From NCBI RefSeq assembly GCF_932294415.1, contig NC_065541.1, positions 50,260,290 through 50,324,289 of the forward strand: DNA of 64,000 nt, in the 5' to 3' direction. Origin of the DNA: Quercus robur (lineage: Eukaryota > Streptophyta > Magnoliopsida > Fagales > Fagaceae). The notes below the pieces were generated by a model. It was not told where the DNA came from. It saw nothing but the letters and a program-made list of their open reading frames with translations, and ran no database searches. Shown here in pieces: positions 1 through 64,000 of this stretch. A program made the translations under genes and the position numbers. How positions within the stretch are numbered: position 1 is the stretch's first letter; each line of letters starts with the position of its first letter.

Positions 1-1530
1 ACCATCTATGTTGTCTTCCTTTCCAGTGGTTTGCATACAAGAACCTGGATTTCAAACCAGACAGGTTAGTGTCAATTTGCTATTTGGACTCTTATCACCA
101 AAAACTTAGTTCCAATTACATAATTGCTATCATTTGGAAGAATTTTTAAGACAATTTTTTTCAGCATGGGTCATCAACAAAATTTCAAGCAAGCTCCAGA
201 AATAATTAACTTCATTTAGAGGGAGCAAAGGAGAAGGACCCTGATTTATAACAAAGTTTGAGTAAGATATTCAACACAATTACTTGCAATAGGTAATAGG
301 AAATGAAAAGAGCTGAAGGGGGATGGAGAGTCATACGCAAACAAATATTTACATTTCGAGTCACATAATATTAGTGAGTTTGAACCTCTTTTCCGAAGGT
401 AAGAGAGCAAACTAGGATCTAAGTAACCATACACCACATCACGATCAGTTAAGAGTAAATGTGGTATATTATGATGATTTTGAGCATGTTGGGAGTTCTC
501 ATACTGCAGCCTGCAGCGGGAAAACTTGTCAATAGTTATGCATACTGAGCAAGGTAGTTTGTGATCAAATGCAATTTGCCACTCGCGGTTTCAGGGCAAA
601 AACCACAAGGATTATATGCATCAACAGAAGCTTCATGATAGCAAGCTTTAAAGATATGGGCTTTTTATGAATGTTCAAATCGACAACAAACCCAAAAAGT
701 GATTGAAACAAAGGTTACGGCCATTCAAAAAACCTTTCTAAATATTTCTCAACAAGAATGATTCCTTTGGTCACAAAATTTTACTCTGACCAGATCAAAC
801 ACCTCCCAACAGGAGCACTTCAATAGTGATAATAGACTCACAGAAATGTCGTAAAACCACACTTCAATGGCTGATTCATGATTAAAGAAACCAGAACAAA
901 ATCAGAGAGAGATGAAAAATAGGAAGCTAAAATCTCAGTTCTCATAGAATGAGCCACAAACAGGCTCCCCCTAGCTAATCTGAGCCTTGGCAATCCCTTA
1001 ACATGAAAAGGTAGCCAATCACAGCATCCACATCCGATAACGCAGGTGCTGCACCATTTGATGGAAGATACAAGGAGTGCCATCATTAGCTTGATTAATA
1101 AGAATAATTTTTCATTATCCAATATTTACACACAAAACATCCCATATTGATATCATAATATCATCAGAAACTGGTCCTTACCCTATCTCAGTAACTAGGC
1201 AAAACAGTTTAGAAGAGACTGTCAGCTCCTAAAAAAGATATGTTCAACCTACAGCGCAAATGATACAGATTCCTTATCTTTCTTATTGAATTCCATAACA
1301 GCCGAATTACAGACAAAACAAGTAAAAGAAATGGTCTTAAATCCAGCTCCAAATGCCAAGTCAAACAATTCGTGTTGCATCCGCACCTTTCCTCCTGGTT
1401 TTTGAGTCATCATAAGCATATCAAGTAGGGATTTGCCCCTTGCAAAAGTGGTCATCTCTGGGAAAATTGGAAGAATTTGCTCCACAACGATTACCTTTCC
1501 GTCTTTTGGAAGAGAATTGTAGCAGTTCTT
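1..1530. repeat. Left copy of segmental duplication, part A (OMT1 last exon and 3' flank)
   Basis: This stretch aligns colinearly, with only scattered differences, to 37121-39480. It covers the 3' flank of OMT1 and most of its last exon. The right copy carries an extra foldback element of about 730 bp at 37810-38540 and a short internal duplication near 37500. The duplication runs off the left edge of the window. Apart from the OMT1 exon I see no coding potential; the open frames at 246-437 and 838-1122 have no recognisable domain. Confidence 0.8.
27..64 (+). other. Possible exon remnant of an unidentified gene
   Basis: A 38-bp stretch is preceded by a polypyrimidine run ending in CAG and followed by GTTAGT, so it looks like an internal exon; one frame reads FAYKNLDFKPDR. 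The same stretch with the same flanks recurs near 37147-37184 in the duplicated segment with almost no change. I do not recognise the gene. No other exon of it is visible in the window, so it is probably a remnant or chance. Confidence 0.2.
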
Positions 1531-3798
1531 CAACAACTTCAAGCAGCGATCGTCACTCCAATCACGAAGTATTCCCTGCATAATATCCATAATCTCACAA
1601 TATTTACTGAATTTATTTCTTAATTAAAGAGAAAGATGGTCCTCTAAGTCATCAGTACAAGTAAATCAGGAAATAATGCCAGAAAAACTCAAAACTCACG
1701 TTCAAAAATATGGCATCTCCTTTTGGAACACTCTCGAACATATCTCCAGCTACATGTTTCACACCTGCAAGACAAATGAGCACATCCTTTAATCTAAGCA
1801 CTCAATGAACTAATCCCCGAAGGCCATCTAGGTTCTTGAAACATGCAGTCATGCATTAACAACCACAAATCAGTAATATTGAGTTGGCTAGATTTAAATA
1901 ATCAATCTCAACAGACAATATGAGATTTTCCATTTTGGCTATCTCAAATGATAGATGATTTGGAGTTACTCTCTCTGTCTCTCTCAATTTAGAATGCAGT
2001 TCTGGAGCGATGTGGTACAAAGAAATTGATAATATGAAGGTTGTAAAGAGTACAAAAGACAGTACAACAGAAGAGACCTGGTGGAACTGCACTTAAATCA
2101 ACTCAAGTGATGAAATATAAAACTCAATACATCACCAACCAGTATATTGATCATTTCAATTTCAAATGCCAATAAGAGAGCTCGTCAAATTGAAAGTTAC
2201 CTTTGGAGAAATGACACAAAAACTCCACAATATTATTTCAAATATTACATATCGAAGAGACATCATACCAGGAAAGGGTGGGGCATGTTTTATGACATGA
2301 GGCAAGTCAAAGTTAATGCCCTTCATATTGGGGTATTTGGAAGTGATTAAGTTAAGTGCCACTCCAATGCCACCACCAACATCAACCACCTGCTTGAGGT
2401 TCTCAAAACCTTTGAAGGACTCAAGGATCTTCTTAACAACTATGGCAGTGTGGCTGAACATTGCTGTGTTGGAAACTTGACTGAACCTGCCGTCCCTGCC
2501 AGCATACTCATAGGCATGCATTCCATGGACCTTGTTAAATGGAAGTCCGCCTTCAAGAATGGCATTCTTCAGTTGCGACCTAACATTCATTCAATTCAAC
2601 AACAAAGTTAGCCACCATTAGCAAAATTTTGATGAAGTCTGGGAACAACTAGCATAAGGCACACAGGTAATCCCTTTGTGATGGGTGTTAGACCACATTA
2701 TTAAACTACTTGACTATGCCAAAAAACCAGCCACAACTACAATTCCTAATAGGTAACAATGATTATAATAACAACAATGAACAAAAATCCAAATACCCAA
2801 ATGTCTTGTAGCCAGAAGGCATCTACCACTCCCCTGTCTCCCATGTTGGGGTTCGACCCACCACCCCAAAAATCAAAATAAAAAACAAAATAACAACAAT
2901 AATAATAAATCTAAGTATTGAATTAACAACACTTTGTCCTTATGCAAGTTTGTCATTGTCGTTTATCATTCTACTATACAACTATTACCATAAAAGTTAA
3001 TTGAAAGTCCAAAAACTTAACAAAAATGATCAGCACCAAGTGGGGGCAAAAGTAATATAACAAATTGACTAATCAACGAGTTATGTATGTCAAATAGTGC
3101 TGTGGATTCAAGCAAATTATCCAAGGAACATTCTCTATGGCCCATAAGGGAACAAATCACAAAGCATGACATGAAGATTGCAAAACAGAACTAATTAAAA
3201 CGAATAAAGAAATAAAGGGATTTCTTTATGATTAGAGAAAAGGAAAAAAAAAATCAAAAAGTGATGACTGAGTCACTGACCAACTATCCAAGTAAACCTT
3301 GTCATGAACCAAATCCATCAAGGGTGCCAAGGAAACCCCATCTTGTTGGTTACCACGCGCAAAGTACTTGGACACTGAAGTAAGACAGTATCGCCTGTGA
3401 AAAATATCATCATCCAAAGAGACACCAAGCACGCCATGGTGCAGCAGTAGGCTACAAATGCGGTTAATCATGGCTGGTGCGTCCGGGTTCGTGGTGGGCA
3501 TTTGGGCCACAATCTCCTCAGCAGAGAGCGTGACACTGGGACCCACATTGGCCAAGATGTCAAAGACACCAAGGTCCATGGCTGTGTGTATAGCCATGGG
3601 TAGCGTTGACCCGTACACCAGTTCCATGGCCTCAGAGAAAGCTTCTTCTTCTTCTTCTCTTTTTTGAATGCGTTGTGATTCTTGGTCGTCAATGATTGTT
3701 ATTGGGCCGATGACGATGTGGGTTTGTGCTGAAGATGATGAAGCCGCAGCAGCAGCAGCAGCCATTTGTCTTGCCTTCTGACGCCTGTTCCTGCCCAT
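1249..3798 (-). CDS. COMT-like O-methyltransferase OMT1, four exons, catalytic residues changed
   Basis: Class I plant S-adenosylmethionine-dependent O-methyltransferase, the cytosolic dimeric family that methylates phenolic hydroxyls such as those of caffeic acid. Exons on the minus strand are 3798-3281, 2579-2269, 1764-1700 and 1575-1249, all with GT-AG borders; together 1221 bp, 406 aa. A start at 3765 (MAAAAAAA) would give 395 aa, nearer the usual 360-370; I cannot decide between them. The dimerisation region spans about residues 45-130. The SAM-binding glycine motif VVDVGGGIG and downstream [10 protein letters not shown] are intact. Exon 2 (311 bp) and exon 3 (65 bp) match OMT4 exactly in length. 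Oddities: a poly-Ala/poly-Ser N-terminus; the catalytic His of the usual HDWSD is Arg (LRDWSD); the Glu in GGKER is Val (GGKVR); the Glu in VEQILP is kept. The reading frame is open, so it may be expressed with altered or no activity. The family call is firm; the substrate is unknown. Confidence 0.85.
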
Positions 3799-3869
3799 GG
3801 CTACTTTCCTTCCTGCTTTTCCTCTTGCTTTTTCGGTGAGAAATGAAAATGAGTAACGAAGGGTCAAAT

Positions 3870-4455
3870 AAAGTCTAGAAGGATGTCAAAGATTCATGAT
3901 AAGTTGGTAACTGCCCCTTTTTTTCTAATCATTATTATCCAAATTTTAAAAATACTATTTTTACTATATTTTTATAAAAAATTTTAAGCGACAGACAAAA
4001 TAATAATTTTAATAGTAGTTTTAAATTAGAATTAATAACGTAAATTTCAGTTAGATTAACTGATAAAGTCTATACAAATACAAATAGAATATGACTTTTG
4101 TCATAACATGATAATTCATCTTTGAGGCTATACAAGATTTTTTAAGCATTTGATTGTTCCTTCGAGTGTGTTTGGTTTCCATTCTAACACACTTGTATAT
4201 AATTAAAAGGAGGAATCTTTTGGGATAACTCCAAGATGCTAGTGAGATGTTTCAAATTTAAGACCTCATGAATCTTATGAGTTCCTTAGCAACCACTAAA
4301 CCAATCCCTAGGAGTTTTCTAAGGGTCGAATCAAGAGTTTGAAGTAATCTAACGGGAGTAAAAGCATTCATGCGCTACACAATGTATTTAGATTTAAATC
4401 ATGGTTATTGATCAATCAAGACAAAAAATGCCTACAAATTAAAATTGAAATTTCC
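3870..4455. other. OMT1 upstream region and remnant of OMT2 intron 3
   Basis: From about 4080 to 4455 the sequence matches OMT4 intron 3 (about 44930-45240), so it is the 5' part of an intron that belonged to OMT2. The homology ends before the last exon would appear, which marks a rearrangement border between OMT2 and the OMT1 promoter. From 3870 to 4080 there is AT-rich sequence upstream of OMT1; I see no convincing TATA box. Confidence 0.6.
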
Positions 4456-4470
4456 CTTCATGAAAATGTT

Positions 4471-4680
4471 TTTATTTATTTTTTTTGGTCTTAGACCTGG
4501 TGTATCCCTAAAGCTTTCAACCAAGGGACTAATCACTGTTGCGATGGGTGGGCAAAGGTAAATTGCTAGCCCAGGGAATTTTTCCAAAGTGTTGGAGCTA
4601 GAACTTGGGCTCTTTTACCTCCATTTAAGACAGTCACTTTGGGATTGAATGCCCAATCACTCAGCCAACCCCACTGAGTT
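4471..4680 (-). mobile_element. tRNA-derived SINE in OMT2 exon 3
   Basis: A 210-bp insertion flanked by a perfect 15-bp direct repeat, CTTCATGAAAATGTT, at 4456-4470 and 4681-4695. Read on the minus strand it begins with an A-box-like GGTTGGCTGAGTGATTGG, has a B-box-like AGTTCTAGCTCC, and ends in an A-rich tail. This is the layout of a plant tRNA-derived SINE. The flanking repeat lies inside what was OMT2 exon 3. Confidence 0.75.
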
Positions 4681-5727
4681 CTTCATGAAAATGTTGTCCC
4701 TTTAAGAATACTTTCGAATGTATCTCCTCCTAAATGTTCCACACTTGCAACATAAGTTAATGCGCCTCTTTATCTACATAACTTGTGTATTTATACAGCC
4801 TATCTAGGCTTTTTAAAATTATGATATTAGTATTATTATTCCATAAAATTCATATGCTGATCCCATCGTTTTAAAAATCAGACTAATTGGTTGAATTGGT
4901 TCAACTGGGAACCGGTCACTAACCTAGTTTGATTAAAACCCCTAAAACTGGCCAGAACCAATTAAAAATTGGTAAAAAATGGGAATTGGGAGCAAAAATG
5001 ATTCATTGACTGTACTGGTTTTTAAAACCATAGTTAATCAAACTTTAAATTGATAAGATACGAAAAATCCTTAACAATATTGTGAAAAAAAAAAGGAGAC
5101 TATGAGTTAAAATAATATTGGAATACAGTGGGGAATGTTGTATGACATGAGGTAAGTCGAAATTAATGCCTTTGACGTGGGGATATCTGGTAGTGATGAA
5201 GTTAAGAGTAACTCCTAGACCATCGCCAACATCAAGTTCATCAACTATAATTGCCTGAGTTGCTTTTCATAAGAAACATTGCTTTATTTGCCTTTTGAAA
5301 AATTGAAAAAAGAAAAGAAAAAAGGCTTCCCCACTAGAATTGAGTAATTACTAAAGAAATGTTTCAAATTGGTACGTGCTGATACAAAAGAAAGAACTGA
5401 GGTGTCAGAATATAAACTTTATGTAGTACATAATTGCTTTTAGCAATTGAACCCAAGCTTTAAAGGTAAAAAAACCTTCTCAACCAAAAAATAAAATAAA
5501 GGTAAAAAAAGAAAAAGAAAAACTAGGAGATAATTACAATGAACTTTTCATAAGTCCTCATTTCGTGGCCGACATTGAACTGTGGTTCACCAATAGGACT
5601 ATTCAGGATTTCTTAAGTTCTAAGTATGGTTCGCCAAGCAACATGTACGTAAATTGTCCATTGCATCATAGTGATGCCATATTGTTTGTCCAAAAATCTT
5701 CATAAAAAATAAGGTTAGGCAAAGTCC

Positions 5728-5930
5728 ATGGAAGAAACCAATGTGAATTTGAAACTTCTTATAGACAAAGAAAGCCATAGAGTGCTTTTTGCTGAAGCTA
5801 GCAAGGATTTCATCGACTTCCTCATTCACGTTCTAGCCCTGCCGGTTGGAACTTTCATTCCGCTTCTCAAAAAGCAAGGAATGGTGGGTAGCTTGGGGAG
5901 CATTTACGAGAGCATTGAAAGTTTTAGTAT
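5728..5930 (+). pseudogene. DUF674 gene first-exon fragment
   Basis: The open frame starting MEETNVNLKLLIDKESHRVL and continuing through FAEASKDFIDFL, ALPVGTFIPLL and GMVGSLGSIYESIE matches the N-terminal part of the plant DUF674 family (function unknown; usually about 450-550 aa, often in several exons). Only about 66 codons are present; the frame then runs into the end of a hAT-like element at 5946. It lies between the two halves of OMT2 exon 2, so it arrived as part of a foreign insertion. Whether 5266-5727 is its old promoter I cannot tell; I see nothing else there. Confidence 0.65.
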
Positions 5931-6342
5931 ATACATACTTTCAATCAGTGGTGGCTCCAGTAATATTTTCCAGCGTGGTCATTAAGAAATTTAAATTATA
6001 TAAATTTAATAAAAATAGAACTTCATATATTGACCATTAAAAAAAAAAAAAACACATACACACGCACAAAAAGAAATAAAGTCTTACAATTTTCTTTTTG
6101 AATTTTCTTATTTTGAAATTTTTGCATGATAGTCTTATTATCAATGTTGTAAGTTACATCTTTTTCAAAATTTTAGTTCCATAAAAATTTTCTTAAGCTT
6201 TTTCTTTTTGTTTGTAAGGACCTAATATATTGTTAACGGGATCAAAGTTTAAAGAAAAGTTTAACTACAAACTAAGCTATAGCCTAAGGCTACAATTCTC
6301 ACTAAACAAATTAACATGGTTACATATTTTGAAAATTTAAAT

Positions 6343-6899
6343 TGTACGGCACCGAGGTCCCAAGACCCAGATGGGCCCTGGGCTCAGGCCCAATAGCACG
6401 GCCCCCTCGCCCTAAGCTTTGCTTGAAACTGCCTTCAAAGAATACGAGTTTTGGGCCTCGGCTTCGGAACTATGCTCGGCATAAAGCTTCCCGAACGGTC
6501 AGTGAAACCTTGTCCGGGCGTACCATAGGATGCTCGGGAAACATCACTACCGAGCAAATTCACCTAAGTTGGAGCCAAGTTCCAAGGCCATAATCGTTAC
6601 ACTCCACTCTCACCTAAACATCCACTTATAACAGATAATATTGGACCTCCAATTGCACTAACAATGGCAGTAATTATAATCTCCCCACTAACTTAAAGCT
6701 ATAAATAGAAGAAGTTGAGAAAGAAGAAGGGGTTCAGAAAAAAGAGAGAAAAAACAGTCATTTAGAGAGAGGGGAGGAACATTACTTTGAGTCTCTGTGC
6801 CGAGAACGACCCAAAGTAGGAAATCTTGAAGCCCACTTTACAAATAAATTGTGAGCCTAAGTGAGGTTGAGCCCAACAGTCTCATTTCAAGTTGGCACA
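6343..6899 (+). repeat. 5' LTR of the Tat element
   Basis: 557 bp beginning TGTACGGCACC and ending GGTTGGCACA-like (GTTGGCACA). It matches the 3' LTR at 16003-16559 over its full length. A TATA-like TATAAATAG lies near 6701, a reasonable promoter for element transcription. Confidence 0.92.
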
Positions 6900-6900
6900 A

Positions 6901-6918
6901 TTGGCGCCCACCGTGAGG
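6901..6918 (+). promoter_or_regulatory. Primer-binding site of the Tat element
   Basis: TTGGCGCCCACCGTGAGG starts 1 bp after the 5' LTR. The TTGGCGCC core is typical of plant gypsy-type primer-binding sites. I do not assign the tRNA. Confidence 0.7.
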
Positions 6919-7499
6919 CTCTCCTACGAAGCTGTGGTTCGATTGAGGCTCAAATAAGGGAAATGTCCGAGGGACATTCAGGAGGGCATGCTCAGAGCGG
7001 TTCCGTGGGATCTTCTCGGGGATCCACGTGGCGGGAAAGAAGACAGAAAGGGCGCGAGGATAGGGAGCGCCTACGAGGAGAGGAAGAGTCTGGCCTGGGA
7101 GAAGGGTTGGATTAGACTCGCCGAACGATGTCGGGTGTCTCGAGACACAGGCAGTATGATGATAGAGACCAAGAGCTGGAGCGGTTGCGCAGACTGGTGA
7201 TGGATCTAGAACTGGAAGCAAGGGGTTGACGCCAAGAAAGGGACCGCTACCACCGGCAAAGGAGAAATGATAGCATGGGAAATCGGGGTGAAGAGGGCTC
7301 TAGCCACTCCGGTACACAACGATTCCAAAACCAATCACCCTTTCAAGAATCACACCGGCGTAGGAATCAGTTACACTCCCGAGAGACACGTCATCGCCGG
7401 AGCCGTTCACGTTCGCATGGATATGAGGACCGAGGGTTGGATTCGCCAGAGGAACGGCGACCCCACAATGCTGCCATGGACGCCATGAGCTGAGCCTTA

Positions 7500-8420
7500 C
7501 GAAGGGCTGCTCGGTTGCTATTCTCAGATGAAATTGAACGGGCCCCTATGCCGAGTGGATTTACAAGACCGCCATTCAATTCCTACGACGGGAAGACAGA
7601 CCCTGTGGAGCATGTCAGTCATTATATCCACATGATATCCTTGCATGCACACAATGATGCCTTGATGTGTAAGGTATTCCCCTCCAGTCTCGGTTCCAGG
7701 GCCCTGAGATGGTTCAGTGGGTTATGAAAAGGCTCCATTCGTAGCTTTGCCGAGCTGATTCAAGAGTTCGACAATAGATTCGTGACATGTAGCCGAGTGT
7801 CGCAGCTGGTGGATGCGTTACTTTCCATAAAGATGAGGGTCGGTGAAACCCTTCGGAGTTACGCCAGCTGGTACTGGGAACTCTACAACGAGATTGGTGG
7901 AGGAAATGAGAAGATAGTGGCAAGCACCTTCAGGATGGGGCTCCCCGAAGATTCTGAATTATGGGAGTCGTTGACGAAAAGACCTCCCGAGGATATAAGG
8001 CAACTTATAAGGTGCATTGAGGAGTATAAATGCCTGGAAGATGATCGGCTACAAAATAAGGGGAAAGCCCCGTTACTAGGGAGATCTCGACAGGGTGTTA
8101 TCCCGGCAAGACCAAAAAAAGATTTCAGGATGCAAGAACCAGAGGCGCAAATTGAGGGAGTTAATGTGGCGTTCAAAGAACCTGTGCACAAAATTCTAGA
8201 TCAGATTAAGAATGAATCATTCTTTAGGTGGCCGAACAAGATGGGGGGTGACCCATCTCGAAGGAACTAAAACTTGTATTGCACATACCATAGGGACAAA
8301 GGGCACACCACCGAGCAGTGTCGGGTACTAAAAGATCATCTCGGGCAATTAGTAAAAGCAGGGTATTTGAAAGAGTTTGTAGTGGACTCCGCAGACCGGG
8401 ATGCTGACCAGGGTGTTCAG
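7500..8420 (+). pseudogene. gag region of the Tat element (fossil)
   Basis: Retrotransposon gag domain recognised from YDGKTDPVEHV and the long helical stretch after it, followed by a zinc-knuckle-like CTYHRDKGHTTEQC characteristic of Tat gag proteins. It would form the particle that packages element RNA. The region is broken. Confidence 0.75.
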
Positions 8421-8499
8421 CAAAAAAGGAATCCCCTCCCGCCACCGTTGGGAGTGATCGAAGTCATCCACGCTGCCCCAAGAGGTACAGCAGCAGTTA

Positions 8500-9090
8500 A
8501 AGGGGTACTGACAGTGGCTTGCACGAAAGGAGAATCACCCGAGAAGAGGATGAAAATTGGTCGGCTAACCATCTCTTTCAGCGAAGAAGACTTGAAAGGG
8601 ACGATCCAACCTCATGATGATGCGTTGGTAGTAACAGCTCGGATAAGCGGGTTCTTGGTAAAAAGAGTGATGATAGACCAAGGAAGCAGAGCCGACGTGA
8701 TGTACTTGGATCTGTTCGAAGGGCTCGGATTGAAGAGTCAGGACTTAGCGAAGTATGACACGCCACTGGTCTCGTTTGACGGAAGGGTCATGGTTCCTGA
8801 AGGGCAAATTTCTCTCTCGGTGGACATGGAAGGCAAGGAAGTAATAGTGACCTTCATAGTAGTCCGGTCATTCTCACTGTACACTGCAATCCTGGGAAGG
8901 CCGTGGATCCACGCAATGAAGGCCGTTCCGTCCACCTTGCACGTGAAAGTGAAATTTCCCATCGAGTATGGAGTCGCCGTGGTGCGAGGGAACCAACGAG
9001 TGGCTAGGCAGTGTCTGGTCGCCGCAGTCAGATGGAAGAGCGAACAGCTTGGACAAGCGGGGGAGACCGAAAAAGAAACTTTATAGCAAT
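8500..9090 (+). pseudogene. Protease region of the Tat element (fossil)
   Basis: Aspartic-protease-type fold recognised from the stretch around MIDQGSRADVMY, then GLKSQDL and ILGRPWIHAM, the usual order in plant Ty3/gypsy proteases. It lies between gag and reverse transcriptase, as expected. Confidence 0.65.
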
Positions 9091-9189
9091 CATAGAAGCC
9101 CCGAGGGGAAACGGGGGCGGACGTTGCTGAGGAGGTTTTAAAGGTCAGAATTTTTCCGGACAATGACAGGTATTTCCAGATAGGCATGA

Positions 9190-10060
9190 GCATGAATGAC
9201 CAAGAAAAGGTAGAGATGTTGTTGTTCCTTTTACAGAACGTGGATGTCTTTGCCTGGAGTCCGTACGAAGTGCCTGGCGTAGATCCTGAGTTCATTGTCC
9301 ACAAGCTTAACGTGGACCCATCATTCCCCCCGAAAAAACAAAAATCGAGGAGAGCATCGAAGGAGCATGTTGACGCGATGAATTTGGAAGTCCAGAGGCT
9401 AAAGGAAGCAGGGGTGATAAGGGAAATATTCTTCCTGAGGTGGTTAGCGAATACGGTGGTGGTGAAGAAAAAGAATGGTAAATGGAGAGTTTGTGTGGAT
9501 TTCACAGACTTGAATACGGCATGTCCCAAGGATCCGTTCCCAATGCCCAAGATTGACCAACTAGTAGACGCCACGTATGGGCACCCGAGGATGAGCTTCT
9601 TGGATGCTTTCCAGGGGTACCACCAGATTGCCTTGGCGCTCGAGGACCGAGAAAAGACAGCATTTATTTCCCCGAGTGCAAACTATCACTACGAAGTCAT
9701 GCCGTTTGGATTGAAGAACGTCGATGCTACATACCAGCGGATGATGACGAGGATGTTTCGAGAGAAAATTAGGTGCACAATGGAGGTATACATTGACGAC
9801 ATGGTGGTAAAGAGCAAAAAGGAGTTGCAACATATGGAAGACCTCCGGGGAGTATTTGAGATACTCCGGCAGCACAAGTTGCGCTTGAACACCGAGAAGT
9901 GTACTTTCGGTGTGGGGGCTGGCAAGTTCTTGGGTTATATGATTTCTACTCGGGGGATAGAAGCCAATCCCGACCAGATAGATGCCGTGAATCGCCTTAG
10001 ACCACCGAGTAATCCAAAGGAAGTACAAGTGCTAATCGGGATGTTAGCCGCCCTAAACTG
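9190..10060 (+). pseudogene. Reverse transcriptase region of the Tat element (fossil)
   Basis: Recognised by NGKWRVCVDFTDLN, the palm motif YIDDMVVKS, and KCTFGVGAGKFLGYM, a clear match to the Ty3/gypsy reverse transcriptase family. Confidence 0.9.
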
Positions 10061-10099
10061 ATTCATCTCCAAATTCGCAGATCGCTGCAGACTGTTTTA

Positions 10100-10560
10100 T
10101 CAACTTTTGAAGAAGTGGAAGGAGTTTCATTGGGACAAGGAATGCGACAAGGCCTTTCAAGAACTGAAGGAATACTTGGCAAAAGCACCCATGTTAACGG
10201 CCCCGGAGTCCGGGGAGGATTTGTTTATGTACCTCTCAGTGTCTGACCATGCCGTGAGTGCTGTGTTACTAAGGGACCAAGGAGTACAGCAGCCAGTGTA
10301 TTACATAAGCAAAACCTTAGTAGATGCCGAGACGAGGTACCTGCCCCTTGAGAAGCTAGTTTTGGCACTGGTGCACGCCACGAGGAAGTTGCCGTATTAC
10401 TTTCAGGCTCATACAGTATTTGTCCTCACCGAGTATCCCCTACAGTCGTTGTTAAAAAGATCGGACTTCACGGGCCGAATAGCCAAATGGGGAACTCATT
10501 TGGGTTCGTTCGACATAAGGTACCGACCGCGAAGCTCGGTAAAGGGACAGGTTCTTGCTG
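10100..10560 (+). pseudogene. RNase H region of the Tat element (fossil)
   Basis: The RT-linked RNase H is recognised from VYYISKTLVDAETRY, PLEKLVLALVHA and YRPRSSVKGQVLADF. This form is usual right after a Ty3/gypsy reverse transcriptase. Confidence 0.8.
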
Positions 10561-10599
10561 ATTTCATTGCAGAATTCACCCCTAAGAACGATGGGAAGA

Positions 10600-10946
10600 T
10601 AATTTGTAATGCGGAACGTCGTTCGTGGAAAGTGTTTGTAGACGGCACTTCGAATGCTATGGGGGCCGGAGCTGGTATTATCATAATCACCCCGGAGGGC
10701 ATACGATTAGAACACTCCTTCATATTAGGATTCAAAGCCTCAAACAACGAAGCCAAGTACGAGGCCTTCTTGGCCGGGTTGAGGGCTGTATTGCGTTTGG
10801 GCGCGAAAGATGTTGAGATTTATTCAGACTCTCGGCTGGTCGTTTATCAAATCATAGGAAGCTTTGAAGCTCAGGACTCTCGGATGAAAGCCTATCTGAG
10901 TGCAGCTAAGCAGATCATTGTCCGGTTCGGGACAGTGCCCATGTAG
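10600..10946 (+). pseudogene. Second, archaeal-type RNase H of the Tat element (fossil)
   Basis: A second RNase H fold begins at KVFVDGTSNAMGAGAG and continues through NNEAKYEAFLAGL and VEIYSDSRLVVYQI. An additional RNase H of this archaeal/plant type after the first is a known hallmark of Tat-lineage elements and is the main basis for the lineage call. Confidence 0.8.
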
Positions 10947-11219
10947 GTCGGGCACAAAACAGACATGCCGACTCGCTGGCCACGTTGGCTTCATCCTCTA
11001 CCGAGAATATACCTCGGCTGGTCAAAATAGAGCTTATAAGGGAGCCGAGCATCGAGGTGAAAAGTGATGACAACCTGGCTGGGGTTGAGGTTACCATGGT
11101 GTCAATGGCAAATCCGTGTTGGATGAACCCGATCATAGACTTCCTAGCCGAGGATAAAGTTCCGGACGACGAAAAGGAGGCCAAAAAGATTCGTCAGGTG
11201 GCTCCCCGGTACTAGCTGT

Positions 11220-12336
11220 CGGCAGATCGCAAATTGTACTGGAGGTATTTCGCAGGCCCTTACCTTTTATGCCTTCATTCTGAGAAAGTGAACGAACTTC
11301 TGACTGAGCTTCATGACAAAGTGTGTGGTGGCCATGTCGGGGGACGGTCTCTGGCGCACAGGTCAATGACTCAGGGGTTTTGGTGGCCACAGATGTAGAA
11401 GGATGCCACGGAATATGTCCGGAGGTGTGAACAATGCCAAAAGCACGCCTCTCTAATCCACCAGCCAGCAGATCGTCTAAACCCCGTCAGCAGCCCATGG
11501 ACATTCTCGGCCCCTTTCCCCGAGCAACGGGTAACTGCCGATTTGTATTGGTGGCAGTGGATTACTTCACGAAGTGGGCGGAAGCCGAGGCCGTAGCCAA
11601 CATCTGGGATATTGACGTGAAAAAGTTTGTATGGAAAAACATAGTCACAAGGTTTGGGGTAACGAACTCACTAGTATCAGACAATGGGCTACAGTTCGAT
11701 AGCAAAGCTTTCCGGGCCTTCTGCAGCGATCTCGGCATTAAGAACAAGTATTCAACCCCGGAATACCCTCAAAGCAACGGCCAAGCTGAGGTAGTGAACA
11801 AGACGATTTTAAATGGGCTGAAGAAGAGGCTGGACGGGGCAAAGGGGAGATGGGTTGAAGAGCTGCCTAACATTTTATGGGCCTATCGTATGACTCCCAG
11901 AAGATCCACGGGTGAGACCCCTTTCTCTTTGACATATGGGGCAGAGGCCGTAATACCAACCGAGATGAGCTTATGCAGTGCATGGGTTGTAGGATTTGAC
12001 CTTGCCTAGAACGCCGACCTGATGATGGAGCGCTTGGACTGGTTAGAAGAATGTCGAGAGGTCGCAACCATACGGCTCGCAGAGTATCAGCAGAAACTAT
12101 CCCAGAGATACAACCAAGATGTAAAGGGGAGGGAATTCAGTGCCGGGGAATTGTTGCTAAGGAGGGTCGTGGGAAACATGCAAGATGTAGCTACCGGGAA
12201 GCTTGCTCAAACATGGGAAGGGCCGTACAGAATTACCACCATCGCTGGCGCGGGGGCTTACTACCTAGAAGATCTTGACGAGAGGCCGCTCCCTCGGCCA
12301 TGGGATGCTCACAATTTAAAGAAGTTCTACCTGTGA
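11220..12336 (+). pseudogene. Integrase region of the Tat element (fossil)
   Basis: An HHCC-type N-terminal segment, then the catalytic core recognised from GPFPRATGNCRF, VAVDYFTKWAEAE, SDNGLQFDSKAF and YPQSNGQAEVVNK, then a C-terminal part ending HNLKKFYL. This is the order expected for a Ty3/gypsy integrase. Confidence 0.85.
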
Positions 12337-12454
12337 CCATCCATATAGTAAATGTAAGTCAAAACTTTGTACTTTGCTAAAGTCAAGATAATGATGAAGT
12401 TACTTGTCTAAGCTGTTTTTGATCCCGTCATTGCACATTAAGAGAATTGCATGT

Positions 12455-12477
<23 letters not shown>

Positions 12478-12485
<8 letters not shown>

Positions 12486-12855
12486 TTCTAAGGACAGAAG
12501 CCTCATCCTCTGTTCGATCAAAATCACCGAGCAGGTGGAAACCTTATCGTTACAAATTTTTTTTTAAGAACAGAAGCCTCATTCTCGGTTCGATCAAAAT
12601 CACCGAGCAGGAGGAAACTTTACCGTTACAAAAAATTTTCTAAGGATAGAAGCCTCATCCTCAGTTCAATCAAAATCACCGAGCAGGTGGAAACCTTATC
12701 GTTACATAATATTTTCTAAGGACAGAAGCCTCGTCCTCGGTTTGATCAAAATCATCGAGCAGGTGGAAACCTTATCGTTACAAATAAAATTCTAAGGGTA
12801 GAAGCCTCATCCTCGGTTTGATCAAAATCACCGAGCAGGTGGAAACCTTAACACC
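12478..12855 (+). repeat. Tandem repeat array in the Tat element
   Basis: About five imperfect copies of a unit of roughly 60-65 bp containing AGAAGCCTCATCCTCGG, GATCAAAATCACCGAGCAGG and TGGAAACCTTATCGTTACA. It lies between integrase and the antisense gene. Tandem repeats at this place are common in Tat and Ogre elements. Confidence 0.85.
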
Positions 12856-13280
12856 CTTACAAACACTAACTACAATTTCATTCTCGAATTATCCAAACAC
12901 TGTGTAACAGGTTTTGGGGCATCATGTCATTTACGGTTGGGGAAACTAAATCCCATTGTTTAAACGCAATGTATTAAAGTATGATCTAACCGAGCGGGTA
13001 GCTCTCGGCCCGACCTACTACAGAATAAGAGACCACAAAAATAGGTAAAGAAAGGCGGCACAGACATAATCTAAAGCAAACACGCGACAAGTCAAGAGCA
13101 GAATTAAAAAGTAGAGTTAATATCTCATCGCCAAAACTCGGCAACCGTTTACGGAAAATCCTCGCGAAATTGTTCAGTCACCACAACCCGGTGACATAGG
13201 CAAATATACCAATAATAAAACAAAATAAATGTTGTAAAAAATAAGTAAAAGCATGAAAAGCTGGACGACAAGTAATTTGA

Positions 13281-15766
13281 TTAGATGGAGGGCCGAGTTG
13301 GATCTGTCACTTCATGCTGCTGCTGGCCGATCACGGGAAAATGCAGGTCCTCACCGAGTAAGTCTTGCATAGTTGGGATGCTGGTGGCTTTTGTCTCATC
13401 TGGCTCTGTATGAGCATCAATCTGTTCCACCAGCTCCCTCATGCTTGCCGTTTCTTCATCCTCAACGGGCACCGTTGGGTCCTGCGAGGCAATAACGGGG
13501 CTCGGGAAGGGAATCTGGCCGGGGTCTCTCAGCGGGGAATCCTCCGGAACTCCTAGAGCTTGCAGGGCTGCAAACCACCCAGCCTCAAAACCCAGCCTCC
13601 GAGCTTGGGACACCATTGGTTCCGCAGATTTCTCGGCGTCCGCGAACCCCTCATTGTACCACTTTTGCTTGCAGGCCTCTAGGGCTGCCCTCAGGTCGGT
13701 GAGTTCCTCGGCTTGAGAGGTGGTGAGGCTAATGGCTTCTGCTAGCTTCACGTCTGTTTCGTTCTGCTTAGCCAGGAGCTCAGAGCATCTCTTCTCCGCC
13801 AGTGCCCCATTCTTCTCCGCGGCAGCAGCCTTCTTCTCGGCAGATTCAGCTGCCTTTAGTTTTTCCTTTACTATTTTGGCAGCTGACTCCTGCGCCCCCT
13901 TTTCAAGATCAACTTCCTCGGCAAGATTCCTTGCACGGCCAGCCAATATGTGAGCCAGTTGAGCAGCCTGACAAACACAGAAGTTAGTACGGAAGTGAAA
14001 AGGAATGTATGGAAAGTAAAAGACAAACAAGGAGTTACCGCAATAGCATGCCACTCTAACTGGTGGCCCACAGACTCCTCCGACCCTTCCTCGAAGGCAT
14101 GCACATCGTCGGGAAGGAGAAGACCCTCGGCCAGGGTCTGGGCAATACGACAGCCTTCGCCTTTCTCTCACATCCGCACACAGGCGGTTGAAGGCAAAGG
14201 CTTGCCGTCCAACAAAAATTTGGGCTTCCATGCTGGAGCAGTTTGAGAGAAGGACGCAACCCCCGGACCAACCTGGGTCTGCGGCTCGTGGATAATGATG
14301 CCCTCTGTTGGCCGGGGAGGAGTCTGGATGGCAGAATCTCCCGAACCTGTAGATGTTTGATCGGCAACCCTTTGTTTTTTCCAGGCTCGTCCAGCTTGAG
14401 AAGGGGGTGGAGGGGGAGGCACCTGGACCCGACCTTGAGAAGGTGGGGGTTGGGAGGGTTGCCGTGCACTGGGTACGAAACGGTCAATGGTCATGACCTT
14501 CCTTGCCACCATGTTTTCGCCAGGGTTGGTATCTGCAGCCGACAAGACGGTCGCTTCAAGCGCTGGATGCTCGGGCTCCACAATAGGGTTCTCGGGCTGC
14601 ACCTGCTCCTGAACAGGGGCCTCTTGTTGAATAGCCTCGTGAGCTAACTCTCGAAGGCGTCGAGACACGCGCTCTGCAGACTCGTCCCGCAAAGGAGCTA
14701 GCTCGTCCGAGCAGGTGTAGCGCTTTCCAAACTCCCTCGCCTCCCCGATCGTAAGCTTTGGCGGCAGGAAGTTCGCGTACCGAACGTCAATGTATGACAG
14801 CAATGGACTATCGACCAACAGCGCCTGCTTAAAGGACTGCCAGGTGGAGTACACAGGTTCTACTCCGAGGATCAGGTGCGATGCTTGGAGCTGCCCGTCC
14901 CAGTGCACGAATACCTCAGAACGGAGGATAAAATTCAAGTCTTTTACGTGGACTGTTTTGATGTCCGGAACGAAGACCTTGCCGTCTGTAAAAAAAAACA
15001 ACAAATGTTATATCAATATCCGATAACCAAAATCTACTTCAGTAAAGAGGGAAGAGAAGGAAGAAGGGGGGGGGGGGGGGGAAGAACGGTTAGATCAAGG
15101 GATCGGTACAAACCCACTTCATGCCGTGAAAGAGGACAGGGGACCTCCCCGGCAAACTAGTTACCGTGCACCCGAACAAACTCCCCGACAGAATTCCTAT
15201 TCGAATCAGGTAGGCATGATATCGGCCGTACCCGATTATCTCTAGTTTTTAAGTAAAAGTTGGAAGCTTTGTTCCCACAGAGGCTATACATATGGTTAAT
15301 ATCATGATAATCTAACTGTAAATCAAAGGTATGGTTCAACCTACTAATGCAGCTAATTACTCGGTAAAAGTTGGGGGGAAGCTGGTCGGGACACAGCCCG
15401 TAGTACCTAAGTGTGTTTATCAAAAGTGGATCCATGGGGAACCTAACCCCACCCTCAAGAATTGCCATTAAAGGGAAAAAGGCCATACCATGCCCTCGGT
15501 GGAGAGCGATTTCACTCTCGTGGCAGTAAGCCACTTCCACGTCATCGGGAATATTAAACTTGCGCCTAAAGGTGGCCAAGGCTGCCGGGGCCTCTAGGAG
15601 ATAAGAGTAACCCATCTATGATACTTAATACTATGAAAAGGAACTCGAAGAAATAAGTTGAAGGAATAGGAAGGGGAAGAGAACTTACTTTGGGTTCTAA
15701 GGGAGAAAGGAACTCTGGGCTGGTGAGTAGGCTCACAAGGGAGTGGTCGGCAGAGAGTATGCTCAA
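13281..15766 (-). pseudogene. Antisense gene of the Tat element, Transposase_28-type plus coiled coil (fossil)
   Basis: Open frames on the strand opposite to gag-pol, with GT-AG-like borders between them (for example near 15690 and 15616), as in a gene of several exons. The part at 15157-15615 contains FNIPDDVEVAY, FFPLMAILEGGVRFP and LRYYGLCPDQLPPN, which match the plant 'putative gypsy type transposon' (Transposase_28) domain. The part at 13281-14160 is Ala/Glu/Lys-rich with heptad-like spacing, probably a coiled coil. The part between is Pro/Gln-rich. Antisense extra genes are known in Tat elements; their role is not established. The gene seems to have its own TATA box at 15809-15817. Confidence 0.7.
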
Positions 15767-15808
15767 GAGATCAGAGGTGGAAAAAGTGAAAGAATGCTCT
15801 GAGGAAAG

Positions 15809-15817
15809 CTATTTATA
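15809..15817 (-). promoter_or_regulatory. TATA box of the antisense gene in the Tat element
   Basis: On the minus strand the sequence reads TATAAATAG, about 43-50 bp upstream of the first ATG (15766) of the antisense gene. It is a canonical plant TATA box placed outside the 3' LTR, so the antisense gene would not depend on the LTR promoter. Confidence 0.5.
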
Positions 15818-15987
15818 GGATCAGAAAGAGGCATGGGAGCGTTAAATCAACCTGATGCCTCGGAACAGTGCGTCTTTTGAGGAGAGTATTAATAAGAAGC
15901 CGAAACCGCATAAGTCCCTGACCATAGGATTTTCGAGACTAGAAGGCTCGGCTGGCTCCTTGATTCTTCCCGGCAACCGGGTATGAA

Positions 15988-16002
15988 TTAAGGGGGGGCT
16001 AA
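15988..16002 (+). promoter_or_regulatory. Polypurine tract of the Tat element
   Basis: TTAAGGGGGGGCTAA sits directly before the 3' LTR, the usual place of the plus-strand primer. Confidence 0.7.
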
Positions 16003-16559
16003 TGTATGGCACCGAGGTCCTAAGACCCAGATGGGCCCTGGGCTCAGGCCCAATAGCACGGCCCCATCGCCTTAAGCTCTGCTTGAAACTGCCTTCAAAG
16101 AATACGAGTTTTGGGCCTTGGCTCCGGAACTATGCTCGGCATAAAACTTCCCGAACGGTCAGTGAAACCTTGTCCGGACGTACCATAGGATGCTCGGGAA
16201 ACATCACTACCAAGCAAATTCACCTGAGTTGGAGCCAAGTTCCAAGGCTATAATTGTTACACTCCACTCTCACCTAAACATCCACTTATAACAGATAATA
16301 TTGGACCTCCAATTGCATTAACAATGGCAGTAATTATAATCTCCCCACTAACTTAAAGCTATAAATAGAAGAAGTTGAGAAAGAAGAAGGGGTTCAAAAA
16401 AGAGAGAGAAAAAACAGTCATTTAGAGAGAGGGGAGGAACATTACTTTGAGTCTCTGTACCGAGAACGACCCAAAGTAGGAAATCTTGAAGCCCACTTTA
16501 CAAATAAATTGTGAGCCTAAGTGAGGTTAAGCCCAACAGTCTCATTTCAGGTTGGCACA
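16003..16559 (+). repeat. 3' LTR of the Tat element
   Basis: 557 bp, equal in length to the 5' LTR and about 96.6% identical by my count, beginning TGTATGGCACC and ending GTTGGCACA, followed at once by the TAAAT target duplication. Confidence 0.92.
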
Positions 16560-17520
16560 TAAATGTTAAATTGCATGTTCTTTATATTCTTAAAACACAT
16601 GTCAAATTTCATGTTAATTAGAAGTTATTTACTATTTAATCTATAAATTTATTTTTTTATGTATAATTTTAGACAACAAAAATTCAAAATTTAAAGACTT
16701 GAGAGTGATGACATAGCTTTTGATATTTGATTTTTTTGAAATTTTGCAAGTATGGAGGATTTAAGAAGATAATGTAATCTAATGGTAAATTTGCCAAAAT
16801 TCACATCCAATAAAAAATATTAAGTGGAGTTGTAGTCTTAATCTACAACCAAGTTTGTTACTAAATTTTGTCCGAAGTATAATTATGTTTAGCCAAAAAA
16901 AGTTTAGGGTGGTCCCAAATATTTTTTATGTATAAAAAATCATAAATTTTTTAAAATTTACGTATAATAATTAATACTTTTCCAAGTCAGGGCGGTCCTG
17001 TGACCACCCTGAACTCTATGTGGAACGGCCAGTGCCTTCAACTCATAACGATAATAGTGTGGTTGAGTATTGTTGTGTTAAAAACCCGATTGTACCTAGG
17101 GTCCAAGGAAGGATTCTCAAACATATGCATGCCATAGACCTTGTTGAACAGAATTCCTCCCTCAAGAATTGCATCTTTCAATTGGGACCTACAACAAAGT
17201 TAGGTTAGATACCATATCTCTTTATTACAAATTTTAGCAGCATGTGAATTAGTTTGTTGGAGTTTTAGCTTGGTCTAATTGTGTCATATTAATTTCTCAA
17301 TTAAAAAAAAAAAAAAATTGTACGTGGGATATCCACTCATGCATGTATTAATTGTATACCAAACGTGATGAACAGCTGGAGTAGGAGTACTAGACTAGGG
17401 TTTCATAACAAACCCACTTCCAGGGAGTGCCAAAGTTGTCGGGAATCATGACATCTACATTGCTTCCTCAAAGATGTAAATAACGAGACTTTGTATTACC
17501 TTGCTCCACCCATTGCTGGG

Positions 17521-18427
17521 TGTTGGGTTAAGATAACTTGATCTCGGTTAATTAATTCAATTAATCAAGTTGATTAATTAAGTCAAATTACATGCGAATC
17601 GTGGAGGCACCAACAAATCACCAAATAAACTAAATGCAATGAAAATAAATTAGACACGGTGATTTGTTAACAAATGGAGCTTGTAAGGAAAAAACCCCAT
17701 CGAGTGATTTAAGGTCACCACTCTCAAGAATTCACTAATCAACAATCAAGTAATTACAAGTATAAGGAATCTTACCACTACTCTCGCCTATCCCGAAATA
17801 CCAACCTACAGTTGAACTCTTACTCCAAAACTCAATTAGACTTCATCTTCTAGTAGTCTTTTTTCCCTTGATGCACAAATCTCCAATTTGTGACTAACCC
17901 TTTTGCACAGATCCCAGTATGTGACTAACTCTAGCAACTTAAATGGATGTTGTTGGCTGCAAATTTTTCACTTCATCAACAATGAAGATCAGGATGCACT
18001 TGGTTGCAAAACCTTATGGCGTACAAACATAGTTGGTCTCTGTATCCGTGTGTGACAGCTCTTAAAATAAGTTTTATATATGTCTAGGATTGTGAGAAAA
18101 GAAACACTAAACAAATACATAAGCTTGGCCCGAATTTCAAATCTGAAAATTGTAATTCTTAATAGATTGAGTTTCTATCAAGGCATCTGTCAAGCTTCTC
18201 ATTTAGTCTTAATAGCAGTATCTATTGAGCTATTTGTCGAGATTTAATGAAACAACTTTTCTTTACTTATTTCTTGGATCAATCTTCATATCTTTAATAC
18301 GAACACTAATTTATATGCTTGAACAACATATTCTTGATGAATTAAACTCAACTTAGATCTACCTAATTACAAATAAAGTGCATTTTGTCAAAGGATTGAC
18401 CAATTACATAAAATATGACCCTAAGAC
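17521..18427 (-). mobile_element. Probable solo LTR or LTR fragment, copia-like, in OMT2 intron 1
   Basis: About 0.9 kb that separates two stretches matching OMT4 intron 1. Its left edge reads TGTTGGGTTAAG on the plus strand, so on the minus strand it ends in CTTAACCCAACA. The duplicate at 39483-40140 starts TGTTTGGGTCATATT on the minus strand, so TG...CA ends are plausible. It has no coding part and I could not find a target duplication, so the class is uncertain. Confidence 0.45.
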
Positions 18428-19384
18428 TAAGCAATTCCGAGCATGGTAATGTATATGAAGCAGATCATGAATAAAAATAGGAAAAAAGACATGACACACC
18501 AGCTAGCCAAGGAAGACCTTGTCTTGAAGCAAGGCCATGAAGGGACCCAATGAAACGCCATCTTCATTAGGCACAAAGTGTTTAGACATAGGAGTAAGAC
18601 TGTAGAGCCTCTAGAAAGACCCAAAGTTCCCATGCATCGTCAGCAACCACAGCACAACCAAGCACAGAGTCGCTGACCAGCAGCTTGAGAATGTGGTATG
18701 GCTGCGTCGGGGTTCTTGGTGGGCATCTGAGCTACAATCTGTGAAGGAGAGAGCTTGGCTCCAGGACGCGCTTTGGCTAAGATATCAAAAACCCCAAGCT
18801 CAATGGCCTTAAGATCATGGGCAGCACAATGGATGTCACCAGCTGCATGGCATGGGAGAAACTCTCTTTTTCTTCTATTTTTTGATCACCATCAAGAATG
18901 ATTCGGTGGGATTCTTTAGGAGAGGCCATTAAATAAACTTTGAATTCATTTGAACCTCTTTCGTTCACAAACTGGAAATTTTGTTTATTGGATTTATAGA
19001 GATTAAATGATTTAAGGATACGAATGTTGGGTGCATTGCACCACACGGGTCCAGCCTACACCTTGGCTTAGCTCATTAAATGAGCTTGTTGGACAAGCTG
19101 CTGAGAAGTCAGCAAGTTTAAAGGAGCTTCCTAAAGAAGTTTGCAAAAAGGAAGAATTGAAGTCATCTTTTTCTCTAATATTATATACAAAAAGTCAAGG
19201 CAAGTTGGCTTGCATTTCTTGTGAATTGATGACAAGCGTGTGGAAGGAAGAAAAGAATATAAAGATGAATAAATAAAAGGAAAGATCATTCAGTCATTTG
19301 GTGCAGAGAGAGTCCCAGAGTGTGAGGACAGTGTACTCTTAAAAAACTGCGTGAGTGAGAGCATGTAAAAGAGGAGAAAAACAT
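17776..19384. repeat. Left copy of segmental duplication, part B
   Basis: Colinear with 39483-41240: the LTR-like piece of intron 1, exon 1 of the OMT pseudogene and its promoter with TATA box. The match continues after the inserted long-TIR element, 25103-25694 against 41240-41646. The right copy has a 140-bp element at 40719-40858 that this copy lacks. Confidence 0.85.
18992..18998 (-). promoter_or_regulatory. TATA box of OMT2
   Basis: Minus-strand TATAAAT about 63-69 bp upstream of the OMT2 start codon at 18929. The same box is conserved in OMT3 (40704-40710) and OMT4 (50970-50976). Confidence 0.6.
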
Positions 19385-20289
19385 GAATCCGGATCCTCTC
19401 CATTTCAATATGAAATGGAGAGTGTCCGGTTAAAGGTTGAGATTGATTTAAAATCAATCTATGGCTTAAAATCAGCCACACCATTTAAAATATACTTAAC
19501 AGAGCAATGAGTCATAATTAACGTTAGTTTTCAACGTTTCTTCTGTCTCTATGAGTTCTCACTTTCTCTGTCTCTCTCATAAAAAATCCATGGCTTCTTT
19601 CTCTCACCTCAACCGAGTTTCTCCCTCACTCTCCCTAGCGCTCCACTCTCTCAACCCCGACTGCCCCTCCACCAGTCTCTCCACCTCCATGCTTGCTCTT
19701 TGCCTCTCCCTCAACCCCGTCGTCATCGCTTCCCGCATTCCCAACTCAAACCCATAAGCAAAAACAAAGAAAAAACAGTAAACAGTAACTCACCAGCTGA
19801 GATCCCGACCCCACACACTCGCACCTTTTTAGAACCAGATCAGAGAGAGAGAGTAAGGGTTGGGATTTGGAGAGAATCGGGTGTTTAAGTGAGAATTTGA
19901 TGTTTTTCAGACCCAGATCAGAGAAAGTAAGGGTTAGGGTTTGGATAGAATCGTGTAAGAGAGAAGTTGATGCTCAATCTCCATGGCTACAGCTAGCCGC
20001 CACCGTGTTCCGCTCCACCAATTCCGGCGGTGGTTTCGGTAAAGTTCCTATATCTCTCTCTTTGATTTTTCCTTCTTTTAATTTTCTCAACAAAAAAGAA
20101 TATTTTTTTTTAATTTTTTGTATTGTATTAGGATTTTGTTTTCTTTTGATAAAGAAATTGAATTCCCTATTGTACTTGAGAAAAAAATAATGTGGAATTT
20201 GTGTTATTCGATACAGATTGTGTTCAAGTGAAAAGACAACAAAAAAATAGAATTTGTATTTATACTAAAGTAAATGATGGTTTACCTAC
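19385..20289 (+). repeat. Left terminal inverted repeat of the MULE-like element
   Basis: Reverse complement of 24209-25102 with small differences. It contains a GC-rich exon-like stretch near 19975-20040 (CCATGGCTACAGCTAGCCGC) followed by a GT, and a short Ser/Leu-rich open frame at 19551-19757. Both recur in the other end, so the ends may hold the start of a captured gene. Confidence 0.85.
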
Positions 20290-22929
20290 TTGTTTTCCTT
20301 TTAAATAAACAAGCATTTATCTTTTGTCATTTTTCACCGGACTAAATCCCAAACTTTGCTAAGTTTCGCTTTGTTGATTTAAAGTTGTTATATATTCATC
20401 ATAATCTTTAAGTTGATGAATGCGTTTTTTCCATTGTCAAACTAATTCATGAATTTTTCTAATTCATGTTCCATGTTTTTCTTGATTAGCTATAAACTGA
20501 AAATTACTTCAAATAATGATTTTTTTTAATTGCTTAATAGTGAGTGAGTATTTGCTCTAGTAGACCTTCGAAATGAATTCCCCAAAAGTTAGGAATTTTT
20601 TTAATCATAATCTTGTCTTGTATGTTTTTAATTTGATATGTCATTGGTAATAATTGAGCCGAATAGTTTTGTTGAATTTGATCAAAGTAGATCTATTTGA
20701 AAGACTGGTGAGAACTGATGGTCAAACTCCCTCATACAGGGAGTTGTGAAGTGCCATTGGGTTAGCTATTCTTATGATCTGATTGTCCTCCTTAGTAGTT
20801 AGCTGATATCTTAGATTGATACGAAGGCTTTAGGATTTATCTTGTTCTAGTACATATTGGTTGAATAATTGGTTATATTTTGGGACTGTCTTGTTTGTTT
20901 CCAAAGTGTTATTTCTTCAAAATGTGCTTTTAGTTGGCTAAAGGTTGAATTTTTTATTTTGTGCTTGTTTTATGTCTTTCATGAAAAATCTGATTTGTAA
21001 ACAGTGGCCAAAAGGCCATTGGCTATAATTGAGAAGAATAGTTTGTTGAATTGGATCAAATTAGCTTCATTTGAAACAATGCTGAGAACAGGCGTCAAAG
21101 TGCTATAAGGTTAGCTCTACTTATGATTTGGTTATACTCCTTAGCAGTTAGCAGATATGGGGGCTTTAGGATTTATCATAGCTTATTAGATATTGATTGA
21201 TTTTTGGGACTCTCTTGTTTGTTTCCAAAGTGTAAGCAAACTTGCAGCACTACTTCTTGCACAGAAAAAATAAAGTTCTTTTTTTACTAGAGACATGCTT
21301 TCTTGTAGCTAAATTCATGGGCAGTATTTGGGTACAATTCCATTATCATGATCAACTTGTGAGTATTTGGGTGGTTTTAGTTGAATTATGGCTTGGAGTT
21401 CTATGTAGCAAAAAGGCTTGATACAAATAGCTCAAGCCTGTGACTTTCAAGCTACTCACTGTGAAGCAAATGAATCCTTGCTTGATCTAATTTTTATGTT
21501 TTAGCTGTTCCCATAAAAGTTTCACGTCCTTCAAGGTGATTGGATTAGTTGTAAATGGATGTGATGGTGGTGATCATCAGTTATTATTACCATTAAAGTA
21601 ATGCATGATAGGAAATTTTTTTGGTCTTATTATCATTTATCAAGTTTCTTTACTCCTAGATCAAGTTTTTTGGAAATCTTGATATATGTTTACCAATGAA
21701 ATCACTCTTTTGTTCTTTTGTCAGGTTGAATGGCATGATTATAGGTATGCTATTCTTCTTTTGATCACTAAGAGCGAGAAAAGGCGAGTGCTAGAGGGAC
21801 TAGTGAAGACCATGAAGCTGGCTTTGTTCACGATTTTTTTTTTTTTTTTTTTTTTGGGAGTAATTGTTCATGAAATTTTAGATATAAAGAACATGACTCA
21901 TATCTATTTTAGTTGGGATAAAAATCAAGATGTAGCTATTTTGGCTTTCTTGAAACACTGAAATCACATATTTATATTGTAAAGCTAATTTAGCTAAGCT
22001 ATAAAGCCTTTTTGTTTTGGGTTTTGTTCATTTGGTTGTGGATAAAAATTTCAATGAATTTTTGTTGTCTTTGAGAATCAATTATAAGCTTGTCTTTGAG
22101 AAGAAATTACTAGCTTTTATGCGCTCTAGTTGTGCCTTTTATGTAAGTACTTTGTGATGACTGATTTGGTGTCACTGAAGCAATTAAGGATTAGTTTCTT
22201 AAAGATTTATAAGATACTTAAAAGCAATCCTAACATATTTATTGCTAACAAAATCAAAGGTCATAGCTTGGAGAAACTAGCACAGTTATATATTACTTGT
22301 GCAACAATTTTACATTCTTTAAGATATGTAATATGAGGTGGAATACTGCCAACCACAACAAATTTACAGTAGATACCGTAGATGCTCCTCAACTGAGAAT
22401 GGTCATGTTTCAATTTTTTTGCTGTATGACCGATGCTTCTAAAGCCAAAAGTTAAAAATCAAATTATGATTAGAAATCCGTCAACAACAAATAGAATGCA
22501 TCTTGAAGTTAAGCACTAGCAGCTAAGGATTCTTTGAAATTTATTTTAATACAAAACAAGAAAAAGGAAAGGGAGAGAGTTAAAACCATTGCACTATTCA
22601 TAAGCTCAAGTGTGCAATCTCAAGTGGAAAATCTGCTATTGATTGTGTGAAAAAAAAAATCCACAATACTCTATTGTAGGAATGTGAGAATACCACGTGA
22701 GAGAACAAGTAGTACCTAAATATAAATAATTACTACTAAGAGAAAATTACTGTGAAACAAATCATATTTTGCTATCATTTCTAGTAAATTTTTTATATAA
22801 GTACAATCGACCTGAATTTATTAATCAAATAGAAAATTAAAAGGGATAAAGGATTCAAAACATTGTTTTTCCAGTACTAATCACATGTAAATAGTGATGG
22901 TTTATATGGCAATTACAACAAATATTCTG

Positions 22930-23510
22930 TTACATTAAAGCTCCAACTTCATCTGAATTCACTGCAGCTCCATTAGGGGCATCATCTCCACGAAGCTGAG
23001 TAGAAACATCGTCTATGGCTGAATTCAACTGAGCAATCTTCTTTGTTAATATTTTGCGGGTTCTCTGTAGTCATCACACCACCAATGCAATATCAATGCA
23101 TTGCAAACATTTAAAAAAAAAAATGATAACTAAAAGAATATCAATAATAGTTAAAAAAGGATGAAAATACAAGTTAACACAAACAATTTGTACAGTGTTT
23201 CTTTTTCTTATTTTTTTTTATTGAAGCACAATTCATAAAGCTTACTTATACATCGAACCATTATATTTTTCTTGTTTTTCTTTTGACAACCAACCATAAC
23301 TAGGCCTTTATTTGTAACCAAAAAGACTTTACTTTCAAAGCTGAACACATTAACAAACATGCATACACACATAATGAATAATTTAAAGGATTGCAAATGC
23401 AGGAACAACTTCTCACCTCCAAAGTTTTCTCCTCATCATATATAAATTTTGGCAACTTCCTCATCAGATCTTTTTTGTCAGCTCCAGCAAGTGCCTTGCT
23501 TATTTGCAAA
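22930..23510 (-). pseudogene. Captured C-terminal gene fragment inside the MULE-like element
   Basis: Two exon-like blocks with clean GT-AG borders: about 23510-23417, ending in [13 protein letters not shown], and 23064-22930, 45 codons including the stop, starting RTRKILTKKIAQLNSAIDD. They join in frame without any change. The protein piece is charged, helical and free of stops. I do not recognise the family; it looks like the C-terminus of a conserved plant protein. The retained intron shows capture at the DNA level, as in Pack-MULEs. It could give a chimeric transcript started from the right inverted repeat. Confidence 0.5.
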
Positions 23511-24208
23511 AACTAAACTCATCAGTACTTCAGCATAAAAAAATTTTGAAAAATAAATAAATAAATAGTGCATTTGAGCTATTAATTGTAAGAACAGTAT
23601 ATGAACCACATCAATAGCCCAAAATTGAATCAATAGCCCAATACTTACTGATGCATCACATGGCTGTTTAATTAGACCAAATAATTACATACATTTACAT
23701 ATTTCTTGATACTATGACTTTAATAAAATATTTTTACTCTATAGGCTCAAAAATGTGACAAAAACACATGTATTACTGCAATTAATTAGAACCTAAGGAG
23801 ACAGATGCACAACACTCTCATTACAAAGCCACTAACAAAGATACTTGCACAATTTGGTTTTCCATCAAATAAACCAGATTTTAGATCATTAAAGTGTCAA
23901 AACGAACACATACACTACTCTACTTAATTGATAACCTAGGGAAACACAGACACGCAAGACCAAATAAGTTGGATTTCAGTAGGTATATTTTCTCAAACAT
24001 CTTCAGTGCATTTCACAACTCAAACCACAGTAGTAACATAGGGAATGAGAAAAAACTGATCCATTGTGACAAACTTCAAACTAAGAAATTATTATCAAGC
24101 TAAGAATCATAGTTTTGTTTCAGTGAAAGAAACTAAAGAATAAGAAATGGATACTCTTAGGCAAAGAAATCAGGATCAGAGGAAAAAATCATAGATTTAG
24201 TATCATAG

Positions 24209-25102
24209 GTAAATCATCATTTACTTTAGTATACATACATATTTTGTTTTTTTGTTGTCTTTTCACTTGAACACAATCTGTATCGAATAACACAAATTCC
24301 ACATTATTTTTTTCCCAAGTACAATAGGGAATTCAATTTCTTTATCAAAAGAAAACGAAATCCTAATACAATACAAAAAATTAAAAAATCTTCTTTTTTG
24401 TTGAGAAAATTAAAAGAAGGAAAAATCAAAGAGAGAGACAGAGGAACTTTATTGGAACCACCGCCGGAATTGGTGGAGCGGAACACGGTGGCTGCTAGCT
24501 ATAGCCATGGAGATTGAGCATCAACTTCTCTCTTTCCCGATTCTATCCAAACCCTAACCCTTTTCTTTGATCTGGGTCTGAAAAGCATCAAATTCTCACT
24601 TAAACACCCAATTCTCTCCAAACCCCAACCCTTACTCTCTCTCTGATCTGGGTCTAAAAGGGGTGCGAGTGTGTGGGGTCGGGACCTCAGCTGGTAAGTT
24701 ACTGTTTACTTTTTTTTCTTTGTTTTTGCTTATGGGTTTGAGTTGGGAATGCAGGAAGCAGTGACGACGGGGTTGAGGGAGAGGCAGAGAGCAAGCGTGG
24801 AGGTGGAGAGACTGGTGGAGACGCAGTTGGGGTTGAGAGAGTAGAGCGCTAGGGAGAGTGAGGGAGAAACTCGGTTGAGGTGAGAGAGACGAGCCATGGA
24901 TTTTTGATGAGAGAGACAGAGAAAGTGAGAACCCATAGAGACAGAAGAAATGTTGAAAACTAATGTTAATTATGACTCATTGCTCTATTAAGTGTATTTT
25001 AAATGGCGTGGCTGATTTTAGGCCATAGATTGATTTTAAATCAATCTCAGCCTTTAACTGGACACTCTCCATTTCATATTGAAATGGAGAGGATCCGGAT
25101 CC
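24209..25102 (-). repeat. Right terminal inverted repeat of the MULE-like element
   Basis: Inverted match of 19385-20289. Read on the minus strand it has the same exon-like and Ser/Leu-rich stretches (24730-24936) upstream of the captured gene fragment, in the same direction as that fragment. Confidence 0.85.
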
Positions 25103-25563
25103 AAAAAACACATAAAGCAAGAGAAAATTGTGAGAGATAAACAGTGAGGAAAATAGTAGTGAGTGAAAAATGTTGTAATTTTTATTTAATATAGTAAAAT
25201 CATTTGGAGTTTGTTTTGTGATTTTTTCCTTTAAGGAGAAATGGTTTTCCATATAAATTATTGTGTTCTTGTGTGGTTGTGCTTCCATTGTGTTTCTGCT
25301 GTGCTTGTTGAAATTTATTTCCACTTATATAGAATTTTTCCTAACAATGGAAACTAATGCTACCAATTTTTTTGTTTTGTTTTGTTTTGTTTTTTTTTTT
25401 TTTTTTTTGTTTTTGTTTTTTGTTTTTTGTTTTTTGTTTTTTAATTTTTTATGATTCATAGTGCCCATGGATCTATTGTGACAATTATTGTGCTATTGCT
25501 AATGTGACACTGGATAGCAAAATCAGAGGAATATTCTCTAATCACACTTGTTCACCATCAATA

Positions 25564-25572
<9 letters not shown>

Positions 25573-25629
<57 letters not shown>
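25573..25629. repeat. (TA)n microsatellite
   Basis: An uninterrupted TA run of nearly 60 bp. A T-rich tract with repeated GTTTTT blocks lies just before at 25369-25450. At the corresponding place in the duplicate (41568-41578) only a few TA units remain. Confidence 0.95.
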
Positions 25630-25634
<5 letters not shown>

Positions 25635-25694
25635 TGATACATAGCAACATCATTGTTTTCAAATCTCATTATTCCATTGCTCTTTTAATTGTAT

Positions 25695-26497
25695 TTGTTT
25701 GTTCTGTTTAGACCCCTTAAACCAGATTGTTTAACCTAATATATTAACCAAGTGATTACTTAGGTTAATTATTCAGATTTAGGTTAAACAATAATAAATT
25801 ATATCATGCATAACAGTGGAAAAGTAAATAACACCACGATATGATGACCCAGTAAAACCAATGAAACAAACTATCTCAAGGTAAAAACCTGGGGAGGATT
25901 TGACCTAGCTATCCTCAAGGTAAAAAAATCCACTATAAGAGAATTGAAGTTTTTACAAAATATTTAACCATAAATCTATTGCTACCTCATTTAGTAACTT
26001 ACTGACACAACCATGTGCAAACTTCAAATCCACAGACTCTTTCTCTCCTTGGATTTACAGCAACACAAGCACCCACGCTTGTTACTTTGAGATCTCACTC
26101 AAAGGTTTTAGATCACCATTAGTAGTTGATCTTGTAACAGTAACTTCTACAACACTGGATCTTGAGATTCTTCAAGGAATATTGCTAATAGATGACTTTA
26201 GAGACCTTTGGGTACAAAACCCTAGATCTACAATAGGAGGCACAAGATGCACTCTTTTCTCTCTAAAAACCCCATCTAGGGTTAGCTTATAATGTCCTTT
26301 AAATACTGGAAAAAATGGATTGCAATTTGGGCTTCAAATGGACAAGTTATGGGCTTTTTACGTTTACTGATTTTTTGCTTATATGCGACTTTCGATCGAT
26401 TGAAAGGAATCGAACAGCAATCGAGAGGAATCAAGAGCAATCGAACAGCAATCGAGAGAACCAGATTGCAACTCACTTTTTTCATTCCTACCAAAAT
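25695..26497 (-). mobile_element. LTR-like sequence joined to the 3' side of the LINE
   Basis: It begins exactly where homology to the duplicated segment ends (25694/41646) and stops where the LINE ORF2 frame ends. On the minus strand it has a promoter-like region with GCTAACCCTAG near 26280, then a U5-like leader rich in AGATCTAGGGTTTTG and CTTGAGGATAGCTAGG. This layout resembles a plant copia LTR. There is no coding part, no clear target duplication, and no LINE sequence on its other side. The class is a guess. Confidence 0.35.
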
Positions 26498-28296
26498 TGA
26501 GTATGTGACAGTTCTTACACATACCATAATGAGATTGACCCATCTCTCACAAAAGCCCATTCTCCTCATAAGACTCTCCAAATACACCCACTCAACCCTA
26601 TCATAGGAGCAATAAGTATATTATTGGATATGAGTCTATTTTTAGCAAAGGCTGATTGGTTTTCAGTAATAAGGTTTGGTAGGAATTTTTTCAAGCGGTT
26701 TGCTAGGACTTTTGAGAAAACTTTGTATAATACATTATACAAGCTAATGGGGCTGAATTCAATAACTAATTCAAGACTATCAACTTTTGGTATAAGAGTA
26801 ATAAAGGTGTGGTTAATAGGTGAAGGTAATGTACCTATATTGAGCCAAGATAGGATAGAATTGGTAACATCAGAGTCTACCGTTGACCAAAAGTGCTGAT
26901 AAAACAGTGGAGGCATGCCATCAGGATCTGGTGCCTTCAAAGGAGCCATCTGTTTTAGTGCTTGTACTACTTCCCACTCCTGAAATTCGCCCACCAGTTC
27001 ATCATTCATAGATTTTGTCACTACTTGTGGGATATTTAAGAGAGCTTCTTGTACCCCCAATGGAGATGAAGATGAAAATAAATCAGAGTAGCATTAGATA
27101 AAGCTTTGACCAATCGCTTCTGATTGATCTTCCCATCTTCCATCTTGTGCTCGAATAGCCATGATCGTATTTTTTCTAAATCTCTTTGTTGCCTTGCTAT
27201 GGAAATATTTAGTATTGTTATCCCCCTTGCTCAACCAAAGGACCCTTGATCTCTGATTCCACATTCTGGACTCCTTATCAAGTAAAACATTTATCTCAGC
27301 CTTTAAAATTTTGATTAGAGAATTATTGCTACCCCTCATTGCTACTCTTTCTGCTGATACAAGCTCTTTTTTTTTTGCCTTCTCCAACTCCCTTCGAACA
27401 TTCCCAAAGCAATTGTGATTCCACCAAGTCAGGTCCTTCCCGCATTTTTCCACCTATTTTAGATTTTTTTTTATTTAAATTTGCTCCCTCCGTATTTATC
27501 CAAGCAGCTTCAACTATTTCTCCACACTTCGAATCGAATAGCCACATCTCTTCAAACCTAAAAAGTCTCCTTCTCACTGGTATTTCCAACCTAAACAGAT
27601 TAAAAAATAGGGGCATATGATTTGAAGTAATGCAAGATATGTGTTGTACCTGAGTTCCTAGAAACTGTAAAAACCAACCATTATTTGCTAATCCCCTATC
27701 TAGTCTCTCCCAAATGGGCACACCATTTTCGAAGTGTCTACTCCATGTGTACTTTGTCTCGGTGAATCCCAAATCCATAAAGCTACATTCATCGATTTCC
27801 TCCCTAAATAGCTGCATCTGATTATTGCTTCTCAAAGCTCCCCCTAATTTTTCATCCTAGCTAGTGATTTCGTTGAAATCCCCAGCATATAGCCATGGTA
27901 TATTCCTACCCCGATTAAGGCTTCTTAACTTATCCCAAACTTCACCCCTCCTAGTTGTATCTGGCTCCCCATAAAAACCTGCGAATCTCCAAACATCTTC
28001 CATACCCCCATTGATAATTGCATCAATGTAATATCTATGTGAATCTACTACCTCTAGTTTCACTAAATTTTTCCAAAACAGAACCAGTCCACCTCCTCTT
28101 ATAGTTCTCGATACCACCCATTTTTTATCAAAATTGATGGTTCTAAGAGTTTGATCTAGCCTTGCTTTATCTGCCCAAGTGCCCATGTCTTTACTATAAA
28201 CATGACAGAAGGATCTTTTGCTTGTAAAATTTCAACAAGCCCTCTCTCTATCCGTGGGTTCCCAAGCCCACGACAGTTCCATACTAAGAGATTCAT
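26498..28296 (-). pseudogene. LINE ORF2, endonuclease and partial reverse transcriptase
   Basis: It starts at the ATG at 28296 with MNLLVWNCRGLGNPRIERGL, the usual start of a plant L1 apurinic endonuclease. Recognisable parts then appear in several frames: WLYAGDFNEITS near 27860, YTWSRHFENGVPIWERLDR near 27730, and the reverse transcriptase entry KAPDPDGMPPLFYQHFW, FITLIPKV, ENQSAFAKNRLISNN (27060-26620). At least four frameshifts separate these. The frame ends at VCVRTVTYSILV, before the active site. Confidence 0.8.
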
Positions 28297-28746
28297 TGCT
28301 TCTGTTAGGGCTGTGAAACAGCCTCCGCCAATATCTGAGATTGCTGATCATTCTCCATAGAAACCTGTAGTCTCTTGTTTGTGACTTCCATTGGACTCCT
28401 GTTGTCATCCACGGATCTTTTACCCAAGGCAATTAATTATTTCAAGAGACCCGTGGTGTGATGGAGTGGATGTTTGAGCTCTAAGTAGGCGGGTCCACTT
28501 GCCAGTTGGAGGGGATATTTCATTGGAGTTCCCTACAGGTTTGCTTGACCGAGGATCCGTGGCCTTGTGTGCTTCAGATTGCTTTGACGTGAACACGGTT
28601 GCCTGTGGGACTGGATTATTGTCATCACGTGGTACATTAGTGACTTGAGTGGGAAGCAATTGATTGATTAATGTTGGGGCTAGGGCTTCCACGTTAAAAC
28701 TCCCCGAATCATGGCAATTGATTGGCATGTCAATCACGACAGTTTT

Positions 28747-29796
28747 CTAATTGATATTACTCTCATTCAAAGCCAATCCCGAATTATTAAGAGGAGGGAT
28801 TTTCGAGATTGTGCTATTGTGGGAATTTAATTTTTCCGTTTCCTTCCCAAGGTCTACCATCATTGATTGCTTTCCATATGAAGTCATTACCTCATTATGA
28901 GTTTCAGCCTCTTCACTATCAGCCCTACCTGTCTCCATCTCCACCGTGTCACTCCCATGAACTCCCACCTCCATTGGGACACCATTGTTAACCTCTGACA
29001 CCTTTGTTTTCATCGTCTTGGGGACCTCTTTGTCAAGGATTCTTGAAACAAAAAATACATTCTTCCCTCTTGACTGGAAAGGTTCGGCTCTAAGATGGGG
29101 GCCAAATTGTTTTTGCTTTGATGTCAATGTTCCCCTGCTTTGAATCCACACTTCACAGTCCCTATCATTGTGATTCAGACTCGCACACCAATAACATATA
29201 TTTGGAAGTCGCTCATATTGAAACCGCACCCAAGACTTCTTACCGTTTTCCACCGTAATAACTCTCCCTCGGCATAGCGAAAGATTAATATCCAGTCTAA
29301 CACGAACCCGTATGAATTTTCCTCCATCATCCTCAGTTGATTCCGGCAACCTATGCACCTCTCCAACAATATCACAAATGTTCTCTGCCACTTGTTTTGA
29401 CATAAAATGGACTGGGATATCATGAACTTGCACCCAAAACCACGCTTTATCAAAAGTTAACTCATTGAGTTTCGAGGACTCCTCAAATTTTTCCATGACC
29501 ACCAAATGCTTGTCGAAATTCCAAGGTTGATTTTCAATGATCCTTTCCTCTTCAGACATATTATCAAAGATAAAAAGCACCACATGATTTCCCATGTTTC
29601 GAATTTTAAAGCCATTCGTCGTTCTCCACAATTGTTTGAAAGTCCGCACCACTGCTTCCATAACAAGGTACCGTGGAGTCAGAAATTTTGTAGCTACAAT
29701 GCTTTCCTTGGACAATTCAACTTGTGGAAGAGCAAACCCCAAGTCCTCCTATTCAAAGAGAGTTAAATTACTCCAATTCCTAGTAAGATCCTCCAT
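28747..29796 (-). pseudogene. LINE ORF1, DUF4283 plus zinc knuckle
   Basis: ORF1 protein of a plant L1 element, thought to bind element RNA. It likely starts at the ATG at 29796 (MEDLTRNWSNLTLFE). A TAG at 29749-29751 then interrupts an otherwise open frame of about 330 codons. A DUF4283 domain covers about residues 30-170 (AVVRTFKQLW, GNHVVLFIF, PWNFDKHLVVMEKF). It is followed by the zinc knuckle CYWCASLNHNDRDC (CX2CX4HX4C). The C-terminal third is polar and unstructured in appearance. Confidence 0.8.
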
Positions 29797-29870
29797 AGAC
29801 AAAAAGCTTGAAAGAGAGTACCAATAATGAAGGAGAGTCAAGTAATAGAGATATTTGTGTTTCCCTAGAT

Positions 29871-29883
29871 CCCCCCCCCCACC

Positions 29884-29914
<31 letters not shown>

Positions 29915-29925
29915 AAAAAAAAAAA
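29871..29925. repeat. Poly-C tract followed by poly-A tract
   Basis: About 34 C (one A inside) followed by about 21 A. It sits just 5' of the LINE start. Such a junction of two homopolymers is rare and is also where sequencing errors gather. Confidence 0.9.
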
Positions 29926-29929
29926 ACCC

Positions 29930-30509
29930 ACAACCTTGGAAGACACCCTTGGTGGCTCTAGAGAGAGTAACAAAAAAACAAGACAATAAAGATTACAATT
30001 CCTATTGCCATCCTTATTCAATGTACAATGTACCAAATGTGTTAAGTTAATTATAGAGACTAGATCAAATTGACTGTAAGTTGAAAATAACATAAATCAA
30101 AATAACTGTTACCAAAATATAGGAACTAAATTGACAAAACACCTAAATATGACCAAAATGATATTTTGGCCATGATTGAATCAATAGCAAATGACAACTA
30201 TAATTACTATGGACCGAGAGTGACAATTATGTGGGGATAATTAATTATTGCTCATAAACAAACAATTGTGATGGAACTCCTTGTTATGAAGGTAATTCAA
30301 TCAATGGCCATATTTGGTGGAGTAAGTTTGTTACCACAACAATTATCACAACTTTTGTTACAACTCGTCTATGTAATAAGTTGTAAGTGGTGAAAAAAAT
30401 AGATCTATGTGGGTCTACAATTCTGCTACTTACAAATTGCCACATGCACAAATTATGGCAAAGTTTATAAAAATGGTTGTAGTAACAGACTTATAATATT
30501 TGTGATTGT

Positions 30510-30543
<34 letters not shown>

Positions 30544-31126
30544 GTGATTGTGATTGTAAATAGTGCCAGGAAAAAAGTGATCCACGTGGCTATCCTCTAG
30601 AATTAGAAGGAAAAATCCAAGAAGAAAAGTCTCAGCAACAAGCAAACAACCGAAAGGAAGATACTAAGCTGGCGACCATACTGCTAAAGTGAAGGCCCGC
30701 CTCCTGGATTATCTTAGGTTTTTCATTCACATGGTACTTTTTGTTAAAGGACACACAATAATAGGTCTTGTCAGTAATTCAGAGGGTCCAGTCTCATCCA
30801 TCTCTCGAGGAGCATGAGATGGATAGATATCTCTTGTAAGAGGATGTGTATCATGTTTAACACGAGGTAGGACTCATGATACGAAAATATGATGTATTTT
30901 TTCCTAGTATGGTTTTGCAGCCAATCCATCAATTGACCAAAAATAATTTATCATGATGAGTTAGGTCGGTTTTTGAGGGTCGATATGTTGGGTCGAGTTG
31001 CCAAATTTGCTTTGGTTGTTTTAGTTGATTATAAATATTTCACAGAAAAAAATATTATAAAATATTTTACGTCGAAACAAATGGAGCATTAATTGCATAA
31101 TACATTTTTTTTTTTTTTTGAACATT
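29930..31126. other. Intergenic stretch without recognised features
   Basis: AT-rich sequence with a (TA)n run at 30513-30541 and a T run at 31106-31120. The short open frames have no recognisable domains. I see nothing functional. Confidence 0.6.
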
Positions 31127-31131
31127 AGTTG

Positions 31132-31891
31132 TGTAGGGACACAAAATCTTTAACGGCCCAAAAACGATGTTGGGCTCGCACACGGAAAGTCCCTCACAAT
31201 AATATTTGTAGAGAGTGGGCTTGAAAGGCCAGCGTTGGATCACAGGGCGACACTTCGGGCCGGACTATAGGTGAACCAATATGAGAAAGAGCTTTAGGCT
31301 GGATATTCAGGCCCTTCAATCTTGTATCTAGGAGGATTTGGCTCCTCGGATCATGTCCGAGGAGCGATGATGCCGTCTCCGGTTACCCGTCGGTGGGTTT
31401 TTAGGTGGTGTCCGGAGTATATTATCCAGGCGTTCTCTTTCATTAAGTCTTTCTCCAGAAGCTAGATGGGAGAGCCTCTTTCTTTTGGTCACATAACATT
31501 CTCTTTTATACTAGCCTACGTTCATTGTCCTTCGTCCACGTGTAGGGTCGATCTTTCCAGGACAGATATCTGTCCCATCAGTCTAATCCCAAAATTGCTG
31601 GAGATGATCCATAAAGCCTAAGATCCCGGCTCTGTTAGGGGCAGTGTCATGTCAGGGAAGGGTATTAAAGACAACTTCCCTAGGATATTTTCTGATCTTT
31701 CTAGCTTACTCGTGTTCCATTCCTATCCCTGAGGTTTTGGACCTGCCGAGGACGAAACCGTCCTCGGCTGTGTCTTTGGGCCACTTTTTATGTTTCCTAG
31801 TTTCGAGCTTGGGCCCTGGCCTCCTTCAGTTTAGGACCGGTGGGCTTCCCATAAGCGTGTGGGCCGGACCCATAAACTATTGGACCCCACA
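31132..31891 (-). repeat. 3' LTR of the U5-U5 element
   Basis: On the minus strand it starts TGTGGGGTCCAATAG and ends GTGTCCCTACA, 760 bp. It shares CACAGCCGAGGACG-like blocks and the overall order with the LTR starting at 63511, so both belong to one family. A TATA-like region (AGTATAAAAGAG, minus) lies near 31515. Confidence 0.8.
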
Positions 31892-31905
31892 TTAGCCCCT
31901 CAAAA
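31892..31905 (-). promoter_or_regulatory. Polypurine tract of the U5-U5 element
   Basis: On the minus strand, TTTTGAGGGGCTAA directly precedes the LTR start TGTGGGG. Confidence 0.6.
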
Positions 31906-32219
31906 TCCTGCTGTCCAACGTCATGATAGGACAGGTGGATTTTGATGATGTCAAGCCCTTATTGCCGTTCACTTTCTTCGGATCTTGATCAACACTGGCA
32001 ACTCTTCCCCTCCCCAAGGAACGTACCGGTCTACGAGCCGTTTTTCCTGGATTTGCGTACGTTGCCGTTATGCCGCGTGGTTATCTGCAGCGTGTCTTTA
32101 ATATCTTCCCATTTACGAGACCTCCCAGATACAACGGTTACTGATGGTGTAGGAGAACGAAGCGGCGCGTTATACTCTGGATTTCCCTGGGGATCTGAGT
32201 GCGTTACATTCCCTCTTCT

Positions 32220-33900
32220 TCGTCCCCTATATAAAGAGAGAAGACAGAGGGTGACTTCTTCATATCCGAATCCCTCACGTTCTTCCCAGAGTCCACTTCC
32301 TCCATCCGGTTATTCCCTATTCAATAATACCTCTCTCATAGTAATCCACCATGAACAAATCCTTCCTTTCTCAGAAACGCCATGTCCTAACAAAACTCGA
32401 GATGGCTCGGTCGGGGCAAGGATGGCGGAGGCTTAAGATTTGCCTCCCCATTCTTTTAGCCAAAATCCGAAGCAGGGACTCGTCACACCCCATCTCTGGT
32501 GTGACTGAGTCGAAAACCTCCCTTGTCATCTCCATCTGCTCTCTCATGAGCATACCTAATATGGCTCCCCTTCTCCCTCTTTTGCTCCTTTTACTTTCTT
32601 TTCATTGCTTCCCTCTTCTTCTCCTCCTTCCCGCTCATGTCCTCCATCTTCTTTTTCCCTTGCATTCTTCAGCGACAAGAGTTTGCTGAAGTGCTTCCAT
32701 GTGTTCCAATTCGTCTTCCTTCTCCTTCATTATTTTTGTATAAGGCTCTTCTCCTGATATGAGCAGCACTGAGGCATAGATTTCAGAGAGACTTTGAAGG
32801 CGAGTTCAGAAGACACCTGATGGTTTACTTATTTGTATTACGGATGTTGTTATTGTTTTAGCAGTTCATTTTTTGTATAGGCTTGTTTAAGCCCTTCCTT
32901 GTACGTTGTAACAATTTTTCATATTAATAAAAGTTAGTGTTACTCTATTTCGTATGTCTTGTTTATATATTCTAACAAATGTGAAAGCGCTGCTCGGCAT
33001 AATAGTATAGCATTTGAATCAATAATAACTAAGGCCAAAGTAATCGTTGATAAAAAGATGCCACGATAACTTTAACAAAATTATTATGCAACATAACAAT
33101 CCGACCAGTGAGGAATGAGACTTATCTTAAAGTTAGCCGTGATGGGTGTTAAATGCTCGATAAGGTGTAAGAAGTAGTTATCCGAGGACATGTTACCCAC
33201 CGGATGAATGGCCTCCTTAGGTTGACGATCATTAGGTTATTCTGCCATCTCCATGATACGCGAGCCTTAACCTTTTCCAGTGTTTAAGCCGAGAAATTTC
33301 TTCATTCGGGCAGTTGATTTCCCAAGAAGCCTGAGTCCGAGGACTTTGCAAAACCTGAGTTTTGTTTAGGACTTATGCGTTTTATCTTATGTACTTGATT
33401 TTTCCCTTAGGCTTGAGTTCGATACTTGTGTCTTTATCGGTACTTGGTTTTCCCTTTTAACTTGAGTCCGAGGACCATGCAAGCCTTAGGCTCTGTTCGA
33501 GACCAATGTCTGCACCAGTACTTGGTTTTCCCTTTTAGCTAGAGTCCGAGGACCATGCAAGCCTTAGGTTCTGTCCAAGACCAATGTTTGCATCAGTACT
33601 TGGTTTTCCCTTTTAGCTTGAGTCCGAGGACCATGCAAGCCTTAGGTTCTGTCCAAGACCAATGTCTGCACCAGTACTTGGTTTTCCCTTTTAGCTAGAG
33701 TCCGAGGACCATGCAAGCCTTAGGTTCTGTCCAAGACCAATGTCTGCATCAGTACTTGGTTTTCCCTTTTAGCTTGAGTCCGAGGACCATGCAAGCCTTA
33801 GGTTCTGTCCAAGACCAATGTCTGCATCAGTACTTGGTTTTCCCTTTTAGCTTGAGTCCGAGGACCATGCAAGCCTTAGGTTCTGTCCAAGACTTTGAGT
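32220..33900 (+). other. Internal module 1: antisense TATA, leader, poly(A) signal, 78-bp repeats
   Basis: In plus-strand order: TATATAAAGAG near 32228; a leader with a short open frame containing AAACGCCATGTCC and AAAATCCGAAGCAGG; AATAAAAG near 32935 as a poly(A) signal; then a 78-bp tandem array (about 33400-33895). The same order recurs at 34210-36130. The direction is opposite to the retroelement. The reading frames (32351-32689 and others) have no known domain, so whether the unit makes a protein is doubtful. Confidence 0.5.
33400..33895 (+). repeat. 78-bp tandem array (array 1)
   Basis: About six units sharing GAGTCCGAGGACCATGCAAG and CTTAGGTTCTGTCCAAGACC. The unit length is a multiple of three, so a 26-residue repeat (starting MQALGSVQDQ) stays open on the plus strand in 33711-34007. 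Its core is shared with array 2. Confidence 0.9.
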
Positions 33901-34209
33901 TCAGATTTTCCCTTTCATTGAGCATTTCCCGAGGTGCCAAACAGGGTGTCCCTGGGCCTTCACGCAAAGCGGGCTTGGGCCGCGAATTCAATGAATCCGC
34001 GGATTAAAAGATATTTCTGCAAACTCTGGCCACGCAGTACTTCTCTGACGCCCCAAGGATCGAGGCGCGCCTTTACGATGCTCCTTGAGTCTCTTGGCTG
34101 CAGTTGATGTTGGAAGTTGAGCCAAGACTACTTTGTCTGTAGTGCTCCTTGGGACGCCGCGTAAGTTGACTGCCATTATCTTGTCTTTTCAAATAAATAG
34201 GAGGGAGAG

Positions 34210-36135
34210 AGGGTTGCTTTATATATACACCCATCCTTTTATTTTTCTCTCACATCACGCTTCCCATATCCGGAGCTCTCCTTTCTTGGCATAACATGTT
34301 GAAAACGAGGGTTGGGAAGAAAGAACTTTCTCCGCCACAGAAGCGCCGTGTCCTCATGAGGCTTATAACAGTAAGGCAGGGGCACGGGAAGCACAAGTTC
34401 AGGAGAGTACTCCATCTCCATCGAGGGGGAACGGCGTCTCTTCCTCTTTTAGTCAAAATCCGAAGCAGGCTCTGTTCATGCCGGCACTCTGGTATGTCAG
34501 AAGAAAGATTCTCCGCCATCAGCGCCTCTGCTTAGCAGCAGGCGAATATTTAGAGAAAGCCCCTCAGTTTCCCACTCCCTGCACCTTTCCTTCAACGGTG
34601 CCAGGCTCAAGTTGGGTTTCTTTGGCTGCCTGAGTTATGGGCATGTAGGAGCGCGGGGGAAGAATAAGGTCTCGGAGCTGTAGCCAACCTTTCCTCCGAC
34701 ATACCTCCTCGGCTTTCTCCAGCTTTCTTGTATTTTTCTTTTTCTTGCTTATGTAGTAAGCTTTGACGTATGCTGATTCCAGCTTTTCATTGTACACTGT
34801 ACTATTTCTTCGTTGTAATAAAAATGGAAATTGATTTACATGTTTTAAGCGTTGATCTACTGGGCAATACAACTTTGTGAACGAATGTGCTCTATGTATG
34901 TGTTGCTTTGAGAATATTTAGAGCTAAATAGCCTGAAACGTAATCTAACTCACTCCAACTTATCCAATACTATCAGGCAATATATCGATAATTTGTAATA
35001 AATCAAACTTAGTAAACTGACCGGGGTAGCAGTTGACTACTCTTGTGATAAACGCGCAAATGTCGCCCAAGAATGATGACCTCCTCACAATCCATCCGAT
35101 CTATCGAACGGGAAGTAGGGTACTCCGATCGTGCTTTTGTGTATCTGGTTTTTCATTTGCGTATTTGGTTTCCCCATAGGTTTGAGTCCGAAGACTATGC
35201 AATGCCTCGGTTCTGTCCATTACTTGTAAGATTTCTTTTTTGTACTTGGTTTCCCCATAGGCTTGGGTCCGGGGACCATGCAAGGCCTTGGTTCTGTCCA
35301 TTACTTGTAAGATCTCTTTTTTGTACTTGGTTTCCCCATAGGCTTGGGTCCGGGGACCATGCAAGGCCTTGGTTCTGTCCATTACTTGTAGGATTTCTTC
35401 TTTGTACTTGGTTTCCCCATAGGCTTGGGTCCGAGGACCATGCAAGGCCTTGGTTCTGTCCATTACTTGTAAGATCTCTTTTTTGTACTTGGTTTCCCCA
35501 TAGGCTTGGGTCCGAGGACCATGCAAGGCCTTGGTTCTGTCCATTACTTGTAAGATCTCTTTCTTGTACTTGGTTTCCCCATAGGCTTGGGTCCGAGGAC
35601 CATGCAAGGCCTTGGTTCTGTCCATTACTTGTAAGATCTCTTTTTTGTACTTGGTTTCCCCATAGGCTTGGGTCCGAGGATCATGCAAGGCCTTGGTTCT
35701 GTCCATTACTTGTAAGATCTCTTTTTTGTACTTGGTTTCCCCATAGGCTTGGGTCCGAGGACCATGCAAGGCCTTGGTTCTGTCCATTACTTGTAAGATC
35801 TCTTTTTTGTACTTGGTTTCCCCATAGGCTTGGGTCCGAGGACCATGCAAGGCCTTGGTTCTGTCCATTGCTTGTAAGATCTCTTTTTTGTACTTGGTTT
35901 CCCCATAGGCTTGGGTCCGAGGACCATGCAAGGCCTTGGTTCTGTCCATTACTTGTAAGATCTCTTTCTTGTACTTGGTTTCCCCATAGGCTTGGGTCCG
36001 AGGACCATGCAAGGCCTTGGTTCTGTCCATTACTTGTAAGATCTCTTTCTTGTACTTGGTTTCCCCATAGGCTTGGGTCCGAGAACCATGCAAGGCCTTG
36101 GTTCTGTCCATTACTTGTAAGATATATATATTTTT
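34210..36135 (+). other. Internal module 2: antisense TATA, leader, poly(A) signal, 81-bp repeats
   Basis: A second, diverged copy of module 1: TTTATATATAC near 34216, a leader with AGAAGCGCCGTGTCC and AAAATCCGAAGCAGG (34296-34535), a 3' end with GTAATAAAAATGG near 34815, then an 81-bp tandem array (35130-36125). The gap and order match module 1, so the internal region seems to have arisen by duplication of a unit of about 2 kb. Confidence 0.5.
35130..36125 (+). repeat. 81-bp tandem array (array 2), open on both strands
   Basis: About 12 nearly identical units of 81 bp with GGTTTCCCCATAGGCTTGGG, TCCGAGGACCATGCAAGGCC and TTGGTTCTGTCCATTACTTG. Because 81 is 27 codons and the unit has no stop in one frame on each strand, long frames appear: 355 codons on plus (35073-36140) and 336 codons on minus (35101-36111, unit starting MDRTKALHGPRTQAYGETKY). 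Neither resembles a known protein. Units are more alike here than in array 1, so this array grew or was homogenised more recently. Confidence 0.95.
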
Positions 36136-36217
36136 TTTAAAGTAGTCTTTTCTCTATACTGATTTATTTTTCGAAGGTCGGCCCCTAGGCCAGGGAGGGA
36201 GGAGTTGGCTCGAGGCC

Positions 36218-36310
36218 GTAAGCCCCTAGAGCTGTCCGCTCCGTTGGCAGTGCAAGGCGTAGCCCCTAGAGCTGTCCGCCCCGTTGGCAGTGCAAGGCGT
36301 AGCCCCTAGA
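36218..36310. repeat. 40-bp tandem repeat
   Basis: About 2.3 copies of a 40-bp unit with AGCCCCTAGAGCTGTCCGC and TTGGCAGTGCAAGGCGT, between array 2 and the primer-binding site of the U5-U5 element. Confidence 0.85.
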
Positions 36311-36424
36311 CGAAGCTTATGGCGGAGCAACTACTACACGTCGCCGGAGATGAGAGAAACTCGTGAATCTCTGTTTGCGAGAGGGCTGACTCATGTGCCA
36401 CTCGTGCCAACGCGCAAGCCTTTC

Positions 36425-36441
36425 CCACGGACGGCGCCAAT
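36425..36441 (-). promoter_or_regulatory. Primer-binding site of the U5-U5 element
   Basis: On the minus strand TTGGCGCCGTCCGTGGG follows directly after the U5 end CCCTACA. It shares the TTGGCGCC core with the site at 6901, which sets the direction of the element. Confidence 0.7.
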
Positions 36442-36709
36442 TGTAGGGACACAAAATCTTTAACGGCCCAAAAACGATGTTGGGCTCGCACACGGAAAGT
36501 CCCTCACAATAATATTTGTAGAGAGTGGGCCTGAATATCCAGCCTAAAGCTCTTTCTCATATTGGTTCACCTATAGTCCGGCCCGAAGTGTCGCCCTGTG
36601 ATCCAACGCTGGCCTTTCAAGCCCACTCTCTACAAATATTATTGTGAGGGACTTTCCGTGTGCGAGCCCAACATCGTTTTTGGGCCGTTAAAGATTTTGT
36701 GTCCCTACA
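36442..36709. repeat. Hairpin of two U5 copies at the upstream end
   Basis: 36442-36530 equals 31132-31220 in direct orientation (89 bp, no difference seen). 36527-36709 equals the reverse complement of 31132-31314 (183 bp, no difference seen). The two overlap by GGGC, which is present at both junction points, so a 4-bp microhomology joins them. Confidence 0.9.
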
Positions 36710-36845
36710 AGTTGCATAAAACATTATTAGTAGGGAAAGACATCTTGTGCATCTCCAATAGGACCAGTACGAATAGGAAAGTGTGCATTCTCCCCTTTGT
36801 TTTCCATGAGTTTAAGGCAAGCTACCTAACCCTAAAAGATTAAGC

Positions 36846-37046
36846 GTCTATTTGGATATTGCTTATTGCTGAAAATTAAAAACACTGTAGCAAAATAATT
36901 TTTAAATGTGTGAATAGTGTTGTGAGACCCACTTTTAATGAATTTTTTTTTAAAAAGTACTTGTGGGTCCCATGAATAGTGCACGGGACCCATTGAGTTG
37001 GACGCAAATGCAGCTGAAAAATCATTTCAGCTCTATCCAAACATTC
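36846..37046 (+). mobile_element. MITE, family with CTGTTTGGATA-type ends (copy 1)
   Basis: About 200 bp starting GTCTATTTGGATATTGC and ending CTATCCAAACATTC, with internal ACACTGTAGCAAAATAA and GTGGGTCCCATGAATAGTGC. Two more copies lie at 43418-43684 (inverted) and 44463-44731. The superfamily is not determined. Confidence 0.65.
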
Positions 37047-37120
37047 ACTATTTTGTTCTTAGGCATCACACGAAGAGCTTAATTTGAACTTTTTGTGCTT
37101 TCCTTTATTTCTTTTATGCA

Positions 37121-38173
37121 ACCATCTATGTTGTCTTCCTTTCCAGTTGTTTGCATACAAGAACCTGGATTTCAAACCAGACAGGTTAGTGTCAATTTGT
37201 TATTCGGACTCAATTCACCAAAAACTTAGTTCCAATTACATAATTGCTATCATTTGGAAGAATTTTTAAGAAAATATTTTTCAACATGGGTCATCAACAA
37301 AATTTCAGGAAAACTCTAGAAATAATTAACTTCATTTAGAGGGAACAAAGGAGAAGGACCCTGATTAATAACAAAGTTTGAGTAAGATATTCTACACAAT
37401 TACTTGCAATAGGTAATAGGAAATGAAAAGAACTGAAGGGGATGGAGAGACATCCACAAACAAATATTTACGTTAGTCACATAATATTTAGTGAGTTTGA
37501 ACCTCTTTTACCCCGTACCAAATGCCACATTAGTGAGTTTGAACCTCTTTTCTGATGGTAAGAGAGCAAACTAGGATCTAAGTAACCATACACTTCGTCA
37601 TGATCAGTTAAGAGTAAATGTGGTATGTTATGATGATTTTGAGCATCTCAGGAGTTCTCATATTGCAGCCTACAGCAGGAAAACTTGTCAATAGTTGTGC
37701 ATGCTAAGCAAGGTAGTTTGTGATCAAATGAAATTTGCCACTCGGGGTTTCAGGGCAAAAACCACAAGGATTGTATGCATCTACAGAAGCTTCATGATAG
37801 CAAGCTTTAGGTCTATTTGGTTGGAGGGATGGAAAAGTGAAAGGACAGAAAATGGTGGGAGAATGGAAAAGTGGGAGGATAGAAAAGATTTTAATTTATC
37901 TCATTTTTGTTTGGTTGGGAGTGGAAAAGTGGAGGGATGGAAAAAGTGAGTTTGTATAAATTTACTTATACACCCTTGTTAAAAAATGATGGCCAATTAA
38001 AACAAAAAAGTGACAAACAACCAAAAAAAGAAGAAGCAATCACCCAATTTATTAAAAAATAAAAATCATGTCCCAAAAGAAAATCATGTCTAGTTAAACC
38101 AAAAAAAAAAAAAAAAAAAAACAAAACAACTATCACACCCACAACCTGGGAAATATATGATAAAAAAAAAGGG

Positions 38174-38231
<58 letters not shown>

Positions 38232-39480
38232 CAACGTGCCCACCCAACCCAAGAAATCAAAAAATAAAAAAAGAAAAAAAAGAAAAGAAAGAAAGAAAGG
38301 AAACATTCAGGAAAGAAAAGAAAAGAAAAAGGGGCAACGTGCCTAGCTCCCAAAAGAAAAAGAAAAAAAGAAAAAAAAAGAGGAGCTGAACATGAACATT
38401 TTTGTCCATTAAGTAGCCTCATTTTATCCCTTTAGTTTTCTCTCCATTTTGGAGAGAAAACTTTTTGGTGAGACTGGAGAGAAAACATCCAAGCCGCACA
38501 ATTTATTTTCCTCCCTCTCCACCTAACCAAACATACAGGCTTTTTATGAATGTTCAAATTGACAGCAAACCCAAAAAGTGATTGAAACAAAGGTTATGGC
38601 CATTCAAAAAACCTTTCTACATATTTCTCAACAAGAATGATTCCTTTGGTCACAAAAATTGACTCTAACCAAATCAAACACCTCCCAACAAGAGCACTTC
38701 AATACTAATAATAGACTCATAGATATGTCGTAAAACCACACTTCAATGGCTGATTCATGATTAAAGAAACCAGAACAAAATCAGAGAGAGATGAAAAATA
38801 GGAAGCTAAAATCTCAATTCTCATGAATGAGCCACAAATAGGGTCCCCTAACTAATCTGAGCCTTGGCAATCCCTTAACATGAAAAGGTAGCCAATCACA
38901 GCATCCAAATCTGAGAGTGTAGGTGCTGCACCATTTGATGGAAGATACAAGGAGTGCCATCATTAGTTTGATTAATAAGAATAATTTCATTATCCAATAT
39001 TTAGACACAAAACATCCCATATTGATATCATAATATCACCAAAAACTGGTCCTTACCCTATCTCAGTAATTCGGCAAAATAGTTTAGAAGAGATTGTCAG
39101 CTCCTACAAAAGATACGTTCAACCTACAGTGCAATTCCTTACCCTATCTCAGTAATTAGGCAAAACAATTTAGAAAAGATTGTCAGCTCCTACAAAAGAT
39201 ACATTCAACCTACAGTGCAAATGATACAGATTCCTTATCTTTCTTATTGAACTCCATAACAGTCGAATTACAGATAAAACAAGTAAAAGAAATGGTCTTA
39301 AACCCAGCTCCAAATGCCAAGTCAAACAATTCTTGTTGCATCCGCACCTTTCCTCCCAGTTTTTGAGTCATCATAAGCATATCAAGTAGGGATTTGCCCC
39401 ATGCAAAAGTAGTAATCTCTGGGAAAATTGGAAGAATTTGCTCCACAACGATTACCTTTCCATCTTTTGGAAGAGAATTG
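37121..39480. repeat. Right copy of segmental duplication, part A'
   Basis: Colinear with 1-1530. It ends abruptly at 39480 within the OMT last exon, where sequence homologous to 17776 onwards takes over. Confidence 0.85.
37810..38540. mobile_element. Foldback MITE with (GA)n in its centre
   Basis: Present here and absent from the matching point in the left copy (near 653), so its limits are set by the comparison. Ends are inverted: GGTCTATTTGGTTGG on the left and, reverse-complemented, GCCTGTATGTTTGGTTAGG on the right. A (GA)n run of about 55 bp lies at 38177-38231, among poly-A and AAAG repeats. There is no coding sequence. Confidence 0.7.
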
Positions 39481-40641
39481 TAGCACTACTCTAGCCTATC
39501 CTGAAATACTAACCTACAGTTGAACCCTTGTTTCAATACCTAATTGGACTTAATCTTCCAGTAGCCTTCTTTCCCTTAATGCACAAATCTCCAATCTATG
39601 ACTAGCCCTTTTGCACGGATCCTAGTACGTGACTAACTCCAGCAACTTGAATGGATGTTATTGGTTGCAAAGTTCTTCACTTCATCAACAATAAAAATCA
39701 AGAAGTACTTGGTTACAAAACCCTATGGTAGTAGCTTCTTGGTCTCTGTATCCGTGTGTGATGGCTCTTAAAATAAGCCTTATATATCTCTAGGGTTATA
39801 AGAAAAGAAACCCTAAACAAATACATAAGCTTGAGCCGAATTTCAGATCTGAAAATCTAAAAATCAGAATTCTCAATAGATCGAGCTTCTATCAAGGCAT
39901 CTGTTGAGCTTCTCATTTAATCTTAATAGCAGTATCTATCGAGCTATCTGTCGAGACTTAATGAAATAGTTTTTCTTCACTTGTTTCTTGGATCAATTTT
40001 CATGCCTTAAATACAAACACTTGATATGCTTGAACAACATATTCTTGATGTATTAAACTTAACTTAGATCTACCAAATTATAAATAAAGTGCATTTTTTC
40101 AAAGGATTTGCTAATTACATAAAATATGACCCAAACATAGAGCAATTTAGAGCAAGGTAATGTATATGAAGCAAATCATGAATAAAAATAGGAAAAAAGA
40201 CATGACACACCAACTAGCCAAGGAAGACCTTGTCTTGAAGCAAGGCCATGAAGGGACCTAATGAAACGCCATCTTCATTAGGCACAAAGTGTTTATTCAT
40301 AGGAGTAAGACTGTAGAGCATCTGAAAAGACCCAAAGTTCCCATCGTTCGCACCCACAATGCAACCAAGCACAGAGTCGCTGACCAGCAGCTTGAGAATG
40401 CGGTATGGCTGCATCGGGGTTCTTGGTGGGCATTTGAGCTACAATTTGTGAAGGAGAGAGCTTGGCTCTAGGACGCGCTTTGGCTAAGATATCAAAAACC
40501 CCAAGCTCAATGGCCTTAAGGCCATGGGCAACACAATGGATGTCACCAGCTGCGTGCATGGCATGGGAGAAACTCTCTTCTTCTTCTATTTTTTTGATCA
40601 CCATCAAGAATGCTTTAGTGGGATTCTTTGGGAGAGGCCAT
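39210..40641 (-). pseudogene. OMT3, chimeric COMT-like pseudogene (exon 1 fused to last exon)
   Basis: Exon 1 at 40641-40211 resembles OMT2 exon 1 (MASPKESH, then a stop codon; further frame errors follow). The last exon at 39480-39210 resembles OMT1 exon 4 ([17 protein letters not shown] to the same C-terminus, [12 protein letters not shown]). Between them only LTR-like intron sequence remains (39483-40140); exons 2 and 3 are gone. The join at 39480/39483 puts the middle of an exon against intron 1 of another copy, as an unequal exchange or deletion would. It carries GGKVR, like OMT1, so that change predates the duplication. Confidence 0.85.
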
Positions 40642-41646
40642 TAAATAAAATTTGAATTGATTTGAACCTCTTTTGTTCACAAACTAGAACTTTTGTTTAT
40701 TGGATTTATAGAGATTTAGGGGCTGTTTGGTAGTGTAACTAGAATAACAGTTTTTAGTGTTTAAACAACATTATACGTATTTTCACAAACTTTTTCACCT
40801 ACAAGTATTTCTAAAAAATACAAACAACATTACTAGAACATCATTACCAAACGGGCCTTGAATGATTTAAGGATAAGAAGGTTGGATGCATTGGGTCCAG
40901 CTTACACTTTGACTTAGCTCATTAAATGAGCTTGTTGGACAAGCTGCTGAGAAGTCAACAAGTTTAAAGGAGCTTCCTTAAGAAGCTTGCCAAAAAGGAA
41001 GAATTGAAGTCATCTTTTTCTCAATATTACGTACAAAATCAAGGCAAGTTGGCTTGCATTTATTGTGAATTGATGACAAGCGTGTGGAAGGAAGAAAAGA
41101 AGATAAACATGAAGAAATAAAAAGAAAGGTCATTCGGCCATTTGGTGCAGAGAGAGTCCTAGAGTGTGAGGACATTGTAGTCTTGAAAAACTGCGTGAGT
41201 GAGTGCAAGCAAAAGAGGAGAAAAATATAGAGAGCAAGAGAAAATTGTGAGAGATAAACTGTGAGGAAAAGAGTAGTTAGCGAAAAGAGAAACAAAGTTT
41301 TTCTTTGCTCAAGTTGCATATCTAAATATTGTAATTTTTATTTAATATAGTGAAATTATTCGGAGTTTGTCCTGTGATTTTTTCCTTTCCTTCAAGGAGA
41401 AATGGTTTTCTATGTAAATTATTGTGTTCTTGTGTGGTTGTGCTTCTATTGTGTCTGCTAAAATTTATTCCCACTTATATTATTATATAGTATTTTTCCC
41501 AACAATGAAAACTAATGCTACCATTTTTTTTGTTTTTTTTTGTTTCACACTTGTTCACCATCAATATGTATATATATAATTTTTGACATATTGCAACATC
41601 ATTGTTTTCAAATCACATTATTCCGTTGCTCTTTTAATTGTATCCA
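39483..41646. repeat. Right copy of segmental duplication, part B'
   Basis: Colinear with 17776-19384 and then 25103-25694. It lacks the 5.7-kb MULE-like element and carries a 140-bp element (40719-40858) absent from the left copy. TATA box of OMT3 at 40704-40710. Confidence 0.85.
40719..40858. mobile_element. Small Tourist-like MITE
   Basis: 140 bp with inverted ends GGGGCTGTTTGGTAGTG and (reverse-complemented) GGCCCGTTTGGTAATG. The left copy of the duplication has no such insert at about 19005. Flanks TTA and TTG could be a decayed 3-bp PIF/Harbinger target duplication. Confidence 0.55.
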
Positions 41647-41649
41647 CTT

Positions 41650-43415
41650 TGTTTATAATTATATAATACCTTGAAAATCTTCAAATAATGGGTTAAATAA
41701 TGAAAATAACAATATTTAAAATTCTAAGTTTTATTTCACTGTTTAAAATTTATATACTACTTTATTTGATAGTCTAAAATACCTGTAATATGTACTACTT
41801 TATCTGAAAAATTAATGGCTCATTTTTTTTTTTTTTTTTTTGGTTACTACTACAATATTATTTTAATTTGTTACTTTCTCTAGTACTTACTAATATGACC
41901 ACACGCAACTCTGAATCTATGAATTTTTTTATTAGTAAATTCTATTAAATAGGAATATACCGCTCATGATTTCAAGTACCCACTTGAAAATTTGATATCT
42001 AGAAACATTGTTGTAATCAAACCGTAGAAATTCCATCTTGATCACTAGATTTTCAGAATTATGAACTTGGATCTTTGATTGATGCTTTGAAAGAACTCAG
42101 TACAAACAAATTCTAGATGCAAAGGCACTGCTCTCCAAAGTTTGTAATCACATCCTATAAGGTTTCTTATATACCTAGGCTTTAATAGCACGAAACCCAA
42201 GAAATTTGGGTGGCGGACTAGGCTTGAAAACTAAATTCTGCCACAATTCTCGACATGTCGAAATTCTATCTAAATTGGTTGTTATGCATTAAAACTCTTT
42301 TATTATAGTTTGCCAACCTAGTCCTATGGACTAAACAATTCTATACAATGGGAGAAATATAGGATAATCATCTAACCATAAATGCTCCCAACCCGGAGAT
42401 ACTGCCTTGGTGTTTAAAATCCTTGTATCCTAGTTGCATGCTATAGTGGTAGATGAAAAGACCTATTCTCTCTAAATATCAAAATAATTAGAAATAATGT
42501 GATACAATATATAGAATCTACCTATTCTCTCAAAATTTTTTTCACTAGAAAAAATCACCTCATAATTTTAAGTTGAAAAGGTAAAGTTTTTTGGCATAAA
42601 GACAAATCGTATGTTTGGCAACTATATATATATATTCCAATTTTCTGTTTTCTAAAACTATTTTGTATTTTCTAGATGAAAAAACTTGTTTGGTAACTCA
42701 AAAAAAAAAAAAAAAAAAGTTTTCAAATCTCAAATTTTCAACGGGAGTTGAGAAAAGCAAGTATTTTGCTTATTTTCAATTTCCTTCACAAATTAAGTTT
42801 TGAGAACAATTTTTGTTTTCTGTTTATTTTGGGTTGCCAAGCAAGTTTTATAGTCTCAAAAATAGAAAATTGTTTTAGAAATAGAAAATAAGAGGAAAAA
42901 ACAGTTACAAATATACAATGACATGATTTAGCTAGAAAATACGGAAAAACCAATTACACTTAACGAAGTCTAGGCTTCGAATCGTGGCAGGAAAAAAAAA
43001 AAAGAAATCAAAAGCACAATAACAAAATCCAAAACTTGTGGCCAAACCCAAACCCACCACTCTCTCCCTCCCTGCTCCACTTCCTCTCGTCATCCATGAA
43101 ATCCTCTTTGGTTCATGGCAAACTTCAGCATCAGTTACCAGTGATATATGAAGAAATGACCCAAGCCTAGAGTTAAATGAGATTTCATGTTCAGCTTTTG
43201 GTCTCATGTTTGAAAGATACAATGCCTATTTGTTTAGCTAGCTTGTTTTAGTTTGGCAGCAAATGCATGTACATGATGTTCTGGCATGGGATTATTTAAA
43301 CACGTACATCTATTTGCTTTTTATTAGTAAATTTATAAATTAGCCTAAAGAACAGTTCATCACTTATGTCAAACAATATAATTTGGGTTAAATAATTTAT
43401 GATCTAAATAAAAAC
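41650..43415. other. Intergenic stretch with low-complexity and old repeat traces
   Basis: AT-rich. A poly-T run lies at 41824-41841. Sequence at 42000-42300 has the look of a decayed LTR (CCTAGGCTTTAATAGCACG, TCGACATGTCGAAATTC) without clear ends. 42610-42860 has TTTGGCAACT/AGTTGCCAA-like inverted bits around a poly-A run, perhaps a decayed MITE. No gene is seen. Confidence 0.45.
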
Positions 43416-43417
43416 TA

Positions 43418-43684
43418 AGTGCTCGTTTGGATAGCACTTATTAGTGCTGCGTCTGTGTTTCCTCAGTTTTTTTTTTTTTTTCCTTTTCAGCCACAATGGT
43501 TGACCCGTTCTTCTGTGAACAGTGCATTTGTACACTGTTCACAGGTCCCACAAACTCCACTTTTTATCAACTTTTTCATTAAAAATGAGTCCTACAGCAC
43601 TATTCACACATTTAAAAATTATTTTGCTACAGTGTTTTCAGTTTTCAGTTTCAGCAAAATAAGTTCTATCTAAACAGACTCTAA
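43418..43684 (-). mobile_element. MITE, family with CTGTTTGGATA-type ends (copy 2)
   Basis: Inverted relative to copies at 36846 and 44463: left end GCTCGTTTGGATAGC, right end CTATCTAAACAGACTC, with TTTTGCTACAGTGTTTTC inside. Flanks contain CTAAGT on both sides. Confidence 0.65.
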
Positions 43685-43750
43685 GTCTCATCATTTACGT
43701 CTTTGAGTAAGGAATGTAGATGTCATGACAACTTTGGCACTGGTTGCTCC
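43683..43750 (-). repeat. Inverted fragment of OMT intron 1
   Basis: Its reverse complement (AGTGCCAAAGTTGTC, ATGACATCTACATT, CTCAAAGACGTAAATGATG) matches 17418-17493 in OMT2 intron 1 and, in pieces, 46020-46040 and 47130-47180 in OMT4 intron 1, but in the opposite direction. It lies just downstream of OMT4. From 43750 to 44090 I see nothing further. Confidence 0.6.
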
Positions 43751-44091
43751 TTTAGACGGGTCAGTAGGAGTGCTAACAGAGCTGCTCACTCACTAGCTGT
43801 TTGATCTCTTCAAAAATTGGTTTTTGGGTCTGTTAAAGTCAGTTTTGGGCCTTTTGGCCCCCTGATTTTTGTAGATTGTATCACAGAAATATGCTTCCAG
43901 AAGTACAACTTTGATTTTTCATGCCTTCAGCAGGTGCAAAATTTAGGCATTTCTAGATGCTAGGATTTCATTTTACGGCTGAACATGAAAAACTAACAAC
44001 TTGAACTTAGAAATTTTGGATCAAATTTTTTTGATGTGAGCATCTTTATTTTAAGGTTCAGAGAAATGAAGGATAATATTACAAGCAAATC

Positions 44092-46659
44092 TTACTTAAA
44101 GAACTCCATGACCCAAAAATTACAGACAAAACATTCATATTTGATGCCGCTAAATCCAGCTTTGGTTGCCAAGGCAGTAAATTCTTGTCGAGTCCTTTCC
44201 TTCCCTCCTGGGTTTTGAGTCATCATAAGCACATCCATTTGAGAGGTGCACTTTGTAGAACTGCTAATATCTGGTGTAATTGGAAGAACTGCATCCATGA
44301 CTATTACCTTTCCATCATGTGGAATAGCGTTGTAGCAGTTTTTCAACAGTTTCAAGCAATGTTCATCATTCCAATCATGAAGTATCCACTACAAAATTAA
44401 CCAATTATGGCATCAATTTTTTTTTTTTTTTAATTCATATTCATTTTTTGCACAAAACATTTAGGGTCTGTTTAGATATCGCTTATTTTGCTAAAAATTG
44501 AAAATTGAAAACATTGTAGCAAAATAATTTAAATGTGTGAATAGTACTGTGGGACCTAGTTTTAAAGTTTTTTTTTTAATTTATTTTTTTAATAAAGTAC
44601 TTGCAGTCTCGTGAACAGTGCACGAGACCTACTGGAAAAGCATAATCCCACATCTGAAAACGTAAAATGCTCTTCTCAAAAAAAAAAAAAGAAATTGTCC
44701 AAATGCTTTTCAGTACTATCCAAATGAATACTTAATACTGAAGGGTATTACTGTTAAAAAATCAAAGAAATTGTCCATATACTTATTTTTTATATATAAA
44801 ATTGTCCATAATGGTAATAAAGTGAGATTATATGTCATAACTCATAACTTAATCCCTATCCCGATTGATGTGGCAATTGAGTTCTTGTAATTTGACTCCA
44901 TTTCCGTATCAACTGGAAGAAATCTAATTTATTTACTATTGTCGAGGGTGTACAAAGTTTTTTGAGCACTTGATTGTTTCACCAATTGTGTATAGTCCCT
45001 CTTCCCATGCACTCTACATAATTATAGGGAGAAATCCTTTGAGAGGCTTGCTAGAGAGGTTTCAAAGCTAGGACCTTGTGAATCTCATGATACCTTAGGA
45101 ACTATTAAGAATTTTTCCCTTTTTGATAAGGTCTAATTGAGAGTTTGAGACAATCCAATGGGAATATAAGCATTACAAGTTTGGATTTAAATCATGGCAA
45201 TAGGTCAATCAAAATAGGACGCCTACAAATTAAATATGGAACTAACCTTAATAAAAATGTTGTCCCCTTTAGGAATGCTTTCAAACATATTTCCTCCTAA
45301 ATGTTCCACACCTGCAACATAAGTTAACACCTCTCTTTATCTACATATATTGTGTATTTAACTATTTATACACCATAGGCTATCTAGGCTTTTAAAATTA
45401 TCATATACACATTATTATTCCACAAAAACCACATGTTGATCACATTTTAAGCTAGTGAAATAAGAAAATGCCATTATGAAAAAGGAGACTATGAATTAAA
45501 ATAATACCAGGATAAGGTGGAGCATGTTGTATAACATGAGGCAAGTCAAAATTAATGCCTTTGATGTGGGGGTATCTGGAAGTGATTAAGTTAAGAGTAA
45601 CTCCTAGCCCACCACCAACATCAATCAGTTGTCTGAGTTGCTCAAAACCTTTGTAAGACTCAAGGGTTTGTTTAATAACAATAGTAGTGTGGTTGAGCAT
45701 CGCTGTGTTAAAAACTTGATTGAACCTGGGGTCCACGGAGGGATACTCAAAGGCATTCATGCCATAGACCCTGTTGAATGGAATTCCTCCCTCAAGAATA
45801 GCGCCTTTCAATTGGGGCCTGTGAACAAGTTCAGGTTAGATAGCACATATCATTTATTAAAAATTTTAGTAGCATGTGAATTAGTTAGTTGGAGTATTAG
45901 CTTAATAAATTTAGGTCTAATTATATTATATTAATTCTTCAGTTTTTTTCTTTAAATAAAAATTTCTTTACATAGGATTTCCACTCATGCATTAATAGCG
46001 TTTCATAACAAATTTCACTTCCAGGCAGTGCCAAAGTTGTCCTTTTTTTTTTTTTTAATTATAATTAAATAGAAACTTGAAAGGAAAAGAGAGTAGCAAG
46101 GACAGGGCCAAGATTCTAGCTTTAGGGGAGGTGGGGGTATGAGCAAAGCATAAACTAAAAAAGAAAAAATAGAATTCAATGAAAACATACTAGATATGCT
46201 ATGAAAAATTAGTATCCATTCAATGTTAACAAAATTAAAGGCACACATAATTTGTTTCTTTATACATTTTAAATCAATCATTTATAAAAATAGAATTTAG
46301 TGTTCTAAATCCTAAAAATAATATATAATTGATTATGCACTATATATACTAGTAGAAAGTTTTTTATTCAATTTACAAAGTCAATAGTTTTAAAAAATTA
46401 TATTTATTTTTGTTGCAAAACCTACTTTTAACGATATTCATGATTGAAAATGTTCATCTTGTAGTTGTACTAAAAACAAGAAAGGTAAATACAAGTAAAT
46501 TCACCTTATAAATAAGTTGATAGGTTGTTGATTTTTTAATCCTCATCAACCATTTGGCCTAATTCAAAACAAATGATTATAAATATAAATAATAATAATT
46601 AAAAAAAAAAAAAAAAACATATGGGTGCTTTAGATGTACTTCCCCATCAACATTTTCAA

Positions 46660-46699
<40 letters not shown>

Positions 46700-49353
46700 A
46701 CATACACAAATTAGAGCAAAATACTAAATTAGAATAGAAATGAAAGATTAATCTTACTTGAGAAAACCCTTAAGTCTCTTATTTTTTCTGGTTGCCCTTA
46801 ATTTTCTTTAGACTTTTTAAAAAAAAAAAAAAAAAAAAGGTAGTATAACTATAAAAGAACAAAAATACTGAAATTTTATTTTAAAGATGCTTTATGACAA
46901 AAGATGCTTTTGGGTGCGCGCGCTGTTTTTTATGACAAAAGATGCTTTTAGTGGAGTAAGCACAGTAAGTATTTGTGCCTTCATGACACTTGTTAACAAA
47001 GCCTTAATGCATGATGTGGGACAATGGGAGTATTATATACGAGTGAATATGTTTGAGAGAGACAGCGGGCATGCTTAGTTGTGAGCTCTTCTACAGAGTA
47101 GTGACCCATCTAAATTAAAGGAGCTTCCAGGGCCGAAGTTTTCATGAGTCATGACATCTACATTGCTTACCGAAACGCATAAATGAAGAGATTTATTGGC
47201 ATTTTTTTTTTTTTTTTTTTGAGAAACAGATTTATTGGCATTTGGTTCACTGAGATTTATACTTGATGCAATGCTCATTACAGTGATGTAACATTAAAAT
47301 GTTTGGTTCATTTTATTTTTTATAACATTAATATAATTTAAGATTACAAAATATATTACATTATCTTAATCTCACCACATTCTTTTTTTTTTTGAAGAGA
47401 ATCTCACCACATTCTTAAACAATGCAATATTGTATTTTTGTATTGAGATTACATTAATGTAACATTCAAACGAACCAAACGGCCCCTTTAATGTTATTTT
47501 AGATCATTAATTATTTAACCGAAGAAAAAATTAAAAAAGAAAAGGTGTAAAACATGGCATTGAACCTACCATAACAAAAATAATAACTCCATATTGTGGA
47601 ACACAATGTAAGTTGTAATTGGTGGTAGGGACAAAGCTAGGAATTTTTGTTTGGAGGGCCGAGGTAAAACTATCCTATTGATTTGTGATTCTAGAAAAAC
47701 GCAAACCACGACATACTATATTCATACATACATGTCTACATGCACTAGTTTATAAAAATAAAATAAAATAAAAAACCTAAAATCCAAAGTATAAGTCACA
47801 ACTCATATATTAACAAGCTAAACACCTAATTGAGCATCTAAATGTCATTTTTCATCTTGCGTTTTTCTTATTTTTATTAAAAACCATAAGTCCATAACAT
47901 TAATAGAAATTAAATATCAATATATAACAAAACTAGACTATATTTACAATTGCAAGAAATGATATTTATCGAAATTAAATATAATAAAATCACTATAAGA
48001 ACCATAAAATAAATTGAATTTAATTAAGTTCAGCCAGATTAGACAACTACAGTAAATAAATTAAAAATCAGTTTCATAGCTCTCAATAGAAATTGAACTA
48101 AAAAAGAAAATAATAAAATAAATAGAAATTATACTTAAATAGCACAAAAAAAGATAAAGAAGAAGAATAATTTTGTAACATAGAATGCATTGTAGAAGAG
48201 AATGAATGGTATGAGATTGGGAATGGGAAAGGAAAAAAGAAAAAGAAAAATACTTTTATTGGTTTGCATTGTACTTGCAATGTAAACTTACATTGTAAAC
48301 ATATAAAATATAGTAAATGTAGTACATATTTGTAAAAAGTGTACAATATATAGCAAAACTATAGGTGAGTTTGGTTTATCTTTTTAATAAGCTTTTTGAA
48401 AAGTGGCAGTTTAAAAATTTGTGGTATGAAACTGGGTTATTTTGAAAAGCAAAGTGTTTGGTAAAAACTGTTAAAAAATGTTTTTTCAAAAAGCTGAATA
48501 TTTAGCTAGCAATTACAAAAGTAGCGATTTGAGTTATAAATTACCAAAAATGACAAAATGTATATATAAGGAAATTTATTTCATACTTAGTATTAACTTC
48601 TTAATAATAATAATAATAATAACTTTATGTTAATAATGAATGACTCTCTTAATAAAAGATTTTGTATAAAAATATTTGGCTTTAGCATTAATTTCTCTTT
48701 TCAAGAAACGTTACGTCCACAATTTTTTTGCAATACTTTCATAATAAATCTTATGTAGTAAGCTGTTATTAGTTATAATTTGAACCTATCACTTAAATTA
48801 TTTTTTTACTTATTATTAATAACCAATAACAACCTATCACTTAGAATTTGTTGTGAAAATATTATGGAAATAACATTTCTCTTTTTCACGAAGAATACAA
48901 AATTATTATCTTAAAAGTTGAAACCCAATAATTTTGGTAGAATTAATCTCTGTAAAATAAAATTTTATTAACACTTCTTTATCACGTTTTTGACATGGCA
49001 GACTATGAGCGATTGTATTTCACTTATACATATACTCATAATTTTTTCTCCACCATCACATACTCTACAACATCACAATTGTAAAAAAAAAAAAAATTGC
49101 AAAATAATCTATGTTCTTACTTCCTATATTTTCTTCCAACATTGCTTTACCCAAATCCAAAAACTTTTTTTTTCTTTCTCTTTTTTCTTATCCACTCGTT
49201 CATTTCTTCCTCATCTTCTTATTTTCCTTCTCATCTTCTTATTTTCCTTTTCTTTTACTTTCCTCCGCATACAGCCACACACAGGTTTCATTCTCATATT
49301 TATTTTCCTTTTCTTTTTCTTTCCTCCACACAAAGCCACCCCCCCCCCCCCCC

Positions 49354-49390
<37 letters not shown>

Positions 49391-50904
49391 GTCTCTCTTG
49401 CTCCCTCTCTCTACTCCATATGTTTCATTTATCAAAAGCTCTACTGAATTCAAAAAGTTTTTTTGAGATTAGATATGTAATATGTAAATAAAGTACAAAA
49501 AAAAAAAAAAAAAAAAAGAAGAAGAAGAAGAAGAAGAAGAAGACAAGATAGCACAGCAGCATAAAGGAGCAGAAAAAACTATGGGCAATTTAGAAAAAAA
49601 GAGAAACTCACCAACAATAATATTTTTATTTTGAGAAAACACGTTTTCACCCCCTTAAAGTCGAACCAAAAAGGCACTATAAAGTAGGCACTATAATCCT
49701 ATCAAAAAACAAAGAAGAAAAAGAGGCACTATAAAGTGGCACGTTGGTGGAACATATTTTTCCTTGCCTTGTTTTATGTTTTCTTTTTGTTTTGTGAATC
49801 CAGCACGTGACTGGGTGTTGGAAATGACAAAGAAATTTGACAAAAGCTTTATTTCTATGGCCCACATGTAATATATGAATAATAAAACTATTTTAATATT
49901 TAATTTGAGCCTTTATATTGGTTTTTTAATAGTAATTTTTTAAGAATATTTTAATAGTAAAATTGTTTAAATAGTATTATTATAATTTTTTTTTTTTTGG
50001 ATGGGGAAACATATGAAATTGATAAATATTTAGAATAGTATTATTATAATTATTGGATAGATATTTAGACTTGAAATTGATAAATTAGCTGAAATATGGA
50101 CTTATAGTTTTAAAACTCTCAATAAATTATATAGATTTTGAACAATAATATATAAGGAAATATATGTATATAAAATTATAAATTAAAAAAAGTACAAAAA
50201 AAAAATTCTGAAACAATATACCAAAACAACCCAATACCAAAACTGAAATATTCCGTTTTAATGGACAAAAACACAGGAACAGTATTCATAACATTGGAAC
50301 AGTGTAAAGTACTTGTGTAGTTGTATTCCACCATTCCTAATGGACCCCAAAAATAAAAACGTCAAAAGTTCAATCATGAAGGTCCAATTTTTTCATGAAC
50401 TTTGATAATCATAATCAACTGAGCAATAATGAGCAAGGTAAATAAGAAAGTAAAAAAAACAACAACGTACCAGCTATCCAAGAAGACCTTGTCCTGAAGC
50501 AGGGCCATTAATGGGCACAATGACACTCCATCTTCATTACGCACAAAGTGTTTAGATACAGGAGAAAGACTGTAGAGTCTCTGGTAAGAACCAAACTCAT
50601 CAGCAACCACAGAGCAACCAAGCACAGAGTGACTGGCGAGCATTCTGAGAATGCGGTCCAGCATCACGGTTGCCTCAGGGTTCTTGGTGGGCATCTGAGC
50701 TACAAACTGTGAGGGAGAGAGCTTGGCTCTTGGACCCGCTTTGGCTAGGATGTCAAAAACGCCTAGCTCAATGGTTGATTGCAGTGCCATGGGCAGTGCA
50801 CAAGAGTTCACTAGCTGCATGGCATAGGGGAAGCTCTCTTCTTCTTCTTCTTGTTTTAAATTACCATCAAGAATGCCTTGGTGGGATTGTATGGGAGAGG
50901 CCAT
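44092..50904 (-). CDS. COMT-like O-methyltransferase OMT4, four exons, apparently functional
   Basis: Class I plant SAM-dependent O-methyltransferase, likely acting in the cytosol on phenolic substrates. Exons on the minus strand: 50904-50471, 45818-45508, 45311-45247 and 44388-44092; 1107 bp, 368 aa, the usual family length. All borders are GT-AG. It starts [10 protein letters not shown]; the dimerisation part runs to about residue 120; the SAM motif is LIDVGGGLG followed by [10 protein letters not shown]; the catalytic His is present in [14 protein letters not shown] keeps the second Glu; the first catalytic Glu is Asp (VMDAVLP). [14 protein letters not shown] and NTAMLNH correspond to the substrate-pocket region. 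Intron 1 is 4.65 kb because of repeats. A TATA box lies 66-72 bp upstream. It is the only copy here with intact frame and catalytic His. The precise substrate cannot be read from sequence. Confidence 0.92.
44463..44731 (+). mobile_element. MITE in OMT4 intron 3 (copy 3)
   Basis: Starts GGGTCTGTTTAGATATCGC, holds ACATTGTAGCAAAATAA and GTGAACAGTGCACGAGACC, and ends ACTATCCAAATGAATAC. Same family as 36846 and 43418. Confidence 0.65.
45819..50470. other. OMT4 intron 1: repeats and old insertions
   Basis: Compared with OMT2 intron 1, the stretch 46040-47130 is extra, between two parts that align to 17418-17490. It contains a (TA)n run at 46664-46695 and poly-A/T runs. 47240-47490 has inverted GTTTGGTTC/GAACCAAAC ends around AT-rich sequence, a likely MITE. 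48980-49560 holds pyrimidine-rich DNA, a C tract with an (AC)n run (49338-49389) and a GAA run near 49520-49545. The open frames at 48990-49491 come from this simple sequence. No gene is seen inside the intron. Confidence 0.6.
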
Positions 50905-50969
50905 TGCAGAAAGTTTTAAGTTGAATTGAACCTCTTTTGTGTTCACAAACTGGAAGTTTTGTTTGGTGG

Positions 50970-50976
50970 ATTTATA
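50970..50976 (-). promoter_or_regulatory. TATA box of OMT4
   Basis: Minus-strand TATAAAT followed by CCACCAAACAAAAC, 66-72 bp upstream of the ATG at 50904. The box and its surroundings are conserved in OMT2 and OMT3. Confidence 0.65.
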
Positions 50977-51009
50977 GACTGATATTATTGTGGTACTAGT
51001 GGACAACAG

Positions 51010-51699
51010 CTAGCTATCAACCTTTATTTTATTTTCCACGATAAGCTGTGTACCTATGTTGACAAATTCGAGTACTGGTCTGGACAATTATTGTTATACC
51101 AAGACCTGCTGTTTTATTGCTCATGTGAATCACGTACATCATATGTGGAAAAATAATAATAATAATAGAAATATTACTTTGGACATTCTCACAGTAAATG
51201 AAGAGTTCATGTGAGGACTAATTATAGCTTGACACCTAAAATTTGTTGTGAAAATATTGCGAATATAATTGTTACAATATAGAAAGAAAGCTAAATTTTG
51301 CACACTTCTTATTACACACTCCATAAACAATCGGAATGTGTTTGTAAAATATGATTTCACATCCCATAAAAAAAAAAAAAAATCACAATGATATCTCCAC
51401 AACATTTTCATAATATTTTTATAACAAATCAGAAATGGTTAGTTGTTATTGGTTCTAATTTGAACTTATCACTAAAATTACTTTTCTACTCTACTAATAA
51501 CAACATGTAACAACCTGCCACATAAGATTTGTTGTGAATATAGCATTTCTCTTAACTGAAATAAAAATATAATTTCAGTTCGGCACAACAATTAATGTAT
51601 TTACAATAAGCATGCAATAGTTGGTGTGCTTAATAATCATTGTCATGAATTAAGTACTTCTAACTTTTGCAACAACTCTGCGTATGATTTGCTTGAATT
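51010..51699. other. OMT4 upstream region
   Basis: AT-rich, with short repeated phrases such as AAATTTGTTGTGAAAATATT and TAACAACCTGCCAC that also occur near 48850 and 60800, so likely repeat-derived. I see no further gene. Confidence 0.5.
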
Positions 51700-51721
51700 A
51701 AGTAATTCTAACTTTGTCAAC

Positions 51722-51911
51722 AGGGGATGGTTCAATTGGTAAGGCTCGAGCGCTTTGTCTAACTTACTTAGATTCGAGTTTTGCTGCTAGAAATCTTTTG
51801 TTGGTGGGCATCCATAAGGGTTGGCCTGCGAGTCTTAACCTGAGCGCCTTACCCCGAAACTGGCGTAACTTAGCTAACTCTCATTTTTTATTACCCAAAA
51901 AAAAAAAAAAA
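51722..51911 (+). mobile_element. tRNA-derived SINE with poly(A) tail
   Basis: About 190 bp ending in A(17), flanked by a 22-bp target duplication with two differences (51700-51721 and 51912-51933, beginning AAGTAATTCTAACTTT). It contains an A-box-like GGTTCAATTGGTAAGGC and a B-box-like AGATTCGAGTTTTG. The 67-codon frame here is not a gene. Confidence 0.85.
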
Positions 51912-52257
51912 AAGTAATTCTAACTTTTGTAACAACTTTCACATCCAAAATGTGATCGCTTAACATGAGGAGCATGATGTTACACTAAAGTTGCATAAAA
52001 TATTATTTGCAGGAAATACATCTTAACTCCAACACGTCAATGAAAGTGTGCTGAGTGCATTCTTTCTTCCCCTCGTTTTCCACGATTTAAAGCCAAGCTA
52101 CCAAACTTTTGGCCAAAAATCACTTTTAATACTTTTAAATATGGTACGATTTCATTTTAGTCAAGTTCAATTATTTCAATTTAGATTGCGTTTGGGATAA
52201 ACTATTTCAATTTCAATTTCAATTTAGGCTGACTTTAGTCAAGTTCAATTATTTATG

Positions 52258-52408
52258 GGTTCCAATTAGCTTAACTTGTAAAATCTCTGATAGTTGTATG
52301 AGAGATCTGAGGTTCAATCCTCGCCTACACCAAAAATTGATTGATGTCTTGGTTTGATGATAAAAAACTATCATTAGGAGCGAACGTCATAAGTTGAAAC
52401 TCTCTAAA
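52258..52408 (+). mobile_element. SINE, second family (copy 1)
   Basis: Starts GGTTCCAATTAGCTTAACTTG, with B-box-like GGTTCAATCCTCGCC, then TTGATGTCTTGGTTTGATGA, and ends in an A run. The same family recurs at 54086. Confidence 0.6.
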
Positions 52409-52449
52409 AAAAAATTATTTCAATTTATGTTCACCCTTATCATTAATAA

Positions 52450-53218
52450 ACTAGTGTGTAGTCCCGTGCATATGTACATGTATAATTAAAAACAATCACA
52501 ATTATATGGTTCAAATTATACATTTTTTTAGAAGATATTTAAATTATACATAGTATTGACTTACACTTTTTTTAAACTATATATTTCTAAAATATGTAAT
52601 GGTTTCTCATTATATATATATATATATGATTTAGAGTTTAATTAGTTTTAGACTCTTCGGTTTTTGCACCCAATAATTCACTTGCCACAAATTAAAAATT
52701 TAGATGGACACGTTGCAAAAAATTAAACTCCAATTGAAATCCAATTTAGAATCTAATTGGATTCAAATTATTCAAATTTTATTTTTTACACTCAATAATT
52801 TACTTGGTACAAAATTAAAAATTAAGTAGGACATATGGCGCAAAATTGAGAATCTAATTAGATTTTAATTGAATTCTCAATTTTGTGCCACGTGTACCAT
52901 TTAATTTTTAATTTTGTGCCAAGTGAATTATGAGTGTAAAAATCAAAGAGTCTAAATCTAATTAGATTCTAAATTGGATTTCAATTGGAGTCCAATTTTT
53001 CGCCACGTGTCCTTCTAAGATTTTAATTTTTTTGACAAGTGAATTATTGAGTGCAAAAACCAAAGAATGTAAAATCAATTTATATAACAAGAAACTATTA
53101 CATATTTTAGAAATGTATGGTTTAAAAAAATATAAGTTAATACAATGTATAATTTGAACCGTATAATTGTGATTATTTTTAATTGTACCCGTACATATGC
53201 ATGGGGTTACACACTAGT
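52450..53218. mobile_element. Foldback MITE with ACTAGTGTGTA ends
   Basis: Long inverted repeats: the left end ACTAGTGTGTAGTCCCGTGC and the reverse-complemented right end ACTAGTGTGTAACCCCATGC continue matching for about 170 bp. The centre holds a second, weaker inversion around GCCACGTGTACC. A TA-rich flank hides any target duplication. There is no coding sequence. Confidence 0.7.
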
Positions 53219-53362
53219 ATATATATATATAAATGGGGTGAGCAAGGAACAACCTGACCTGAAGGGTTTTAGGTGAGTTAGTAAATGTTTGGTTTGGGTT
53301 TGAGTCTAGTGCTTAGGAATTTTCAAGTTGGTCTCAAGTTTAACCTGATCCGTCCGTTCCTA

Positions 53363-53409
<47 letters not shown>

Positions 53410-54085
53410 CCTCTCTTGAGTTTTTCACCTTTGGTTTCTTTCTAGTTATATATCCTAATGTAGTGTTCTTAAACCAAAAAATCGTCTTTTGAAATTTTTT
53501 ATTTCCGATTATAAATATAAAAGAAATTCGCATTATCCCTCTTATTTCCTTTTTCAATTTAAAACCTGACCAAATCTCCTCATTTAAGACCCAAACATCT
53601 TTTATATTTTCAAAATTTTAATCTAATTCAAATTTGAATTAAACTTTAAAAGGAAATTTATTGGCATTAATGATCTAATTGAGTTAACATATCAGATTTT
53701 AGTGCAATAAACTTTTTTTTTTTTTTGAGGAAAATTAGTGCATTAAACTTGAATTAGGAAATATGCAATTGCCAATTTGATTTCCTTACACACCACTCTA
53801 TCTTTGCATTTCTTTGTTCTGTTGATTGGATGTCTTAATTTTTTTTGAAATTGTTAAACATAGAAACTTGGGATAGATGTCTAGAACTAAAGGACTTAAA
53901 ATGGCTGAGGCAACCTAGTAAATAGCGTTGAGTAGAGAATGAAAGCCTTTATAGGTGGATGAAAACTAACAAGAATTGAGTCCTCTATAATCTATACAAC
54001 TCAACCCCAAAAGAAATCTAAGTTAAAATGGAAATCAAGTGGGTTAAATTGTGTTAGTTTGTCTCGCCGCTTAGGTTCATAGCTT
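53219..54085. other. Intergenic stretch, poly-A tract
   Basis: A poly-A run of about 38 bp lies at 53370-53407 and a poly-T run at 53712-53727. The remainder is AT-rich with no gene that I can support. Confidence 0.5.
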
Positions 54086-54215
54086 AAAAAGTGGGTTCTA
54101 ATTAACTCAACTGGTAAAATCTTTGATAGTTGTATAAGAAATCTAGGGTTCAATTCCCCGCCTACACCAAAAAGTAATTGGTGTCTTGGTCTGATGATAA
54201 AGAGCGATTATCAGG
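54086..54215 (+). mobile_element. SINE, second family (copy 2, 3'-shortened)
   Basis: GGGTTCTAATTAACTCAACTG, GGGTTCAATTCCCCGCCTAC and GGTGTCTTGGTCTGATGATA align to the SINE at 52258. The A tail is absent. Confidence 0.6.
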
Positions 54216-54379
54216 ATTTTAGCTAACTTTTACCTTTATCTATAATACTTTCAGTAAAAAGTTTTCAGTTTAAGCCAAATAAGTGGATTCCAAACAAACC
54301 CTTAAATGTTAAAATTTGGTCAAGCTCTCAAATTGGAAAGAGATCATGAATGTCAATATCAAAGAAAAGAATCCAGCAC

Positions 54380-54540
54380 CGTGCACCCTTAGCGCGATGA
54401 TTACTCTACAAGTATAAGTGCTTTTGGGGTGTGAGGGGACAAGGGCCGAGATTCAAGTCTCCAGGAGGGAGTTTCACACACATATACACTTAGATTAGGT
54501 TAGAGTAGAATCTATCTTTTATCCCCCCCCAAAAAAAAAA
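54380..54540 (+). mobile_element. SINE, third family
   Basis: A-box region CCTTAGCGCGATGATTACTC, B-box-like GAGATTCAAGTCTCC, then CACACATATACACTTAGATT and a C/A-rich tail. This is the layout of a tRNA-derived SINE. I could not find the target duplication. Confidence 0.6.
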
Positions 54541-54734
54541 CCCAAAAATCATAAGGAAATAAAAAGTCCAAAACAACTTGGGGAAAAAACACACATTTAT
54601 GCCAACTTTTAAATAAAAAATAGTTAAAAAATTATTTATTACACTATTAAATATTAACTCTTATGCCAGTTTTTAAACTTCATATAGTAACTTTTGGTAA
54701 TAAATTTAGTATTTATTATTATTATTATTGTTAT

Positions 54735-55070
54735 TGTGGGTGCCTGAGGACCGAGGATGAAGTTGAAGAGTTGCAGTGTTGATGTGGGGATATCACGAGC
54801 CCGAGGAGAGTAAGGGATGAGACAGAGGACTCTGAGGCATTTTAGGTGGGAAGAATGGTCTGAAGAAAGAGGATCAGTAATAATAGGGAAAGTTTCCAAT
54901 TTGGGGTAGCCTGTTGCCTCCGCATTAAATGGTGGGTAACAGCTTTATCAGCTGCATTGATGAGCTAAAAAAAGTGGTGTCAAATGTCAATAGTTGGATC
55001 AGATAAGAACTAGTAAAATTTTCCTAACTCAACTATTGTGAATTTTTTTTGTATTTGTATGTAATGTTGT
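54735..55070 (+). mobile_element. Possible gypsy-type LTR fragment
   Basis: Starts TGTGGGTGCCTGAGGACCG and is GC-richer than its surroundings, with GAGGA-type phrases like those in the LTR at 63511 and repeated TTGATGAGC words. No second end, target duplication or coding part was found. Confidence 0.25.
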
Positions 55071-55439
55071 TGTTCCATCAAATATATTTTTTGAGTTAAG
55101 ATGGGACATATTTTCTATAGAATATCATTCATTGTGTGTATGTTTCTCTCCGCTGTCCACATACATAGGCATTTGTAACATGTTTATCTTATGGTTGTAC
55201 CGTTACACCAAGGAGGCATTGACAATGACCCTAATCATAAACAAATTCCACACCTTGCTAACCAAAATTGAACATATAAAATCATAATTTCAATCCCCAT
55301 TACCCCACAAACAAACTCAAAAAAATAATCAATGACTAAATTAAAATTTCTTTTAGCTGAATAAAAAGGGTACAAGGAGACTACTATTGGAAACTACCTT
55401 CTATGTCATCTGTGGATAAAGAATTAACAATAGATGTGC

Positions 55440-56210
55440 TCTTTTTATAGTATTTTTTGGTATGCTCTCCATCCAAAAACCTTGATTTTATTAGGAACTT
55501 GAAGTTTCCAAAGATTTCTCCATACCTGTTGGCCAATTGGATCCTTAGAGCTTTCAACCCAATTCTCTTCTCTCAGCACCTTCCTTGCTACATGGTATCT
55601 AGATTGAACAGAATACATACCATTCTTATTATTAAGCCATACAACTAAGTTAGACACAGACCTATAACTTAGTGGTATATATTCTGCAAATGGCCTCAGC
55701 ATCTTTCCTATGAAAGGTTGCCATGATGAGATCATGCCTCCACCAATTTAAATCTGGATCTATGAGGTCAGAAACCCGCCACTCCTCATCATCCTCATGC
55801 ATTAGATAGAGAAATTTATTTGTTGAGTGATTTGGAATCCATTTATCTGCATGTACTCTAATGGATAACCCATTTCCTACTCTCCAACAACATCCACTCT
55901 TCAGGATAGGCATTGCTGCCATAATACTTTTTTCATATATAAGAGTTATTAGGTGACTCAACAGGATCTAGAAAGTGGCACTGTGGAAAATATATAGCTT
56001 TGAGACACTGGAAAATAAGTGAATCCTAGTCATGCAACATTCTCCAACCTTGCTTTGCTAACATAGCTATGTTGAAATATCTCAAATCCCAAAAACCCAT
56101 CATGCCCTCTTTCTTAGGCTAAGATAATTTACCCCAGCTTTTCCAATGAATCTTCCTATCATTCCCAACTTGTCCCCACCAAAATTTTGCAACATTGCAT
56201 TGAGCTCATT
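55440..56210 (-). pseudogene. L1-type LINE fragment, reverse transcriptase C-terminal part
   Basis: Minus-strand frames carry the region downstream of the LINE reverse transcriptase: a W/G-rich block near 56200-56000, then GCCWRVGNGLSIRVHADKWI (55961-55662), then VWRNLWKLQVPNKIKVFGWR (55735-55445), the zf-RVT-type end. The pieces are in different frames and a stop lies near 56120. It is a separate insertion from the LINE at 26498. No ends are recognised. Confidence 0.8.
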
Positions 56211-56948
56211 GAATGTGTGGTGGTTTTAGTTATCCACTATCTAGTATTGATTTGCATAATATTAATAATAAATTTCCTAGTTTTTTATTTTTATTTTGTT
56301 TTGGGCATAAAAGGAGATTCATTACTAAAAAAAACAGATAGAGTTTTTACAAACACAAAATTAAAGGAGAGCCACAAAGGGTCTACAAAGACACTAGACA
56401 CACATAAAAATTCTTCCTACTCTCCAACCAAACTATTTTATAACCACTTGCTGCAAGTAGAGTGCAACAAAGAGAAAACAACCTATTGTAAGGAAAAACA
56501 AAATTATGGCTTCCAAGACACAAATTTATTATATAGTATAATATATGGGTCTTGTTAACAAGAGTTTTAAAATAATAATAATTCATTGGTTTGCAATAAA
56601 TTCATTATAGTTCTCTATGCTTTTCTTGATCCTTGTCAATGTCCTATGCAATTTGCAGTACACATTTTGAATTAATTTGTCAAAAATTATCTTATAACTC
56701 ATACATTTTAGTAATCACGTGTTCTAATATTGAAATGATCTGTTGCCAAATATAATTGGAAAAAGTTGATGGATGCTTAAGGACATTGGTTTATTATATA
56801 TTTTTAGAAATTTTTTATGGAAAAAGAAAAAAGTTAATAATTTTTTTCAATTTTTTTTTTAATTTTTCATAAAAATGGTATCAAAACTTTCTTAAGATTA
56901 TCAATTAACAAATGACTTAAGAGCACCCGTTAACCGAACTTATTATAA
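56211..56948. other. Intergenic stretch without recognised features
   Basis: AT-rich. The open frame 56187-56558 has no domain I recognise. A short poly-T/poly-A area lies at 56840-56870. Confidence 0.5.
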
Positions 56949-56957
56949 TTATATCTA

Positions 56958-58405
56958 GGCGAAAACCACATTTTCATCCCTACATTTTCACGCGATTCTC
57001 ACTTTGGTCCCTAACTTTTTTTTTCCACCGCTTTTAGTCCCTATCATGGAAAATCATCTCGTTTTTGTCCCTGCCGTTACATCAGAAATGGAAATTGCAC
57101 AGGTGGCAAACGGAAGCTGACGTGGCTATTAAATCAATAATAAAAAATGTTATTTGAAATTAAAAAATGCCACGTCAGCATCTAAATTAAAAAAAAATAT
57201 TATTAATTTTAACTAAATAAAAAAATTAAAAATAGAATTGAAAACTAAAAATCACATGAATTGAGATCTAAATGTGTCTTGAACAAGAACAACAAGAACA
57301 CAAACCCAGATCTAAGAACACAAAATTAAAATCCAAAAATCAAAAATCCAGAAAATAAGAACACAAAATTAAACTATAAGCCCACATCAAATTAAACATG
57401 AACAAGAAATTAAACATGAAAACAAAATTTAAAACCCAGAAAATTAAAACCTTAGAGCCGAAACCCAGAATTAGAATTCATGCCAAAATTCTTGACAAAC
57501 CCATATAAAATTGATAAATTAAACATGAACACATTATATGTTTGAACAAGAACATAAACCCAGCAAATCTAAAACCCAAAAAATTAAATTCAAACCCAGT
57601 AAAATGAAACTTGAGTCTCCAAATCTCACATCCTAGCAAATCCAAGCAACCACCAACAAATTGGCAAAACCCAACCCACCACCATTCCACTGACCCTCCA
57701 CACCACCAACAGATTGGAACAAAACCACCCACCTCCACTCCACCGACCACACAAATCCACATGTGGAGAGAGGGAAAAAAGAAAAAACAGCTGGCCAACC
57801 ACCCATTGCAACCCACAATCCCAGCCACCCTTCCACTGACCCCACACACCACCAACAGATTGAAACAAAACCACCCGCCTCCACTCCAATGACCACACAA
57901 ATCCACGTGTTGAAGAGGAAAAAAAGAAAAAAACAGCCGGCCAACCACCCATCGCAACCCACAATCCCAGCCACCACCATGTCCCAGTCACCCAACAAAA
58001 ATCCACAAACCCAGCCTTAAAATCGAGACTAGTAAGCCATAAGCCCATGTAGCACTAAAACTATAAAATCAGTAACCCCACATAGCAAAAAAGTAAAGCC
58101 AATGAGTGAGCTATTGAAGGTGGAGGTAGAGACGATGGAGGTAAAGTCGGTGGAGGTGGAAAATAACGAAAAAAAATCCAGGAAGTTCAAACCTGAGAAT
58201 CGATGCATAGAGCTGACCACGGTGGAAGTGAAGCTAGTCATGGGTGGAGGTGAGGCCGGTCATGGGTGGATGTGTTGTTTGGGGGTTCATGTGTTGTTTT
58301 TAACAATGTTATTAATTCCGTTTCGAAACCCATTTCAGTTTGTTCAGTGGAACGGAATATTTCGGTACCAACCAATTTCGGTGTACCGTTTCAGGATGTT
58401 TTGGA

Positions 58406-58461
<56 letters not shown>

Positions 58462-59796
58462 CACTTTTATAATTTTTTTTGCTGAATACTTTTCTAATTT
58501 TTTTGCATGAATTATGCTAATTTCCACAGCATTTCATAGTTATTATTAATTTATTATAACTCACAGTGTGATAACTGATAAAGAGACTGGAAAGCTCTAT
58601 GCCTACACAAAGTAGACTCTCTGTTCAATGTACTCTAGTAGGCAGCAATATTAATAACCCCAAACCATTCAAAAACCAAATAAAATAATAATTTTCGAAT
58701 CCACTAAAAGATAATCATATCTTGGAAGTAGGAACCATTCAGAACTTTACCGAACCATAGTCATTGTTCAAAAGTAACATGAAGTCTCAGACTCTAAAGC
58801 ACTTTGAAGGTTTGACATGAAGACAAGCAATTTGAAGGTTTGATGAAACGTGAAGACAAGCAAGTGAAACAATGCAGTGAAGAAAGAAAATAAAGCAAAA
58901 AAATAAAAGGGAAAAGCATAGATCAGGTATGCAAATGAAGGTTGCTGAAGACACTGCCATTGTTGTTAACTTGTTATTTTTCCTTCTTTCTTCTTAATTT
59001 CTTTTTGGGTTGTGATTATTTTCTATTGAACTTAAACATTTAGATCCTGTCAAAATAGAAGCTGTGAATGGCTCTGTGAACATCTGATTTGAGATATAGA
59101 GTGATGTAGTTGTAGAATAGGATTTTATTTTTATTTCTTTTTAAAAGGGAAAACTGGTACCTGCCTAAATTTCCATTTCGCCCAAAACTGGTCGGAATTG
59201 ACTGGAATGGCCCAAACATCCCGACACAGACTGAAATTTGACCCGAGGTGGAATGGATGGTACTAATGTTCCGGATTACACGCTAGCACGAAAAATTATG
59301 ACCGAAACGAAACGAAATTAATAACAATGGTTTTTATATGCTTAGATCCCTGTTAATAGTTCGGGAAAGATTGTTTTGAGCTTGGAATATTGATTTTGTG
59401 TTCTTAGAGTTATTCGTGATTTTTGGATTTTAATTTTGTGTTCTTAAATCTAGGTTTGTGTTCTTGTTGTTCTTGTTCAAGACACACTTAAATCTCAATT
59501 CATGTGATTTTTAGTTTTTAATTCTGTTTTTAATTTTTTTTATTTAATTAAAATTAATAAATTAATTTTTATTTAATTTAGATGCTGACGTGGCATTTTT
59601 TAATGCCAAATAACATTTAATAATAATGACCACGTCAGTTTCCATTTGCCACCTGTGCAATTTCTGTCTTTGATGTAATGGTAGGGACAAAAACGAAATG
59701 CGTTTTCTAGGATAGGGACTAAAAGTGGTGGAAAAAAAAGTTAGGGACCAAAGTGGAATTGTGTGAAAATGTAGGGACGAAAATGTGGTTTTCGCC
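56958..59796. mobile_element. 2.8-kb MULE-like non-autonomous element with nested MITE
   Basis: Inverted ends of about 420 bp (56958-57377 and 59380-59796) starting GGCGAAAACCACATTTTC. They are flanked by a perfect 9-bp target duplication TTATATCTA (56949-56957 and 59797-59805), which fits the Mutator superfamily. The interior is non-coding: a direct duplication of about 145 bp (57680-57960), GGTGGAGGT-rich sequence (58110-58270), a (TA)n run (58411-58460) and a second element nested at about 58305-59322. No transposase is present. Confidence 0.85.
58305..59322. mobile_element. Nested MITE or hAT-like element inside the MULE
   Basis: Left end ACAATGTTATTAATTCCG and, reverse-complemented, right end CCATTGTTATTAATTTCG; GTTTTTA occurs directly outside both ends. 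About 1 kb, no coding sequence. The superfamily is uncertain. Confidence 0.45.
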
Positions 59797-59977
59797 TTAT
59801 ATCTAAACAAATTTTGATGCCATGTTTCATATAGTCTCTATAGAAACCTATGGAGCTTTCTCATTATGGTATCACTTGCAACATCAAAAAATCACTAGAC
59901 CATTCTTGAAAATTATAGTGGAGAAAAGAATTATATCCAACAAAACGTGAAAATTGATTCAAGATATATAGCTTGAA

Positions 59978-60079
59978 TCTAAAAAGGTGTAAACCCAATC
60001 ACACACATACATTATCATGTGTGATAAGTCTAAAAAGGTGTAAACCCAATCACACACATACATTATCATGTGTGATAAG
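59978..60079. repeat. Perfect 51-bp tandem duplication
   Basis: Two identical 51-bp units, each with GGTGTAAACCCAATCACACA and ATCATGTGTGATAAG, the second directly after the first. Confidence 0.95.
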
Positions 60080-60513
60080 TTGTGTATGCTTTTCAAGTTC
60101 AATACTAATTTTGTGTGTATTTTAAGTTTAGTTTCCTGATAGAGGCATGATAGCCAAACAACATAGCTTCCGCACATGCACTATATGCACGGTCGAGGAG
60201 CAGAATCACTAACCTTCTAGCCAGTAGCCACCAAAATTTAATACATTGTCAGGCAGAGTAATAGCTCACTACACATACAATTCATTGCAAACACGGAAAA
60301 ATGACCAAACATAAATTCGTAGAGAATTGAGTAACATTTTTATTAAGAGGAATGAAACAACAATTTTCACTATATATAAATGGCCAGTTTGAACCTCATT
60401 AAGGACATTGACAATCCTCAAAAAATTAAAGGCATTCATAGAAAGAGATGAAGTATAGAGGAGAGAGAGATAGAAAGTCTTCTACAGTAAGAAGTTCTAG
60501 GTAAGCTTCAGAG

Positions 60514-61111
60514 CAGGGCCGGCTCTATGGTGGAGCAAAAAATGCAACCGCCTAAGGCCCCAAGTAAAAAATAGGCCCCTAAATTTTAACCAATAGGATT
60601 ATTTATAATCAATAAATAAAATAAATTTTTTTATTAGATGAAAAAAAATAAAAAAATAGAGAAAAATGCAACGTCGTTCACAATATTTTTCACAACACTT
60701 GTACAACTAATGCTAAGTAGCAAGTTATTACAGCCTATTGTTGATGGCAAAAAAATAATTATAGTGATATTTTCAAATAAAAAACAAAAAACAGTTTAAA
60801 ATCTAGGATTTGTTGTAAAAAATATTGTGAATGTTGCACTTCTAAAAAAAAAGAATAATAATAAGAGTTTAATTAGCAAACTTTTACTAGTTTTCATTTA
60901 AATCTACCACTACCACCACTGTTTTACTTACCACTATCAATCTACCACATCAACAAGTATGAAAAATTTTGTCAAATTTTTTTTTGTCTTAAAAATTCAA
61001 AAAAAAAAAAAAAAATATTCTATGTAGTTCATGTTAATTAGTAGTAATTTTGCATCTAAATAAGATGATCAATTTTCGCCTTAGGCCCCCAAATGCATCA
61101 AGCCGCCCCTG
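60514..61111. mobile_element. 598-bp non-autonomous hAT element
   Basis: A perfect 8-bp target duplication CTTCAGAG (60506-60513 and 61112-61119) flanks ends CAGGGCCGGCTC and, reverse-complemented, CAGGGGCGGCTT. An 8-bp duplication with CAGGG ends is typical for hAT. The element is non-coding and AT-rich. Confidence 0.85.
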
Positions 61112-61119
61112 CTTCAGAG

Positions 61120-61528
61120 GAACCAACTCTCTTAGCTAGGGCTGGACTTGTCTAGAAGGAAGCTGCCCAAAGTAGTCCAAAAGGCAGAGAACTAGGAATG
61201 GAAGGAAGTACCCCTCTTCAAGAAATTAGAGTAAGCTCTAAAATAGACCATTCACATCAAGTATAGTTCTTAAGCTTTCTTTTCCAAGCAAAAGCATCAC
61301 ACATATATAGGTAGACTTAAATGGAGCCAATCCCCGCAAAAGTCCACAACACAAAACATGATAATAAGAGAATGACGCTACCCAGCTAGCCAGTTCTTCC
61401 CATTGTACTTGAAAATTTTTATGCATAATATATGTGCCTGCTAATATCTTCCTTGAGCATAAAAGATTCCCCGAGCCAATATCTATGGTTTGCAAATTTA
61501 TTGCTCAACTTAGATTAGGAGAGCGCGC

Positions 61529-61563
<35 letters not shown>

Positions 61564-62575
61564 GGCAGTGAGTTGGATGTAAATCAGGTATCGACACTAT
61601 ATTCTTTTTTTTTTGGTCAAATAAACATACTAATCCACTTTATTATTGTGTAAGTGCTAACATGGCGAATGATGCCTTTGATGTACATTTAATTTATCAT
61701 TCATATAAATTCTTTTATCATTCGTATAAAACAAATAGTATGAAGGGTATTGAAATAAAGTTATAACTCTGGGGTCAATCATGCGCGTTTCTATAATTTA
61801 AAAGGTAAGTATAATCAGGGTGATAGTTTAGGGAAGAAAAGTATAATTTTCACTTGAAAATATTGAGTAGAGGCTGTAAGAAGAGAATGTTTTTTTTTTT
61901 TTTTTTGATAAAGAAAATGTAAAATTGATTAGTGATATATTGCTTAAATTACATGTGTAATTTAAACCAAACTTTGAGAACATATGTAAATAATTATATT
62001 ATTCCACTCTTGCCAAAAAAATATTTCCTCCTTGGCTTCAACTTTTTCTAAATAACCATATTTTTTTCTTGATAGCTTGGTTTGAATTAGAATTGTAGAT
62101 TTTTTTTTCCCACTCTAATATATACTCTCACTCTCATTAATAGACTTAGCTTAGGTCCAATGTATTGAATCTGCTAAAATGATGAGATGTGACAAAAAAT
62201 GCACACGTGTTACCATCGTAACGTGTCTAATGCAATTGGACATCAGATTCAATCTTTCCTCATTAATTTAGGCTCAAACATTTCAGTGGATAAATACACA
62301 AAAAAACAAATTCAGGTCTAGCAAGATCAATAAATAAATAAATAACATCACGTCGAGATTCCAGTTGCCATTGGATTTGGACCTCTATCGTTGAATTACA
62401 ATAGAGCCATTGTTGTTATATTACAGAATAAGGACAAAATCTAAAACCAAACAAATAGATAAAGAAATCCATCATTATAAATAAATAAATATTTTAATTG
62501 AGAAATTATGGTAATCAACCACAACAAAAATCAGAGATTTTTTATTTATTTATTGTTATTTTTGGAAGAAAGCAA
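61120..62575. other. Intergenic stretch downstream of the GDSL exon
   Basis: Poly-A (61530-61559) and poly-T (61892-61907) runs and AT-rich DNA. No supported gene; the 85-codon frame at 61238-61495 has no recognisable domain. Confidence 0.5.
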
Positions 62576-62769
62576 TCAATGAAAATATGCTAGAAGCTTA
62601 TCAAGAAAACTATTGACGATTATGTGATTTGTTTTCTCTGTAGGGTGGAAGGCATCCCAAAAGACATACTTATTCGCATTCGAACAAGTAAACGGACTGA
62701 GCTTATTGCAGAGGTAACTCAATTCGAATTTGCCTGTAGAACAGCATCCCTTTCGTACAACGTCAAATC
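62576..62769 (-). CDS. Last exon of a GDSL esterase/lipase
   Basis: The minus-strand exon, preceded by an acceptor GGCAG and ending in TGA, reads GFDVVRKGCCSTGKFELSYL, then LCNKLSPFTCSNANKYVFWD, then AFHPTEKTNHIIV. This matches the C-terminus of plant GDSL-type SGNH hydrolases, including the catalytic Asp and His of the DAFHPTE block. These are usually secreted enzymes of about 350 aa in five exons. The upstream exons would lie to the right, but the adjoining intron carries a foldback MITE (62875-63356) and an LTR retrotransposon starting at 63511, so they are outside the window if they exist. The exon itself is intact. Confidence 0.75.
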
Positions 62770-62874
62770 CTGCCAATCCACAACGAATTTCATATTTGTT
62801 ATAACTGAAGAACTTACGAGTAGAGGAAAAATAAAATAAACAAAACCTGACATGTATTGTTTATTTCAAATTGG

Positions 62875-63107
62875 GGAGAAAATGGGCAAATGTCCCCCTT
62901 TCAAAAAAAAAAAAAAAATCTAGCATTTTGCCCCCTTTCCCAAACTAATTAGGGAAATGCCCCTCTTTTGAATATCGATTTTCTCAAAATCAAGTTATAA
63001 AAAAAAAATTCTAGAGCCCTATGTGGCGTTTTAAAGAGCCTATAGTGATGTTTTAAGGACCTATAGTGGCGTTTTGTAACTCGAGTTCCATGAAATCGAG
63101 TTACATG

Positions 63108-63148
<41 letters not shown>

Positions 63149-63356
63149 GATAACTCAAGTTCAAGGAGTTTGAGTTACAAAATGCTACTATAGGTCCTTA
63201 AAACATCACTATAGGTTCCTTAAAAACGCCATTATAGAGCTTAACTTGATTTTGAGAAAATCGAGTTTCAAAAGAGGGGCATCTCCTTAATCAGTTTGGA
63301 AAAGGGGGCAAAATGCTGGATTGTTTTTTTAAAAAGGGCAAACGCCAATTTTTTCC
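62875..63356. mobile_element. 482-bp foldback MITE in the GDSL intron
   Basis: Nearly the whole element is an inverted repeat around a poly-T centre (63110-63145): left GGAGAAAATGGGCAAATG, right reverse-complemented GGAAAAAATTGGCGTTTG, with GCATTTTGCCCCCTTT on both arms. A 10-bp direct repeat TTCAAATTGG flanks it (62865-62874 and 63357-63366), suggesting a Mutator-type 9-10-bp duplication. Confidence 0.8.
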
Positions 63357-63510
63357 TTCAAATTGGATTAGTATAGCAAGTAGAGCCGGCTCTAATTTTG
63401 GGGCACAGAACATTCGCATTAGTTCGTGCAAAATATTACACATCAAATTATCTATTTTATACTATATTTCATTAAAATATCAAATTATTTTTTTTTTTTT
63501 TCTTTACAGA

Positions 63511-64000
63511 TGTGGGGCCCAATAATTCGTGGGCCAATCCCATTTATTCATTGGGGCCCAAGGCCCGAGCCGAGAAGGGTTATAGCCCAGGATCGTTAAT
63601 ACAAGTACAAAATAGCCTTGGGACACAGCCGAGGACGATTTAGTCCTCGGCATGTCCGAGATCTCATAAGAAGAAAGGGCAAAAATGGTACAGAAACAAC
63701 TTGGGAAAAAATCTAAAATATCTGCACCAATAGAAAAGGGTATGCTGGAAAGTATAACGACCAGGGAAAGCTGCCTTTACTGCCATTCAATACTCTGCAC
63801 CTGACAGAGCCATACTCTCCAGCTTTTACAACCACCCCCAACCACTCTGGGTATGGGCTGATGGGACAAGTATCAGTCTTGGAATGTCGATCCTACACGT
63901 GGACGAAGGATAAAAAACATAGGCTAATATAAAAGGAAAAGGGAACAATCTAGACAGGGGGCTGGGAAAAATGGCCAAAAACCAGAGCCTCCCAGCCCGC
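63511..64000 (+). mobile_element. Start of a gypsy-type LTR retrotransposon, cut by the window edge
   Basis: Starts TGTGGGGCCCAATAATTCG and holds CACAGCCGAGGACG, CCTCGGCATGTCC and CCTACACGTGGACGAAGGAT, in the same order as the LTR at 31891-31132 (minus). A TATA-like AATATAAAAGG lies near 63930. Only about 490 bp are visible; whether a whole element follows cannot be seen. Confidence 0.7.

What the first reader, a model, noticed from the sequence alone, without database searches (positions are those of the whole stretch)
31132..36709. LTR element integrated with U5 ends on both sides
Seen directly: the element has a perfect 5-bp target duplication (AGTTG), so both outer ends were used by integrase. 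The left end is the U5 end of a normal 760-bp LTR. The right end is also a U5 end: 89 bp of U5 next to the primer-binding site, followed by 183 bp of the same U5 inverted, joined at a 4-bp GGGC overlap. Usual elements have U3 at one end and U5 at the other. Inference: the hairpin arose during reverse transcription (a template switch or self-priming at the microhomology) before integration, and the integrase accepted two U5 ends. Identity of the three U5 copies suggests a recent event.
Basis: partly seen in the sequence, partly recalled or inferred. Interest (0 to 1): 0.75.

Follow-up and report, generated by a model that had tools for sequence, protein, structure and literature searches.

The report
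Retrotransposon inserted by two U5 ends
A jumping element with no recognisable genes of its own is joined to the chromosome by the same kind of end on both sides, most likely because its first short DNA copy folded back and primed its own second strand, a side reaction known from HIV.

Summary
The element reads on the minus strand: left, a complete 760-bp 3' LTR; right, where the 5' LTR should be, 89 bp of U5 beside the primer-binding site, then 183 bp of the same U5 inverted, sharing GGGC. The U5 copies are identical; AGTTG flanks both sides. A paralogous empty site 37 kb away aligns through both flanks with a single AGTTG, so the element entered in one event with two U5 ends. All 29 other 5' ends that were fetched have a complete LTR (40 scored of 2897 candidates), so this looks like a one-off. 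Best explanation: a minus-strand strong-stop DNA ending 183 nt from the U5 edge snapped back. Its last 9 nt pair with its own positions 86-94 (8 Watson-Crick, one G.T), the predicted fold (pair probability 0.93). It copied itself back through U5 and the tRNA and served as plus-strand strong-stop DNA. The base kept at the G.T position fits this polarity. Self-priming is known in HIV; the paper lists I saw showed no integrated product of this form. The junction-specific genome search did not complete.

The parts
31127..31131 (.). target-site duplication copy, AGTTG (left)
   Evidence: single copy in the empty site L010
31132..31891 (-). complete 760-bp 3' LTR (TGTGGGG...CCCTACA in sense); outer edge is the U5 edge
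   Evidence: all 29 other 5' ends fetched match LTR positions 1-760
31132..31314 (-). U5-proximal 183 bp of the LTR, present again inverted at the right end
31503..31510 (-). TATA-like box (TATAAAAG, LTR sense 382-389); implies that a run-off strong-stop DNA would be about 345 nt, longer than 183 (inference)
   Evidence: a similar box in the related LTR at 63511-64000; the start site itself was not tested
31892..31909 (-). polypurine-like tract next to the 3' LTR (AGGATTTTGAGGGGCTAA in sense)
   Evidence: role inferred from position; the same bases follow the LTR in L004, L005 and L008
31892..36441 (-). internal region without recognisable gag or pol; two tandem arrays (78 bp and 81 bp units)
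36422..36439 (-). primer-binding site (begins TGGCGCCGTC), two bases (AT) from the LTR edge
   Evidence: the matching tRNA was not tested, the motif type and its 18-base length are recalled
36442..36530 (-). remaining 5' LTR: last 89 bp of U5 in normal orientation next to the PBS
36527..36530 (.). GGGC overlap at the turn-around; C at 36531 (T in the other copy) is the polarity mark
36527..36709 (+). inverted U5, 183 bp, whose outer edge is a second U5 edge used for integration
36710..36714 (.). target-site duplication copy, AGTTG (right)

Best explanation
A non-autonomous LTR retrotransposon was reverse-transcribed in a particle holding two RNAs. One tRNA-primed minus strand went the normal way and became the full-length minus strand. 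The other stopped after 183 nt of U5 (or was cut there). Its 3' end (TTCAGGCCC) folded back onto its own positions 86-94 (GGGCTTGAA), and it primed synthesis on itself, copying U5 from position 85 down to the U5 edge and into the tRNA. That product ends in U5 plus a copied primer-binding site, as a normal plus-strand strong-stop DNA does, so it took the place of that DNA in the second strand transfer. Copying it to its 5' end gave a linear cDNA with a U5 edge at both ends, which integrase processed and inserted with a normal 5-bp duplication. Shown: anatomy, single integration event, the matching stem, base retention at the junction, normal 5' LTRs in the other copies read. Inferred: the enzyme steps, two minus strands, and why the first strand stopped at 183.
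For: Anatomy exact. Empty site with one AGTTG. The DNA strand 1-183 has as its minimum-energy structure the 3' end in a 9-pair stem with 86-94, with P(86,183) = 0.926 at 37 C and 0.948 at 25 C; with the two extra bases AT at the 5' end, P = 0.94. Of 301 truncation points tested, 3 give a 3'-terminal stem of 9 or more in the predicted fold; 0 of 300 mononucleotide shuffles of the 183-mer do. 25 of 3000 random 183-mers of the window outside the element do; of 3518 upstream sites that match the last 4 bases of such 183-mers, 19 reach a pairing probability of 0.9. The opposite polarity offers 4 pairs. The inverted arm ends exactly at the U5 edge, where a minus strand starts (with its 2-base AT spacer), so no second coincidence is needed. 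U3 and U5 outer edges resemble each other (TGTGGGG / TGTAGGG). Integrases insert pairs of U5-mimicking ends concertedly in vitro, for Rev-A with a 5-bp duplication (PMC3790719, passages). Self-priming of HIV minus-strand strong-stop DNA is reported (PMC4668388, passages).
Against: The TATA-like box predicts a strong-stop DNA of about 345 nt, so the first strand would have had to stop early at 183; no cause was found. The stem was looked for after the junction was known, and the 4-base overlap is part of the observation, so only the extension to 9 and the predicted fold are independent support. Complementarity alone is less rare: without folding, 17 of 300 end positions have some upstream partner of 9 or more, and 3% of 200 shuffles have one at position 183; 2 of 181 four-pair sites extend to 9 or more when G.T is allowed, against 20 of 3680 in shuffles. 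One case only; no biochemical evidence. Copying in trans on another minus strand of the same sequence would leave the same product.
Confidence: 0.72

Rival explanations
1. Template switch of opposite polarity: a minus strand that had copied 89 nt of U5 jumped at GGGC onto another antisense U5 strand at position 183 and copied it to its 5' end, before integration.
For: It gives the same product and also ends at the natural 5' end of a minus strand; GGGC microhomology is present.
Against: Only 4 pairs at the primer end. If the primer had run on to position 94 to use the full 9-base match, T and not C would stand at 36531 (inference). Copying of the new tail into double strand lacks an obvious primer.
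Confidence: 0.13
2. Microhomology end joining of two broken linear cDNAs (one truncated in U5 at 89, one U5 fragment of 183 bp) before integration.
For: 4-bp overlap plus 4 of 5 further matching bases beside it; a single integration event is compatible.
Against: It needs two independent breaks in the same small region and a free double-stranded U5 fragment. The 9-pair 3' stem and its predicted fold would be coincidence.
Confidence: 0.08
3. Rearrangement after a normal integration: a replication or repair switch replaced U3, R and part of U5 by inverted U5 and returned exactly at the LTR edge.
For: The U5 edge plus PBS side (CCCTACAA) and the lost U3 edge plus target copy (CCCCACAA) are alike, so a second short microhomology exists.
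Against: It needs two switches, the second landing exactly on the element edge. All 29 other 5' ends fetched are complete.
Confidence: 0.05
4. Assembly or read artefact (palindromic chimera).
For: Inverted repeats are a known source of assembly errors (recalled); reads could not be inspected.
Against: The junction runs from the U5 edge directly into the expected target copy and a flank that aligns with the empty site. An artefact would not be expected to stop exactly at the LTR edge.
Confidence: 0.02

Closest known systems
TAR-dependent self-priming of HIV-1 minus-strand strong-stop DNA (PMC4668388, passages; Guo et al. 1997 seen only as a reference title there, not held)
   Same: A minus-strand strong-stop DNA folds back by a 3' hairpin and extends on itself.
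   Different: There the products are described as aberrant or abortive, and nucleocapsid protein suppresses them; here the product appears to have completed the second strand transfer and integrated. The hairpin lies in U5, away from the expected run-off end.
Template-switching complex LTR retrotransposon insertions in grasses (Sabot and Schulman 2007, PMC1950507, whole text read)
   Same: An aberrant reverse-transcription product of a plant LTR element, recognised by a 5-bp target duplication around the whole.
   Different: Those have three direct LTRs, two internal regions and normal outer ends; here an LTR is replaced by an inverted U5 and both ends are U5.
HIV-1 proviruses with asymmetric LTRs (PMC9278108, passages)
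   Same: The two LTRs of one provirus differ; the proposed model is an error in reverse transcription that uses both packaged RNAs.
   Different: Those are deletions, mostly in the 3' LTR. The paper also lists two proviruses with genomic inversions whose form the passages do not give; the passages describe no inverted U5 terminus.
In vitro concerted integration with U5-mimicking DNA (PMC3790719, passages)
   Same: Two U5 ends are inserted together, for Rev-A with a 5-bp duplication.
   Different: Synthetic DNA ends in vitro; here it is a genomic insertion.

Membership tests
Non-autonomous LTR retrotransposon | LTR with TG...CA ends | tested here: met
   760-bp left LTR; all 29 other 5' ends fetched match positions 1-760
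Non-autonomous LTR retrotransposon | two direct LTRs in this copy | tested here: not met
   the right LTR is replaced by 89 bp of U5 plus 183 bp of inverted U5; the three other copies read at both ends (L003-L008) have two
Non-autonomous LTR retrotransposon | primer-binding site next to the 5' LTR and polypurine tract next to the 3' LTR | tested here: met
   TGGCGCCGTC two bases from the LTR edge; polypurine-like tract; the tRNA match was not tested
Non-autonomous LTR retrotransposon | target-site duplication of fixed length | tested here: met
   AGTTG here with an empty site; GTATT in the copy L005/L006; the copies L003/L004 and L007/L008 lie in AT repeats, so their duplications cannot be delimited
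Non-autonomous LTR retrotransposon | no gag or pol | tested here: met
   9 ORFs of 80 aa or more, none with a retroelement domain in Pfam at E 0.01; two ORFs of the 81-bp repeat hit unrelated families, with no stretch that passes on its own
Self-primed strong-stop DNA product | 3' end of the minus strand paired with an upstream part of itself at the turn-around | tested here: met
   predicted 9-pair stem, P = 0.93
Self-primed strong-stop DNA product | first strand ends at the RNA 5' end (run-off) | tested here: inconclusive
   the TATA-like box suggests about 345 nt, not 183; the start site is unknown
Self-primed strong-stop DNA product | product seen in particles or in a reaction | not testable with these tools
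   needs biochemistry
Template-switching complex (Sabot and Schulman) | third, internal LTR and two internal regions | tested here: not met

The most novel reading that the evidence does not exclude
Self-primed minus-strand strong-stop DNA can replace the PPT-primed plus-strand strong-stop DNA in vivo: it completes reverse transcription and yields an integration-competent cDNA with two U5 ends. Families whose R-U5 folds into such a snap-back hairpin would then leave these U5-U5 insertions repeatedly, each dead on arrival because its 5' promoter is missing.
Probability: 0.4. Interest if true: 0.72.

Novelty: new variant of a known kind. Interest (0 to 1): 0.57.

Why it matters
If right, it is a genomic fossil of a side reaction described for HIV as abortive. 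It would show that the reaction can finish second-strand transfer, and that an integrase in a living cell accepted two U5 ends with a normal 5-bp duplication. It gives a searchable signature (PBS, U5, turn-around, inverted U5, target duplication) with which self-priming can be counted in sequenced genomes, and a prediction (turn-around points sit at feet of hairpins in the minus strand) that further cases can refute. It is also a source of long near-palindromes beside chromosomal DNA.

Tried and rejected
Autointegration was considered and rejected: it would join a U5 CA end to an internal site, whereas the turn-around lies inside U5 on both sides.

A spreading hairpin lineage was tested as far as possible. 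In one search (40 places scored of 2095 candidates) only this locus matched the 268-bp end across the junction; the others were this element's own left LTR and 38 places that match U5 only (query 85/86/87-268, with 1-102 or 1-94 on the other strand of the same place). Of those 38, six (L003-L008) were read and are complete LTRs; the other 32 were not read. In one search (40 scored of 2897 candidates) 30 loci were fetched: this one and 29 others. All 29 carry an LTR match from position 1 to 760 at 82-97% identity; at least one of them (L043) is the same LTR as L007. The 10 further scored places were not fetched. The junction pattern search was sent 14 times and never answered.

The run-off explanation for position 183 is not supported: the TATA-like box puts the RNA start about 160 nt further (inference). 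A model of the normal leader RNA shows the GGGC and TGAA parts of the same arm paired (the partner was not printed) and a strong hairpin 26 nt beyond; neither explains a stop at 183.

Conservation of the stem: 26 of 36 LTR rows keep all 9 pairs (one of them with an inserted base beside it) and 10 keep 8. The rows include this element's own left LTR and at least one LTR read twice, and no test against background conservation was made, so nothing is claimed from it.

The in-window paralog at 51985-52106 supports only the right edge; its upstream part does not match the left flank better than chance (11% of 300 shuffles reach the score). Exact 28-base U5 searches of genome contigs and viral contigs gave 0 matches, as expected for collections of prokaryotes and viruses. 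An earlier count said that the genome search had failed 8 times; it had failed 7 times.
Full report
What is there. The element occupies 31132-36709. The primer-binding site (36422-36439, minus strand) and the polypurine-like tract beside the left LTR show that it reads on the minus strand. The left end is therefore a complete 3' LTR (760 bp, 31132-31891) and the right end is where a 5' LTR should be. Instead there are 89 bp of U5 next to the PBS, in normal orientation, followed by 183 bp of the same U5 in reverse. The overlap is GGGC, and all shared bases are identical (183 of 183 and 89 of 89). U3, with the TATA-like box at LTR sense 382 (31503-31510 in the left LTR), and the part of the LTR beyond 183 are missing from this end. 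Nine ORFs of at least 80 aa overlap the element, none with a retroelement domain in Pfam, so reverse transcriptase and integrase must have come from another element (inference).

One integration event. AGTTG stands at both edges. The genome search, once it answered, found a paralog of the right flank just outside the window (L010). It aligns through both flanks with a single AGTTG and no gap at the insertion point: 456 of 508 aligned bases identical on the left, 105 of 114 on the right. This is an empty site. The whole element plus one copy of AGTTG is thus the inserted unit, and both of its edges are U5 edges. A second, more diverged paralog inside the window (51985-52106) starts to match at about the same right edge, but its upstream part does not match the left flank.

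Is it a lineage? The 268-bp end used as a query against the host assembly (785.7 Mb, 42 contigs) gave 40 scored places of 2095 candidates. Only this locus matched across the junction; the others match U5 only: this element's own left LTR and 38 more. Six of these were read and are complete LTRs; the other 32 were not read. A query with PBS side plus U5 gave 40 scored places of 2897 candidates. 30 loci were fetched, and in all 29 besides this one the 5' LTR matches positions 1-760. One copy shows a clear 5-bp duplication (GTATT, L005/L006). The nearest sister LTRs are 97.4-97.8% identical to this one (L003, L004). So the form is probably a single event. The lists are capped, and the junction-specific pattern search was sent 14 times and never answered, so more copies are not excluded.

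How it arose. Number the LTR antisense strand (the minus-strand cDNA) from the U5 edge. The sense strand of the element begins with antisense 1-183 and then runs on as sense 85-1 into the PBS. Read in that direction it is what a minus-strand strong-stop DNA becomes if its 3' end folds back and is extended. The fold exists: the last nine bases of 1-183 (TTCAGGCCC) pair with 86-94 (GGGCTTGAA), eight Watson-Crick pairs and one G.T, and extension from there begins at position 85, as observed. With DNA parameters the whole 183-mer adopts this stem as its minimum-energy structure, with pair probability 0.926.

Controls. A 3'-terminal stem of 9 or more in the predicted fold occurs at 3 of 301 truncation points, in 0 of 300 shuffled 183-mers and in 25 of 3000 random 183-mers from the window outside the element. 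Given a four-base 3' match, a pair probability of 0.9 or more occurs at 19 of 3518 sites. These controls were made after the junction had been seen. Without folding, 17 of 300 end positions have some upstream partner of nine or more, and 3% of 200 shuffles have one at 183, so complementarity alone is less rare.

Polarity. The two copies differ at the G.T position, and the genome carries the base of the strand that ended at 183 (C at 36531, not T). A switch in the other direction would have had four pairs, or would have left a T.

From hairpin to integrated DNA (inferred from the standard scheme of reverse transcription). The self-primed strand copies U5 to its edge and into the attached tRNA, so its 3' end carries a PBS like a normal plus-strand strong-stop DNA and can make the second strand transfer onto a full-length minus strand. 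Copying the hairpin to its 5' end gives a linear DNA with a U5 edge, plus the usual AT, at both ends. Integrases are known to insert pairs of U5-mimicking ends in vitro, for Rev-A with a 5-bp duplication (PMC3790719, passages), and the U3 and U5 edges of this family are alike (TGTGGGG / TGTAGGG).

What remains open. The TATA-like box puts the expected run-off end near 345 nt, so the first strand stopped early, or the RNA was cut or started elsewhere. The leader model did not explain 183. A copy in trans on another minus strand would look the same. The product should be unable to transcribe itself, as it lacks the 5' promoter (inference).

Literature. Sabot and Schulman 2007 (PMC1950507, whole text) describe template-switching complexes with three direct LTRs. 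HIV self-priming is cited in PMC4668388 (passages); asymmetric HIV LTRs, and two proviruses with inversions of a form not given in the passages, are in PMC9278108 (passages). The passages seen of PMC12220202 and PMC12789967 describe no such form. Nine searches listed 3 of 3, 20 of 34, 20 of 23, 15 of 156, 5 of 5, 12 of 21, 12 of 14, 15 of 454 and 15 of 24 matching papers. No title or abstract start among those listed describes an integrated U5-U5 element. The library lacks most subscription journals, so this is not proof of novelty.

Against the first version I corrected the TATA coordinates (by one base). I now say how many of the places were read, that the literature lists were capped, that saved the element as a BLAST query, and that the HIV paper mentions inversions.

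Noticed in passing
window 7728-12006 (+): Remains of a Ty3/gypsy-type element: reading frames with gag-like (weak, below Pfam's cut-off), reverse transcriptase, RNase H (including RVT_3) and integrase core matches (the name of the type is recalled); a possible source of enzymes, not tested.
   Followed up: partly
window 33429-33893 and 35161-36123: Two tandem arrays inside the element, 6 copies of 78 bp and about 12 copies of 81 bp, related to each other at about 75%.
   Followed up: no
window 63511-64000 (+): Start of another LTR (TGTGGGGCCC...) that shares parts of U3 and a TATA-like box with this element's LTR, cut off by the window end.
   Followed up: no
window 1-1524 / 37121-39485 and 17764-19381 / 39471-41225: Segmental duplications of 88-95% identity; the first one probably extends to the empty site just outside the window.
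   Followed up: partly
window 3235-3885 (-): Reading frame with an O-methyltransferase dimerisation domain.
   Followed up: no
window 28750-29748 (-): Reading frame with DUF4283 and a zinc knuckle, as often found in plant retroelement-derived sequence (recalled).
   Followed up: no
window 31341-31365 (LTR sense 527-551): A 10-bp perfect hairpin in the LTR (GCTCCTCGGA/TCCGAGGAGC), 26 nt upstream of the turn-around point in the RNA; possible pause or regulatory structure.
   Followed up: partly
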